DNA of 64,000 nt. It comes from Escallonia rubra (Eukaryota; Streptophyta; Magnoliopsida; Escalloniales; Escalloniaceae). The position numbers and the translations under genes were made by a program. The notes under the pieces were generated by a model. It did not search any database, had not been told where the DNA came from, and was given only the letters and a program-made list of their open reading frames with translations. Positions 1-64,000 of this stretch are shown piece by piece. The first letter of the stretch is position 1, and each line of letters opens with the position of its first letter. The stretch is from contig JAVXUO010002935.1 of the NCBI GenBank assembly GCA_033065855.1, positions 496,001-560,000 on the forward strand, given 5' to 3'.

Positions 1-789
<789 letters not shown>

Positions 790-830
<41 letters not shown>

Positions 831-850
831 AGGGAGAGGGAGGGAGGAAA
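790..850. repeat. (GA)n microsatellite grading into GAGGGA repeats
   Basis: A run of GA dinucleotides passes into GGGAGA-type units. It lies in intron 2 of the AMMECR1 gene, about 55 bp past exon 2. Frames translated through it (RERERE or SLSLSL) are artefacts. Confidence 0.9.
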
Positions 851-902
851 GAGAGGGAGCACGGCGAGACATGCAAATAGACAGGACGACCACAAATAGT
901 AC

Positions 903-3900
903 CTTGTTAGTGCATAGTCCTTGAAACCATTTATTAAGCAGCGAGCTTCAAGAGTCCCGATGCATCCACGCAAACGTGGTTCTGAACCATTAAGAGCTTT
1001 TTTCCAAGTAACAAACAATGGGCTGAAACCAAAATGTAATTCGGGCCACATAAGGGGTCAAAATCAGATAAGGTTCTGGTTTATTCGTATTACCACGAAA
1101 GGACAGATAGGGTGTGCTACCTACGTCAGCCCAGATATCAAACATTAGATAGTGCATCCAAATACTGATAAGAACCAAAGAGTCACTAGGAGCATAAACT
1201 CCTGACGACAACCGTGGTGTGTGTGTAAACATCTTTATGTGTTTGATGAGTTAACTTGTAAAATCCCAATTGATATCCTCTATTAGTTCCCTTCTTTTTT
1301 TATGTCACCAAATCTCCTGTGTCTCATGGAACGAGGATTTTTGAGCAACAACATTTTTATTCACCATCACAATAACTACGGCAGTACAGCAGGATTAGAA
1401 GCTACTAAAAAGGAAATGCCAGAGCCATGTAGCAAGAAAAACCACTGTAGAAGAAAGAAACTTGCTATAATTAAGTAAAACCACGAGCACGTAGAGGATT
1501 AATACAGAGATGAAAACAACTCAAAAGTTGTTTATTAAGCCCCTTATACCACCATGAGAGCAGCCTGCATCCGCATAAAATAGGAGACAATATTCCTCTA
1601 GAGGAATTCAAAATTAGAACTGGACACGCAAGATTTTACTGTGAACTGATGGTTTCCAATATAGCGTCCTCTAGGTGCCCCCACTGCACCACTTCTGCTT
1701 ATACATATCTAAAACCAAAGATTGATGCAGCTGGCATGAGCGAGGACTCGAGGAGACACATATATAGTTATGAACCATAGATCACCTCTGTAACAATTTT
1801 CTACTGCATTTACTAAAAGCTCAAATGCTCATTGAGCCTGATAAAACTTGTCTAAACAATGTTACTGATATGAGAAATACAAACTAGCTACGAACATCTT
1901 GCCCATTCAATTCATCTGTAATCTTAGCTATTACAGTTATTGAATCTTTTGCTTGTCTCAAACTTAGAATTTAGAATTTAGAATCAAATCAAGCTAATAA
2001 ATTAAGTTTGGTCTCATTAAATCTTTTGCTTGTCTCAAATTACAACCACCTGTCTTGTACTTTAAAGTCGACTTTCCAAATTTCCATTGTAAATGTAAAT
2101 TCTTGTGGCCTGTGAAGGGCCAAAAGAACTGCTGGGTAACAGTTGCAGGGGCAGTCTATATGGGACCAAGACCCCCAAGACCATAATACAACAGCTGATG
2201 GTGCAGATTTTCCATATTTTGGCCATATTAGCATACTAAGAGCAGATTAGATGTTTCCACGACCTTTTCCGTTACAGTTACTATATTCTCAGAATCCTTT
2301 TGTTATTAGGTTTTATCTTTAGCTTAAGTAATCTGGAAGGTTATAGAATGTAGTAGGAAAGCTCTCTTTTCTATCCTGTATATACAAAAAGAGCGTTCAT
2401 GAACAGAATTTTCCTCAGTAGCAGGAAACTCCTCATATGGTGACGCTTCTCTCTTGGAAAATCGCTTTTGCAATTCCAAGTTAGGAGCTCCATGGGATCG
2501 CGTCCCAATCTAACATTGGAACTCGATCCCGTCAGCTGGACAAAGATGCATGGAACAAGTGAGACGCTACCTAGAAAGGCTACTTCATGCATTCTGAAGA
2601 GGCCATATAACATAGTCCACAGAATTGGATCGCCTCAGTGTCGCATAGTTGAGGTAGAGTTGTGCTTGTCAAACTTTAGGGCCATTACAGGTGGTAGCAG
2701 AGCAACCATTTCTTCTAAGGAGTGATTGCAAAGTAAAGATAACCGTGGAGGTGTTGAAAAATGGTAACAAGAACATACAAGCTATTGATTCCTTAATTTC
2801 CTTAGTTGCTAGACTGCAAGTCCAGTGGAAGAAGAACACGATTTGTGTATAGCTCTTTGGCCAAGTTTAAAAAGAAGTTGAGAGCACCCCAATGCAAACT
2901 AGACGATGCATTTGGTACTTATCAAAATTTTGGAGATGCCTTCATAAAGACGAAGAAAGAGAAGGTTCCAAACTTGGTAGAGTGGGTGGAAGCACTTGAG
3001 TAGGACATCGAGTCGAATATTGACAGCACGCCTCTCTTTGATGTCATTGATAGGGAGAGAGAAGAAGAGGGAAGCAATAAAGAAAGAAGTGGCCGAACTA
3101 TGTGTCGAGCTAAAGTCGGGTAAAATCGCCCTTGTCAACAATACCAAGGATGACATGACAGGCTTCCAAGCTCGCAAAAAGGTGCAGATTCTTGAACCCG
3201 AGGCCTATGGCGGAACGAAAGATGCAAGCGCCCTAGACAACTTTGTGTGGGGCATGGAGCGTTACTTTGAGGCGCTAAAAATTCGAGACGAGGATGTGAA
3301 AGTCCAAGTCACGGCATTGTAGCTGAAAGACACGTTTGGTGGAGGCGTCGAAGTGCCAACAAGGAGAAAAGTACGTGCAAGGTTGACACTTGGGATAATT
3401 TCAAGAAGGTGTTGAAGAAGCAATTCTATTCTGAAACTGTGGAGTTCGAGGCATATCACAAGCCAAGGATGTTGAGGCAGACAGGTTTGCTGCGGGACTT
3501 TGTCAAGGAATACTCATAAACCATCCTTGACTTCCGTGACGTGGTTAACAGGGAGACACTATACGGCTTCATGGATGGATTGCAACCATTGGCAACACAA
3601 GATTTTCAATGTCATGGGCGTGGAGGACCTCGCATCTGCACTTGTAGCGGCCAAGAAGTTAACAAAATTCAAGAGGAGGAACGCTCAGAGTCCAAATTGG
3701 GACTGAGACAAGAGTCTCAAGATAGATTGTGGCGACGGTGGGGAGACCACAAAGGCCATGAGAAGGGATCAGACATTGAAACGAGTGACAATAAGGGAAG
3801 GGATATGTAACAAGGGGTGGAAGCATTACTATAAACCTATGCATGCTAGCTCGAAGCAGCATAACGAGTGTTTTTTATGCGATGGACCTCATCTTGCTCA

Positions 3901-6900
3901 AGATTGTGTACAAAAGAAGGCCTTAAATGTCATTGTTAAGTCTAAGATAAAGGAGATGGAGAACTCCTAAGACAGAGAAGTTGGACAGTTAGGGGCACTT
4001 CAAGTATTGTCTTCTTTGAGAAAAAGGGTGGATCAGCCCGACACATAAGCAAAGCATTGCAGACAATAGCATCCATGACCAAGAACGGGAGGGTCTAGCG
4101 CACCCATGGGAAAACGGGCTACCCTTTGTCAAGGCCAAAATCAACGGAATGAGCATTGAGGTACTAGTTGACACAAGTGTCAATGCGAACTTCATGGGTC
4201 TAGGAGCAGTAAAGCAGCTTAGCTTGCCAAATTTGACGGATAAGGCCATGATCATGTCTGTCCGGGACCAAAAAATTTGGAGGACGCCAACATCTAGTCT
4301 GGAGAGTGGAAGGGCAAGACAACTTTCACTGTGGCACACATCAATGATCATGATGTGATGCTTGGAATGGACTTCATAAAAGAGGCTCGTGCCATTCCGA
4401 TGTTCTAGCCTAATGCCATCTACTTGTTAGGTGGAGAGTGTTGGAGAGTGCCCAACACTTGTCCCCCATGTGTATAAGAAGTATGCTAACTTTAAGGTGG
4501 AAGCCCTTAAGCTAATCAAAGGTCAGAGCAAGGGTGGGCCAATTGCAGTACTGGCCAACTCTTCGCAAGGTTCAATTGCTCGACACAGTCCATTTATTAC
4601 AGCCCTCTCATAGCACGGCGTGGTGAGGGCGTCACAAGATTTTGGGGGTGGGGAGGGAATGTAACGACTGCCCAGTTTTGTGGGCTTGTCTAGAGAGGCG
4701 CTTGTTGGGGTGACACGAATGCGCTTCCTTGAATGTTGGCATGGGAGAACTCCGAATATTCTATGATAATCTGGGATTACCTTGTATTATCTTGTGATTG
4801 CATATTCCAATGGAATAATCTAGAAAGGTATGGAAGCTTTTAGATTTGTAGATATTATAGGGAGAATTCAACAATTGTAACGGTAGCCATTGGATAGGAT
4901 TAAAGTGTAATTGTAGATTATCCTCTGTGTGTGTGAGTGCCCAAAGTCTCGAGTAAAGAGTAGGTGGCCGACACACCTAGTGTGGCGTGGGACTTGACGA
5001 GAAACGCAAGTAGGAGAGCAAGGCGACTTACGCATCCACGGGGGTGAATTGCCTAAGTGTCACACGGTTGGTATAAATTTGTGCTTTAAACTCTAGGGCT
5101 GTGACGCCCACCGTAACCACTTGTAGGACAGCCTTATACACCCTTAGTAAGGTCCATCCTAGATCAAAAGCTTTATCATAAATCCATGATAACATGCTAT
5201 ATAGCCTCATAGTGCATTGCTTAAGGCATGCATGTCATGAAACATCACCCAAGATGTAAAAATAAAAATATAGCATTGTTTCTCGGCTAAGAAGCACGGA
5301 TACAGGTCTGGTGTGGATACGACACGGGTGCGGATACGCGGATACGTCATTTTTGAAAAATACAGGATACGGGTGCGGCGGAGATATGGCTAATTTATAT
5401 ATTTAATAAATATGTATCAATGAAAACTACATTGTCTTTCCAAGGGATTTTTAAAATTGATGGGCTCTTTTAGTAAAGTTGACTTTCGTAAAAGATTGTA
5501 TTTGTTCTGGTAATGCTACTAATTCTGTGAAAAATTGGGGCTGTTTTAGAAATAATAATAAGTTAATAAGGGGTACCTAAATAAAAACTAGAAAGATGGG
5601 GACAAGATATTATCCATACAGCTGACATGACTCCTAAGTCCTGAGTGACATGCATTTAAACATGTGGTTGTTATGGGTTAAAAAATCAACACGTCGACAA
5701 AAAGTAGATGGACTTTGACCCCTCGTCTTCTTCTTCTTTTTCTTCTTCCTGGATGCCGCTGCTACTGCCAGATCAACTTGGATCGACGTCTCTTTCAATG
5801 GTCGGTCTCCAATTGACGGTCTCCGGTCGTCGCCGCTGCTACTGCCGGATCAACTAGGATCGACATCTCTTTCAATGGTTGGTCTCTGATCGACGGTCTC
5901 GAGTCGTCACTGCTGCCTACGGTGTTGGACGACTGCTTCTTCTTTTCCTTCCTTCTCTCTCTCTCTCTCTCTCTCTCTCCCTCTCTCCCTCCCTCTCTCT
6001 CTCTTCTCTCTGTCCTTGAAGTACCCGGTAGGTGTGCAGCCGAGTCCCAGCCGTGTCCAAGCCGCGAAATTCAGAAAACTATTTCAAATATTAATTAATG
6101 TTGAACACACACCACGTGCGCACCCACGCGCACCCGGTGCCGGTGCTTCCCCCAGACTGCCGCACCGGTGCTTCATAGCTTCTTGGTAAGCAGTAAAATG
6201 TCTACATGAAAAGTGACAACTCCAATTTCAACAAACTGCAATTGCAGTACATGTTTAGTCATGAAATCTTAAGAAATGATAAAAATTTGAACAATGAACA
6301 TTCACAACCCAATGTAGCAAAATATGGAGCATCTTTACATGTTTTCTAAGCAAATCAAAAGGAAGTTAAACATGTAGCCGAGTAATACTTATGCATGTTT
6401 TAGCGCTGAGGGCGCGTGTGCATTACAGTTACTCAAAAAGTGCATGAAGTGAACCCTACTCTATAAAACTCGAGTCTTTTTTCGTGGAAAATGCTAAAAA
6501 AATGCCTCTTAATATTCAAGGCTAATTGTTTCTTCCTAAAATAGCAAAAGAAAAATCAATCTGTCAACCAGCAAATCTTTCTATCTTTCCAATTAGAATA
6601 TTAATCCCGTACAGAAACCATATTCCCACATAGAAATTTGACACTAAAATGATTATCCGGAATAAAAAACATGTCACTAAATGTCAGACAATTGTAAATC
6701 CAGACTTGAATTTAATACCAAACTGCAGCTCAAAAAGTATTGAACACAAATAACACAGCAAACCCAGAATAATCACAAACTAATGGAAATTCCTCTCCGA
6801 ATCATAAAACAACAATCTGGATAACACATTTACTACCAAAAACAGTTTTCTACCAAGCAAAATGAGATTTTATAGAAAGATTACCATCACCCACCAAACG

Positions 6901-7152
6901 TAATCTAAAGAGCAGTTTCCCGTCGTATTAATCGACTGACAAAACGATCATAAAATCTACGACATGAGATAAACAATCACGCGGGTATGTGCGTGTGTTG
7001 GTTTGCTGGTGCGTGTGCGCGTAAAGGGAGATAGTGAGAGAAGCATACTGTTGGCCCCCGTCAAAAGCAGGAGGGGGGGCTTCTTCGCTATTGTAGTGAG
7101 CAACGAGTGTGTCAAAGCAAAACACCACCATTTCCCTATTAGCCGACACCAT
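903..7152 (-). CDS. AMMECR1: AMMECR1-domain protein gene, 5' part (exons 1 and 2; rest lies beyond the left edge)
   Basis: Two exons are visible. Exon 1 runs 7152-7049 (34 codons plus two bases) and begins MVSANREMVVFCFDTL; the ATG follows a run of A. Exon 2 runs 1022-903 and encodes HPLFVTWKKALNGS then LRGCIGTLEA and GFKDYALT. RGCIGT is the signature of the AMMECR1 family, a conserved eukaryotic and archaeal family whose biochemical role is poorly defined. Exon 1 ends at a GT donor (7048-7047), exon 2 is preceded by TTTCAG, and the phases join (CA plus C gives His). Exon 2 ends in phase 2 at a GT donor. Later exons are not in this window, so the gene is cut by the edge, not broken. An in-frame GTG upstream was not chosen as the start. 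Intron 1 (1023-7048) is about 6 kb because it holds an LTR element and a small DNA transposon. Family assignment is sure; expression is inferred. Confidence 0.9.
2806..3970 (+). pseudogene. gag remnant of the gag-only LTR element, with zinc knuckle
   Basis: Overlapping frames restore a gag-like order only if several stops and frameshifts are ignored. Around 3180-3320 it reads EPEAYGGTKDASALDNFVW, typical of a Ty3/gypsy capsid N-terminus. Around 3390-3640 it reads WDNFKKVLKKQFY then FMDGLQPLATQDF. At 3869-3907 lies a CCHC-type knuckle CFLCDGPHLAQDC (spacing C-x2-C-x3-H-x4-C). In-frame stops occur near 3001, 3320 and 3518. It would have packaged the element's RNA; it is now dead. Confidence 0.75.
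4141..4410 (+). pseudogene. Retropepsin-like remnant of the gag-only element
   Basis: The frame reads IEVLVDTSVNANFMG, which matches the active-site region of retrotransposon aspartic proteases, with DTS in place of the usual DTG. A second family-like stretch, DHDVMLGMDFIKEA, follows near 4340-4390 in another frame. The pol gene stops here and the polypurine tract follows within about 250 bp. Confidence 0.6.
4660..5104 (+). repeat. 3' LTR of the gag-only element
   Basis: It begins TGTAACGACT directly after a GGGGGTGGGGAGGGAA tract and ends near GGGCTGTGAC. Its last 60 bp align with the sequence just before the primer binding site at 2692. Length is about 445 bp. Divergence from the 5' LTR is heavy, so the insertion is old. 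Confidence 0.65.
5287..6178. mobile_element. Non-autonomous DNA transposon, CTAT-AAGCAC terminal-repeat family, copy A
   Basis: The left end reads CTAAGAAGCACGG and the right end, reverse-complemented, reads CTATGAAGCACCGG. The 8 bp outside, TTTCTCGG and CTTCTTGG, agree at 6 of 8 positions, fitting an aged target-site duplication. Both ends carry subterminal copies of motifs such as GGTGCGGATACG. It has no transposase. The middle holds a (CT)n run (about 5953-6010). An 8-bp duplication suits hAT, or Mutator with a short duplication. It lies in AMMECR1 intron 1. Confidence 0.75.
6190..7040. other. Proximal part of AMMECR1 intron 1, nothing further recognised
   Basis: AT-rich intronic sequence between transposon copy A and AMMECR1 exon 1. 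No coding frame, RNA gene or repeat boundary could be supported. Confidence 0.5.
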
Positions 7153-7527
7153 TTTTTCCGCGATAATCGCCACCCGATCGGCTGATGATGGTCGATCAAC
7201 AAATGAATGAATCGGTTAACGAATCAATTACCGATCTACCAAGTAGAAGAGCAAAAGAGCCTCTCTTTTTGGGGCTCTTTTGCTTCGTTTTCTTGTATTA
7301 ATTAATGGAGCGAGACGAGATGGACGCTTTTTCTGGTTCAGAGAATTATTGAGAGGTTTTCTCTTCTCCTGGTTGGCGTAGCCGAAATGGCTTTTCCTCT
7401 CTCTAACCACCAATATAGAGAGCTTAGCTTAACTTCAGAACTACAATCTAGTCCTAGTATGAGCCGGTTTAGTTTTGCTCTTCAAGAGCCCATTACCGGC
7501 TTCGTAATCCCAATTAATTAGGCATTT
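7153..7527 (-). promoter_or_regulatory. Probable promoter and 5' UTR of the AMMECR1 gene, cut short by the Tat element
   Basis: Only about 375 bp separate the AMMECR1 start codon from the target-site duplication of the large gypsy element. On the minus strand a TATA-like CTCTCTATATTGG lies near 7410-7422. The element therefore sits where upstream control sequence would be. The TATA call is tentative. Confidence 0.4.
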
Positions 7528-7532
7528 GGTTC

Positions 7533-8364
7533 TGTTGGTACCAAATATTTTGACCAGTAGTGTCCAGACATCTGGCATAGTGATAGTCACTGAAGAAATG
7601 CATGAATAAAGGAAGTGAAAAAGAACACGGTTACAGTATTATCGAATTATAAGGAGTACATGAATAAGCAAAGAAAGCGGGAGAACCAAATATTTGAATA
7701 AGCCGTACAAGAAAGAAGAAACCGCCAAATCGATGTCACGGTCGATAACGCACCATGAAAGTTGGGTAGTGGAGACAAGAAAGAGGAAACCGCCAGTCAA
7801 TGCCACGGTCGATAATGCACCATGGAAATCGGGTAGTGGGGACAAGAAAGAAGAAACCGCCAGTCAATGTCACGATTGATAACGCACCATGGAAGTCGGG
7901 ATTTTAAAGTAAACCGCAATGGACACGATTAATGAGTTTTCAGAAATCATGGAGATTGAGATAAAAGATGACAGTTACCAAGGAAGGGCAGTTACAGACA
8001 TTATCAAGTATAAAACAAATGAAAGGTAATAAAGAAAGGGGTCGTCAATCTTCCCAACTATATTTAGACTAAGAAAATAACATAGATAGCTTGCATATTT
8101 CTCTTGTAAGGAGACTTTTAGATGATTTGTGTAGCTTCGATAGGAAGCATAGTTCGTTGTAAGAATTGTGTTCGAATCACGATCACTTTTGTGTTTATAA
8201 TTCAAGTGGGCGCATTGATTATTGATCTAGTTAGTTTGCTTTTATTAGTGAGTTTTCCTTTTTAGTGAAGTCCTCAGGCCCGAGAGGCAAAAAAGATCAC
8301 ACGCTGTTCATCGATTGCGTCGTCGGCGCGCGATCGATAGTGAGTTTGCCCAGCAGCGCAAACA
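7533..8364 (+). repeat. 5' LTR of the Tat element
   Basis: It starts TGTTGGTACC and ends GCAAACA. A TATA-like TATAAAAC lies at 8010-8017, placing transcription start in the second half. An internal repeat built around GAAACCGCCAGTCAATG and GATAACGCACCATGGAA occurs three times at about 7715-7905. Confidence 0.93.
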
Positions 8365-8384
8365 TTGGCACGCCCGGTGGGACA
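8365..8384 (+). promoter_or_regulatory. Primer binding site of the Tat element
   Basis: TTGGCACGCCCGGTGGGACA directly abuts the LTR end. It looks like the complement of a tRNA 3' end and primes minus-strand DNA synthesis. The tRNA was not identified. Confidence 0.8.
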
Positions 8385-8406
8385 CATGTAGCTAAAAAAG
8401 AAAACT

Positions 8407-10980
8407 ATGCCCAGCACACGGAGCAATGTTGTGAGGCGAAATGGTACCACTAATGGTATCGAGAATTTAAACACCAACAACAATGGTAATGGCTCAGAAG
8501 AAACAATAAATAATCAAGCCGTTAACGGCATGAATGGAACTGAAAATATGAACGCTAACGTTCAAGATTCAGGAAATTTCAACGGAGGAAGTTCCAGTGA
8601 CAGTGGAAGTCTTAACCTGGGGATGCTGAATATCGGTCACAGTAGCCAAACTTTGGCACAGATAATGGACCAGGTTAGTTCATCAAACCAAGAAGTTAAA
8701 GATATGGTATCTAGGTTTATGATTGTTATGGAAAATCAAACTATGTCTTTGAATAAATTGGTTACTGAGCAGAGTCAGTTTGGTTCTAAAATAGTAGAAC
8801 AAGTGAAGCGAGCTTCAGAGGAAAGAAATACCTCTGAAAAATAAATGGTAAAAGGTTTGTCAGGAGAAATCCAAAAACATACTACTTCTATCGCTAAAGT
8901 AGTAAATTCGAAATTGCAAAAGGGGAAAGCCCCTATTATCGATCATGTTGATTCTTTGGAGATCGGCGGGTCTCCTATAAGGATAAAAAATGGTGTAAAG
9001 CAAGCAAATGGTTTAAGCTCAAATCAACCGCATGATTCTGGTTGGTACATTCTCGCACCTATCGACGGGGGGGGGGGGGAATGAGCCAAATAGGAAAGAA
9101 GTAGGAGGAAGTGGAACAAAGAATCCTGCTACATGACCCAATAGTATCAACAACCCTAGAAATGGGAATAGCCAGCATTATGCTAATCAGGGAGTAGAGG
9201 GTACTTACGCTCCTCCTCATAAGAGGAACCTAGAAAAGGTGAATAGGTTTGAAAACCCAATGTTTGAAGAGACAACCGATAACCGTCAAATAAACAATAG
9301 AGAGAAGGTGGGTTACAAACCTATACCACACCTACCACACGAATTCCATCGAGTTGGAATGGCCCAAGTGCCTCATTTCCCACATGAATTCCATCGAGTT
9401 GAAATGAATCAGATGCCACAATTTCTTCATGAATTTCCACGCGTTGGAATGGGTCAGGGATACAGGCCTATTGATAGGCCTTTATATCGAAAGCCATACC
9501 CTGATGATATCGATCAGTGGGAAATGCCTAGGGGGGCAAAGATCCCAGAATTCAGTCTTTTCCATGGTGAAGGAAACCAGTCGACCATCGAACACATTGC
9601 TAGGTTTACCTTTCAATGTGGGGATTTGGGCCAAGTTGATTGGGTCAAGTTGAAATGGTTTCAATATTCATTAACTGGCGTAGCATTCTCATGGTTTGCA
9701 AATTTGCCACCTAATTCAGTGTTCTCTTTTAGAGACATGGAAGTTTTATTCCATGCTCAATTTTTTAAAATGGAACCTGAAATTTCGTTGGCTGATTTGG
9801 CTAGGTTGAAACAACATTCAGGAGAAAATGCTGAACAGTTTTTGGAAAGGTTCAAAGCTTCAAAAAATAAATGCCATTTTCAAATGCCAGAATCAGAATT
9901 GGCAAATTTAGCTCTCAATGGCCTAGATCTCGAAATTAGGAAAAATTCGAATGAATGGAGTTTAGAAATTTTTTTGAATTATCATCCAGAGTGACTCGAT
10001 ATGAAACTTTGTTGAGAGAAGAACAGATTAAGAAAAATTCTTCTATGGGAACTTATTACCAGGATCTCATTGATCTAGAGATAGACGCTGCAAAAATGGT
10101 TGGGAAGAAGCCAGTCATCTGTGATACTTTGGTTAAAGTAAAAAATCCCATCAGCTTGCCTTCGAGACAACCAAACAAGTTGAATTCATCGCCTCCATTG
10201 AGGAAATACTCGTTCGATATAAATCAAGCGGATCAGATTTTTGATCATCTTTTGCAGATTAAATTCATTCAGTTGCAAGGACCTCTTCGAATACCAAAGG
10301 ATAAAAAGTCAAAATTCTGTAAGTGGCACAATACTATTAGTCATAATACTAATAATTATGTTATTTTTTGAAATGCGGCGCAGGATCAAATCGAAGCCAG
10401 ACTTCTCAAATTTATGGACAAAGACAAAGAGGTGATGGAAGTAGACAGTGACCCTTTTCCAAAGATGGTACTCGATGTAAATATGGTATCGATGGACTAC
10501 AACCCAATCGATTGTTCAAGCGGGGATGAAAGTTCTGATAATGACAATTTCAAGATGAGAAAGCTTTTGGAAAGAGATTGTAACAGGAAGGAAACTAAAG
10601 GTATGTTGAGTTCAGAATATGACGAGATATTCGGCCATAGAAACAGAAAAAGGGAAATTTTCTATGGGCTGATGACGAAAGCAGTTCCAACAAAAGAAGT
10701 GTGATTTTGAAGATGGGCACTTCTGTGTCAAAAATTGGACCGATAGGAGAGCCAATATGTCAGAGTTGTGGTTCCTCTAGAGAATGGTCAGAAAAAATGC
10801 GGCGAAAAGACCACTTAGCAAAAGATAAAATATGCCGAGAAACAGCACCAGAAGACAGACCAAGAAAATCGGAGTTGTTCAGGCCAGGCATGAGTTTTAG
10901 ACAGCCAAATATGGCTAATCAAGTTATCTATCAAAACAACATAGGAGCTGGACATTTTGGATCAAATATGGTGAAACCAA
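8407..10980 (+). pseudogene. gag of the Tat element (broken)
   Basis: Starts MPSTRSNVVRRNG 43 bp after the LTR. The N-terminal part is Asn/Gly/Ser-rich followed by a coiled stretch. An in-frame TAA at 8842-8844 interrupts it, and a run of 13 G at 9067-9079 shifts the frame. The capsid-like core is at about 9520-9990 (GAKIPEFSLFHGEGN, WFQYSLTGVAFSWFANLPP, LARLKQHSGENAEQFLERF), as in Tat/Athila gag. A further frameshift lies in the T run near 9970, then RYETLLREEQIKK and a late region with NYNPIDCSSGDESS-like acidic sequence. Three tandem copies of a 17-residue PHEFHRV unit precede the capsid core. It is defective as read, unless these breaks are sequencing errors in homopolymers. Confidence 0.85.
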
Positions 10981-10992
10981 GATCTGGACCAT

Positions 10993-12330
10993 TTGATCCA
11001 ACATGTGTCCAAAAATTACAAAGGAAAAAATCCTATACCAGCCGGACAAAGAAATGAATATCGGGTGATGCAAAGATACCGAGGAGAATCTAGGATGTTG
11101 AAACCAAAAATCCCTTCTGATGAAGATTGGCATACAGTTGGACAAGAGAAAGTTCATTTCCCAGAAACGTATCAAGGTTTAAGTCGAACACAGAAGCGTC
11201 GGGTTCAAAGGAAGTTCGCAGCCATTATGCAGAGAGAATTAGAGATCAAACAAGCCCAGCTCGAAAGGAGGAAGTGGACTTGGACAAGAGAAGAAGAGGG
11301 TGTGAACTTAGCTGAAGTTCAACTTAAGAAACAAACAGAAGAAGAGTTTTTTCAGGCAATGATTGCAAAAGGAAAATTTCAACCACTTGAGCAGATGTCG
11401 GTTGATAAAGAAGAAAAGATGAATACCCACGAAGAAAAAGAAGTGAAGAAAGAAAACAAATTAACCGTTAGAGATAAAAAGATAGAAACCAAAAGAAGGT
11501 TATTCTTTGGAGAACACGAAACAAGTATCGACTGCAATATGGTGTTTGTTCTTCCTCTCACATTTGAAGCAAAAAAAGAGCAAATGGTTCAAGTCGAAGA
11601 AGATGTGGAGGACGAAAAGGCACCGGTACCAAACAACTTTGCAGTTAAAGAAGGGGATGTAATAGCAAGTGAAATGAGCCAAAATCATTCAGACAAAGGA
11701 ATAATGATCGATCGTGGAAATAGAGTCATATTGATTAAACCAGATCCTCAAAAGACAAGGCATTTGAAGCCTTTATTTATCTCCACACTGATGGATGGTC
11801 AACCAGTGGCCAGAGTATTGGTCTATAATGGAGCAGCGGTAAACATTTTGCCCACCAGAATGCTGAGGAAACTATGTAAAGACGAAAAAGATATGATTCC
11901 CTCTGAGATCATCGTGTGTAACTTTGCAGGAGGAATTTCCAAACCAAAAGGTGTGGTCCCAATAGAATTGACCGTTGGAAAGAAAACAAAGATGTCACCA
12001 TTCTTTGTTATCGATTCTTCTTCGAGTTTCAATGCTTTGCTTGGAAGAGATTGGATACATGTAAATGGCTGTATACCATCATCACTTCACCAGGTTTTAA
12101 TATTCTGGAGGGAAGAAAAAAATGGCAAGAATGTGGCTGAATTAGTTTGGGCTGATGACAAGCCATTTCTAGCAGAGTCAAATTGTCTTGAAGCAAAATT
12201 TTATCAGCAGAAAATGGAACCACTAGTTTTAGATGAAGATGGGGTTTTAGTGGAATGTCGAGGAATCAGTTCGATGGTTGGACCTGGAAACAGAAGGTCC
12301 TTACCAAACATGCAAGAAGAAGGTTTTTAA
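10993..12330 (+). pseudogene. Aspartic protease region of the Tat pol
   Basis: A 445-codon frame whose first half is a charged linker (QKRRVQRKFAAIMQRELE and a Lys/Glu-rich stretch). The retropepsin-like domain is at about 11700-12110: FISTLMDGQPVARVLVYN, then GAAVNILP, and later FNALLGRDWIHVNGCIPSS. The catalytic Asp position reads Tyr (TAT at 11824-11826), one base from GAT. Without that Asp the enzyme should be inactive. The frame ends at 12330 and pol continues in another frame from about 12312, so a frameshift separates protease from RT. Confidence 0.85.
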
Positions 12331-14723
12331 TGAATAGACGATCATCGAGAGAGAACAGAATGCAATGGGAATCAGAACGTGCTCCCATTGCCCAAAATTT
12401 GGAAATAGAAGGAGACGATAAACATTTTGAAGATCAGCCGACAGCGGTTGAAGAAATGAGTGAGTTTAGAAGAGGACATGAAGAAATCATGCAAACCTTA
12501 AGAAAGTTGATGGTCTATGCCATGGAGAAAAGATTGGCAAGATTATCACCTATCGATTGGGCAGAATGCGTTGAAGATGACGAGAAAGACCGATTAGACG
12601 GAATTCGGTTACAAGATCTTAGATTGGCACCAGCCAAGTTAGATGATCTGAGAATAGAAACACAAGATCCATTGATCGAGGTAAATCTGGGGACAGAAGT
12701 TGATCCACGACCAATTTACATCAGCGCTCAGTTACCGTTTGAAAGCAGGAGAAAAATCATTGACTTAGTTAAAGAATACAAAAACTGCTTTGCATGGAGT
12801 TATGAAGAAATACTGGGTTTAGATAGGAAGCTGATGGAACACAGACTACCTATTAAGCAAGGATTCAAGCCGTTTATGCAAGCCCCCAGAAAAATGTCGA
12901 ATGAAGTAACGTTACTGGTGAAGGAAGAAATCGAGCGGCTTCTCAAGGCCAAGTTCATCAGACCAGCCATGCCTATTGTAGATATGTTAGTTGATTCTGC
13001 GTCTAAGCATGTTATTATGTCATTTATGGATGGAAATGCGGGTTATAATCAGATTTTCCTTAAAGATGAAGATATTCATAAAACAACATTTAGATGTCCT
13101 GGTGCGATAGGCACATTTGAATGGGTAGTTATGCCTTTTAGTCTAAAAAATGCTGAAGCAACATACCAAAGAGAAATGAATTTAATTTTTCATGATATGA
13201 TTGGCAAGTTTTTAGAGGTATACATTGATGATGTGGTTGTAAAATCAGAAGATTATCAAAAGCATGTTGAACATTTGGAAAATGCTTTTATACGGATGAG
13301 AAAACATGGCCTAAAAATGAACTCATTAAAATGCGCATTTGGAGTTTCTGCAGGTAATTTTTTAGGATTTTTGGTCTATCAAAAAGGGATCGAAATCGAT
13401 AAGAACAAAGCAAAGCCCATTATAAATGCTAAACCTCCTTCAAATAAGAAAGAGCTTCAGCGTTTTTTGGGGCAAGTCAATTTCTTACGTCGATTCATTG
13501 CTAATCTAGCAGGAAAGACAAAAGCATTTTCAGCATTATTAGGGATGAAAGGAGATACAAAATATCGATGGGAAGCAGAACAACAATCGGCTTTTCAATC
13601 GATTAAAGAGTATCTAACCAAACCCCCCGTACTGATGCCACCGAAGATCGGGAGGCCTTTGAAGTTATATGTATCGGCAGCGGAGTCATCTCTTGGAAGT
13701 CTTTTAGCCCAAGAAAACGACCAGGGATTTGAACATGCTATTTATTATTTCAGTCGAGGTTTAAATATAACTGAACAAAAATATACGGTTATTGAAAAAC
13801 TATGTTTGACTCTATATTCTACTGCAGTTAAACTTCGACATTATATGTTGCCGTTTGATGTGCTAGTTATAGCACAAACCGATTTGATAAAATATATGTT
13901 ATCTAGACTAGTGTTGAGAGGAAAAATGGGCAAATGGGTTCTAGCATTGATAGAATACAGCTTAACATATGTTCCTCAAAAAGCTGTGAAAGGACAGGCA
14001 TTGGCTGATTTTTTAGCAAATCATCCATGTAATAACCCAGAAGATGGGGTAATATATGTGGGTATTGCTCCTTGGAGAATGACGTTTGATGGGTCAAAAA
14101 CTAGCCAGGGAGCTGGTGCTGGTATAATACTAATATCTCCTGATGGTAACATACACCAGTTTGCTTTCCAGCTTGAGAAAGATTGCTCTAACAATCAAGC
14201 AGAATATGAAGCCTTAATCATCGGTTTAGAAATACTATTGGACATGCACATCACTATAGTGAAAATATCTGGAGATTCTCAACTGGTGATAAAGCAATTA
14301 AACATAGAATTCAAATGCAATGCCCCTTGTTTAGAGATGTACTTCAGCATTGCAACATATTTATTGGCAAAATTTGATGATGTAACTATAACTCATATTC
14401 CCCGGATAAATAATAGCAGTGCCAATGTAATGGCTCAGTTAGCTTCAGGTTTAAAAGTCCCTGAAGGAGTCGATGGACAATGGGTGAATGTGTCAAAGTG
14501 TCTGCCAATGATCAATGACAGGTATAAAGATTTAGAAATGGTTAACCCAATCGACGCAGTTCAAAACGATTGGAGAATGCCAATCATTCAGTATCTACAA
14601 AATCGAGAATCAAGAGTAGATACAAAAGTAAAATTACAGGCAACCAAATATTTCTTGTTAGATAATAATTTATTTATACGAACGCCAGAAGGATTGTCAC
14701 TTAGATGTTTAGGACAACAATAG
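12255..14723 (+). pseudogene. Reverse transcriptase and two RNase H domains of the Tat pol
   Basis: RT is at about 12830-13480, with FMDGNAGYNQIF (first catalytic Asp), FRCPGAIGTFEWVVMPF and the active-site box YIDD at 13221-13232. The sequence jumps from KAKFIRPA to MPIVDMLVD at 12968/12969, so roughly 40 residues normal for this family are missing in frame. The first RNase H-like domain follows (RWEAEQQSAFQSIKEYL, about 13560-14030). A second, archaeal-type RNase H is at 14070-14450 (MTFDGSKTSQGAGAG, NNQAEYEALIIGLE, ISGDSQLVIKQL); its last acidic position reads Asn (SSANVMAQLAS). The double RNase H marks the Tat lineage. A TAG at 14721-14723 separates it from integrase. Confidence 0.9.
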
Positions 14724-14726
14724 GCA

Positions 14727-15857
14727 ATGCATGTGATGGCTGAAGTACACGACGGTATATGCGATGCCCACCAAGCAGGAATCAAAATGAGGTGGTTAAT
14801 TAGACGACATGGCCATTACTGGCCTTCCATAATGGAAGATTGCACCCGATATGCAAAAGGATGTCAGGCTTGCCAAAAGCATGGAGCCATCCATCTTGCG
14901 CAGTGTATTGAATTACAATCGATAGTAAAGCCATGGCCATTTAGGGGATGGGCCATGGATTTAATAGGTCAGATACATCCTTCTTCATCCAAAAGACATG
15001 GATTTATAATTGTAGCAACTGATTATTTTACGAAGTGGACAGAAGCTAAGCCTATGAAAACGGTTACACAAGAGAGTGTAATCACTTTTATCAAAGAGAA
15101 CATTATCCATCGATTTGGATTACCTCAAATAATCACGGCCGATAGAGGTACCATTTTTACTGGGGGGGGGCAAATACGGGAGTTCGCCAAAGAATACATG
15201 TTTGAGATAATAAATTCTACTCCCTATTATGCACAGGCAAATGGCCAAGCCGAAACAACAAATAAATCGATTAAGCACATCGTGGAGAGAGCCATTGAAG
15301 ACTCCCCAAATGAATGGCACCGCCTGTTATTGGAGGTTCTTTGGGCATTTCAAACTTCCCCTAGGTCCAGTACTGGGATAACACCATATGCTTTAACATA
15401 TGGACATGATCATGTATTACCTATGGAAATAACTGTAAAATATTTCCGTGTAGCCATGCAAAACAGTTTACCAGTGGCAGAATATAACGAGGCCATGGCA
15501 ATCGAATTGGAAGAATTGGACGACCATCGATTGGATGCATTGGATAGATTACATGCACAAAAACTAAGGGTAAGTAGATCTTATAATCGGAGGGTCTTAC
15601 CAAAAACATTTTAGGAAGGAAATTTAGTGTGGAAAACCATACTGCCCATAGGTTCAAAAGACTCAAAATTTGGTAAGTGGTCGCCAAATTTGGAAGGACC
15701 TTTTGTAGTCCATAAAGTTTTGAGAGGTGGAGCATATTGGTTGAAATCAATGGAAGGACAATTGTATGCTAAGCCGATAAATGGTCGATATTTAAAAAGG
15801 TATATCCCTTCCATGTGGGAAGGAATAGAATCAATCGATAGAGATAGTTTGCACTAA
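14727..15857 (+). pseudogene. Integrase of the Tat pol
   Basis: The zinc-binding region is at 14740-14885 (AEVHDGICDAHQAG, CTRYAKGCQACQKH). The catalytic core has WAMDLIG (Asp at 14958), ITADRGT (Asp at 15141) and GQAETTNKS (Glu at 15252), the D,D-E triad. A run of nine G near 15163-15172 makes the Asp-Glu spacing one residue longer than usual. The C-terminal part (KFGKWSPNLEGPFVVHKVL, WLKSMEGQLYAKPINGRYLKRY) follows after a TAG at 15612-15614. The protein would insert the DNA copy. Two nonsense codons bracket it, so this copy is not autonomous. Confidence 0.9.
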
Positions 15858-15991
15858 CCTGATAAAGGTTAAGAAAGCAAAATATATATATAAAAAAAAA
15901 CTGCAAGTAAGATGTAAGGAAAACAGTTTGATTACTGATAAATTGATAATAGTCCTAAAACAAAGTTAAGCAACAAGAGTAATTGTTTACA

Positions 15992-16951
15992 TCAAATATC
16001 AAAAGCAGATTGAATTTCTGCCCAAATCATGATTTGGTCAGCAAAAGCGAGCTGAGATTGTGTTCTAGCTCGTTTCTTTAAAGGCTCCTCCATAGCTGCG
16101 GTTAAATCAACAGCCTCTTGATAGACACTATTTTGCTGTTCCATCAGACAATGCTCTTTCTGATTCAGTGCGTTCATCTTTATTTCCAACTCTTTCTTCT
16201 CGGCCTTAATCTCATCAATCTCTCTAGAAATCTGCAAACTAATCTGATGCTTCTCTTGGACTTGGACGTTTAAGACATCAATATCTCGATCTATTATCTG
16301 AACATTAGATCTAATGTTCATACCTTGTTTCCAAGAAGCTGATATCAGAGAGATTTGGAATTTTAAAGTAGATATTAGAGCCGACTGAGCAACGTTCAAA
16401 GCTGATGTATTATCAGCGAGGGTATCGATCAAATCGTTCATCTTCAGTATGGCATCCTCATTAGCCAAAATATCAGGAAGACGGTGGCTAAGCAAACTTT
16501 TAAAAACGTTAAGAATAGCAACCGTATCAACACTGGAAGGCGAAGCCGATGTACTGCTCGAAGGACATGAAAATGCACTAATGACTGACTGAAGTTGCAA
16601 GACCTTACGGTTTATGTCATCAACAGCTGGAATAGGAGCAGAAGTTTGTCGAGCAGCCAAGATACCTGTAGCTTCTGTTATCATCTGGACGATTGAAAGA
16701 GAACTAGAAACAACTGGAGGGGCTGATGACTCAGACATTGAAGGGACAACTGCAAAATGACTAGATGTTATAGGTGTGAGTTTAGGACCTTGAGCCAGAT
16801 CTGCATCAGCAGAGAAACAACCTTCAGTCGGAAGGTGAGTTTCAACAGGTGGAAGATTAGGCAAAGCAGCATCATCTAGTTGTTCAGAATGGTGATCGAT
16901 AGGAAGATCATCAGAATCTTCTTTATCTGGAATATTGCAAGGTTTATCGAT
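15992..16951 (-). CDS. Last exon of the antisense PMD gene: Ser/Pro-rich and coiled-coil tail
   Basis: A 319-codon uninterrupted exon after a TTTTGCAG acceptor. The first half is low in complexity with Ser, Pro and Ala (SESSAPPVVSSSLSIVQMI). The second half is a likely coiled coil (QVQEKHQISLQISREIDEI, KAEKKELEIKMNALNQKEH) followed by a basic patch LKKRARTQ. This long frame is intact although the sense pol of the same element is broken. It could mediate self-association or nuclear binding, which is inference. Confidence 0.75.
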   Translation of the reverse strand: MDKPCNIPDKEDSDDLPIDHHSEQLDDAALPNLPPVETHLPTEGCFSADADLAQGPKLTPITSSHFAVVPSMSESSAPPVVSSSLSIVQMITEATGILAARQTSAPIPAVDDINRKVLQLQSVISAFSCPSSSTSASPSSVDTVAILNVFKSLLSHRLPDILANEDAILKMNDLIDTLADNTSALNVAQSALISTLKFQISLISASWKQGMNIRSNVQIIDRDIDVLNVQVQEKHQISLQISREIDEIKAEKKELEIKMNALNQKEHCLMEQQNSVYQEAVDLTAAMEEPLKKRARTQSQLAFADQIMIWAEIQSAFDI

Positions 16952-18091
16952 CTGCAAAATAGACAACAATAGAGTATGAGTCACTAATAAAATAACAGGT
17001 TACGATGGTCAAAAATTTACAAACCTGTTGAGGAGAAGATGCTGATCGAGGAGGAGTAAGAGCTGGAGATGCCCTATTACTAGTGATCTCTTTATTAATC
17101 TCCACGCTAGCAGAAGCATTGGAAGAAGTATCATCGGAGTTGTCATCCTTGCTGGCACTCCCCTGAGTCAAATCGATGGTAATACCACCTAAATCCTAAA
17201 TAAGGGGGGTAAAACAATGAATTTAGCAAGTAAATACAAGAGCCAACAAAATAATTTTTTACCTTCAAAGACATGGTTCTTGCGCTAAAACGAGTTTTGC
17301 GAGCAATGCTTTTCTTCCTGGTGGATTTTGATTTTCTCGAAAGAACTCCTAATCGATCGATTGGGGCAGGAGAAGACTCTTGTGCTTGTTTAAGAGCAAC
17401 ATCAGCAGAAGTTCCCATTTCAACAGAAGATTTTTCAAACGATCTAGCATCTTGATCGGCTGCGCGAAGATAAAATAAAGGTCGAAATAAGCTCTTAGTG
17501 TATATCAGAAAATGATACAATAACAAAGAGATTCAAACCTGGCTGGAAAGGGACAAAAGTTGAAACAGTCTGAGAAGAGAGAGCAACACTTAAAGGAACA
17601 GCCGATATTGGTTCTTCTGATGGATGGTTAGAAGGGATATCATCAGGTACATGCTCAAATTGCCTCTTCTTTTCTCTAATTGTTTTTCTATGATATATAA
17701 GAGGAACATTATCTTCTTCATCATCTTCTTCTTCCATGTTTTCAAACTCTTTTTCTTTTTCGGATAATAAACCCTCAGAGGAGTCATCTGAATCATCATC
17801 AACTTCATGTTTTTCTGAAGAAAGCTCAGTAACGGGCTCTTTCCTTTTTCTACTCGATACTGCTTGAGAAGATCCTGCAGAAAGAGATCGATCCCTTTTC
17901 CTAGAAGCAGTAGGTTGATTGATATTTTCTACATTGATAAATTAAGATTTAGTGGAAAATAATATAAGATCAACCATAAATAGCAACAAGAGAAAAAAGA
18001 ATACATGGTCGATGTGGGTTGTCCACAGCTAAACGAACCATACAAGAAGCATAAGTGTTGTCACCATGAGACATTCTCTTGATACCAGGAG

Positions 18092-19290
18092 TCAAAAGGA
18101 GTGACTGTCCATTGATTCATCAACGGCTCTGTCGATTCTCTTGATATGATTCACTGTGATCCGTTTAATTCTTTCTTTAGATTCCAAAAAGCCGTTATCT
18201 ATGAAAAAAGGGGCTGGAATCCCTTGCGCCAAACCAAATTGCTGGCCAAATTGAGAAGGAGTATACCGCTCATATCCACAAGATCCTGAAGGAGTGGTAA
18301 TAATTTGACCACCTGAATGAAGAAATCGCCCACAAAGAAAACTAGCCCATATCCTTCGAACCATATCTTGGAATTCGATGGACATAGTATCATTGATGTA
18401 AGCAGGAAGGTTTCTAAACCAGTGAGGACCGATTGATCGGGCAAGAAAAGGGTGTCCACGCTTGTAGAAATTGAAGTAAAAAAAGAAACGAAAACAGGAT
18501 ATAAAAGAATGTAGCCTGATATCACCCAAAGACAAGCGATGACCATAAGTCAAGAAGAAAGAATCAGGTTGGTTAGGAATTGTGGGACTAAATTCTGGAA
18601 AATAGGCATGCAACCACAGTTGTATCAACCAAAAAAGACCACTAGTGCTCCAATGAATTTTCTTTTCCACCATGGTAAACATCAACCTATACAAATTACC
18701 CAATACTAAGGGTGCAAGAGCATATTTCCTACCATGAGCTAAGTTGATAGCTAAGTTCAGATATTCTTTGGTCAAAGAAAGACTAGAAACACAGAAAACA
18801 TGACGAGAAAGCCACATCCAAAGGAAAATGGCTAACTCTTTTAAATCAGGAGAAGAATTAACATTCTTTGATTTAAGAAAATATCTTTCAAAGGTCTCAG
18901 AATATTTGGAAGATGAAACATCGAGAGACAGATTGGTAGGATTATGACAAGTCAAAGCATTAGCGTGACCACCAATCGGCAGAAGGCCCGTTAAGGCACA
19001 AACATCGAGTATGGTAGGGGCCATCATCTTGGTTTTTAACATAAGAGCGTTGGTAGTAGTTGACCAGAAACAAAAAGAGCTAGATAAAAGCCATCGATCT
19101 ACTTTGGGAGGGGTTTTAGACATATGAATGGTTCAAAAATACCTTGCCGTTTCCATTGATCGGCATAGGTAGCAGATAAACGGTCAACCCATAAACCCCA
19201 ATCGACATGAATTAGAGTCGGCCAGGATCTAATCGGCAAACCAGTCTCACCCCAACCCTTCCAATTTAAAAAAGGCGAATTGAGCAGCAA
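18092..19290 (-). pseudogene. PMD (aminotransferase-like plant mobile domain) segment of the antisense gene
   Basis: Reads LLLNSPFLNWKGWGETGLP and WVDRLSATYADQWKRQGIF (19290-19130), then after a one-base shift DRWLLSSSFCFW, MMAPTILDVCALTGLLPIGG, ELAIFLWMWLSRHVFC, LAHGRKYALAPLVLGNLYR and GLFWLIQLWLHAYFPEF (19100-18590). These are the conserved blocks of the plant mobile domain, in order. The C-terminal part (FQDMVRRIWASFLCGRFL, YERYTPSQFGQQFGLAQGIP) is also typical. The 343-codon open frame at 19123-18092 suggests selection until recently. Confidence 0.88.
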
Positions 19291-19531
19291 CTTTTCTGAG
19301 TCATCGACTGGGTATCCTTTTAGGGCTTGAGGACGAACCCTAAACGAGGGACCTAAAATATGCGGGGTAGATGTTGAGCGTTACGTGAATCAATAGGGTC
19401 AATATGATTCATAAGAGCCCCAACTCCCCACCGAGGGTTTGGAGGACACTCTACTCCATCTCCCTCATCGCCATGAGGAAAAATTCTTATCTTCACCATA
19501 ATCGCTGAAGGGAACATTGAAAGAAGCAATT

Positions 19532-19546
19532 GAGGGTTTAGGGTTT
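19532..19546 (-). promoter_or_regulatory. Telo-box-like motif upstream of the antisense PMD gene
   Basis: On the minus strand this reads AAACCCTAAACCCTC, 33 bp upstream of the ATG at 19499. Such telo-boxes are common in leaders and promoters of plant genes active in dividing cells. Its place in the likely 5' UTR supports the antisense unit being a real transcription unit with plant-type control. Confidence 0.55.
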
Positions 19547-19655
19547 AACTTAAAGATTAACTTAAAGCAGCTTCGAATAAAAATGGTTAATAGTTTTAAA
19601 AGCGATAGAAGTTGAGACAACAGAGTTAACTCACCCGACTGTATCGTCGCGCGAG

Positions 19656-19669
19656 TTAAAGGGGGGCAA
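19656..19669 (+). promoter_or_regulatory. Polypurine tract of the Tat element
   Basis: TTAAAGGGGGGCAA directly precedes the 3' LTR start TGTTGG. It would prime plus-strand DNA synthesis. Confidence 0.85.
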
Positions 19670-20503
19670 TGTTGGCACCAAATATTTTGACCAGTAATGT
19701 GCAGACATGTGGCATAATGATAGCCACAGAAGAAATGCATGAATAAAGGAAGTGGAAAAGAACATGGTTACAGTGTTACCGAATTATAAGGAGTAGATGA
19801 ATAAGCAAAGAAAGCGGGAGAACCAAATATTTGAATAAGCCGTACAAGAAAGAAGAAACTGCCAAATCAATGTCACGGTCGATAACGTACCATGAAAGTT
19901 GGGTAGTGGAGATAAGAAAGAGGAAACCGCTAGTCAATGCCACGATCGAAAATGCACCATGGAAATCGAGTAGTGGGGACAAGAAAGAGGAAACCGCCAG
20001 TCAATGTCATGATTGATAACGCACCATGGAAGTCGGGATTTTAAAGTAAACCGCAATGGACACGATTAATCAGTTTTCGAAAATCATGAAGATTGAGATA
20101 AAAGATGATAGTTACCAAGAAATGGCAGTTACAGACATTATCAAGTATAAAACAGATGAAAGGTAATAAAGAAAAGGGTCGTCAATCTTTCCAACTACAT
20201 TTAGACTAAGAAAATAACATAGATAGCTTGCACATTTCTCTTGTAAGGAGACTTTTAGATGATTTGTGTAGCTTCGATAGGAAGCATAGTTTGTTGTAAG
20301 AATTGTGTTCGAATCACGATCACTGTTGTGTTTGTAATTCAAGCGGGCGCATCGAATATATCGATCTAGTTAGTTTGCTTTTATTAGTGAGTTTTCCTTT
20401 TTAGTGAAGTCCTCAGGCCCGAGAGGCAAAAAAGATCCCACGCTGTTCATCGATTGCGTCGTCGGCGCGCGATCGATAGTGAGTTTGCCCAGCAGCGCAA
20501 ACA
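19670..20503 (+). repeat. 3' LTR of the Tat element
   Basis: Aligns end to end with 7533-8364, with about 22 differences in the first 380 bp and fewer later. It is followed by the TSD GGTTC. Confidence 0.93.
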
Positions 20504-20559
20504 GGTTCATGCTGCAAAAAAATTCTGTCCCGGAAGGCATGTACTTGGGTCCTTCGTGA

Positions 20560-22590
20560 ATACTGCCCTCCGAGTTTGGAACTTCGGACAGTTTTGGCCT
20601 CATTATCAGGTGAATTTTTTCTGCCAAACTTTAGGGTCTCGAATAAAATCTCCCATCTGTAACTCTAATTTCGTAACTCAGACGGTTTTGTCCATATAGT
20701 TAGGCCAACATTTTTTCTGTTAATTTTCGAACTCAAAATACACTGCATATCTGATTTCAAAAAGATTAGGTTGTGCCAGAAATAAAATCTCTCCTCTGGA
20801 ATTCTAGTTTTGCGACTCAATTAGACTTGCCTCCAAATCATGCGATTATTTTTCTGTCAAATTTAGGGCGAAAAAGCATCTCTTGGGACCTAATCTTGTA
20901 AGACTATGTTGTGCCAAGTCACTCATTAAAACGGCCTTTTGAAACTCTAGTTTTGGGACTCATACGGTGTTACCCTTAGATTAGACGGATTTATTTTGTC
21001 AAATTTTAGGCCCAAGACGTGTCCTTAAGGACCTAATGCCATAAGATTAGGTTGTGTTAGGTTCTTAATTAAAACTCTCATCCCAAACCTAGTTTTGGGA
21101 CACGTATGGTTTTACTCTTAAATTAGGCAACTATTTTTCTATCAAATTTTTGCCCCAAAAGGCATATCTAGTGACCTGCTTCTATACTATTAGGTTGTGT
21201 TCGGTCACTATAAAATCCGCCCTTTGAAACTGTAGTTTTGGAACTTGAATGGAATGGTTTATCCCTAAGATCAGGCGAACATTTAGTTTATCAAATTTCG
21301 GTTCCAGAAGGAAATTATGAGAATGTGATATCATATGATTAGGTTATGTCAGGTCCCTTTCAAGCATTGCTTTCTGAAACCCTTCTTTGGGTTTCAGACT
21401 GTTTTGCTCTCACATCAAGCGAACATTTTTTCTATCAAATTTAGGGCTCTAAACGCATCTCTTAGGACCTAATTTTGTATGATTAGGTTCAACTGCCTTA
21501 TGGAACCCTAATTTTTTCGGGAGTCTGATGGATTTTTTCCAGATTAGGCAAACATTTTTTCTATTAAACCTTAGGCGAAAAGGCAACCATTGGACCTAGT
21601 GCATATGATTAGGTCATGCCAAGTCTCAAATAAGAACTCTCCTCCACAACCCTAGTTTTAGGAATAGAACAATTTTGCATACAAAGTAGGCATATATTTT
21701 CCTGCCAAATTTTGAGCTCAAAACGCAACTCTGGGGACCTGATGCCATAAGATGAGATTATGTCAAGTCCCTAATAAAAACTATCGTCGGAAACCCTAAT
21801 TTTGAGTCTCAGACGATTTTGTCCATAGCTTAGGTGAACATCTTCCTATCAAAATTTGGGTGTAAAACACAACTTTAAGGATCTGATGCCGGTTAGGTTA
21901 CACTAATATCTAATAAAATCTATCGTCTGGAACCCTAGTTTTGAGATTCAGAAGGTTGCCTCCAAATCCGACAAACATTTAATCTATCAAATTTTGGGCC
22001 TAAAATAAAATTATGGGGACCTAATGCCATGAGATTAGGTTGTGCCAAATCCATGATAAAATCTCTCGTTTGGAACCCTAGTTTTTTTAACTCTAATGTT
22101 TTTGCAGAGGAAACATTTTTTAAAGCCAAAACGCAAAACGCAACTTTGTGGACCTAATGCCAAAGCTTTAGGTTGCCCAGATTCCTAGTAAAATCTCGTG
22201 TTCGGAACTCTAGTTTTCGGACTCGGATGGTTGTAACCATAGATTAGACGATCATTGTTCGATCAAATTTCTGGCCCAAACGTTATTCTGGGAACCTGAT
22301 GCCATAAGATGAAGCAAACATTTTTCTGTCAAGTTTCGGGGACAAAACGCAACTTTGGGGACCTGATGCCTTATGATTAGTTTGTGCTAGGTCCCTAATA
22401 AGAACTCTTGTCCAGAACCCTAATTTCAAGACTCGGATGCTTTGGCTGCTTGATTAGGCGAACATTTTTTCTATCAAATTTTTGGCCCGCAATGCAACTC
22501 TAAGGACCTGATGCCCCGTTATTAGGTTGTATAGTTCCTAGTCAAATACATCATCCGGAACCTAGCTTTGCAAATCTTAGTATTTAGCGC
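20560..22590. repeat. Diverged satellite-like tandem array, about 14 units of about 145 bp
   Basis: Repeating landmarks recur in the same order: GGAACCCTAGTTTTGGGACTC, then a T-rich part, ATTAGGCGAACATTTTTCTA, TCAAATTTTGGGCC, AAAACGCAACT, GGGACCTGATGCCATAAGAT, TAGGTTGTGCCAGGTCCCTA. Starts of the GAACCCTAG-like block fall near 20579, 20660, 20800, 20943, 21087, 21227, 21383, 21503, 21648, 21793, 21933, 22073, 22207, 22417 and 22558. Units are strongly diverged. One interval near 22300 is longer through a partial extra unit. No coding signal is seen. Confidence 0.8.
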
Positions 22591-22599
22591 AAATGCAAG

Positions 22600-23110
22600 T
22601 GAATGGATCCCTTGTAACCTTAATAGCGACGGTAGTGACCAAAATGCCGACGTAATTATAAAGATCTTCAAGGGGAGTCATCATCATTTCCTTCCTCACT
22701 GGTGGTTTTTTCATTACGTTCAATTCCCCAGAGAAAACTAATACATCATTAAAAATATTTATATTTTGCGCGTTAAGGTTATTGCGTGATGTAATGTTTG
22801 CTTTGAAAACTTGTTTATCATTAATTGTGATCTTTTGATTACTATCTTCATCTGAATTTCATGTCATAATCAAAATAGTAGGCACTTCTTTCCGTGCTAA
22901 ATATTAAAGTACAGTGTTAAAAATAGAAAGTTTAGATGTGCATTGAAATTAAGACAACAAAATTAATATTTGTTTTATTAACTTTTTCCCATTTCCTTTC
23001 TGCGAACTCCAAAAATTGATTACGTACCACGTGAACAAAGACTTGAGCTTAACAATAATTGTAAACTAACTGATATCATTCAAAGTTACAAATTCAACAT
23101 CTATAACTAA
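22600..23110. other. Unassigned AT-rich sequence
   Basis: Past the satellite array this stretch shows no open frame of note, no RNA gene and no clear repeat ends. Confidence 0.4.
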
Positions 23111-23119
23111 ATTCATCTT

Positions 23120-23395
23120 GGTGCCAACTGCCACATGCCGACGAGAGAAAGAGAAAGAATAATAGAAGATGAGAGATGAGAGATGAAAGATGAGGAAGAA
23201 AGAGAGAGAGAGAGAGAGCTCCTCCAGGGCTAGACAGCCACCCGGCCCACCGTCTCGTGGCTCATCCACGGTTGGCTGGATAGCCTCGCGCCGCCCTCGA
23301 CGGCACCAACTGCCGCATGCCTACGAGAGAAAGAGAGAGGAGAGCAGAGGATGATAGATGAGAGATGAGGGAGATAGAGAAAATAAAAAGGTTGT
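23120..23395. repeat. Direct repeat of about 90 bp (two copies) with purine-rich tails
   Basis: GGTGCCAACTGCCACATGCC at 23120 and GGCACCAACTGCCGCATGCC at 23302 each start a similar stretch continuing ACGAGAGAAAGAGA and GATGAGAGATGA. About 90 bp separate the copies. The (GA)n run at 23200-23218 lies in the first copy. Confidence 0.7.
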
Positions 23396-23434
23396 CCTTC
23401 ATTTCTAAATCTAACTGTCGTGACATAGGTATTG

Positions 23435-23459
23435 TGTCCGCTACATTGTGTAGCGGACA
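23435..23459. repeat. Perfect 11-bp inverted repeat with TTG loop
   Basis: TGTCCGCTACA, TTG, TGTAGCGGACA form a perfect short hairpin. It may be a transposon terminus or subterminal hairpin. No partner end was identified. Confidence 0.7.
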
Positions 23460-23479
23460 GATTTTGTGCCTATATAATA

Positions 23480-24060
23480 TAAGGTTCTCAATTGCAGGAT
23501 GATGGGTATATATATGACTTACAATGAAATAAAAGAGGGAGCTAAGTATGTTAAGTTGTGAGAAAATATTGGACTTGTTTAAGATATAGGAAAGTTGTAA
23601 GATATGAATGGGATATATGAATTCAAAATTAAGAGAGAGAGAAGAGAGAGATTGATTTTAAAGTAGGACATGTTGACATGGAAGAGAGAGGAAAATGATC
23701 ATTTAATTGGTTGGATGCCAAATGGCATAAAAATAGGAATGTCAAGTATGAAAGAGAAATTGCATATGATATCTCTTTTCTTTGAGGTTAGGGTATCATA
23801 ACTTTGGTTGCTTCCTAAAGTAGTAAAAAACAAAATACACAACTCTATTCCATCTTTAAGTATAGAGAAGGGTGGTAAACATCAATATCCAAAGGGGATG
23901 CATTCTCTGTTGGAACAAAACTTTTGGTAATCCATGGCTTCCTTCGACTCGATGAGTTTCTAAACCTTATTGCTCTTACATTTATGTTATTATAAGGTTA
24001 TAAACGTCTTGACTATGAGGTTAAGATGAATCATCTAATCTAACAAGTGGTATCAGATCC
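23480..24060 (+). mobile_element. Possible LTR remnant followed by a primer-binding-site-like motif
   Basis: The sequence ends TCTAACA at 24045, then AGTGGTATCAGATCC (24046-24060), close to the initiator-Met primer site of plant LTR elements. No gag or pol follows in the next 700 bp, so this could be a short LARD/TRIM-like derivative. The 5' edge and the second LTR were not found. Confidence 0.4.
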
Positions 24061-24576
24061 ACGTTAGTTAATTACGTGAACATAGACCTTTTCCTTTTAG
24101 ATTCTTGAATTTTTTTATTTAATCTGAACTCGAGATTGAAATAATTTAAGGTTTATGTCAGCATATTAATGTGAGGAAATAAATTTTTTTAGATGGTTTC
24201 TTAATGACAAAGGCCTCCTGTTGGACTAACGTTAGCGTTCACAATAGCCCACCATTTACTCTTAGTAGCCTGCAGTGTTGGTTGGCTTTGCAAATTGGCC
24301 TAGTGAATGTAGCCTGCAGTCGGCTGTTGGTTGGCTTTGCAGATTGACACAACAAAATTGGACTTGTTAGTATCATGTGGCTTGTTGTCTCTGCTCAAAT
24401 GAAACCTTGCATGCAACCAAGCAAAATTGAGCCTATAACCTGCAGTCTTTGGCTAGCCTTGTGGTCTCGGCCCAAATGAAAACTTGCGACATTTATCTTT
24501 TAAACATGTTACGTTAATGTCTTAGGATAACATGTTTGTTGTTAGCATTAATGTGGGAGTGAATTGTTGTTGATCA

Positions 24577-24612
24577 TTTAGTAATGTTCTTATTATATAG
24601 AACATTACTAAA
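24577..24612. repeat. Perfect 13-bp inverted repeat
   Basis: TTTAGTAATGTTC and GAACATTACTAAA flank a 10-bp AT loop. The flanking ACAATAGGTACATTCC motif recurs nearby at about 24613 and 24692. Confidence 0.7.
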
Positions 24613-24739
24613 CAATAGGTACATTCCTCCAATTCCCTGCTGAAAATACTAAACAATAGGTCCTCTTAAAATACATCTGAAAATTCGTTAACAATAGGTA
24701 CATTCCCCAATTCCCCACTAGCAATACGAGTATCAATGA

Positions 24740-26420
24740 TATGGGCCAAAAATCCATTGCAACCTTTCATAAGAAATATTTTGGCACCAAGTGCCAAAAT
24801 GCAACATGGTAGGATATAGGCTCATAACCCTGTAACCTAAACTCGGGAACATTTGGCACACAAAATGAAATCTCTTTCAAGAAACAATCAATAGATGCTT
24901 GGAAACTAACAAGCCAATCCATACCCAAAATGACATCAAAATCTTGTATCTCAAGAGGGATGAGATTATCAGAAGGTCTCTATCACCTATACGAGCAATA
25001 CAATGACTATATATAAAGGATGCAATAAGAGACTTGCCAAATAGAGTACTAACAGAGGGGTCAAAGTTTAGAGGCTGGGATTTAACATTTAAGCAATGTG
25101 CAAAAGCAAGGGAAACAAAAGAATGTGTGGAGCCAGAATAAAACAAGGCATGTGCATCAAAAGAGTTACTATGAAGTGTACCTGACACCACGTCATTGGA
25201 TGTGGAAGCATCCCTAATGTTCATGGCATAAGCTCGGTTCTAAACCCTGGGTATCAGATCATTGCATGTCATTGGTTTACCATTTCCACTTGGTTCCCAA
25301 GGAGAAGCTTATTTGGATGAGGGCAGTTTCTAACTTGGTGATCCAACGGTCCATAGTTAAAGCATGCACTTGTAATGTGATAACATGGTCGATTCCCGTG
25401 GTTCCTTCCACTCTTCTGAGATGCTCCCGTTGTACTAGTGCTCTATGCTGGAGCCCTGTTCCCTGAATATGATGCTGGAGTTCTCCTCTTACTATCTTAA
25501 GCCACATACTTGCCTTAAAAGTTGCATTCTTCTCTATTTCGCTTCTTCTTCTGCTCGTCTCTCTCCTTGTAATACATTTCATTATCTTGCTCAATGGCTT
25601 GTGATGCCTCCATTATCTCATCATACACCTTAATATTGTTACCAGATAGCTTACTTTGAATATTTGGTTGGAGCTTAGCTCGAAATCTTGTCACATGGTG
25701 CTCTTTTGTGAGTTGCATATCTGGATAATCCTATGAACTCTGCTTCATAATGGGCAAGTGACTCATGCTGCCCTTGTTTCAAATTAATCAAACGTTACAA
25801 CATCTGATCCCTCTCAAGCGCGAAATATACTTGTCAAAAAAAGACTGCTTGAGTTCTTGCCATGTAATCGGCCCAACATTCACAGGTCTGGTGTGATTTA
25901 CCCTCTTCCGCCATTGAGCAACATTACCCTTAAACTTGTACATTGCAAAATCCGCCCTTTGAATGTCTCCACAATAAGATCCTAATTTTTTTTTTCAATA
26001 TCAGCAATCCACTCCCCCGTTTCACCAAATCAGTCGCCTGCTTAAACTCCATGCCAACTTAGGAAACTCAAAAATTGAAGTTCTAACCCCTCTCTGCCAC
26101 CTGCTGCTACTTGAGTTTGCACTTGAATCGTCTAGGCAAAGTTAAGAAGGGCATTCACAACATTCCTTTCATTATTGTCAGTGTTTGCTAAGGGGTAGTA
26201 TTGTTGCATCTCCCAGTACAACCACCATGAGTTTCATTGCGACATGACATCCTATTATGATAAGGAAGAATGTAAGTGTTATAATGTGATGAACACGATA
26301 TATGCTTTAAATAAATTAGCAATCCTTGTACAAAGTTACAATCTTTATCCCAGTACCATATATAATCAAATTCCTACAAAGAGTCTACAGGACCCTAATT
26401 TTATGCTATGATACCAAACA
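24740..26420 (-). mobile_element. Chromovirus-like Ty3/gypsy remnant (gag and protease)
   Basis: Read on the minus strand, a primer-site-like TTTGGTATCATAGC follows an LTR ending GGGGCGTGACA (plus 26421-26430). Degenerate gag pieces follow (RFRAKLQPNIQSKLSGNN, IMEASQAIEQDNEMYYKERD), then a knuckle-like PLDHQVRNCPHPN near 25330 and a protease. The fragment stops around 24740 before RT. All frames are broken. Confidence 0.7.
24877..25224 (-). pseudogene. Retropepsin-like domain of the chromovirus-like remnant
   Basis: The 115-codon frame reads VVSGTLHSNSFDAHALFY then SGSTHSFVSLAFA, the usual protease start of Tekay/Del-type elements. The catalytic Asp position is Tyr (TAT), as in the Tat element's protease. 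The frame ends about where RT should begin. Dead remnant. Confidence 0.7.
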
Positions 26421-26544
26421 TGTCACGCCCCAAAACCAGAGGCCCGACTTACAATGCAGTTCAATCAACATTCCTGTTTAAGAATCTATTGAACCATGCA
26501 AAATGCTAATACTCAATAAAGTAATTGTTGCTGCTAAAAATATG

Positions 26545-27791
26545 CTCCGCGTACTTTGCGGAACCCGAGCCTGGATATATTTGTTAGCCTTCTCGAGAAG
26601 GACTTTCATATTACCTGGAGGACTTTTGTTTACAGAGAACGCAAACTTGGATGTTGGTCAGAGGCCTCGGAGGAAGGTAGCATACTTCACGGATTCGTCT
26701 AAGTTATCGATTTCCAAAGTAGCTGCGTTGAATCGTCCGACGAAGCATGCCAAAGATTCGTTTTTCTCTTGCACGATGTTTAGCAGACTCGCCGAGTTTT
26801 GTCTTCAGGAGCGACTGCTTACAAAGTGTTTTTGAAAGAGATCCGATAATTGGCTGAAGGAGTAGATGGATCTTGGTTGTAGAGACTTGAACCATGCATG
26901 TGCAACTTTTCTCAGAGTGGTAGGAAAGGCTCTGCACATGACAGCATCTGAAACCTGGAGGAGTAACATGTTTGTTTGAAACTGATAAACATGTTCTCCT
27001 GGATCTCCAGCTCTGTCGTAGAGGTCACACTGAGGCATGCGAAAATTGGGAGGTAGCTTTGCCTTTTTGATGGTTTCGGATAACGGATATCCAGATTCTT
27101 CCTCGGGGGAGATCGTTCTGGAGAGTTATATCTAGGGACCATCTTCCAGGAGTCCCGTTCTCGAGAACGAAACTCAGGCATCCTTTTTCTGGGGACAGAT
27201 CTTTGAAGGGTCTCAGCTCTGGCGACCCGTTTGGGGGAGGGGTTGGTACTGCCTTCGACTGATGGATCCCGTTGATAGCATGATCCACTCTTGGTCATGT
27301 GATCTCAACTCTTCTCTCTTGGGTCATAAGTTGGATCGGCCGCTGATCTGTATTTGCGGCCGTAGCTTGATCTGGAGGTGAGACGAAGACGAAGGTCGCT
27401 TGGGTTAAGATGAGAATGGTGAGTGGACGGTGGAGCCACTGCCATGTCGAGCTTTCGCTGAAGAGTGTTTACAACATCCTTCAATTCATGGATTTCCTTT
27501 GTAAGGTTGTCATGTGGTGTTTTGAATAGCTGACGGTTCAGATGATGACGGAGGTCACCGTTCTTCAGAGTAGACATTGGAGATCGGTTTCTCCGAGGTC
27601 TAGTTTCTGCTTCGGGAGTAGCAGATGTTACGTTGACGTAAACATCTTCAGAAGAACTGGCGCGATGGCTGTGTGAAGGGGTCGAGTGTCGGTCATGAGA
27701 ACGACCTGGTCGACGAGAGCCGCTAGTTCCCGCATGATGGTTCTGGGAATGATTCTGTGAAGAGTCATCTGAAGAAGAATGATTAGCCATG
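26545..27791 (-). pseudogene. gag remnant of the palindromic element
   Basis: On the minus strand a 161-codon frame starts MANHSSSDDSSQNHSQNHHA at 27790 and carries a coiled KEIHELKDVVNTLQRKLDM. Further frames show PRYNSPERSPPRKNLD and the capsid-like MPQCDLYDRAGDPGEHVYQF, TNMLLLQVSDAVMCRAFP, AHAWFKSLQPRSIYSFSQLS (27038-26805), then LKTKLGESAKHRAR. This is Ty3/gypsy gag, interrupted by stops. It ends near the left terminus of the insertion, so protease and pol are missing. Confidence 0.8.
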
Positions 27792-27802
27792 TTCCCTGTA
27801 GT

Positions 27803-27824
27803 GGTCCCACGGATGGCGTCAATC
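27803..27824 (-). promoter_or_regulatory. Primer-binding-site-like motif of the palindromic element
   Basis: Directly after the palindrome end the minus strand reads GATTGACGCCATCCGTGGGA, close to the GGCGCC...GTGGGA primer sites of many plant gypsy elements. It fixes the strand and supports the palindrome end being an LTR end. Confidence 0.6.
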
Positions 27825-28386
27825 TGTTGCAGCTAAAAACTGGATCGGGAACAACACCAGAAATCAGGCCTGCAAAAGAGAACACGGAGTGACCGCCGGG
27901 TAGGGTTCCGGCGGGGGAACGCTCCGATGCTTAAGTCAGAGAAGGCTAACAAGGTAGAACTCTGAAAAGCAATATTACACAATGTGTATGTGTGTGAACT
28001 TATCGTTACCTGGGGGGGCTTGACCCCTTTATAAAGTGGTAGGAGGAGGAGTCCTAGTAGGACTGGATTTTGACCAACTCTAATCGGAATCTAATTAGGA
28101 TCTTAGAGGATCTCATGTCAATCTTGGCTGATAGAGTCAAAGCTTCTTTAGGATTCTGTCTGATGATTGATATGGTAAGTGCCATATCAATAGTGAGCCA
28201 GTACGGGTTACGTGTCATAGCCACCACGTGTCGTCCGTAGATTGGAGGGATATTTTTAGCTATACCATATGCCCCTTGCTTTTACCAGCGTTTGATGAAG
28301 CGGGTGGAAGCACACTTTTTCCACTGGTGATAGCGAAATATGCCAAAAAATAGAATTGAATTTATTTATCCGACATTTCAAGAATG

Positions 28387-29417
28387 TTCTACTCGGACAA
28401 GGTTCTGCTCGGATAAGATTCTGCTCGGGTAAGAATCTGCTCGGATGGGATTCTGCTCGGGCATGAATCTGTTTGGATGGGATTCTGCTCGGGCATGAAT
28501 CTACTAGGCCGAGATCACTCTGCTCGGGCAGAGTGTTCGGATGAAATTATGCTCGGGCGGAATTTTGCTCGGATGGGATTCTGCTCAGGCATGAATCTGT
28601 TCGGATTGGATTCTGCTCGGGCACGAATCTGCTCGGCCGAGATCACTCTGCTCGGGCAGAGTGTTCGGATGGAATTCTGCTCGGGCAGAATTCTGCTCGG
28701 ATGGGATTCTGCTCAGGCATGAATCTGTTCGGATATGATTCTGCTCGGATACGAATCTGCTCGGCCGAGATCACTCTGCTCGGATACGAATCTGCTCGGC
28801 CGAGATCACTCTACTCGGGCAGAGTGTTCAGATGGAATTCTGCTCGGGCAGAATTCTGCTCGGATAGCATTCTGCTCGGCCAAGATCACTCTGCTTCGGG
28901 CAGAGTGTTCAGACGGAATTCTGTTCGGGTAGAATTTTGCTCGGATGGCATTCTGCTCGGGCATGAATTTTGTTCGGCCAAGATCACTCTGCTCGGGCAG
29001 AGTGTTCGGACGGAATTCTGTTCGGGTATAATTTTGCTCGGATGGCATTCTGCTCGAGTATGAATTCTGCTCGGGCATGAATTCTGTTCGGCCAAGATCA
29101 CTCTGCTCGGGCATAGTGTTCGGATGGACTTCTGCTCGGCCGTTGTCACTCTGCTCGGGCAGAATGTTCGGACGAGGTTTTGCTCGGCAATGAATTCTGT
29201 TCGGCCAAGGTCATTCTGCTCAGGCAGAATGTTCGAACAGGATTCTGCTCGGACATGAATTATGTTCGGCCAGGGTCACTATGCTCGGGCAGAGTGTTCG
29301 GACGGCATTCTGCTCGGGCAGAATTCTATTTGGCCGTTTTCATTCTGCTCGGCCCTTGTCATTCTGCTCGGGCAGAGTGTTCGGACGAGAATCTGCTCGG
29401 GAAAATTCTGTTCGGCC
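28387..29417. repeat. 16-bp quasi-palindromic tandem repeats, left arm
   Basis: Units such as CTGCTCGGATGGGATT and CTGCTCGGGCATGAAT repeat with a 16-bp period. A higher-order block with GGCCGAGATCACTCTGCTCG then GGCAGAGTGTTCGGA recurs about every 50-130 bp. The core TCTGCTCGGGCAGA is almost its own reverse complement. Long open frames here are repeat translations, not genes. Confidence 0.9.
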
Positions 29418-29444
29418 AAAATCTTGATCCTTCACATCTCCTAA

Positions 29445-29930
29445 GGCATTTTTTCCGGACAAAGAACGCAAAGGCTGAGAAGTTGAAGGTTGTGGAGGTT
29501 GAGAGGATGAAGGTGGTAATGGTTACGAAGTTGAAGGTTGTGGCAATATTGGATTCGAAGTCCCAACTTCACTTCCAGAAGTCAGAACTCGTTCTGAACT
29601 CGAAGATGAGCTACTACTTATTGTTATATTCTCTTGAGGAGAAGAAACAGACACTGAAGTATCGGACATGTTTTCTATTACAAATAGGAAATTACGACAA
29701 ACTTGAAGCGCTGAGTAGAAAGAGAAGAAGAAAAACTTACTTGAAGAGTAGTGTGCTTCCAAAAATTTCGAGTGAAGGTAAAATGAAATGAAAGTTCTCT
29801 TTTTATAGAGAAACCCCAAGTAACCATTCCTTGGCAAATGCAACGGTTCATTTCTCCCACACGTGTCACAAGCTGAAGAGGAGAGAATCTTGAAAATTTT
29901 AAAATTCCCGCTCAAAGACATTAATGGAGA
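29445..29930 (-). promoter_or_regulatory. Loop of the palindrome: G-box, TATA box and short ORF
   Basis: On the minus strand the loop has ACACGTGT (29866-29859, a G-box core), a TATA-like CTATAAAAAGAGAAC near 29808-29795, a leader with TTCAAGTAAGTTT (donor-like), and an ATG at 29669 opening a 48-codon Ser-rich frame (MSDTSVSVSSPQENIT) that stops at 29523. It reads toward the left arm and the gag. It may be the element's own U3 promoter or a captured promoter plus first exon. Confidence 0.55.
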
Positions 29931-29956
29931 AGGAGACACATGGAAAGAACCAAGAT

Positions 29957-31004
29957 TTTGGCCGAACAAAATTTGCCCGAGCAGATTCTCGTCGAACACT
30001 CTGCCCAAGCAGAATGACAAGGGCCGAGCAGATTCAAACCCGAGCAAAATGCCGTTCAAACACTATGCCCGAGCAGAGTGACCCTGGCCGAACAGAATTC
30101 ATGTCCGAGCAGAATCCTGTCCGAACACTCTGCCCGAACAGAATGACCTTGGCCGAACAGAATTCATTGCCGAGCAAAACCTCGTCCGAACACTCTGCCC
30201 GAGCAGAATGACCTTGGCCGAACAGAATTCATTGCCGAGCAAAACCTCGTTCGAACACTCTGCCCGAGTAGAGTGACAACGGCCAAGCAAAATGCTGCCC
30301 GAGCAGAAGTCCATCCGAACACTCTGCCCAAGCAGAGTGATCTTGGCCGAACATAATTCATGCCCGAGCAGAATTCATACCCAAGCAGAATGCCATCCGA
30401 GCAAAATTCTGCCCGAACAGAATTCCGTTTGAACACTCTGCCCGAGCAGAGTGATCTTGGCCGAACAGAATTCATGCCCGAGCAGAATTCATACCCGAGC
30501 ATAATGCCATCCGAGCAAAATTTTGCCCGAACAGAATTCCGTCCGAACACTCTGCCCAAAGCAGGGTGATCTTGGCCAAGCAGAATTCCATCCGAACACT
30601 CTGCCCGAGCAGAGTGATCTCGGCCGAGCAGATTCGTATCCGAGCAGAATCCCATCCGAACAGATTCATGCCTGAGCAGAATCCCATCCGAGCAGAATTC
30701 TGCCCAAGCAGAATTCCATCCGAACACTCTGCCCGAGCAGAGTGATCTCGGCCGAGCAGATTCGTGCCCGAGCAGAATCCCATTCGAATAGATTCATGCC
30801 TGAGCAAAATCCCATCCGAGCAGAATTCCTCCCGAGCAGAATTCCATCCGAACACTCTGCCCGAGCAGATTCGTGCCCGAGCAGAATCCCATCCGAACAG
30901 ATTCATGCCCGAGCAGAATCCCATCCGAGCAGATTCTTACCCGAGCAGAATCTTATCCGAGCAGAACTCTGCCCGAGCAGAACCTTGTCCGAGCAGAACA
31001 CTCT
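29957..31004. repeat. 16-bp quasi-palindromic tandem repeats, right arm
   Basis: Inverted counterpart of the left-arm array, with units such as AATCCCATCCGAGCAG and ATTCATGCCCGAGCAG. The copy number and order of higher-order blocks are similar to the left arm but not identical. Confidence 0.9.
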
Positions 31005-32107
31005 TGAAATGTCAGACAAATAAATTCAATTCTATTTTTTGGCATATTTCGCTATCACCAGTGGAAAAAGTGTGCTTCCACCCGCTTCATCAAACGCTGG
31101 TAAAAGCAAGGGGCATATGATATAGCTAAAAATATCCCTCCAATCTACGGACGACACGTGGTGGCTATGACACGTAACCCGTACTGGCTCACTATTGATA
31201 TGGCACTTACCATATCAATCATCAGAACAGAATCCTAAAGAAGCTTTGACTCTATCAACCAAGATTGACATGAGATCCTCTAAGATCCTAATTAGATTCC
31301 GATTAGAGTTGGTCAAAACCCAGTCCTACTAGGACTCTTCCTCCTACCACTATATAAAGGGGTCAAGCCCCCCCCCAGGTAACGATAAGTTCACACACGT
31401 ACACATTGTGTAATACTGCTTTTCAGAGTTCTACCTTGTTAGCCTTCTCTGACTTAAGCATCGGAGCGTTCTCCCGCCGGAACCCCACCCGGCGGTCACT
31501 CCGTGTTCTCTTTTGCAGGCCTAATTTCTGGTATTGTTCCCGATCCAGTTTTTAGCTGCAACAGTAATGATGAGCACTAATAGCATTATGTCGAACGAGA
31601 CAAAATTTCAATAACTTTAAGTCCTAGCAGAACAAAAGTGAATCTCTACGAAACCCAAAAATGCGACTACAGCAAGAGAAAAAGGTCTTGTCCAATCTTT
31701 GGAGACCAAATAACCTCATTATAACTATAAATTTTTCCACTATACTACACTAATCTTAGAAATTCCAAAACTTGCTCAAACTCCCAGCAATTTGCCCAAG
31801 CTCTAGGTGAAAACTCTAATAAATTCTCACATGAAAAATAAGGGTGAGCAAAGCCCGGCAAGAGAGATATAGGCACACCCTCGGAGTTCAATACAAAGGT
31901 ATCAATAACAAGTATTTGTAACTAAATGATAGAACGGTCAATAGACATGGAAGTGTGGTTATCCATCCACTTTACAATCAAATAGAGTTAAAAACGTCAC
32001 TAGTGATTGCAATAACAAAACAATATTGTAAAGTGCAATAAATTAATTGAACGATATACATCGTTCAATCAACCCACGTGGCAAAGTAATATAATGTGTA
32101 TCAGTAA

Positions 32108-32536
32108 TGATATGGGTAAAAAGTACCACCCGTGAGATGGTAACACATGTCACCATCTGATAGCATCAGAACCATGAATAAATGAGCAGTTGAGGCTATT
32201 CATCTTCCTCTTTATGTCCACCATCCATTATGGTGATAACCCCCAAATTCATGGGGAGTAATTATTCATTAACATAGGTAACCTCCCATTAATATGATAA
32301 CTCCCCAATTAGGAGGGAATTAACTAACCACTAATAGGAGACCCTATAAAAGGAAAATGCGGGAATGAAGAAAGGTAAGTGATTTCACAACTACATTGAG
32401 ATTAAATCCATCTTGAGTTTACTCTAATTTAAGCATCGGAGATTTCCCGCCGGAAATCTCTCTGGTGAGTCACTGGTGTTGTCTCTTTGTTGTGCAGGTC
32501 TATTCACGAATTAAGTTCCGAATTTCATCCACAACA
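32108..32536 (+). mobile_element. Solo LTR of a gypsy-type element, 429 bp
   Basis: Begins TGATATGGG, ends CCACAACA, and is flanked by a perfect 5-bp duplication AGTAA (32103-32107 and 32537-32541). A TATA box CTATAAAAGG lies at 32344-32353. The end region has TTTAAGCATCGGAG, CCCGCCGG and TTGTGCAGG, similar in layout to the palindrome arms. No internal region is present, so LTR-LTR recombination probably removed it. Confidence 0.85.
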
Positions 32537-32541
32537 AGTAA

Positions 32542-33820
32542 TAATAGGTCATCCTCTTGAGGGTGATTAACAATACAATTCAATCACGCTAAAAGAGCGA
32601 TTAACAATATAATCCAATCTATATTGAAGTCCAAGACAATTTAAGGTAACAAGAAAATCATATTAACTAAGTTACCGTTGAAAACCAAACAATATGGTAG
32701 CTTGTTAACATGTGAAACAAGAAGCAACGTGTTACCCAAGAGGGCTAGACAATTAGCGACAATTTGGATAAAAGGCCCAAGACTTGAAATTCTAAATTTT
32801 GAAAACTGCCATATTTTTTACTGTGAAGCCATGGACACAATTTCCAATAGCCTTTTCAAAATTGGGCTAAAGAAATAATGAATATAATAAAAAATAAAAA
32901 AATGTTCAAGTATACAAGGTTAACAATTTAATGCACCCTAGAAACCAAAGTTGAAGCCCAATTCAATGTTGAACCATCGTCACAAGAAACATTGCAATTT
33001 CAATTTAACGCACTGAAATCAAGGCCATGACTAGAGGCTAACACTAAGAACGTAAAAACAAGCAAAAGGGTGAGTAATCTAATTTATAGCCTGAAGCAAA
33101 AAAAGAATTAATTGGTTGCTGGACAATAAATTTCAGATAATGACGAAAGGGATACATATATAATTCTTACCTCAAATCATCATATAACAATCTTTCAATC
33201 TCAATTGCCCTAAGAGCTATATTATATAACCAAAAATAAATTAAAGTATTAAACCCATTAAACCGTAAAACTGAAATCACTAGATTTATGCGATAAAACT
33301 TGCCAAAGATGTCCAAATCCTCAAATATTCAGCACAATCGCTCCAAGCGCTAATTGTGGCCTCCTAGGGTTAGAACCGAGAAGAATAGTGATTTAGAATG
33401 ACGGAGGAGGAGAAAAACAAACTACCTGCTTGTTAAATAAGAAAAAACATATGGTAAATTACAATAAACCCCCAAAGTTTCAAAAGTTATTCAAAATGAC
33501 CCTCAAAAATTACAGTTTACCGCTAAGTGAAAAATCAGTTATTTACTAAACTGCCATTCTTTGACATATTTTAGGAATCTGAACTTGAGTTTCAGACTCG
33601 CACACTCAAAAGGGATGGCAAGGGGGAGATAGGAGAGACCTGGTGCTACTTTTTGATAGAAAGAAGATGTTTTTCTTTCTCTTTTCCTACCCACTTTTGT
33701 TGAAAATGTTTTTGATGCAAAGTTTGAGGGCTAGCGTTGCTGCAATGGTGATATTGTTTCATTATGACAAAGAGAGTCTTCGATCCGGAACACGAAAACT
33801 ACCTCTCTGCTATAATTAGA
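32542..33820. other. AT-rich intergenic stretch upstream of the P450 gene
   Basis: Partly continuing LTR sequence on the left. No coding frame beyond short chance ORFs, no RNA gene and no defined repeat ends were recognised. Confidence 0.4.
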
Positions 33821-34860
33821 TCACAAGTCCCAACACAAGTCCAGCCAACGACAATCAAAAGATTGAATTTCTTTACTAGAATGTCATCTTGTATTTCAAC
33901 GGCTGAGCTTTTACTTCCTTTGTATCTAACTACCCGAGCTTTAACTCCCTCTCTATCTAACTACTTCCCCGACGATACATCTGAGATAATTTTATATATA
34001 AAAAAAATTTTGACTGCTATCTAAATTAAAAAAAATATTTTTTCTACTTTCTATATAGCGAAAATTAATGGTTCTTTAAATGTTTCTAGTTAGTAGAAAC
34101 ATTTGACAACTATTAATTGTTACTATATACAGGATTTGATGAAGATATCTATGACTTGAGTAGTAGCTACGATTCGTTAAATTTATATGGCTGCTGTGAA
34201 TTGAAGATTTTGGTTTTATTGTCATCTACGTGGATGGTCTTGTGCACTAGTGGTGTGGATCAGAGCAGCAATCCACGAAGGAATCTCTCATGCAAGCATA
34301 AAAACAAGTCTGTCGGTACACAAATATACTTTTATGGAAAGAAATTGGCTGCTACCCCGGTTGAAGGAATCTTCTTCCTACCCCTCATATAGCGACGATT
34401 AATGGTTGTCATATGTTTCATGGACGCTTTTAACTAGTGACGCTACAAAAATTTTGTTCCTACAACCTAGGTAGCAGCCAAAATTTGTTCTACTTTTATT
34501 CCCTAGAAATCAAAAGTATGACACTCAAATAGCAGAGGACCCCCAAAGTTGCTCAAATGGAAGGGATTCCTCAATAAGAAAGAGCGATAGATCCATTTAC
34601 GAACCATTTGTCTGGTCTTACTCCACATGTCCAGCCAAACACAATCAAAACAATATACTACTTTTATCTAACTACTTCCCCCACCATACATCTCACACAA
34701 ATTTATATTGCCGCAGAGAACTGAAGATTTTGGTTATATTGTCATCTAAGTGGATGGGCTTGTCCGCTGGTGGTGTGGATCAGAGCAGTAATCCAGGCCG
34801 GAATCTCTCATGCAAGCATAAAAACAAGTGTGCTCGTACACAAATATTACTTGGCAGATA
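33820..34860. repeat. Duplicated block in the P450 upstream region
   Basis: A stretch of about 130 bp at 34197-34325 recurs at 34718-34848 (GAAGATTTTGGTT, GGTGTGGATCAGAGCAG, GGAATCTCTCATGCAAGC, ATAAAAACAAGT). Preceding blocks also recur (GTCCAGCCAA-GACAATCAAAA at 33840 and 34630; ATCTAACTACTTCCCC at 33954 and 34666). The whole looks like a segmental tandem duplication of about 550-800 bp ending at the start codon at 34866. Confidence 0.75.
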
Positions 34861-34865
34861 GAGAG

Positions 34866-37800
34866 ATGGAAACAGCAACTGCTATGACAGTGGTGTTAGG
34901 AGTTGTGCCACTGGTGGGGTGGCTTTTGTGGTGGTGGAATGATCTGTGGTTCGGTCTCCCGGCTAAAATGAGATGTTCCGCCAGCGGAACTAAGCTTCCC
35001 CCTGGCCGCATGGGTGTTCCATTCTTTGGAGAGATGCCCAACTTTCTTTGGTATTTCAAGCGTCTTCGCCGTCCCGACGATTACATTAATTCTAAACGAC
35101 ACAAGTAAGTTCCACCATTTTTACGAGTTGTGTAGAATCAAATGCTTACGAAATAGCAAAATGCAATAACTGTGACTATCAAAAAATGGTAAACAGTTAC
35201 CTACCCTTTGCAAGATGACTTTAGAACCAGCAGTACCTGCCCCACTCCCCACCTAGACAGAGAGATACACAGCTGGTCCTTTGGTTCATGCCATCAACTT
35301 ACCCGTATGTGTGCTCTATCTGGTGAATCCTCGTGCACACACATATTGCCGCTTACACCGTCTTTTGTTGATTACAAGTTTTTAGGTCCAACTCATTTAA
35401 TTACGTCAGAAGCGATACTTTTTATATTTGTCTGGATCAAAACCGGTCCTAACATTAATAGAAAGACTAATGTTGGACTCAAAATTACCAAATACCGGAG
35501 TAATTGAATAAACGTACAGATACGAAAGGTCCTTTTTTTTCTTATTACGATTGGCCAGAACCGATGTCGATGATATTGGAGGACAAGCATTGAAAAGTGC
35601 AGTTTGTGGCTATGAAGTCCTAATTTTATTTTAAGAAGTTAGGGTTCCTACGTTCTTTGCCACGAACATAACAACTAAACACAAGCATGAACAAAAGTAA
35701 AATCATGCAAAGAACACAGCATAAATTACTAAAAGGGAAAAGAAAAGCGTTTCGCTTGCAACCCATGACCATGGAGGAGCACAGCCCTAGGGATATGAGA
35801 TTGTGACTGTGCATGGACATTAATGCAGTGTAAATGTTATTGACCAAATCTGGGTGCCATTTTTTGGCATATGATGTTATAATCAGGTACGGCGAAACCC
35901 CAGGATTGTACAAATCACACCTCTTTGGATCACCGGTCATCATAGCGTGTTCACCATCTCTCAACAAATTTGTGCTCCAGTCAGACGCTAACTTCATACG
36001 GGAATGGCCTACTGCTAAGATTTTCGGAATCAACTCGTTGATATGTGCCCAAGGGAAAGCACATACAAGAATCAAGAGCTTTGTCCTAAGAGCCATAAAC
36101 AGGCCTGATGCTCTCCGCCAGATGGCTGTGATGCTCCAACCCCGTGTGATATCTACCCTTCACTCATGGAGCCAGAAGGGTAGAATTACTGCATGGAAAG
36201 AGACTGAGAAGGTAATCCTTGAGAAAAAAATATTGTCACTGCGCACACAATGTATTGTTTACTTTGGTTTTGAGGCTTGTTCGTGGGTTTGCCTCTAATA
36301 GTCTTTTTGTGGGCAGAGTGGGCTTTTCATTCTCATAAGAACTGCAGAGCGCGCTTTCTCGATCTGTCGATATTGGTCCTTAGATTTCTCCCCCAGCAGT
36401 AATTGTTATACAGGTCCCTTGATCAAGAAGAAAAGATGTAAAAAACTAAATCCATGCCTTCTCCTTAGGTGCATTGAGTGCTATTAATGAGTCGAGCCCG
36501 CTCGATCTGCTAATGAAGCCTAACAGCACCTATGTATCATAGAACACTAAATTTTACTGCCTGATGTAAATCAATGGTCTTCATGATCTCTCTCAATTTT
36601 ACTGCCTGATGCTTTGTAGGTAACATTTGCAAACATCGCAAAACATTTTGCCGGCTTCGAGCCCGGGCCAGTTCTTGATACCCTTGATGAGTTATTTAAG
36701 GGGGTGATGCATGGATTCAGAGCTTTCCCTTTAAACTTCCCTGGAACTGCCTATCATCATGCCATACAGGTAAAACACCTGCGTAGGTTCTTCCCACTTC
36801 GTCAACTTCAAAAAATGTACTAAATTTTTTGGTAAATGCCAAATTCTTTCATTGACAAGCGTTTACAAAATCAAATACTTAAGGAGGACAATTTTTGGTG
36901 GATGGCTGGAGGATAATTTGTTAAGAAACTAATCATCCCATTTTTCACGAACATACCAAAAGCAATATATTCTGATGTCTGGCGTGACCTGGAACTACGC
37001 TTATGATTTGGCAGTGTCACACTAAGGTATGGGAGATTTTCAGAGTGGAATTGGAGAAGAGAAAGAACAACCCTGATGGTGCCAAGGCTAGGAACGACTT
37101 AATGGACGGTTTGATGGAGTTGAAGGATGACGAAGGGAAGCGACTACGAGATGTTGAGGTGCTTGATAACATTATCAGCCTTGTTGTGGGAGCCTATGAG
37201 CCCATCTCCCTTTCAATGATGTGGGCTCTTTATTTGCTTGCTAAATACCCACTTGTTCTCCAAAAGCTTCGGGTACGATTTGTGCACTTTTGATCCCGAT
37301 GAAAGAGTGAAGCACGAGTTCCGGCATACATTTTTAGCCTTTCTGATTCATCTGTTGTTGTGCATCTCAATTTGAACTGAAGGAGGAGAACATGAACCTT
37401 AGCAAGAACAACGATGAGGTGCTCATCACGGCAGAAGACGTTGCAAAATTAACTTATACTAAAAAGGTGTGTACAATTCTTAACTGTTAACGTTATGCTA
37501 CAATTAGTTTTTTTTAAGGCAACTACAGTCTAGGCAGCTAAATCGATGTTAGAAATTGTTCTGAAGCAAAAATATTTGTCTACAGGTGGTGGAAGAAACA
37601 TTAAGAGTGGCCAATATTGCATCTCTTGTTTTCCGAACAGCTACCAAAGATGTCGAGTACAAAGGTAGGAAACCATATATGTTCCTTGTTTTCTTTGAAA
37701 ATAAGAAAGAACAGCCGTCAACTCTGTAAAAGATTTCATTTCTAGTTTCTATCAACGAGGGTCACACGAGATAATAAGCAAATTGTGATAGTGTGATAAT

Positions 37801-38293
37801 CCATTGCAGGTTATAGCATACCAAAAGGTTGGAAAGTAGTGCTTTGGCTAAGATATCTCCACACAAATCCAGAGAACTTCGAAGATCCAATGTGCTTTAA
37901 CCCTGATAGATGGAATGTAAGCCACAACTCAACCAAGGCTAGCCACAAATCATCTTTGTTTAGTGATTGGTCTGCCATCCTATATTTTGTTTCAGGAATC
38001 GGTAAAGCCGGAAGCGTTTCAAGTATTTGGTGGGGGATCAAGAATATGCGCCGGAAACATGCTTGTCCGCTTACAACTTGCCATCTTTCTTCATCATCTA
38101 GCCAGAGCATACAAGTACACAGCCAACCATGTTAATCACCTACTTTCGATTTTTTAAGACTTGATACTGTTTAAACTGATTTTACATTTAACCGAGTCTC
38201 AGGTGGGATTTGGTGAATCCTGATGCAAAGATGATGTGTCTTCCGTTCCATATACCAGAAGACGGAGTTGAGCTTACCTTCAGCAAACTTTGA
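34866..38293 (+). CDS. Cytochrome P450 of the CYP85 clan (ent-kaurenoic acid oxidase-like), nine exons
   Basis: Exons: 34866-35104, 35887-36211, 36620-36769, 37015-37272, 37383-37466, 37586-37664, 37810-37916, 37996-38114 and 38203-38293. All introns are GT-AG and all phases join, giving 483 aa. Residues 1-30 form a membrane anchor, followed by the Pro-rich hinge LPPGRMGVPFFGEMP. The ExxR motif is ETLR (356-359), the PxRW-type motif is FNPDRW, and the heme loop is FGGGSRICAG with Cys432. Nine exons and the heme loop suit clan 85 (CYP88, CYP722, CYP729 relatives), which often oxidise terpenoids or hormones at the ER; the substrate is unknown. Oddity: the I-helix oxygen-activation site reads GAYEPIS (297-303), lacking the usual Ser/Thr-Thr pair. 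It may be intact but altered in activity. It converges with the MMTAG2-like gene. Confidence 0.88.
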
Positions 38294-38330
38294 AGACGGA
38301 GTTGAGCTTACCTTCAGCAAACTTTGAGAG
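38257..38330 (+). repeat. 35-bp tandem duplication across the P450 stop codon
   Basis: GACGGAGTTGAGCTTACCTT then CAGCAAACTTTGA occurs at 38260-38293 and again directly after at 38295-38328. The first copy encodes the last residues DGVELTFSKL and the stop; the second lies in the 3' UTR. Another UTR block (TTAGTTATATGTTCTCGGCT, TTATTACAATCGCC) repeats two to three times at 38360-38500. Confidence 0.85.
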
Positions 38331-38509
38331 CGCAACATTCAGCATGCTGAAAGCCCTTTATTACAATCGCCGCATTTAGTTATATGTTCTCGGCTGATCC
38401 TCTTTATTACAATCGCCACATTACTGTTTCTATGTATGGGTTTCATTTAGTTATATGTTCTCGGCTGATCCTCTTTATTACAATCGCCGCATTACTTACC
38501 ATTGTATAT

Positions 38510-39740
38510 AATCTTCCCTCGTGAAATAACAATAAGTTGCTAGTCCAGAATACCTATGGGTGCGTATAAGAAGCAAGAATCTTCAACGGAGAGGGGTTGG
38601 TGCAAAGGCGCTGCTGTTTTGTCAAAAACTTTTCACGTCTTTTGTTGCTTAAAATTCATTAGCGATGCTTTCCATTGCAACTCTGCTGCTAATAGGTACG
38701 CCCTCGACATACCACGGCAGCATAAGCTCGCAAATTATCAGATCCCTACACCGTTCTTGAGCACAACCGCCATCTGCTTTCCCACCTATGTTTTGATGTT
38801 TCAACTATTCTCTTCGAAACACCGAGTGTACAAAAAGCAAACACCAGCGAGGCAATCAAAGAAGAAGAAATAATGAGCACCCTGCAGCAGAAACTTCACA
38901 ATGCGGAGTGTTGTGGGATGAGTAAGAGATCAAAATAGTCCGCATTCCTTGAAAGGATGCAAGCTCGATTCTCCTCGTGAGGAGCCTCTGGAGGCCAAAA
39001 CATGCCATACCTTCCGTTTGAAACAGAGAAAGAAGGATCACCAACATTGAAATTTCCTCTTCCGATTATGCAGTCGGTCAAGCAGGTTTCTCCAAACCTG
39101 CAGTACACACAACCCCGAGCAATTTCCCCATAAATAAATATCTAAGAACCCTGCAGGACTACGTAATCCTTCACACAGCTTCGCCACCTTTGAGTATAAA
39201 ACTATTTGGCTGAGGAAAACACTTAAGTCTTAACAGCCTCCCCTTTGAGCCAATTTGGATTTACTAAATGCAGCACCTTCCTTTGAGCGGTCTGGCAATG
39301 ATAGGTCTAATTCAGTCTACGCTGACGGTCTAATCCAGCGCTGAACAACTTCACCCCTGGTAGTCAAGTCTAACGATCAAAAATCATTTCAGAGCATGCA
39401 TAGCATATAGTTGAGAGTCCTAACTCCTAAAGCTGTGCAGAGCAGCTAGAGTTCTGATACTAGAATTGAGAAACAAGTTCATCTTCCAAGTGTAATACGA
39501 TTAATTACAAAAACTGGACTTGATTAGATGATTTTTAAGAACACGAGACTACATTTGGCAAACCATAATTACATCATTGTTGGCAACGATTTGATGAATT
39601 GTAAGTGTATACGGCTACTGAATTTTTTTGCAACCAGATAACCAGGACCTTGGCAGTTGGCCTGAGTTCTTAATTTCATCTTGCGCTTCATATAAAGAGG
39701 TAACCTATCCCCAAAAAGAGTAAGAACTACAAACAGTGCT
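38510..39740. other. Intergenic region between convergent P450 and MMTAG2-like genes
   Basis: Holds the 3' flanks of both genes. A possible exon-like segment on the minus strand (39102 to about 39017: acceptor TACTGCAG, open frame FGETCLTDCIIGRGNFNVGD, donor GTATGG) matched no family I know. Nothing else can be supported. Confidence 0.4.
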
Positions 39741-42700
39741 TTAGTCAGAATCGTGTCTTCGCTTCTCCTTGTCTTTCTTGTGCTTCCTCCGGTCCTCTGA
39801 ATCCCGAGAATGTCGCTTTTCCTGCTTTTCGTGTCTCTTCTCATTACGCCTCCTTTTCTTTTGGGCACTTTCATCTTCAGAATCTTCTCTCGTGTTCCTT
39901 GCAGAAGGATTAGGCATAACAGACGTGTTCATCTTTTCAAGCGAATCAGCCTTCAGACTAGGTTGTATGGAACTTGATTCTTCTTGATTATGGGGTGTTC
40001 TGCAGTATTAAGTTAAAAATTATTTGACTAAGAAGAACAAATACATTATTATCAATAATATATATATATATTTCCCAACACAAGAATTTTACTGCAAGAC
40101 TCCAAAACTCTTTCGAATACTGAAATTAGCTCACTGGTAGTTGACTATACAACAAAAATGTGAAAGGATTATGATTAAAACATTAACCTATAATTTACAC
40201 AAAAAGATGCAAATAAATTGGAGTTAAAGCAGTGTCACTGACGTTTCAAAAACTGAAAATGCTTAACTTCCCAAGTTTATTCTCCAAAGGGGGCTGGCTG
40301 CCTATTCGCGGTACACCTACAGACCAAGGCAGTAAACTGTTTTTTACTCTCACATAAGCAAACTCGCTGCTGCCCCTTAATTTTCACAATTAATGCTCTT
40401 GCCGCCTCTCTCTCCTGCAAAACACAGAGCCACCAACTACAACGCCTTCACCAAACACATTCAGATCCTTCAATTACGATGCATGATTGCCAATAAACCA
40501 TGGATCTAGCTTCACATGATACCTATTATTAAATGGGTGTTTAATGACAAAGAAACATCAAATTCTCTGTCGCCCTTAAACTCGGATTAGTCGACGCCGC
40601 CACCGCTGTAGTTAGAAGCTTCACTGCTTCAAGAATAATCTATCTGTCATTATCTTGCCTGACTAACTGCTCTCTCAAGAGGATCCGGCCCAAACCTCTC
40701 TCAATTCAAATATTTTTTAAACTCGGTTCTTAGTGCTAGTAAATGGTTCCCCTGCGGGTTTCTTTTCCTCATCAAGGATCTTGAGAAAAGGGGATTCACT
40801 TTCTCCCTTCCTTTCCTTATTGTTACGGAGCCTTAGAAGGATGATGGCCCAGGCCGTGTTCTGGGGTCTTATTAAGGGTTTGAAGTGGGGGAGAGGGGGG
40901 GGGGGGAATGCGGTTTCTCGTACATTATTTGCCGACGACACCTTAATTTTCTGTGAGGCGGAGAACCAACTCATGTTTTTGAGGATGCTAATACTGTCTT
41001 TTCAGGCCTACTCAGGGCTTCGCATCAACGTTGCTAAAAGTGAATTCATCCAAGTGAGGGTGCCAGATGTGAATAGTTTAGATTTAGCTGAGGCCTTCGG
41101 TTGCGGGGTTTCGGATCTTCCTTATTCTTATTTGGGTCTTCCTTGGGCGCACCTTACGAAGGCACAACCTGTTTGGGTCCTATTATTTAACGATTTGAGC
41201 GAAGATTGGTGAGGTGGAAAAGATGGTGCCTACCGAAATGGGGTAGGCCTACCTTGATAAAATCTACCCTTTCTAGTCTACCAACTTATTTTATGTCACT
41301 GCCTGCTATTCCTGTTTCTATTGTCAAGAGTTTGGAAAGATTAGAACGTGGGTGACAATGGGAATAAGGAGGTGAAGAGAATTGAAGTATCATTTGGTGA
41401 AGTGGGATCAGGTTTGCTCGCTGATGCAAGTTGGTGGTTTAGGGATAAAAAAGCTCAGAATCTCTAATGATACGTTGCTTGGCAAACGGTTGCGGAGATT
41501 CTTGTCAGACAATGGTGCCTTCTGGATATTGGTTGTGGTGAGTAAGTAAGCGGCTGAGGAGTCAGATTGTCGCAGAAAAAGGAAGGGGACTATTATGGTG
41601 TGAGCTTAGGAAGCACACTCTGGTGCGGGTGCGGATACGATACAGGTGCAAAAACGCAGATATGTCATTTACAAAAATTACAGAATACAGGTATGGCAGG
41701 GATAAGGCAGATATTATAATACTGAAACCCTATAGCTGAATGAATAAAGTTTTTATGTGCTATTACTATTATTTCTTTGAAGTAAAGGGGCTACTTTAAG
41801 TAATAAATCTAAGTCAAATGGCAGATTAATTGGGGACACAAATGTCATAAAGTGAACGATTTGGGTATAACTTAACTTTATGGATTGAAAACCTTAAAAG
41901 TCACATCGATAACATCGACATCAGGTTGTCTCCTTCTTCTGTTGTTCTCGGGAATCACACTTTTCAATAATCCTGTCGAACATGCTGCTATTGTCGGACA
42001 CTGCTCGCTGTCACGTAACTTTAGTCACCAGACGTCGCACGTAACTCCTTCCTCTCCTTCTTCTCTCTCTCTCTACAGTCTCCTCTCTGTTGGAAAAACC
42101 TAATAAGCGATCTCTTTTTGGGTCGAGAAAATCTTTCAAGATTCGACTTTGAACCCTAAGTATCCAGTGCATCTCAACTGAGTCCTTCTGTGTCCCAGCC
42201 GCACCAGAAATTCAGAAAACTAATTATATAAATAAACAATTTTGGACACCCACCCAGTGCACAACAGGTGTTGGTGCTTAACCCAAACTGCTGCACCGGT
42301 GCTTCATAGGTGTGAGCTTATGTATTAACCATAGCTTGGCCACTTTTCGAAAATTTATCCACTTTTCTTTCAGGAGTTGTCTGAGGGTTCGGCTTTTGCA
42401 TGATCTTTAATATGGGAAGGAGGAACTTGGAAAATCGTTTCCTTCGGTTTTTAGGATGGCTGTTGAAAAATTTTCTTCCCGTGGCTAATCATCTCGGCCA
42501 CAATGGTGAGGTGATTTCATGGAACCTGTGTTTCGCAGTAATTTCCAGGACTAGGAGATAAACATGTTGGTTGATTTCTTCGGTCGTCTATATTATGTTA
42601 AGTATGATCAAGATTAGTGGACAAGGTGGTTTGGGGTCGCAGCTCTTTGGGTAAATTCGCAGTGAAATCCTTCTATGGATTTCTGAAAAGGTACCCCTTT

Positions 42701-45700
42701 CCCTGGAGGGATATTTGGTGTACCACGGCCCCTCTTAAGGTGAGTTTCTTTTCTTGGGAAGCAACGCTCAATACAAGGCTCACAGGTGACAACCTGCAAA
42801 AGAGGCAAAAATATTTATGTAAAGGCTATATGTGTAAATCAGATGAAGAGAGCATGGATCATCTTCTACTGCAACGCATGGCAACAATGCTGGTCTAAAA
42901 CTTGTTCTCTTCCCTTTTTGGCGTGTCTTGGTTCATTCCCAAGTTGGTTGCATCTTTGTTATAGAGCTGGTACCTTCACAAAAGGAAGAGAAAAAAGACT
43001 CTGCTTTGGATTTTAATCCTCCCTGCATTTTTTCGCGTGTGTGGCGCGAAAGAAGTAGTAGTGCTTATAAGCAAAAGAGTGTCCGGAGTCTAAGCTTAAA
43101 GCTTATGCACTAAACACATTATATATGTAGTCCAATAGTCCAACTGTAAGTGTATACGATTGACTTATATACTTTAGGAATTTTTGGATATCTTTAGTAG
43201 TTGTATAGCTGTTTAGGTAGATTTCAGCTTCCTCTTGTATCTTGGGTTCGTCCCTAGGTGGTTTTGAATAAATTTGTACTTATTCTTGCGGAAGAAATCT
43301 GAAGAACCTTCTAGCTATCGAACGGATCTGCAAAACACGAAATAATCAATGCGTTACTATGCCAAATGGGGAACCGCTGGAAGGTCTTCAATGGTTAGGT
43401 CAGGATCTACGTGAGGGAGACAACGGTGTATATGGTGTGTTAGAACTCAATATTACGTGAACCTCATTGAGCCCTTTATACGGGGATTAAGGAGGTTACC
43501 TCCTTCCAATCAAAATTAGAGTACCTTAATGGTAGTTACCTCAAGGATTATATTACCTGGTCCATATCTATTAGGGTTGAAGCCCAAGTCCATAAAGATT
43601 TCTAGAACATAGTGAAAGGACTACAATACCCTTATCATGTTTGACTATCGCAAAGGACATGTGGCGACTGACAACTGGCATGCATTTTTATCCTTTTCGC
43701 TTATCCAAAAAAACAAAAAGTTCAAAGACTTTTTGTTCTAGACACGTAATTTTAAGATTTTTTTTTTTTCACGACTTTCTTCACACCTATGCTTGTTTAG
43801 GTTTCTGCTAATCCGGATTGCCAACCTTTTTTTCTCAAGATTTTTGTCATATATACGAGCATAAACTCACATGCAGCAGTAGTTACTTCCTTGGTTGAGG
43901 TAAGATACAAGAAAGATTAAGGATGATGATTGCTTTAAATCGCTGCACGTGGATCTCCCAGAGAAGGGATGGCAACGTGAGTAGAGCATGGTTTCGAAAC
44001 AAAGCAGTTTGGGTAGAGAATAAGAGACTGGAGCGCCTCAGTACATTGGTGGGGTAAAAACAGTACCCCTTCTTCCCAATGATGTGGCTCGCTTGATCTA
44101 AGAATTTCAAGAGGACATATATTTAAAATACTTCAACCCACCTCATCTCAAAATAAACTTGAGAAACAAGTATGGGAAGCATTAACATTACTACCTAAAA
44201 AGATCAAGGGTACAACTATACACAAGTAAGATTTAACTGTGAAATTCTCCTGTCATACCTGGCAAAACCAAGCCCATGAACCTGAGCTGCCTCAGCATGA
44301 CCTGCTCCCAAATCTTCTGCAGTGGAGCCTCTCTTGACAAGTTCAGAGAACTCATGCTTATCTAATCGATTACCATGAGGTTTTGTAGCTCGCTTAGGAG
44401 CTAGGCCTAGAGCCTCACTCATCGCCTGTTCCTCCTCTTCCTTAATCCTACGTATCTCTTCTTTTGCAGCCTCCATATCTGCATTTTGAGATTTTTTATC
44501 CCTGGCGTACCAGTGCAGATCCTTACCTGTCGAATTTCACAGATGCATCACTGGGTATTCTCCATCAAAAAGCATGTCAAATGAGCTGAAGTTACGGGAC
44601 ATGTGAACAAGGCCCCTGCCATTGCAATGTCCTGAGGAATGCTAGATGTAATAGCCAAGTAAAGAAATCAAAAGACGAAATTTGATAAATTTCAAATGCC
44701 TGATTCCTCACTAAACATTGCACCCAAAACCACTTCCAATACCGGATATACCACATTAACGATGTATCATTTCAAATTCTCCGTCGAAAAAGCATCTCAA
44801 ATGACCCGAAGTCATGAAGTTAAAGGGCGTCATGGTGGACAAGACTCCTGCCATTGCGATGTCCAGAGACGGCTAGATTTAATAGTCAAGTAAAGAAATC
44901 AAAAGGCTAAATGCAAGAAACTTCAAATAAATCCCTCCAAGTTAATTTATATGAGATTCCTGATTCCACTCTTAAAGTGACACCAAAAACCACTCCAAAT
45001 ACAGAATCAGACATTAACGAGAAAAGAAGATTCAACTTAAGATCAAGTTCGATAAATAAACTTCCTCAACCACCACCACCCCCCACAAAGAAAGACCAAA
45101 AACAAAAATTATAGTGGAGAGATGGGGAGGGGGAGAGAGGTTGAACAAAAATTTGGGATGCCTTGTTTTGACGGATGGGGAGAAGAGAACCACTAGATTC
45201 ACTTGTTTACGGAGAAATAAGTGCATCTCAACAGACCCTCACTCCATGGCAAACAAAGTATCTGACCGTAACTGCTGTTTTGTATACCTTGACTTTTGTT
45301 TGAATCCTATGCATAGTGTAACTGGCAATGCTAGTAGTGGGGAAGTCTTAGGACATTTTTCAGTCTGTGGATTACTAGACGAAACTATACTGAAAAAAAA
45401 TCGCCATATACATGGCTTTTTAGAATATTAAGAATTGGGAGGTTGTTTTTTAATTCTCGTCTGCAGGTATTGATGGGTTTATATACTGTATATTTGAGCA
45501 CGTATAAGTGTGTGTGTGTGGTTTGGTGGGGGGGGGGGGGGGGGTGTGGTTCGTTTTAAGAACAAGTGTGTGATTCATAGTACTTGTGAGGGAGACGGTT
45601 TCTCAGTGATAATTGGTTCTAGGGAGAGAATTTACTAAAGGTGTACAGTTAAAAGAACTTTAACAATGACAGACAAGATAGAACCTTCAAGATGGTCAGT

Positions 45701-48700
45701 AGTATGCAAGTAAACAACTTAATTGCAATTATCGACAGATCTCTCTACAAGGCATGTTGAGATATAAATCCCGCATCGGGGAAAGAATAACTAATACTTA
45801 AATATATAAGCCTTGTGGGCCTCGAACCTCATTGCTAATTAGTCATAAGTTGGTTGCTTTTACATGGTACCAAAGCCTTATACTACTTAACTCCGCTAGA
45901 GAAGAAAGGAGCTCTTTTCTGGGTAAGAAATCTTGTCACACAGGCCTTCATTGCCGAACCATTCTGCTGTTTCTTGCTGCCCTGTTTCTACCCTGTTTTT
46001 TTACCTTAAAAACAGAGTTTTTTGCTCATTTTATGTTCTGCTTTCATTGCATCACTTTCTTATAGTAGTTTCCCTTCTTATTCTTCGGCCTTCGTAGCCC
46101 TTTATCCAACGTTTCTTTCCCATTGATCTTCATCACCATTCTTTTCCCTTTAATTCCAATTTCAAAAGGATTTCAACATGTCTTCCACAACCGAGAAAGC
46201 TCCTAGTGCCCAATCCGAAGAGGTAACGCTCAATCAAACAACAGGAGAATCATCGAATATATGAAGTGGTCTCAAGTTGTTCCAACCTTTCTAATAGGGA
46301 AGGGAAAATTGAGTTCTCCTTGGTACTGTCCCTAATGCTTGGGATTTAGAGGACTCGATGGTAATGTTTTGGCTATGGAATTCCATTCTACCAGAAATCA
46401 GTGACACGTTTATGTTTCTACCAACGTCTAAGGTAAGGGAGGCTGCTCCAGTCTTTGAGATTAAAACTCAAATCTCTGCCACCAAACAAGGAGATCACTC
46501 AGTTTGAAGTATGCCAATCTCTTGAAGAAGCTATGGCAAGAGAGAGATCATTATCGGAGCAGTGAGATGAAATGTAGAGATGATGCAGCTGCGTTGAAGA
46601 ATTTCATTGAAAAGGATTGATTTTATGATTTTAGAATTCAGATATTGAAAAAAAATGATTTATCTTCATTGAATGGGACCATCTCCAATGCTGAAGAAAG
46701 TCGAAGGGGAGTTATGCTTTACTCTTAACAGGTTGAAGGATCAGCAATGCTAGGAATAATCATTGATCAGAAACCGAAGTTTAATACTGAAAACATATCG
46801 TCTTTCAATACTGCAAATTTGCAAGTTAGGAGAATGGAGTCTCGGACCTCAAAGAAGGATAACATCTGGTGTACCTAGTGCAAAAAGCCTTGTCATACTA
46901 AAGAGCAGCGTTGGAAGCTTCATGAAAAGCGACAAAGTTCTCAATGGAATATTGGACCGAGAAGTGGAACTGTCATATGACTCAATATAGGGAAGACTGG
47001 TAAGATGATGTTGTGATTGAACAAAGAAGACATTGGAAGGCTGAGATCACTCCTTGATTCATTAGAGAAGTCTACAAGTACCTGTTCCTTCAGAAATTCG
47101 GTTAAGCTTTGTTCCTCATATACTTCAAGATTTTCCATGTTCCTGGTTATTGATTTATGGGGAAATCGATTACATGACCATTCTTCACATGAATTCCTCA
47201 CCTACCATCCCAGTCCTAGCAGCAGGAGAAAATAAAAAAAAACCATTGCTGATGGATCCCTGGCCACTGTTGCCAGCTAGGGAGGCATTGTTTTAAGTCC
47301 ACCCATGGTCCTAAAAAACGTGCTACTTGCACCCAAGTTATCAACAAATCTTATGTCTATTCGTCAACTTACAAAGGATCTAAACTTTAGTCTGGTGTTT
47401 TCTCGTATTTCTTGTGTTTTTCAGGACCAAGTAACAAGGACGACGATTGGACATGCTACGGTAAAAAGATGGTCTTTATTATCTTGAGTTACCGTGGCCA
47501 AGTGAATATTGGGAAAAAATCACCTCTCTCGTATCTGTCCGACAACCCTCGTTTCAATAATGACCGAATCTGGCTTCATCATCTTAGGCTTGGACACCCT
47601 TCCTTCAGAATTCTTAGTGTCATGTTTCCATTTTTGTTACAAAATGTTGATGTAGAAGATTTTTACTGTGATGTTTGTGAATTTGCTAAACACCGACGTG
47701 TTTCCTTTCCTTTGAGTAATAAAAGAACTAGAGTTCCTTTTTTTTTTAATCCATAGTGACATGCGGGGTCCATCTCAAGTCCCCTACATTTCAGGGGCTC
47801 GTTGGTTTGTCTCGTTCATTGATGTTTGAACTCTAGTTTCGTGGATTTATTTATTAAAACAAAATCTGATACGAGCAACATTTTTCATACAATAGTCAAA
47901 ACTCAATTCAATGTTGGAATTGAGAGGTTGAGGGCAGATGACACACCCCTACAAAATGGGGTCTCGAAAAAAAAAAATTCATCCTTTAGCCCTTGGTGGT
48001 TCTCTTTTTTCAAAAGAATCTTCCAAGAACTATTTGGGGAGAAGCTATCCTCGCTGCAGCTCACCTAATGACTCGTATCCCGTCTCAAGTCCTGGTTTTT
48101 GGAATTCTAGTGGAGGTGTTTTCTCAGCTTTTTTCTAGATTTCAATGTGTCAGCTAATTTAGCACCTAAAAGTTTTCGGATGTGTTTTATTTGTTCACGT
48201 TCACTCTCATGGTCGGAGCAAGCTAGATCCTAGAGCTGTCAAGTGCATCTCCACTTGATGTTTACCTTTCAGAATGGGTACAAGTGCTACAATCCTATCA
48301 CTCGTGAAACTTTTGTTTGTCTATGTCACATTGCTGAACAAGAAAGTTATTTTTCTAGTCCTTATCTTCAGGGGGAGATCATCATCTATGGAAGATAAGG
48401 ATTTGTTTTTGGGAGAACCATCCATTTGAGTTGAAACATCTCCCTTGCAAACTGAATCCACTTCTGAAACTAAACTCATTTCTGAACCCATTTTTGCAGC
48501 CGAGCCTTTTGAGCATCTTCTTATCTTTTTGAAGAACCATCAAGGCCAATGAACCCTACACTCGTTGCTACAGGTTTACTCAAGAAGAATTTAGCCCGTG
48601 ATCAATCCTGTGCAAGTTCAAAAAACGGAATCATCACTTGGGATGAGGTAAGTCCTTGAACTGGGGTACCACCTACTGTTCTTGATATGGATCTTCCATA

Positions 48701-50523
48701 GCCACAAGAAAGAGTCTTAAAAGTGCACACAACATCCTTTATCCCACTTTGCTTCGTCCCACTTTGTGTCCTTCGAAAAATTATCAACCTTACACGAAAG
48801 CTTCCTTGTTCATCTAAACACTATAGCCATCCCACAAACCTTCTTTGAGGCACTTGGCAAAGAGGAATGGAAGCATGCAATGAGGGTAGTACCGGAGGCA
48901 TTGTAGAAGAATAAAACACGAGAACTAGCGGAATGACCAATTGGAAGGAGACCGGTAGGGTACAAATGGGTATTCGCACTGAAGTCCGATGGATCCATTG
49001 AGAGGTATAAGGCGAGACTAGTAGTTAAGGAATATACACAGACCTATGGGGTGGATTACCAGCATACATTTGCACCATTGGCAAAGATAAATATAGTAAG
49101 GGTGTTGTTATCTCTATTAGTAAACTATGATTGGACTTTAGAACAGTTCTATACGAAGAATGCTTTTTTTTACATGAAGAGCTTGAGGAGAAAATCTATA
49201 TGGAAGTTTCACTCTGCTTTGGCATAAATCTGGGTAAAAACAATGTGTGCGGATTGAAAAAAAGCGTTATATGCGCTCAAACAATCTCCTCGTGCATGAT
49301 TTGGAAGATTACTGAAGCAATGTTGAATATGAAGTACGAACATTGCCAGGGCGATCACACATTTTTTGTCAAGCATTCGGCTTCAGGGGAGTCACAATAT
49401 TGATAGCCTATTCGGATGATATTACAGTAACTAGGAATGATTCAGATGAAAAGGAAGTTCTTCAAAAGTATTTAGCAAAAGAATTCGAAATAAAGGATCT
49501 ATGCAAATTGAAGTACTTCTTAGGAGTAGAAGTAGCTCTGCCTAAGGAAGCAATCTTTGTTTCAGAGCAAAAATATGTTCTTGACTTGCTAGAAGCAACA
49601 TGGAAACTTGGTTGTAGACCACCAAATATGCCTATTGAGCCAAATCATAGACTAGGAGAGTCTATGGAAGGAGAACGAGCTGGCATTGGCATGTACCAAC
49701 GACTTGTTGGGAGGCGAATCTATCTGTAACACACGCGGCCTGACATTGCATACCCAGTGGGTGTGGTGCGTCATTTCATGGAAAACCCTAAGGATGTCTA
49801 TCTCCATGCAGTACATAAGGTCTTAGAATATATGTTAGGCAGCCCAGGAAAATGAATTTTCTTCGGAAAGGGCACAAGTATGGAACTCAAAGCTTGCACA
49901 AATGCCGACTACGCTGACCCTGTTACTGTCAGAGATCAATGTCTGGGTATTGCACCTTTCTTGGTGGAAATTTGGTAACGTGGACGTGTAAGAAACCACC
50001 GGTTGTAGCAAGATCTAGTTCAAAGGCAGAGTTTCTTGTGATGGCACAAGGTTTTTGTAAGTTGATATGGCTCAAAATTATCCTAGCAGACGTGAAGATT
50101 AAATCGAAGACCCCAATGAAGCTTTATTGAGGCAACAAGTTTGCAACCAACATAGCGCATAATCCAGTCCAGCATGACAGAACGAAACACGTGGAAGTTG
50201 ACAAACACTTCATAAAGGAGAAGCTTGAAAAAGGATTGAGTTGCACTCCTTATATAGCGCCAATTAGCAGACATCTTAGATAAAGGATTGACAAGTTCAA
50301 CATTTCAAAGTATTGTGAGCAAGCTGGGGATGGAAGATATCTTCTCCCCAGCTTGAGGGGGAGTGTTCAAAATTTGGAATTTGATGGAAATCCCAAGCTC
50401 TATGTGAATAGCCATAATTGCCGGGACATATGTGTTTCCTGGACACGGACACCGTGTTCGACACCGACCGGGACACCGTAATTTTCAAAAAACTAGATTT
50501 TGGACATCGCAGGACACCGCTGA

Positions 50524-50572
<49 letters not shown>

Positions 50573-52580
50573 TAGATAGATATAGACACACACACACATC
50601 TCAATTGAAGCAACTAAATTTCGTTCAAAATGGATGAGAAAGAAAGCAAGTAACATGAAATAGTCTCAACAGTAACAAGAAAAAAGGTCGGCAACAAGAA
50701 AACAGTTGAATGTCTCAACAGTACCAAGATTAGAGTCTCAACAATTATCTACGAATTCATAGTTAATCTCTATAACTGGAAACTCCTATAACTGGAAAGT
50801 TTCCAGTTATAGGAGATTAGCTATGAATTCGTAGATAATAGTTTCCTGACACTATAGACTAGTAGGATTTCCAACTTCCATAGAATAGCAATACCTTGTG
50901 GAATAAAGGTTTTGTATTCAATCATATTTAAGATATATAGAACTCAAGATTTTCTTCATAGAGCATCATATATTAAAATCTGAAGCTTAATGCACCAAAA
51001 AGAGTAACTTAATAACATGGTCTAATTACAAGATGCAATGTATGCTTATTACCATTAACATTTCTCATAGAAAATCTTTACCAAAGAATTATATTAGAGA
51101 CAAATGTCATGGGTGGTCCTTGAACTATACACCATTAGCCATCTTAGTCCCTCAACTATTTTTTTCGCCGTTTTAGTCCTTTAACTTTAAACCCTTTGCC
51201 GTAGAAGTCATATTTCCGTTTCCATAAAAATATTCTCTTTTGTGGCCCCCACAGTAGGGGCACTAAAGTAATTCTCCTATCCTCAAGAACCAGAAGCTCA
51301 CTTTTGGTCCCTGAACCATTATCATGCTGCTCAATTGGTCGTTGAACTAAGTCTTGCACTCTTTGTCCTTTAACATTGCATCATTAGTCAGTTTCGTCCT
51401 TTTGATCACTTCAATCGGTTTTGTTAAGTTGATGAAAAAAGTCAATTCATGCCCCATCAAAATAAGTCGCCACCATGACCATGGAGCTCTCTACGAGGTG
51501 GCTTTGTCCTTGCTATGCACCATGAACACCTTCTCCTCGGCTGCCAACACAACTAACACCGCAACATCTCATCGCCGACTCCACTGTGCCGCTGCCTCAA
51601 CTGCTAGCATGCCACTACCTGCCACCGTCAGCAGCTAACTGTAGCCAGCCCCCGCCGGTGGCAGCCGGTTGCTGGTTGACGGCAAGGCGGTGGCGGCGGG
51701 GGTTGGGGCTGCCGGCAGCCAGCGGTGGTGGTTGTGATTGATGGTCGGTACTTGTGACTGCCAAAGTGGCAACTGGCGACTGACAACCGACGACATAGGC
51801 TAGGAGCTGGCTGCAACTGGCAGCGGTGATGGTGGCTGGCTGATGATGATTGCAGGTAGTGCTATGAATGGGTTATGATGTCAAACCCAACATAACCCAC
51901 CACAACATTGAGTCAACCCATCCTAATCTATTTTAACTAAGTGGACTGGATTTGGTAAAAACATTTTCTTGGATTGGATTGGTTAAGCCCATAAAAAACT
52001 TAATCCAACTTACACCTCTAGAGAGAGGGTGTTGATGGTGTATAGTAAGGACAGATCCACCTTGTAGAGAGATCTGTGGATACTGTACTACTGACCATCT
52101 TGAAGGTTCTATCTTGAAGGTACTACTGACAACTTAAAATTCTTGAATCACCAACCAGGGATTCCAATTATCGACTTAGATCTCGATATGATAGCTATTT
52201 AAACAACTTAATTGGAATTTGGTAATATAAATAGCAATGGCAAGATGACACTTGGTGGTGCGATTTTGAAATTTAGGTACTGCCTTAAGCTATCTTACAT
52301 GAACTCGGCACTTTGGGTCAAAATATCGTGTTGACACAACACGACAGGGATACGGGTATGGAATCCGAACCGGACACGCCATTTGCTGGAGGGACACGCC
52401 ACGTCGCAGATTGGAGAAGCGTCTCTGGAAATCTGTCGCCGTGGATGATGGAAGATGAAGGTCTAAGGAGGAAGAAGGCGCAGAGTCCAAATCTGGGTAG
52501 GAGAGAGAGAGAGGAGAGAACGCCATGGATGATGGAAGATTAAGGTTGAAGGAAGAAGAAGATGAAGAGTCTAGATCTGG

Positions 52581-52611
<31 letters not shown>

Positions 52612-55600
52612 GGGGGGTAGAGACGGAGAGAGAGAGAGAAGGATAACCATACCTCGAGGATAGGCGTGTGGGTCATAATAAATGACCTTCACATGTTATC
52701 CTATTCTTCTCTACAACAACATCACCAGGATACATGCTACTTTTTCATAATATCATATCCACCTATATAGTTTGTACTAATCTCATAAAAAGTACCATTT
52801 GAAAATAAACATTCTATTTGTGTTCCCATGTCCGTGTCCAAAATGGAATCCGTATCCCCGTGTCCTGTAATTTCAGAAATTGGAGTCTGACACTCGGACA
52901 CGTGTCCGATCCGGACACAAACACCGAGTCCATGTAACATAGGCCTTAAGATGGTTCTCCCAAGTGTGTTTATGCTTTTTCCTGCCGCCTGTGTGTTGTG
53001 GAAGGTTGGGTGGGGGGGTGGGGGAAGGAGGTAGATGAAATGTTCAATTTTTCTGTAAGATGCCTAACTGTTTTCTGCACTGCTTTGCCTACATCAGATA
53101 CAGTTCCTTCTTTTTGGTTTCTTGGGTCTAGGAGGATGGGGAAGAGGGACAGAAACCCAAAGTAAACATCTGACCCTATTGGAAGATCTCTGCAAATAAG
53201 TAATCTCTTATTCACGGACTAATCTATCCATTCATTACCCTGTACAAATTTGTGCTCAGTCGATGATCAGAGTCAAGTACACTTTAACTTTCTAGATGCA
53301 AATGTGACTGCATGTGAAGTTTCTAGATTGGCATAATCATGAACATGAGCAAATTTGTGCAGGTGCCATACTGGATAATCTAACAGAGGGATCATGCTTG
53401 CAATATAAAACATCACCAGATCTTTCAAATTGAACTAAATACCAAAGGACAACAAGAAGGATACCTTTCTGCCATCTTCCCACGGGTGCCTTGAGACTGT
53501 GACCTAGATAATTCTCTCTGTGTTTATCAACCTTCACATCGTCCCAGTTAAATTCTGCAATAATAAGCAGATAGTACCTTAAGCAGTGAAACCAAAAAAT
53601 AAAGGTGCATGTGTAAAGTTAACAAATTTTCTGAAAGCTTAATGTGTCCCATGAACATATACCATATACAAAAGAGAGAAGAACTGGGAAGGAAGTGTGA
53701 GGCATACTCATGCCAAAATCCTTTTCCCTCCTAGCCAACTTCTGAGCCCTTCTGATGCTAACTCATGTAAATATGTTTAGTTTCTATGTTTTCACTTTCC
53801 AGTAATTTTTGTACAACTTTTAGTTAGGAGTAGTAGTGTCTTTTCAGCTTGGTCTCCAGTTTGAGCCAGCTCTGAAGTTTTTGGTCATTTTGTAAGATTA
53901 CTGGTGTGCTTGGGGAGTTAGAGCAGTCAGATATTAGTACGAGGGGTTCGGGAGAAAAGTTTTGGCTTCTCTTGGAAGCTATTTAGCACCATCACCTGTA
54001 TTAGGTCGAGGTGTCGTGTCCGACACCCCAAGACCTCTCAGACACCGCCCGACACGTAAGAAACCTCTGATCGGTGTGCTAATTTAATTTATTTATTTTC
54101 AATTTCCAGACACAGCGCCGGACACTTCGTGAAAAAGCGTCGGACACATATGGGACCAAGTGTAATTTTTCAAGCGTCATTTTGGGTCAAAATACAATAT
54201 GGGGAAATGTTGGGGTGTTTTTTACAGATTTGAATAACCCAAAACAGACAGATCTTGTGTTCTCTTTCGGTTTTAACTACTGCTGTGGCTTACCAAGAGG
54301 TAGAAGAAGACCAGAACAAATCTAGTGCCTAATACGATTTGCTCGCTGGTGCATGTCTCCGGAGATATTTCATCTGTTCTTTCTGATTCTTTTTCACTTT
54401 TTCATTCCTTTTTTTGGCTTTCTCATTCTAATCTATTTGATTTTGTGCATTTTTTTCTTTTTCTTTTTATTGTGATCATCTTCTTAATTCACTTTTCTTG
54501 CAAATTCCTTTTTTTTTTTTCTTTTTGCTTAGTTCCTGTTTGGTGCCTTTTTCCCCTTACATTACTTTGTTAAAAATAAGTCAGTAATGTAACTTTACTT
54601 GGCTTAAACCTGTGTATTTAACCTAAGTTGCTCGTTTTGTGGTTTTTCAGTTGGTGTTTTGCTAATTTATGAAGTCGAATGTGCTTCAAAATTAGATAAA
54701 CATATGAATATATGTAAACATATAAAAAATTCAGAAGTTGTGCGGTGTCCAAAACTGGACTTTTGGAAATTGCTGGATCCAGTAGTGTCCCAGTCGGTGA
54801 CGGTGTCGGACACGGCGGCGGTGTCCGGCAACATAGCTTGGAAGGTTGGAGTTGGCTTCTCTTGGAAGCTTTGGAGTTGGTATAAAAGAAAACAAGTCTG
54901 CCTTATCCAGCACTTACGTCAAAACAAAAAAGAAGAATAGTAAGATTGAGCTTCAACTTCACCCCAGCTTGGGTTCTCAAGCATTAGAGGCTTGAATTTT
55001 GAGAATTCAAAACCGTGACGCCTTCTGATCCCTCTGCTACTGCTATACGCGTGAGAGGCCAGCAAAAAGCCATCGTCTTCTGTGCCATTCTCTTCTGCTC
55101 AGATCTAGGACATTTTGATTGAAGGTATTATTACAAAGTTTGAAAGATGTTAATGAGTTTCTTGATGCTAGACCATAAAGTGGAGTACTCAGTGATTTTC
55201 TAAAAACTCTGCCTGTGTAACATTAGTTTACTGCATCCTCATCTGCACCACCTCAACACCTCAAAAAAGCTCTCACCAAACCAAGCAAGACACAACAACC
55301 CACCGTAGGTCATACATGCATATAACAGTTATGGACTTATTTCTGAGTTGGCCCCTTTATAAAAGGGGTAGAAGGTAAACAAACCTTTGGGGTGTAACCC
55401 CTCTGTGCATCTTATGGTTACCGTGGCTTGAAATTCAATTGAGAGTAGCTTTCAACGGATAAGCTGAAGAACTCAAAACACAATCTTGTCACCTCTAAGT
55501 CTAATTGTTTACAAATTTTTTGGATCTTTGGGACAAATTTGGATGTTGTATAGATAGCTAGTTCGATTTTCTCCAGGGATGCGCCCCATTCGGCACCTTT

Positions 55601-58372
55601 CGCTTATTAAAATTTTACTCTCTCCAAAAAAATTTAGACATCTTCCTCTGTTTCTTCGCCTTCTCCGCTTTCCATAGCAAAGTTCCGGCGCACGGTGTGG
55701 AACAGCTCCATACACATGCAAAGATATATATGGGGAGTGAGCTACAACTAGCGCCGAGAAAAGGCCCTCTTTTCCGGCTGATCCAGGGCCGCCCACATCT
55801 CCATTGGACCTTCCAGATCTCTTTGTTCTTTACAAACAAGGAGACAAAACACTACTACTTGTAGCAACTGGGATGAAATTGCTCAAGTGCCGCTATACTT
55901 TAAAGAGACTACCTAGCATACCCGTCCTCCCAACCTGTCGTCCGTCTAGCGACCGACAGAGGGAATCCCATAGAACCTTTTTCACTCTCTTCCTCCCTTT
56001 TTGATCCATTCATCTACTAGTGATGCTACCTACACTGATCATAAAGATGCTCTTAGTGGTCATCCAATTAAAATAAGTACCACTATTTTGAATCTGATTT
56101 TGTTTCTACTCTGGCAAAGGCGATGAGATTTCCATAAGATCGGGTTGTTTTCTGAACTCAAACATTATTTCGCTTTTCCAGATTTACTTGTTTGGGTCCC
56201 AAGAACAAATTTTCTGCTCTCGTTTTTGCAAAGTGACGATTTGTTCATCGAATTAATTTTTGTTTGGATCCTAACTGGATCGTATTTCCACTCCTTCATT
56301 TCTGATGGTGACAGCTTGTTTTTCATATCTGAATTTTCTACCTTATTTAAAGGAGAAGTTAGAGCTTCATGATGGGTATGTAGAAGCTGGGCATTCCATC
56401 CAATTTGAGCATTCAAGGCTTGAGTTCACTGAACTCCAAAGATACAAATATGCAGTTTCAGAAAAGAAGAAACAGAAAAAGAAGCAGCAGCAGCAGCCAA
56501 AAATAGATATGATAATACCAAGACTTACACCCCCAATCGTTTATCAGACTTAGACACCCACAAGTTTTATGTCAGATTACCAAATTCCGACATTTGAACA
56601 ACACCCACAAGTTTTATGTCAGACTTAGACACCCACAAGCACATGTTGGAAATCTTCTCAAGAATAATTGACTCAAATCTTTAAAAAAAAAACTTTGTTG
56701 TGATTCTATCCTTTCTACAAGATGAGTCATTTAAGTTCTAGAATTTGCTTTAAAGAATATGAAGGGTGAAAGAGAAGTTCTCTCTCCGAGTACAAACCGG
56801 TTTGGCGAAAGGAATCCAGCCCAACCAACCATTAAATCGAAGAAACAGTAGGTGGGTTGGACAAAGCGGACATTTCTTGGTTAGATCAAGGTTCACTGGT
56901 AAACCGGTACCAACCACTGGACTCAGGAGCAGTTGGTCTGCGCGTTTTTTTTTTTTTTTAGGAAAGGAAAAAGTGATTTGAGACATCCATTGGGTGATGT
57001 GGATGGCCCTGGATCAACGGGGTATATGAGGATCTCCGAGCAGTAGCTATAGTCCTGATCCAGAGCTAGCAATAGCAAGTTCCCTGACATGCTAACGCAT
57101 CCGTGGCCATCCACGTCTGTGACGCGAACGGTTGAGACCACTAATTTGTTTAACAAACTTAAACCCTACATGCTATTAGGAGAGGACAGTGATTCTGACG
57201 AAATTAACCTTCTCGCTCTAATTCCTTCTCGCTACAGTCGACAGCAACCGACAAAGCGACAGGAACGGGCAAACTGGGATGGAAGCAGGGACATACAGTG
57301 GGAGGGCAGTTTACACTTCAGCTACTACGGCTCGTGGAGTCACTCCATCAGCAGGGGCAAACTGGCAGACTTCGGAGTCCTTTCTATAATAGGCTAGTCG
57401 GTGAATGTTCGCTGAAAAAACGTGATTTGGACCGACCACGTCGTGAACATGGACGGCTAGAATGGGAAGGGAAGTAGAAGGAAGGAAGAGGTAGAGAGCA
57501 ATACAGCCACATTCCATACAAGCACAAAGTTCCAAATTTTCATTCTAAAAACTACATATTAGGCCCATAAGGAAAGCCCAGATCAGGCTAAAGCCTCGTG
57601 TAAATGGTTAAGAATAACTTAATCCTTATACCAACTACTGACTAGAAATAACATAATCCTTATTCCAACTACTAACTAGAAATAAATAAACATTATGAAT
57701 ATGAATATAGAACCCTAAAACAGGATAAGCCAAATGAAGGCGACATATAAGTTTGCAAGTCAAGACGCTGAAACAGCTACTCTGGTACCAGCCCTGTCTG
57801 TTTTTGTAACACAGGAAAAACCCTAAAGTTCTTTATCTGCAAAATGCAGCTGAATTCCCCACTATCTAGCATGATCATCACGATATTATTAAATTGGAGG
57901 TGCTGCAATTTATATTAACACTAAAATCCCCGTCTAAGTAGAAGATAGACATCAATTTTACATAATCTTGACGTGAGTAGGCGTATACGATAAATCGATT
58001 TCTTGTCCAAGATCAAGATGAGAAAAATCATAAATATGTCAACAGTATTTCACAAACTTTGACTTTCACGAATTTCAAGGACGGAATTTCAACATCTAGA
58101 ATTACAGATAAAGGTATTATTTGACAAGTCCGACGGGCAAAAACAATGAACAAAGTCAATCTTTGCATGTTTAAATATAACAGGGATTCGCTAAAAGTAA
58201 AGAAGAACAAGAATTACCAAACGGAGGGAGTATTTCTAAAGTATCCTAGTTAGGAAATGATCAAGCAGCATTGTGAGACAGATGGTACGTATAAACCCTA
58301 GGAATATGACACAAGGAGAAGGAACTTACGATCTCTACCACCACGAACGCCGCCTCTAGATGGATGATACAT
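39741..58372 (-). CDS. MMTAG2: MMTAG2 (multiple myeloma tumor-associated protein 2)-like gene, four exons across 18.6 kb
   Basis: Exon 1, 58372-58330, starts [14 protein letters not shown]. Exon 2, 53554-53465, gives [20 protein letters not shown] then [10 protein letters not shown]. Exon 3, 44526-44259, gives [60 protein letters not shown] and [13 protein letters not shown]. Exon 4, 39999-39741, ends with a Lys/Arg/Glu/Asp-rich tail ([20 protein letters not shown]). Every junction is GT-AG and in phase, giving 219 aa. The MMTAG2 domain covers residues 1-134; the basic tail suggests a nuclear protein, perhaps linked to RNA processing, but the function is not established. Introns are about 4.8, 8.9 and 4.3 kb and packed with transposons. 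An extra exon between 3 and 4 cannot be excluded, but phase does not need one. The ORF is intact. Confidence 0.92.
40700..43280 (+). mobile_element. 5'-truncated L1-type LINE in MMTAG2 intron 3, split by a small DNA transposon
   Basis: The RT part (40733-41212) reads [54 protein letters not shown] and [13 protein letters not shown] is the RT active site. Degenerate downstream sequence ([20 protein letters not shown]) runs to 41600. After an insertion at 41605-42309 it resumes with the reverse-transcriptase zinc-binding region (42617-42800: [38 protein letters not shown]). The 3' UTR-like part ends near 43280. The 5' half with endonuclease is missing. It is antisense to the host gene. Confidence 0.85.
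41605..42309. mobile_element. Non-autonomous DNA transposon, CTAT-AAGCAC family, copy B, inside the LINE
   Basis: GGTGTGAGCTTA stands at 41597-41608 and again at 42309-42320, so the target duplication is at least 8 and up to 12 bp (exact edges are ambiguous by about three bases). The left end reads CTTAGGAAGCAC; the right end, reverse-complemented, CTATGAAGCACCGG. Subterminal GGTGCGGATACGATACAGG resembles copy A. LINE coding sequence continues across the empty site. Confidence 0.82.
43290..43700 (-). repeat. Possible LTR remnant, minus strand
   Basis: On the minus strand there is a TATA box GTATAAAGGGCTC near 43480, followed by a downstream part with GAAGACCTTCCAGCGGTTCC and TTTTGCAGATCC, the usual layout of gypsy R/U5 regions in this window. 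No TSD or LTR partner was found. Confidence 0.45.
44545..45015. repeat. Tandem duplication of about 235 bp in MMTAG2 intron 2
   Basis: Copy 1 (44545 to about 44770) and copy 2 (44775 to about 45010) share AGCATCTCAAATGA-CCGAAGT, CCTGCCATTGCGATGTCC, AGTAAAGAAATCAAAAG, CCTGATTCC-CACT and ACCCAAAACCAC. It starts about 20 bp upstream of exon 3 on the minus strand, so it borders the splice acceptor region. Confidence 0.7.
45480..45548. repeat. GT-rich stretch and long poly-G run
   Basis: GTGTGTGTGTGTGG is followed by about 17 consecutive G. Such runs are prone to length error. Confidence 0.85.
46178..47755 (+). pseudogene. copia gag and GAG-pre-integrase remnant
   Basis: Frames include [20 protein letters not shown] (46340) typical of copia gag, then [24 protein letters not shown] sequence near 47330 and [18 protein letters not shown] with [15 protein letters not shown] (47570-47720), the zinc-binding region just before integrase. 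Stops and frameshifts are frequent. Confidence 0.75.
47756..48560 (+). pseudogene. copia integrase core remnant
   Basis: In mixed frames: [24 protein letters not shown], then NSMLELRG near the second Asp region and [14 protein letters not shown] near 48070. The A-run at 47966-47977 shifts the frame. Late sequence ([24 protein letters not shown]) is decayed. Confidence 0.6.
48860..50290 (+). pseudogene. copia reverse transcriptase and RNase H remnant
   Basis: [62 protein letters not shown], and the active-site region [12 protein letters not shown] (about 49400). KYFLGVEVA follows. RNase [36 protein letters not shown] and [17 protein letters not shown] (49935-50250). Stops at about 48905, 49227 and others show it is dead. 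Confidence 0.85.
50412..50545. mobile_element. Partial copy C of a small DNA transposon, with (TA)n
   Basis: CCATAATTGCCGGGACATAT, CACGGACACCGTGTTCGACA, CCGGGACACCGTAATTTTC and TTTTGGACATCGCAGGACAC align in order with the right end of copy E read in reverse. Only one end is recognisable; a (TA)n run of about 48 bp follows (50526-50570). It cuts the copia 3' LTR. Confidence 0.6.
50744..50839. repeat. Near-perfect 40-bp inverted repeat with 15-bp loop
   Basis: The left arm (50744-50783) and right arm (50799-50839) are inverted copies with two differences: ATTATCTACGAATTCATAG, then AATCTC-TATAACTGGAAAC. The loop repeats TATAACTGGA once more. A transcript would form a long hairpin. Confidence 0.88.
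51100..52020. other. Intron stretch with dispersed-repeat-like sequence and GC-rich patch
   Basis: Several variants of GGTCCTTGAACTA / TAGTCCCTCAACTA / GTCCTTTAAC occur at 51115-51370, a pattern often seen in plant non-autonomous DNA elements. A GC-rich (GGC/CCG) patch spans 51590-51840. No termini or genes were identified. Confidence 0.4.
52290..52942. mobile_element. Non-autonomous DNA transposon, CTAT family, copy D, 653 bp
   Basis: A perfect 8-bp duplication GCCTTAAG (52282-52289 and 52943-52950) flanks terminal inverted repeats CTATCTTACATGAACTCGG and, from the right, CTATGTTACATGGACTCGG. Subterminal parts carry CGGACACGTGTCCG-type repeats. No transposase. It lies in MMTAG2 intron 2. 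Confidence 0.9.
53979..54836. mobile_element. Non-autonomous DNA transposon, CTAT family, copy E, 858 bp
   Basis: A perfect 8-bp duplication CTTGGAAG (53971-53978 and 54837-54844). The left end is CTATTTAGCACC; the right end, reversed, CTATGTTGCCGGACACC. Subterminal GTGTCGGACACGG and GTGTCGTGTCCGACACC repeats are present at both ends. The interior is T-rich with no transposase. It lies in MMTAG2 intron 1. A nearby 25-bp unit TTGGCTTCTCTTGGAAG is tandemly repeated in the flank, so the target already contained a duplication. Confidence 0.88.
54900..58300. other. Distal part of MMTAG2 intron 1, no gene recognised
   Basis: Contains short chance frames only. I see no RNA gene and no transposon ends I could pair. 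Frames near 55509-55840 and 57089-57397 matched no family I know. Confidence 0.4.
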
Positions 58373-58528
58373 TTTCCCTCTCTCTATCTCTAATGTCACC
58401 GGTGAAGTTTATATATATATTTGGATCTTTACAGTTTGTTTCGGATCTTACAGAGTTAACAAATTAAATGTAGCCGGTGAATCTTAATATATTTCTTTTT
58501 TAACGGAATGAAAGCAATTACAGTATAA
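58373..58528 (-). promoter_or_regulatory. Core promoter and 5' leader of the MMTAG2-like gene
   Basis: On the minus strand a TATA-like TATATATATAAACT (58422-58409) lies about 40-50 bp upstream of the ATG, with a GA-rich leader between. Only 156 bp separate the ATG from the Helitron end, so upstream control must come from inside or beyond the Helitron. Confidence 0.5.
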
Positions 58529-58617
58529 TCTATACTACTTAATGACAAAATTATAAATTATTTTTTGGACTAAATTATCCTTACAAAACTTCTTAATGAC
58601 ATCTATATCCTTGGCTA

Positions 58618-59703
58618 TAGACCGGCAAACGGGTATACCCGCTCGGGTCCGGGTGTTTTTTCCAAGTAGTATTTTCCGGAACCCGTACCCTACTCAAGCG
58701 ATTCGGGTATTTTTTTTTTTTTTTTTGGTGCAAGATTCGGGTATTACCCGTGGGTAAGTAATTATAATTCTGAATTTTTTTCTTAACATATGTTCATTGA
58801 ATTATTTTTCTGGATATTTTTTCTCCCTTCTTTTATTACTACAAGAACAACCATCACTTTCTAATTAAAATTCTTACAATTACCACTTCACTAATTTCAT
58901 TTTCGTCACAATTATCTCGACTCTCTTCTCAACTCTCAGACTCTCATATAGTCAGATCCATCATAACAAACACATATATCTTCCAAATCCCAACAAATTA
59001 CCTAAAAATTAATTCCTAAGTCTAAGGTAGTAAAATTCATACAAAAAATTAACAAAAATAATACAACTAACCAAACTTTTTACAAAAATATCTTGTTAAC
59101 AAAAATAATCTTCCTAGCTCCACTGCTCCGGTTTGAGTTACCACTCTCAAAGCTCAAAGTCGATCAGAAACCAAAGCCTCAACCTTTAACACTTCCCATG
59201 GAAGACTGGCGGCGGGTTGTGGCAGATTGGCGGCGGGTTGTTGACGATCGGCAGTCTACTGTGGCAGATCCGAGACGGGCTGTGACGGATCTGTGGCGGA
59301 TCTTCGAGTGGGTGTGAGAGGAACGGTGGGGCGCCGTCGATGTGGAGTAGAGTGGATTAGTGTGGTCACCGGTGAAGGCTGTGGTGAGTGAGAGAGAGAC
59401 AGAAAGCGAGGTAGAGAGAGAGAGAGAGAGAGACAGAGCGAGGTTGAGAAGAGAGAGACTTCAAAGAGGGAGGAATGAAGAGCGGCAGATGTGAGAGATG
59501 AGAATGACGGCCAAACGAAAACGGAAAACCCTAGTGCTTTATATAGTAAAACGTTCGGGTAGCCCGGGTTACCCGTACCCGACCCGAATTTAACCGAAAT
59601 TTACGAGTCGATTCGGGTACGGGTCTAATTTCGGCGAGTCTGCTATATATGTACCCGTACCTGTGTTTTTTGACCGGGTACGGGTAGTATTTTGCCGGGT
59701 CTA
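58618..59703. mobile_element. hAT non-autonomous element, 1086 bp, nested in the Helitron
   Basis: A perfect 8-bp duplication CTTGGCTA (58610-58617 and 59704-59711). Termini are TAGACCGGCAAAC and, from the right, TAGACCCGGCAAAA, matching the TAG...GGCAAA ends of hAT elements. Both ends carry many CGGGTA/TACCCG repeats. The interior has a (GA)n run (59412-59432) and no transposase. A related uninterrupted sequence at 59815-59870 shows the empty-site context (CATCTCTATCCTTGACTATA). Confidence 0.93.
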
Positions 59704-59711
59704 CTTGGCTA

Positions 59712-60005
59712 TAAGAATTAATCAATAAATGTTAGTTATGATATCTATTTATATACTACTTATAAAAGTGTGAATATGTGTAAATCATTATCATTATTTG
59801 GACAAAATTATCCTTACAAAACTTCTTAATGACATCTCTATCCTTGACTATAAGAATTAATTAATGAATGTTAGTTACAGTCATATTTTTTTTTTTTTTT
59901 TGGGATAAGAATGTTAGTTATAGTCATTGGTAAACTCTTTATCTCTCTGAAACATTTGTCATATCCTATGTCCAAATTATTGAAAACCTTTTTACTTTTT
60001 CAAAG
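59712..60005. repeat. Repeated Helitron-end-like segment
   Basis: Sequence at 59760-59880 (TATACTACTTATAAAAG, TTTGGACAAAATTATCC, TTACAAAACTTCTTAATGAC) repeats that at 58530-58617. It is either a second Helitron 5' end or a tandem duplication. Confidence 0.6.
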
Positions 60006-60080
60006 CATGTATCTCTTTGCATTTATCTCTCTATGCATGTATCTCTTTGCATTTATCTCTCTATGCATGTATCTATTTAT
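60006..60080. repeat. 30-bp tandem repeat, about 2.5 copies
   Basis: CATGTATCTCTTTGCATTTA then TCTCTCTATG is repeated head to tail. It lies within the Helitron. Confidence 0.85.
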
Positions 60081-60089
60081 ATATGCTTA

Positions 60090-61200
60090 TATTCCCCTCT
60101 GAATACACCATGTTACAACAAAGTCACAAGTTCGAGAAAAGATAGATATCATATATTACTCCAAACTTGTTGCAGAAAACAACATGCTTCATATGATTAT
60201 GTTGTAAAGGCCACATATTTTCACGCGTTTTTTTCTTCTTTTTTTTTCCTTCTCCCTTCTATCTCCTCTAGGTTGTGTTGTTGTACTTCGCTATCATATT
60301 ATTGCTACAACTGTTACATTAAAAGATCTCAAAATCTTTTTAACATAAAATGGATATCAAGATCCACTATACTACTTCTAGAAGTATTGAACCTGATAAA
60401 TTATTTGGACAATACATATGGCCCAAATAATTTGCCCCGATAAAGTCTAAGTATTACTTCGCTACCATTAATTGATAATTAAATATCACCCGAGCCTTTG
60501 TAAATGAGAGGTGTTCAACCTCTTTCACTTATCTTAAAAGTAAAGGTCTAGGCACGTAACTTGCATTCCCTTTGCATGCCATTCTCCACCATGTTTTATG
60601 TTCTTTGTTTTTTAATTGAATTATGCTTCTACAAGCCAAAATGAAAAAAAGGCACATATATAGTTATGAAATATTAACCTATCACGTGTTATTTTAGAGC
60701 TCCTTCTCGACACAAAAGATAAATTGTTTGGTGATTGTTACACTTTATATCTTTTACTCTAGAATAGATGTGTCGATGTGAAAAATATAAAATAGTTACG
60801 TTTTGTTTACTTCAAAGTAACAATGATGGGTAATATCTTGATAGGGAGATGAACTACAATATGTATTTACTTACAAGTTGCAACACATTATCTTTGTATG
60901 TGTTTTTATGGTATCAACAATACACTGTAATTGTCAAATCATATTATCCACATGTGCCTTTGAACTGTATATATTGGTAACTATATTTGGCCACTTAAGA
61001 GAGGAATTGAAGCTATGTGCTATTAATACTAACAACAAAAATTTCACGTACTAACATTATTATTGGTATCAACTTTCAATTATAGTTGCTTTACCATCTG
61101 GGCAGTGGATTATTTTCCATCAATAATGAAAAATCCACAACTATTTTTATACTTTATATATAAAGCAAAATTGTTGCTAATAAAAAGAAGATTTTCTACT
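60090..61200. other. Helitron interior, no gene recognised
   Basis: AT-rich. The short frames (for example at 60033-60443) are low-complexity translations. No captured gene fragment could be identified. Confidence 0.4.
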
Positions 61201-61424
61201 ACTATTACTTTTACGGTCCGTTTGGAACCAATTCTTTTAGGATTTAGATTTCATATTTGGAATTGGATTTGGAATTCAATTCACTTTTTTTTGTTTGGAA
61301 TGAAAGGGAATTCAAATCACGGAATTCCAATTTTGTATTTGGAGAAAAGAGAAAATGAAAAGGTAATAAATTTTTAGACAATTATATTCTTGACTTACGA
61401 TGAAAAATAAATTATGGTAAGTGG

Positions 61425-61568
61425 TTTCAAATGTGCTAGTGCCACCACATGGTGGTGGTGGTAGCACTGCACGAGGTAGCAACGTCGACGGTGGAAGTGG
61501 TGGGGTGGTCAAGTGATGGTAATGGTTTCAAGTGTGCTAGTGCCACCACATGGTGGTGGTGGCAGCAC
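61425..61568. repeat. 45-bp direct repeat containing a hairpin
   Basis: GGTTTCAAATGTGCTAGTGC then CACCACATGGTGGTGGTGG occurs at 61425 and, nearly identically, at about 61526. Each copy contains GTGCCACCACATGGTGGTGG-type inverted sequence able to form a hairpin. Confidence 0.8.
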
Positions 61569-62268
61569 TCTTAGAGTTTAGAACTTTCATTTAGACATTA
61601 ATTCAATCTAAGAAGTATACTCGATCTATTTGTCATAGTTTTAAGATAACTTGAGATTATGACTTCTCTAAACCATAATCTAATTTTCTTATAGATTAAC
61701 ACTCACGTGCATCGCACGTGCATTCTACTAGTAATAAAATAAAAAGGTCTATTATCTATCTATTCTATGCTATTCTATATTAAGTAGAAGGATTAGCACC
61801 CAAAAAAAGAAAGTAGAAGGATTAATTACGGTAGTGTCCTTGAGGTTTGGAGCCAATTACAATCAAGGATACTAAGTATCAAAAATAATTTACCGTAACC
61901 ACAAACGTTAACATGGTAATACTTGTATCCATCCGTTTGGTATCCGTCAAAAAAGTACTTTTTATGACGTCATCGATACATATTTTCAAATTTGCAATAC
62001 CACCCTTGTACTAGATTCACGGTTTAAAGATTTAGGGTTTCAAATCCCAAATCCATACAAAATTTTAACTAATATTTGCAAAAGCATAAATTTTTGTTAG
62101 TTTTACAAATGCAATGCAATCAAAATTTTAACAAGGTGCTTGATGTGCACGGTACACCACCTCTGTGACCCACCCCTGCACCACCGCCGTGACCAACTCT
62201 TCTTTCTCCTCTCTTTCTTGCCAAACCAAAATCCACCACCACAACCCAAAATCCACCATTGCCTCAAC

Positions 62269-63635
62269 CAGGGGCGGAACCACGCTTGTACGAGGGGGTG
62301 CTGTAGCCCCCCCTCAAATTTTGAAGAAATATATATATATATATATATAGTGTTTTTTTTTCATTTGCAACTTTCCCTTTCTCTCTCTCTCTCATCCTCT
62401 CTCGACCGGCTCTCACACTCACAGTCACCAAACACCGGCTCACCGCGGCACGGCGGCACCTCTCTAGCTCTCCTCCTCTCTCGGCTCTCTCAGTCACCGC
62501 GGCACCACACAAAGGCCACGGGCCACCGATCATCGGCTCGGCAGTCGGTAGCCTCGGCTCATCGCCGTAAGGTAACGCACTGTACTTACGCCGGTCGGCG
62601 GTCGCCGTGGCGTCAAGTGAAGCTCTCACGCCGTGACGTCGGCATCTCTCCTCCTCTCTCGTCGGCTCTCTCAGCCACCGTGGCTCACCGCACCGCCCGC
62701 ACGCCGGCACCACCCACCCACCCACGGCCACCGGTCGTCGGCTGGGCTCATCAGTTGGTCGCCGTCCCCCGATTCTGAAGCGCGAAGCCGGTGAAGGCCC
62801 TCCTCAGTCCGGCGGTCCCCACCCCAACTCCGGCCAGTCCCCACCCAACTCCGGCAACTCCGGCCAGATCAGATATGGGCGGCAGATTATTTGATTAATA
62901 ATTTTAGGTTGTTAATTGTGTATTTGATAATTTAGATTATTAATTGATGCTTTATGGATGTTAATCGTGCATTGAGCACTTAGATTTGAGATTGTTGATG
63001 GAGGATGGGACCCAATTGGATTTTTATCCCATTTGAGCATTGATTATTTGATTGATAATTTTAGGTTGTGTTAATTGTGCATTTAAAAATTAAGATTATT
63101 TTCATGCTGATTATATGTTGTTAATTGTGCATTGAGCATTTGAGAATTGAGATGCTTGATGGAGGATGGGACCCAATTAGATTGAGATGTCGGATATGTG
63201 ATTTAGTTGAATGGTGGGTTGAAATTAAGTTAATTAGGTTAACGCGATAATAAAACATGACTGGAAAAGTAAAGGATAAAATATTTGTAATTAACTAGGT
63301 TATTTGATTGATAATTGATGAATTGATACTTAAAATAATTTTTTTTTTGTTCAGAATGGAAAGGTTCTATCAAAAGAAACCAAAGGTGGAAAAGTTATTA
63401 CAGTCTAATAAGAATGAGTGTAGAAATCAAGATACTATTCAACAGTCTCCAATTCCAACAGTAATGGATAAGGCTCTCATGAAACTTAATAAGACATTTT
63501 AGACGCTTTTAGGTATGTTTTGTGTATTATCGAAAAGTGCACTTTGTTTTTGTGTGCTAGTTTACTTATAAAATATTTATCTCCTTCGATATATTTTTAG
63601 CCCCCCCCCGGGATGAAATCCTGGTTCCGCCACTG
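62269..63635 (+). mobile_element. hAT element, 1367 bp, deletion derivative with transposase N-terminus
   Basis: A perfect 8-bp duplication GCCTCAAC (62261-62268 and 63636-63643). Termini are CAGGGGCGGAACCACG and, from the right, CAGTGGCGGAACCAGG, a common plant hAT end. The left part has (TA)n, a CT-rich and GC-rich leader (62370-62880), then an AT-rich intron ending TTTTGTTCAG at 63355, and a short coding exon. Poly-C/poly-G runs lie just inside both ends. Confidence 0.93.
63357..63502 (+). pseudogene. Truncated hAT transposase N-terminal exon
   Basis: Starts MERFYQKKPKVEKLLQSNKN directly at an acceptor-like TTCAG and runs 48 codons to TAG. A start of this kind is typical of the TTF-type zinc-finger hAT transposases of plants. 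The rest of the transposase is deleted; the right terminus follows within 130 bp. The element would need a transposase in trans. Confidence 0.65.
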
Positions 63636-63643
63636 GCCTCAAC

Positions 63644-64000
63644 AAACAACCCAAAAAAACCACCACAACCAGCACCATCTACCACCCTAACCTTAAACAT
63701 ACAACAACCCAAACCCACCATTATCGACCACCCCATATGCACCATTATTGTTTACTGAAACCAAACTATTACAACCATCTCCATCGACCATCCTCACCAC
63801 CGTGATTTGGTGAAGTAGATGTGGATCAAGCTAAAACAAGACTTGAGTCACATAATAAAAGAACATATTTGAAAAGAAAGAACCAAAGTGGCAGGGGGGA
63901 GGGTGGCCACAGGTCTGGGATCTGACTTGGAGAGGGGATGATGGCCATGTCTGTAGCTTGTTGTAGGTGGTGGTGGGCTGCGGTGGCGAGTGGATCGATC
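63644..64000. other. CCA/ACC-rich low-complexity flank
   Basis: CAACAACCC, CCACCACAACC and similar runs continue the sequence left of the hAT element (62150-62268), confirming one interrupted target. No gene recognised. Confidence 0.5.

Follow-up and report, generated by a model that had tools for sequence, protein, structure and literature searches.

Extra open reading frames (ORFs) encoding a plant mobile domain (PMD) were reportedly described in Ogre retrotransposons by Steinbauerova et al. in 2012. PMD-bearing extra ORFs of Ogre elements were also reported by Neumann et al. (2019), whose survey called single ORFs with a minimum length of 250 codons and found a PMD in 57% of Ogre elements (PMC6317226). 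Ikeda et al. (2017) described Gypsy-only PMD-A clades, termed PMD-A1 and PMD-A2 (PMC5418596). Antisense ORFs located between pol and the 3' long terminal repeat (LTR) have been described for Retand, Grande and RIRE2, and some ORFs of this type carry an Smc domain (Vicient 2025, PMC11963269; Vicient and Casacuberta 2020, PMC7264820). The antisense gene of Grande has its own promoter and encodes a nuclear protein (PMC7264820). Outside plants, an antisense transcript that starts from the 3' LTR of HTLV-1 is spliced and encodes HBZ, a regulator of transcription (Cavanagh et al. 2006, PMC1459196). Plant LTR elements are described in a 2025 review as being generally without introns, with Ogre and EVADE as the exceptions (PMC12786077), and the Ogre intron, which lies between gag-pro and pol, belongs to the gag-pol transcript, from which it is removed in only part of the RNAs (PMC6317226, PMC12786077).

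The locus examined here lies in a 64,000-nucleotide stretch of the Escallonia rubra genome (contig JAVXUO010002935.1, positions 496,001 to 560,000), referred to as the window. An antisense, intron-bearing PMD gene inside a Tat retrotransposon had been predicted from the letters of this window, and this prediction was borne out by a match to PF10536, four GT-AG introns and the domains of a Tat element. As with the extra ORFs of Ogre, the element belongs to the Tat lineage and the PF10536 gene lies outside gag-pol, but the gene has five exons, unlike the single ORFs of the Ogre survey (PMC6317226). Introns are likewise found in Ogre, but here there are four and they lie on the opposite strand (PMC6317226, PMC12786077). 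The PMD is encoded by an angiosperm Gypsy retrotransposon, as in PMD-A1 and PMD-A2, a likeness that does not imply membership of these clades (PMC5418596). In lying between pol and the 3' LTR, the antisense gene resembles those of Retand, Grande and RIRE2 (PMC11963269, PMC7264820); the account of Retand, however, reports Transposase_28 for nearly all clusters and leaves a PMD unmentioned (PMC11963269). HTLV-1 HBZ is an unrelated protein of an unrelated virus, but provides the clearest functional parallel for an Escallonia gene whose transcription we infer (PMC1459196).

Both PMD genes of Ogre or Gypsy elements and antisense genes ahead of the 3' LTR are already in print. The term 'intron' is absent from the main texts of three of these studies (PMC11963269, PMC7264820 and PMC5418596), and the titles and abstract openings of the matches listed contained no account of a plant retrotransposon with an antisense gene that has several introns. 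A survey restricted to single ORFs of 250 codons or more (PMC6317226), or of 600 bp or more (PMC11963269), would not capture such a gene in its entirety.

Layout and introns of the antisense gene

The antisense gene (15992..19499, minus strand) was delimited using Pfam matches, splice sites and relatives, and consists of five exons, the gene as a whole being broken in this copy. On the minus strand, between the integrase and the 3' LTR, it starts with an ATG at 19499, which is located 170 bp internal to the 3' LTR, and terminates with a stop codon at 15994-15992, which is separated from the end of the sense frame by 134 bp. A profile search against PF10536, as proposed with the original prediction, placed the product in the PMD family with an E value of 1.2e-29 and a score of 104.1 bits against a curated cut-off of 34.9. 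The best-scoring stretch (18569..19108, minus strand) corresponded to residues 9-188 of the frame 18092-19132. Pfam and frame-break counts indicated that exon 1 (18005..19499, minus strand) contains an N-terminal block and the plant mobile domain, with three frame breaks.

Four GT-AG introns of 67 to 79 bp had been expected and were found, all on the minus strand, with lengths of 76 bp (intron 1, 17929..18004), 79 bp (intron 2, 17460..17538), 67 bp (intron 3, 17196..17262) and 73 bp (intron 4, 16952..17024). The predicted phases held for intron 2 (phase 1) and for introns 3 and 4 (both phase 0), which are in frame and whose junctions are common to two relatives, P0003 and P0004, but not for intron 1, which was placed by its splice sites and whose joined codon is a stop here. 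Exon 2 (17539..17928, minus strand) was seen by inspection to encode basic stretches followed by an acidic patch. Exon 3 (17263..17459, minus strand) and exon 4 (17025..17195, minus strand) were bounded by splice sites and relatives. Exon 5 (15992..16951, minus strand) was split with the help of the relatives into a linker half (16951-16583) and a conserved half of coiled-coil character (16582-15995); this character was assigned by inspection and from weak Pfam matches of the relatives that fall below the cut-offs.

The frame of exon 5 is open over 319 codons, as predicted, while the longest run in 1000 dinucleotide shuffles was 139. A frame-break program, which counts how few frame breaks or stops have to be allowed for a stretch to be read from end to end, was applied to exons 2-5 (1,715 bp). 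No forced breaks were detected after removal of introns 2-4, as compared to 3 in the unspliced stretch and 18 on the opposite strand; 200 shuffles of the spliced exons gave a mean of 18 forced breaks and a minimum of 10. The introns were 68-76% A+T and 47-54% T, and the exons 59% A+T and 32% T. T-rich introns are typical of plants. Frame-restoring GT-AG introns that recur in homologues were found for introns 2-4, in both of the relatives spanning them. Overall, this looks like a real and once-selected antisense gene from a known kind of element.

Relatives and constraint across copies

Three protein searches were performed, using the PMD frame of exon 1, exon 5, and the whole protein with an X at each break. 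The exon 1 PMD frame alone gave no matches at E values of up to 1e-5 among 1969 candidates, a result that may reflect annotated relatives exceeding the length window of the search. Exon 5 gave two matches among 2547 candidates, both of them Escallonia rubra proteins (P0001 and P0002). With the whole protein, for which the 7999 candidates sharing most words were scored, three relatives were present among the matches listed: P0003 and P0004 from Escallonia rubra and P0005 from Trifolium pratense. P0005 was 31% identical and was the sole protein with an annotated PMD among these listed matches; its PMD is followed by a lysine-rich stretch and a long C-terminal tail, both recognized by inspection. 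None of the same matches carried the name of a host silencing gene. As the only match with an annotated PMD was this distant and no host silencing gene was named, the antisense gene bears no sign, as far as the listed matches can tell, of having been copied recently from such a host gene. A sequence search of the PDB yielded one match only, at chance level (E = 0.77), and one scan of viral contigs gave 15 pattern matches with no relative among them.

Alignment of the relatives to the window by tblastn divided P0003 into pieces whose ends lie at most two codons away from introns 2, 3 and 4. The pieces of P0004 were arranged likewise, but overlapped into introns 2 and 4 by up to 13 codons. Both proteins are continuous across the predicted junctions 2-4, which fall at the same residues (2/2 of the relatives that span them). 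Intron 1 was crossed in frame by P0003 and in another frame by P0004 (1/2). P0003 begins with the same N-terminal block as the gene in the window. Both are chimeric models, with ABC-transporter and squalene-cyclase domains and no PMD core, so that the PMD and the tail were not seen together on one intact close relative. With a window from Escallonia itself, the Escallonia rubra relatives would be further copies within that genome or a sister one. According to the Escallonia genome paper, which gives the accessions GCA_033065855.1 for E. rubra and GCA_033070095.1 for E. herrerae, gene models were backed by transcriptome and protein evidence and/or by Pfam content (PMC10759652). The expectation that other copies of the family would keep the antisense frame and splice junctions was confirmed. 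The frame of the tail is retained in P0001 to P0004, which are listed on contigs of four different lengths and are 66-89% identical to the window over the covered parts of the conserved half, and junctions 2-4 are shared by P0003 and P0004.

Constraint was assessed by scoring with BLOSUM62 how conservative the residue differences from the window codons were, in comparison to 1000 neutral simulations of the same identity. This test uses the protein sequences of the relatives and hence is not a dN/dS estimate. The comparison excluded positions within introns, flanking intron 1 or at gaps and stops and, for P0004, the first part of exon 2, which is read there in another frame; P0005 was left out. 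Several regions and settings were tried, and all P values are nominal. Across exons 2-5, the differences were neutral-like in P0003 (P = 0.59-0.83) and P0004 (P = 0.12-0.30) under three mutation settings, while P0001 (P = 0.001-0.010) and P0002 (P = 0.002-0.017), whose coverage is confined to exon 5, looked constrained under the same settings. A reading in which near copies are neutral and far copies constrained was replaced, once exon 5 had been split, by a contrast between regions, the linker versus the coiled-coil half. In the half 16582-15995, analyzed with one mutation setting, the differences were conservative in P0004 (P = 0.003), P0001 (P = 0.001) and P0002 (P = 0.008), and less distinctly so in P0003 (P = 0.086). 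The linker half was neutral-like in all three copies covering it (P = 0.67 for P0003, 0.84 for P0004 and 0.35 for P0001) and is not covered by P0002. For the stretch 16582-16330, which is common to the four copies, the values were 0.067 (P0003), 0.123 (P0004), 0.062 (P0001) and 0.033 (P0002), and only P0002 was below 0.05.

A further comparison within P0003 detected a higher identity in the N-terminal block (101/116) than in exons 2-5 (342/452; Fisher P = 0.008). The absence of stops in the relatives had a P value of 0.000-0.057 under neutrality, a figure that is biased by the fact that annotation picks open models, and favours constraint. These comparisons suggest that the antisense frame was protein-coding and under selection while the family was active, with measurable constraint in the tail and the N terminus.

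Function and rival explanations

The reading to which we assign a probability of about 0.6 is that this gene is a decayed copy of a Tat, probably Ogre-type, accessory gene whose product would be a nuclear PMD/coiled-coil regulator made from an antisense, spliced transcript; the steps from transcription to function are inferred. An antisense promoter in or beside the 3' LTR would, when a copy is active, drive a transcript that would then be spliced and translated. On the genomic RNA the introns are reversed, so they would not be recognized as splice sites and would be copied intact by reverse transcription; the mRNA would therefore have to be made from a promoter on the opposite strand. The earlier argument that introns survive retrotransposition when antisense is in this way supported from known biology. 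The protein would enter the nucleus and oligomerize via its coiled coil, and the basic and acidic stretches and coiled-coil-like tail are in keeping with a nuclear, oligomeric protein. The PMD may then influence the transcription or chromatin of the element, either promoting its expression or shielding it from silencing. By analogy with the antisense gene of Grande and with HTLV-1 HBZ, the most likely role of the PMD protein is that of an accessory factor that acts in the nucleus to regulate the element.

A counter-defence or silencing-decoy role was part of the original prediction and was not directly supported. A decoy would mimic the host proteins MAIN and MAIL1 and bind PP7L or shared targets, blunting the silencing of the element. 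MAIN and MAIL1 of Arabidopsis do take part in silencing, and both bind PP7L (PMC7156037, PMC5418596), and an anti-silencing use of MULE-captured PMDs has been speculated upon by Ikeda et al. (PMC5418596), but host mimicry left no sign in the listed matches to the 7999 scored candidates, the only annotated PMD among them being 31% identical. Furthermore, measurable constraint was located in the tail and N-terminal block and the models of the close relatives are without the PMD core, and we consider this role unlikely. The gene could instead be a captured or nested passenger that hitch-hikes and is of no use to the element. Breakage of this copy at a rate close to that of pol fits such a passenger, as do the neutral-like exons 2-5 of P0003 and P0004 when taken as a whole. 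Set against this are the four copies, P0001 to P0004, in which the frame of the tail is retained at 66-89% identity, three of them with conservative changes (P < 0.01), and the recurrence of the PMD among Ogre and Gypsy elements throughout the angiosperms (PMC6317226, PMC5418596), which make a passenger distinctly unlikely.

It has been proposed generally for antisense retrotransposon transcripts that the RNA itself matters (PMC7264820, PMC12786077), and here an antisense RNA could pair with the genomic RNA and either feed siRNA production or hinder reverse transcription. Such a role in place of the protein is improbable, as it leaves unexplained both the frame-keeping junctions in other copies and the conservative replacements in the coiled-coil half. 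The remaining concern was that the introns had initially been proposed by eye, GT and AG being common, and that splice sites had been picked in frames open by chance. The sharing of junctions 2-4 by two gene models, the zero forced breaks as compared to about 18 in shuffles and the T-rich introns leave this barely credible; an artefact appears largely refuted for introns 2-4, with intron 1 depending on one clean relative, P0003.

The accessory-gene reading can be extended, tentatively and with more doubt than confidence, to Tat antisense genes in general. These would be multi-exon and spliced, as a plant counterpart of HBZ, with their exons counted as separate ORFs (for example PMD, or coiled-coil 'Smc') by surveys blind to introns. 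The spliced PMD/coiled-coil protein would be a conserved nuclear regulator of this retrotransposon lineage, acting against or alongside the host PMD silencing proteins. If Tat antisense genes are spliced, then ORF-based surveys have mis-measured them and the function of the extra ORFs becomes testable through strand-specific RNA and dN/dS of exons versus introns. Such genes would also show how introns can be maintained in a retroelement over repeated cycles of copying, and they bear on the question of whether host PMD silencing proteins derived from retrotransposons.

Host element and decay of this copy

The gene lies in a Ty3/gypsy LTR retrotransposon of Tat type that occupies 7533-20503 (12,971 bp). 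A 5' LTR of 832 bp (7533..8364, plus strand) and a 3' LTR of 834 bp (19670..20503, plus strand) are flanked by the target-site duplication GGTTC (5' copy, 7528..7532; 3' copy, 20504..20508). The LTRs are 94.7% identical, with a K2P distance of 0.053 (32 transitions and 10 transversions at 832 sites). Plant substitution rates are about 7e-9 to 1.3e-8, and with these rates the element is about 2-4 million years old. A decayed gag-pol (8401..15857, plus strand) contained Pfam matches to Retrotrans_gag, RVT_1, RT_RNaseH_2, RVT_3 (a second RNase H) and integrase. In the frame 12237-14723, RT_RNaseH_2 was found at residues 445-538 and RVT_3 at 617-735, and the integrase is in the next frame. The LTRs, target-site duplication and gag-pol order, together with a second RNase H between RNase H and integrase, are those of a Tat element. 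Within the Tat lineage, a second RNase H (aRH) ahead of the integrase is the mark of the Ogre/Retand branch (PMC6317226). Given the frequency of the PMD in Ogre elements, the PMD gene points to a probably Ogre-type element. Downstream of the 5' LTR there is a TGGCACGCCCGGTGGGAC stretch; a tRNA-Arg primer binding site is reported as a trait of the Ogre subclade (PMC9289625). No second copy of the internal region was seen in a self-comparison of the window, and neither Rfam at gathering thresholds nor a tRNA scan gave a match in the window.

The antisense gene is broken in this copy, as is gag-pol. The original prediction overlooked this. Frame breaks in exon 1 near 19383, 19135 and 18119, together with the stop at the join of exons 1 and 2, interrupt the spliced frame. 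Some of the breaks could be assembly errors. The open tail had been contrasted with a dead sense pol, and while the tail is indeed open, it is not a sign of retention. Forced breaks numbered 10 in the 7,454 bp of sense gag-pol (1.3 per kb) and 4 in the 3,210 bp of the antisense gene (1.2 per kb). If breaks are evenly spread, the probability of zero breaks in exons 2-5 is 0.11-0.12; at the LTR distance of 0.053, the expected number of nonsense changes in these exons is about 1.4 and the probability of finding none is 0.25. The idea that this copy had retained its tail was therefore rejected, as break density is about equal on the two genes and few nonsense changes are expected, so that an open tail provides no evidence of keeping. 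One of the gag-pol breaks, near 12234, may be a natural boundary between two ORFs.

Intron 1 and possibly spliced antisense genes

Inspection of P0005, a Trifolium pratense PMD protein model related to the product of the antisense gene, revealed approximately 30 residues resembling a translated intron, located between the PMD and the SRKR basic stretch. These residues sit at the same place as intron 1 (17929-18004, minus strand) of the antisense PMD gene in the window, which hints, from inspection only, that legumes may share this intron.

Transposase_28 has been reported in Retand antisense ORFs, with Smc (coiled-coil) as an additional domain (PMC11963269). Given the predicted multiexon structure of the antisense gene in the window, some of these ORFs may belong, as exons, to a single spliced gene.

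Reverse transcriptase and LTRs of the element

In the sense pol frame (12237-14723), the RVT_1 match begins at position 61 of the 205-position profile, and on inspection the stretch directly upstream appeared shortened. The reverse transcriptase of the element therefore probably also lacks an N-terminal piece. Both LTRs carry a 67-bp tandem repeat of approximately 2.9 copies, at 7707-7900 in the 5' LTR and 19844-20035 in the 3' LTR.

Inverted repeat and other pieces

A large inverted repeat was observed at 27824-31564, with arms (27824-29432 versus 31564-29945) that are 84.7% alike over 1,707 aligned columns and made up of 128-, 114-, and 65-bp tandem units. A Pfam search of the two adjoining minus-strand ORFs (27305-27832 and 29523-30062) gave no match at an E value of ≤0.1. 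Elsewhere, the window contains remnants of a retroviral-type protease (RVP_2; 24877-25239, minus strand) and of a reverse transcriptase (RVT_2; 49316-49729, plus strand), along with a cytochrome P450 piece (37800-38135, plus strand).
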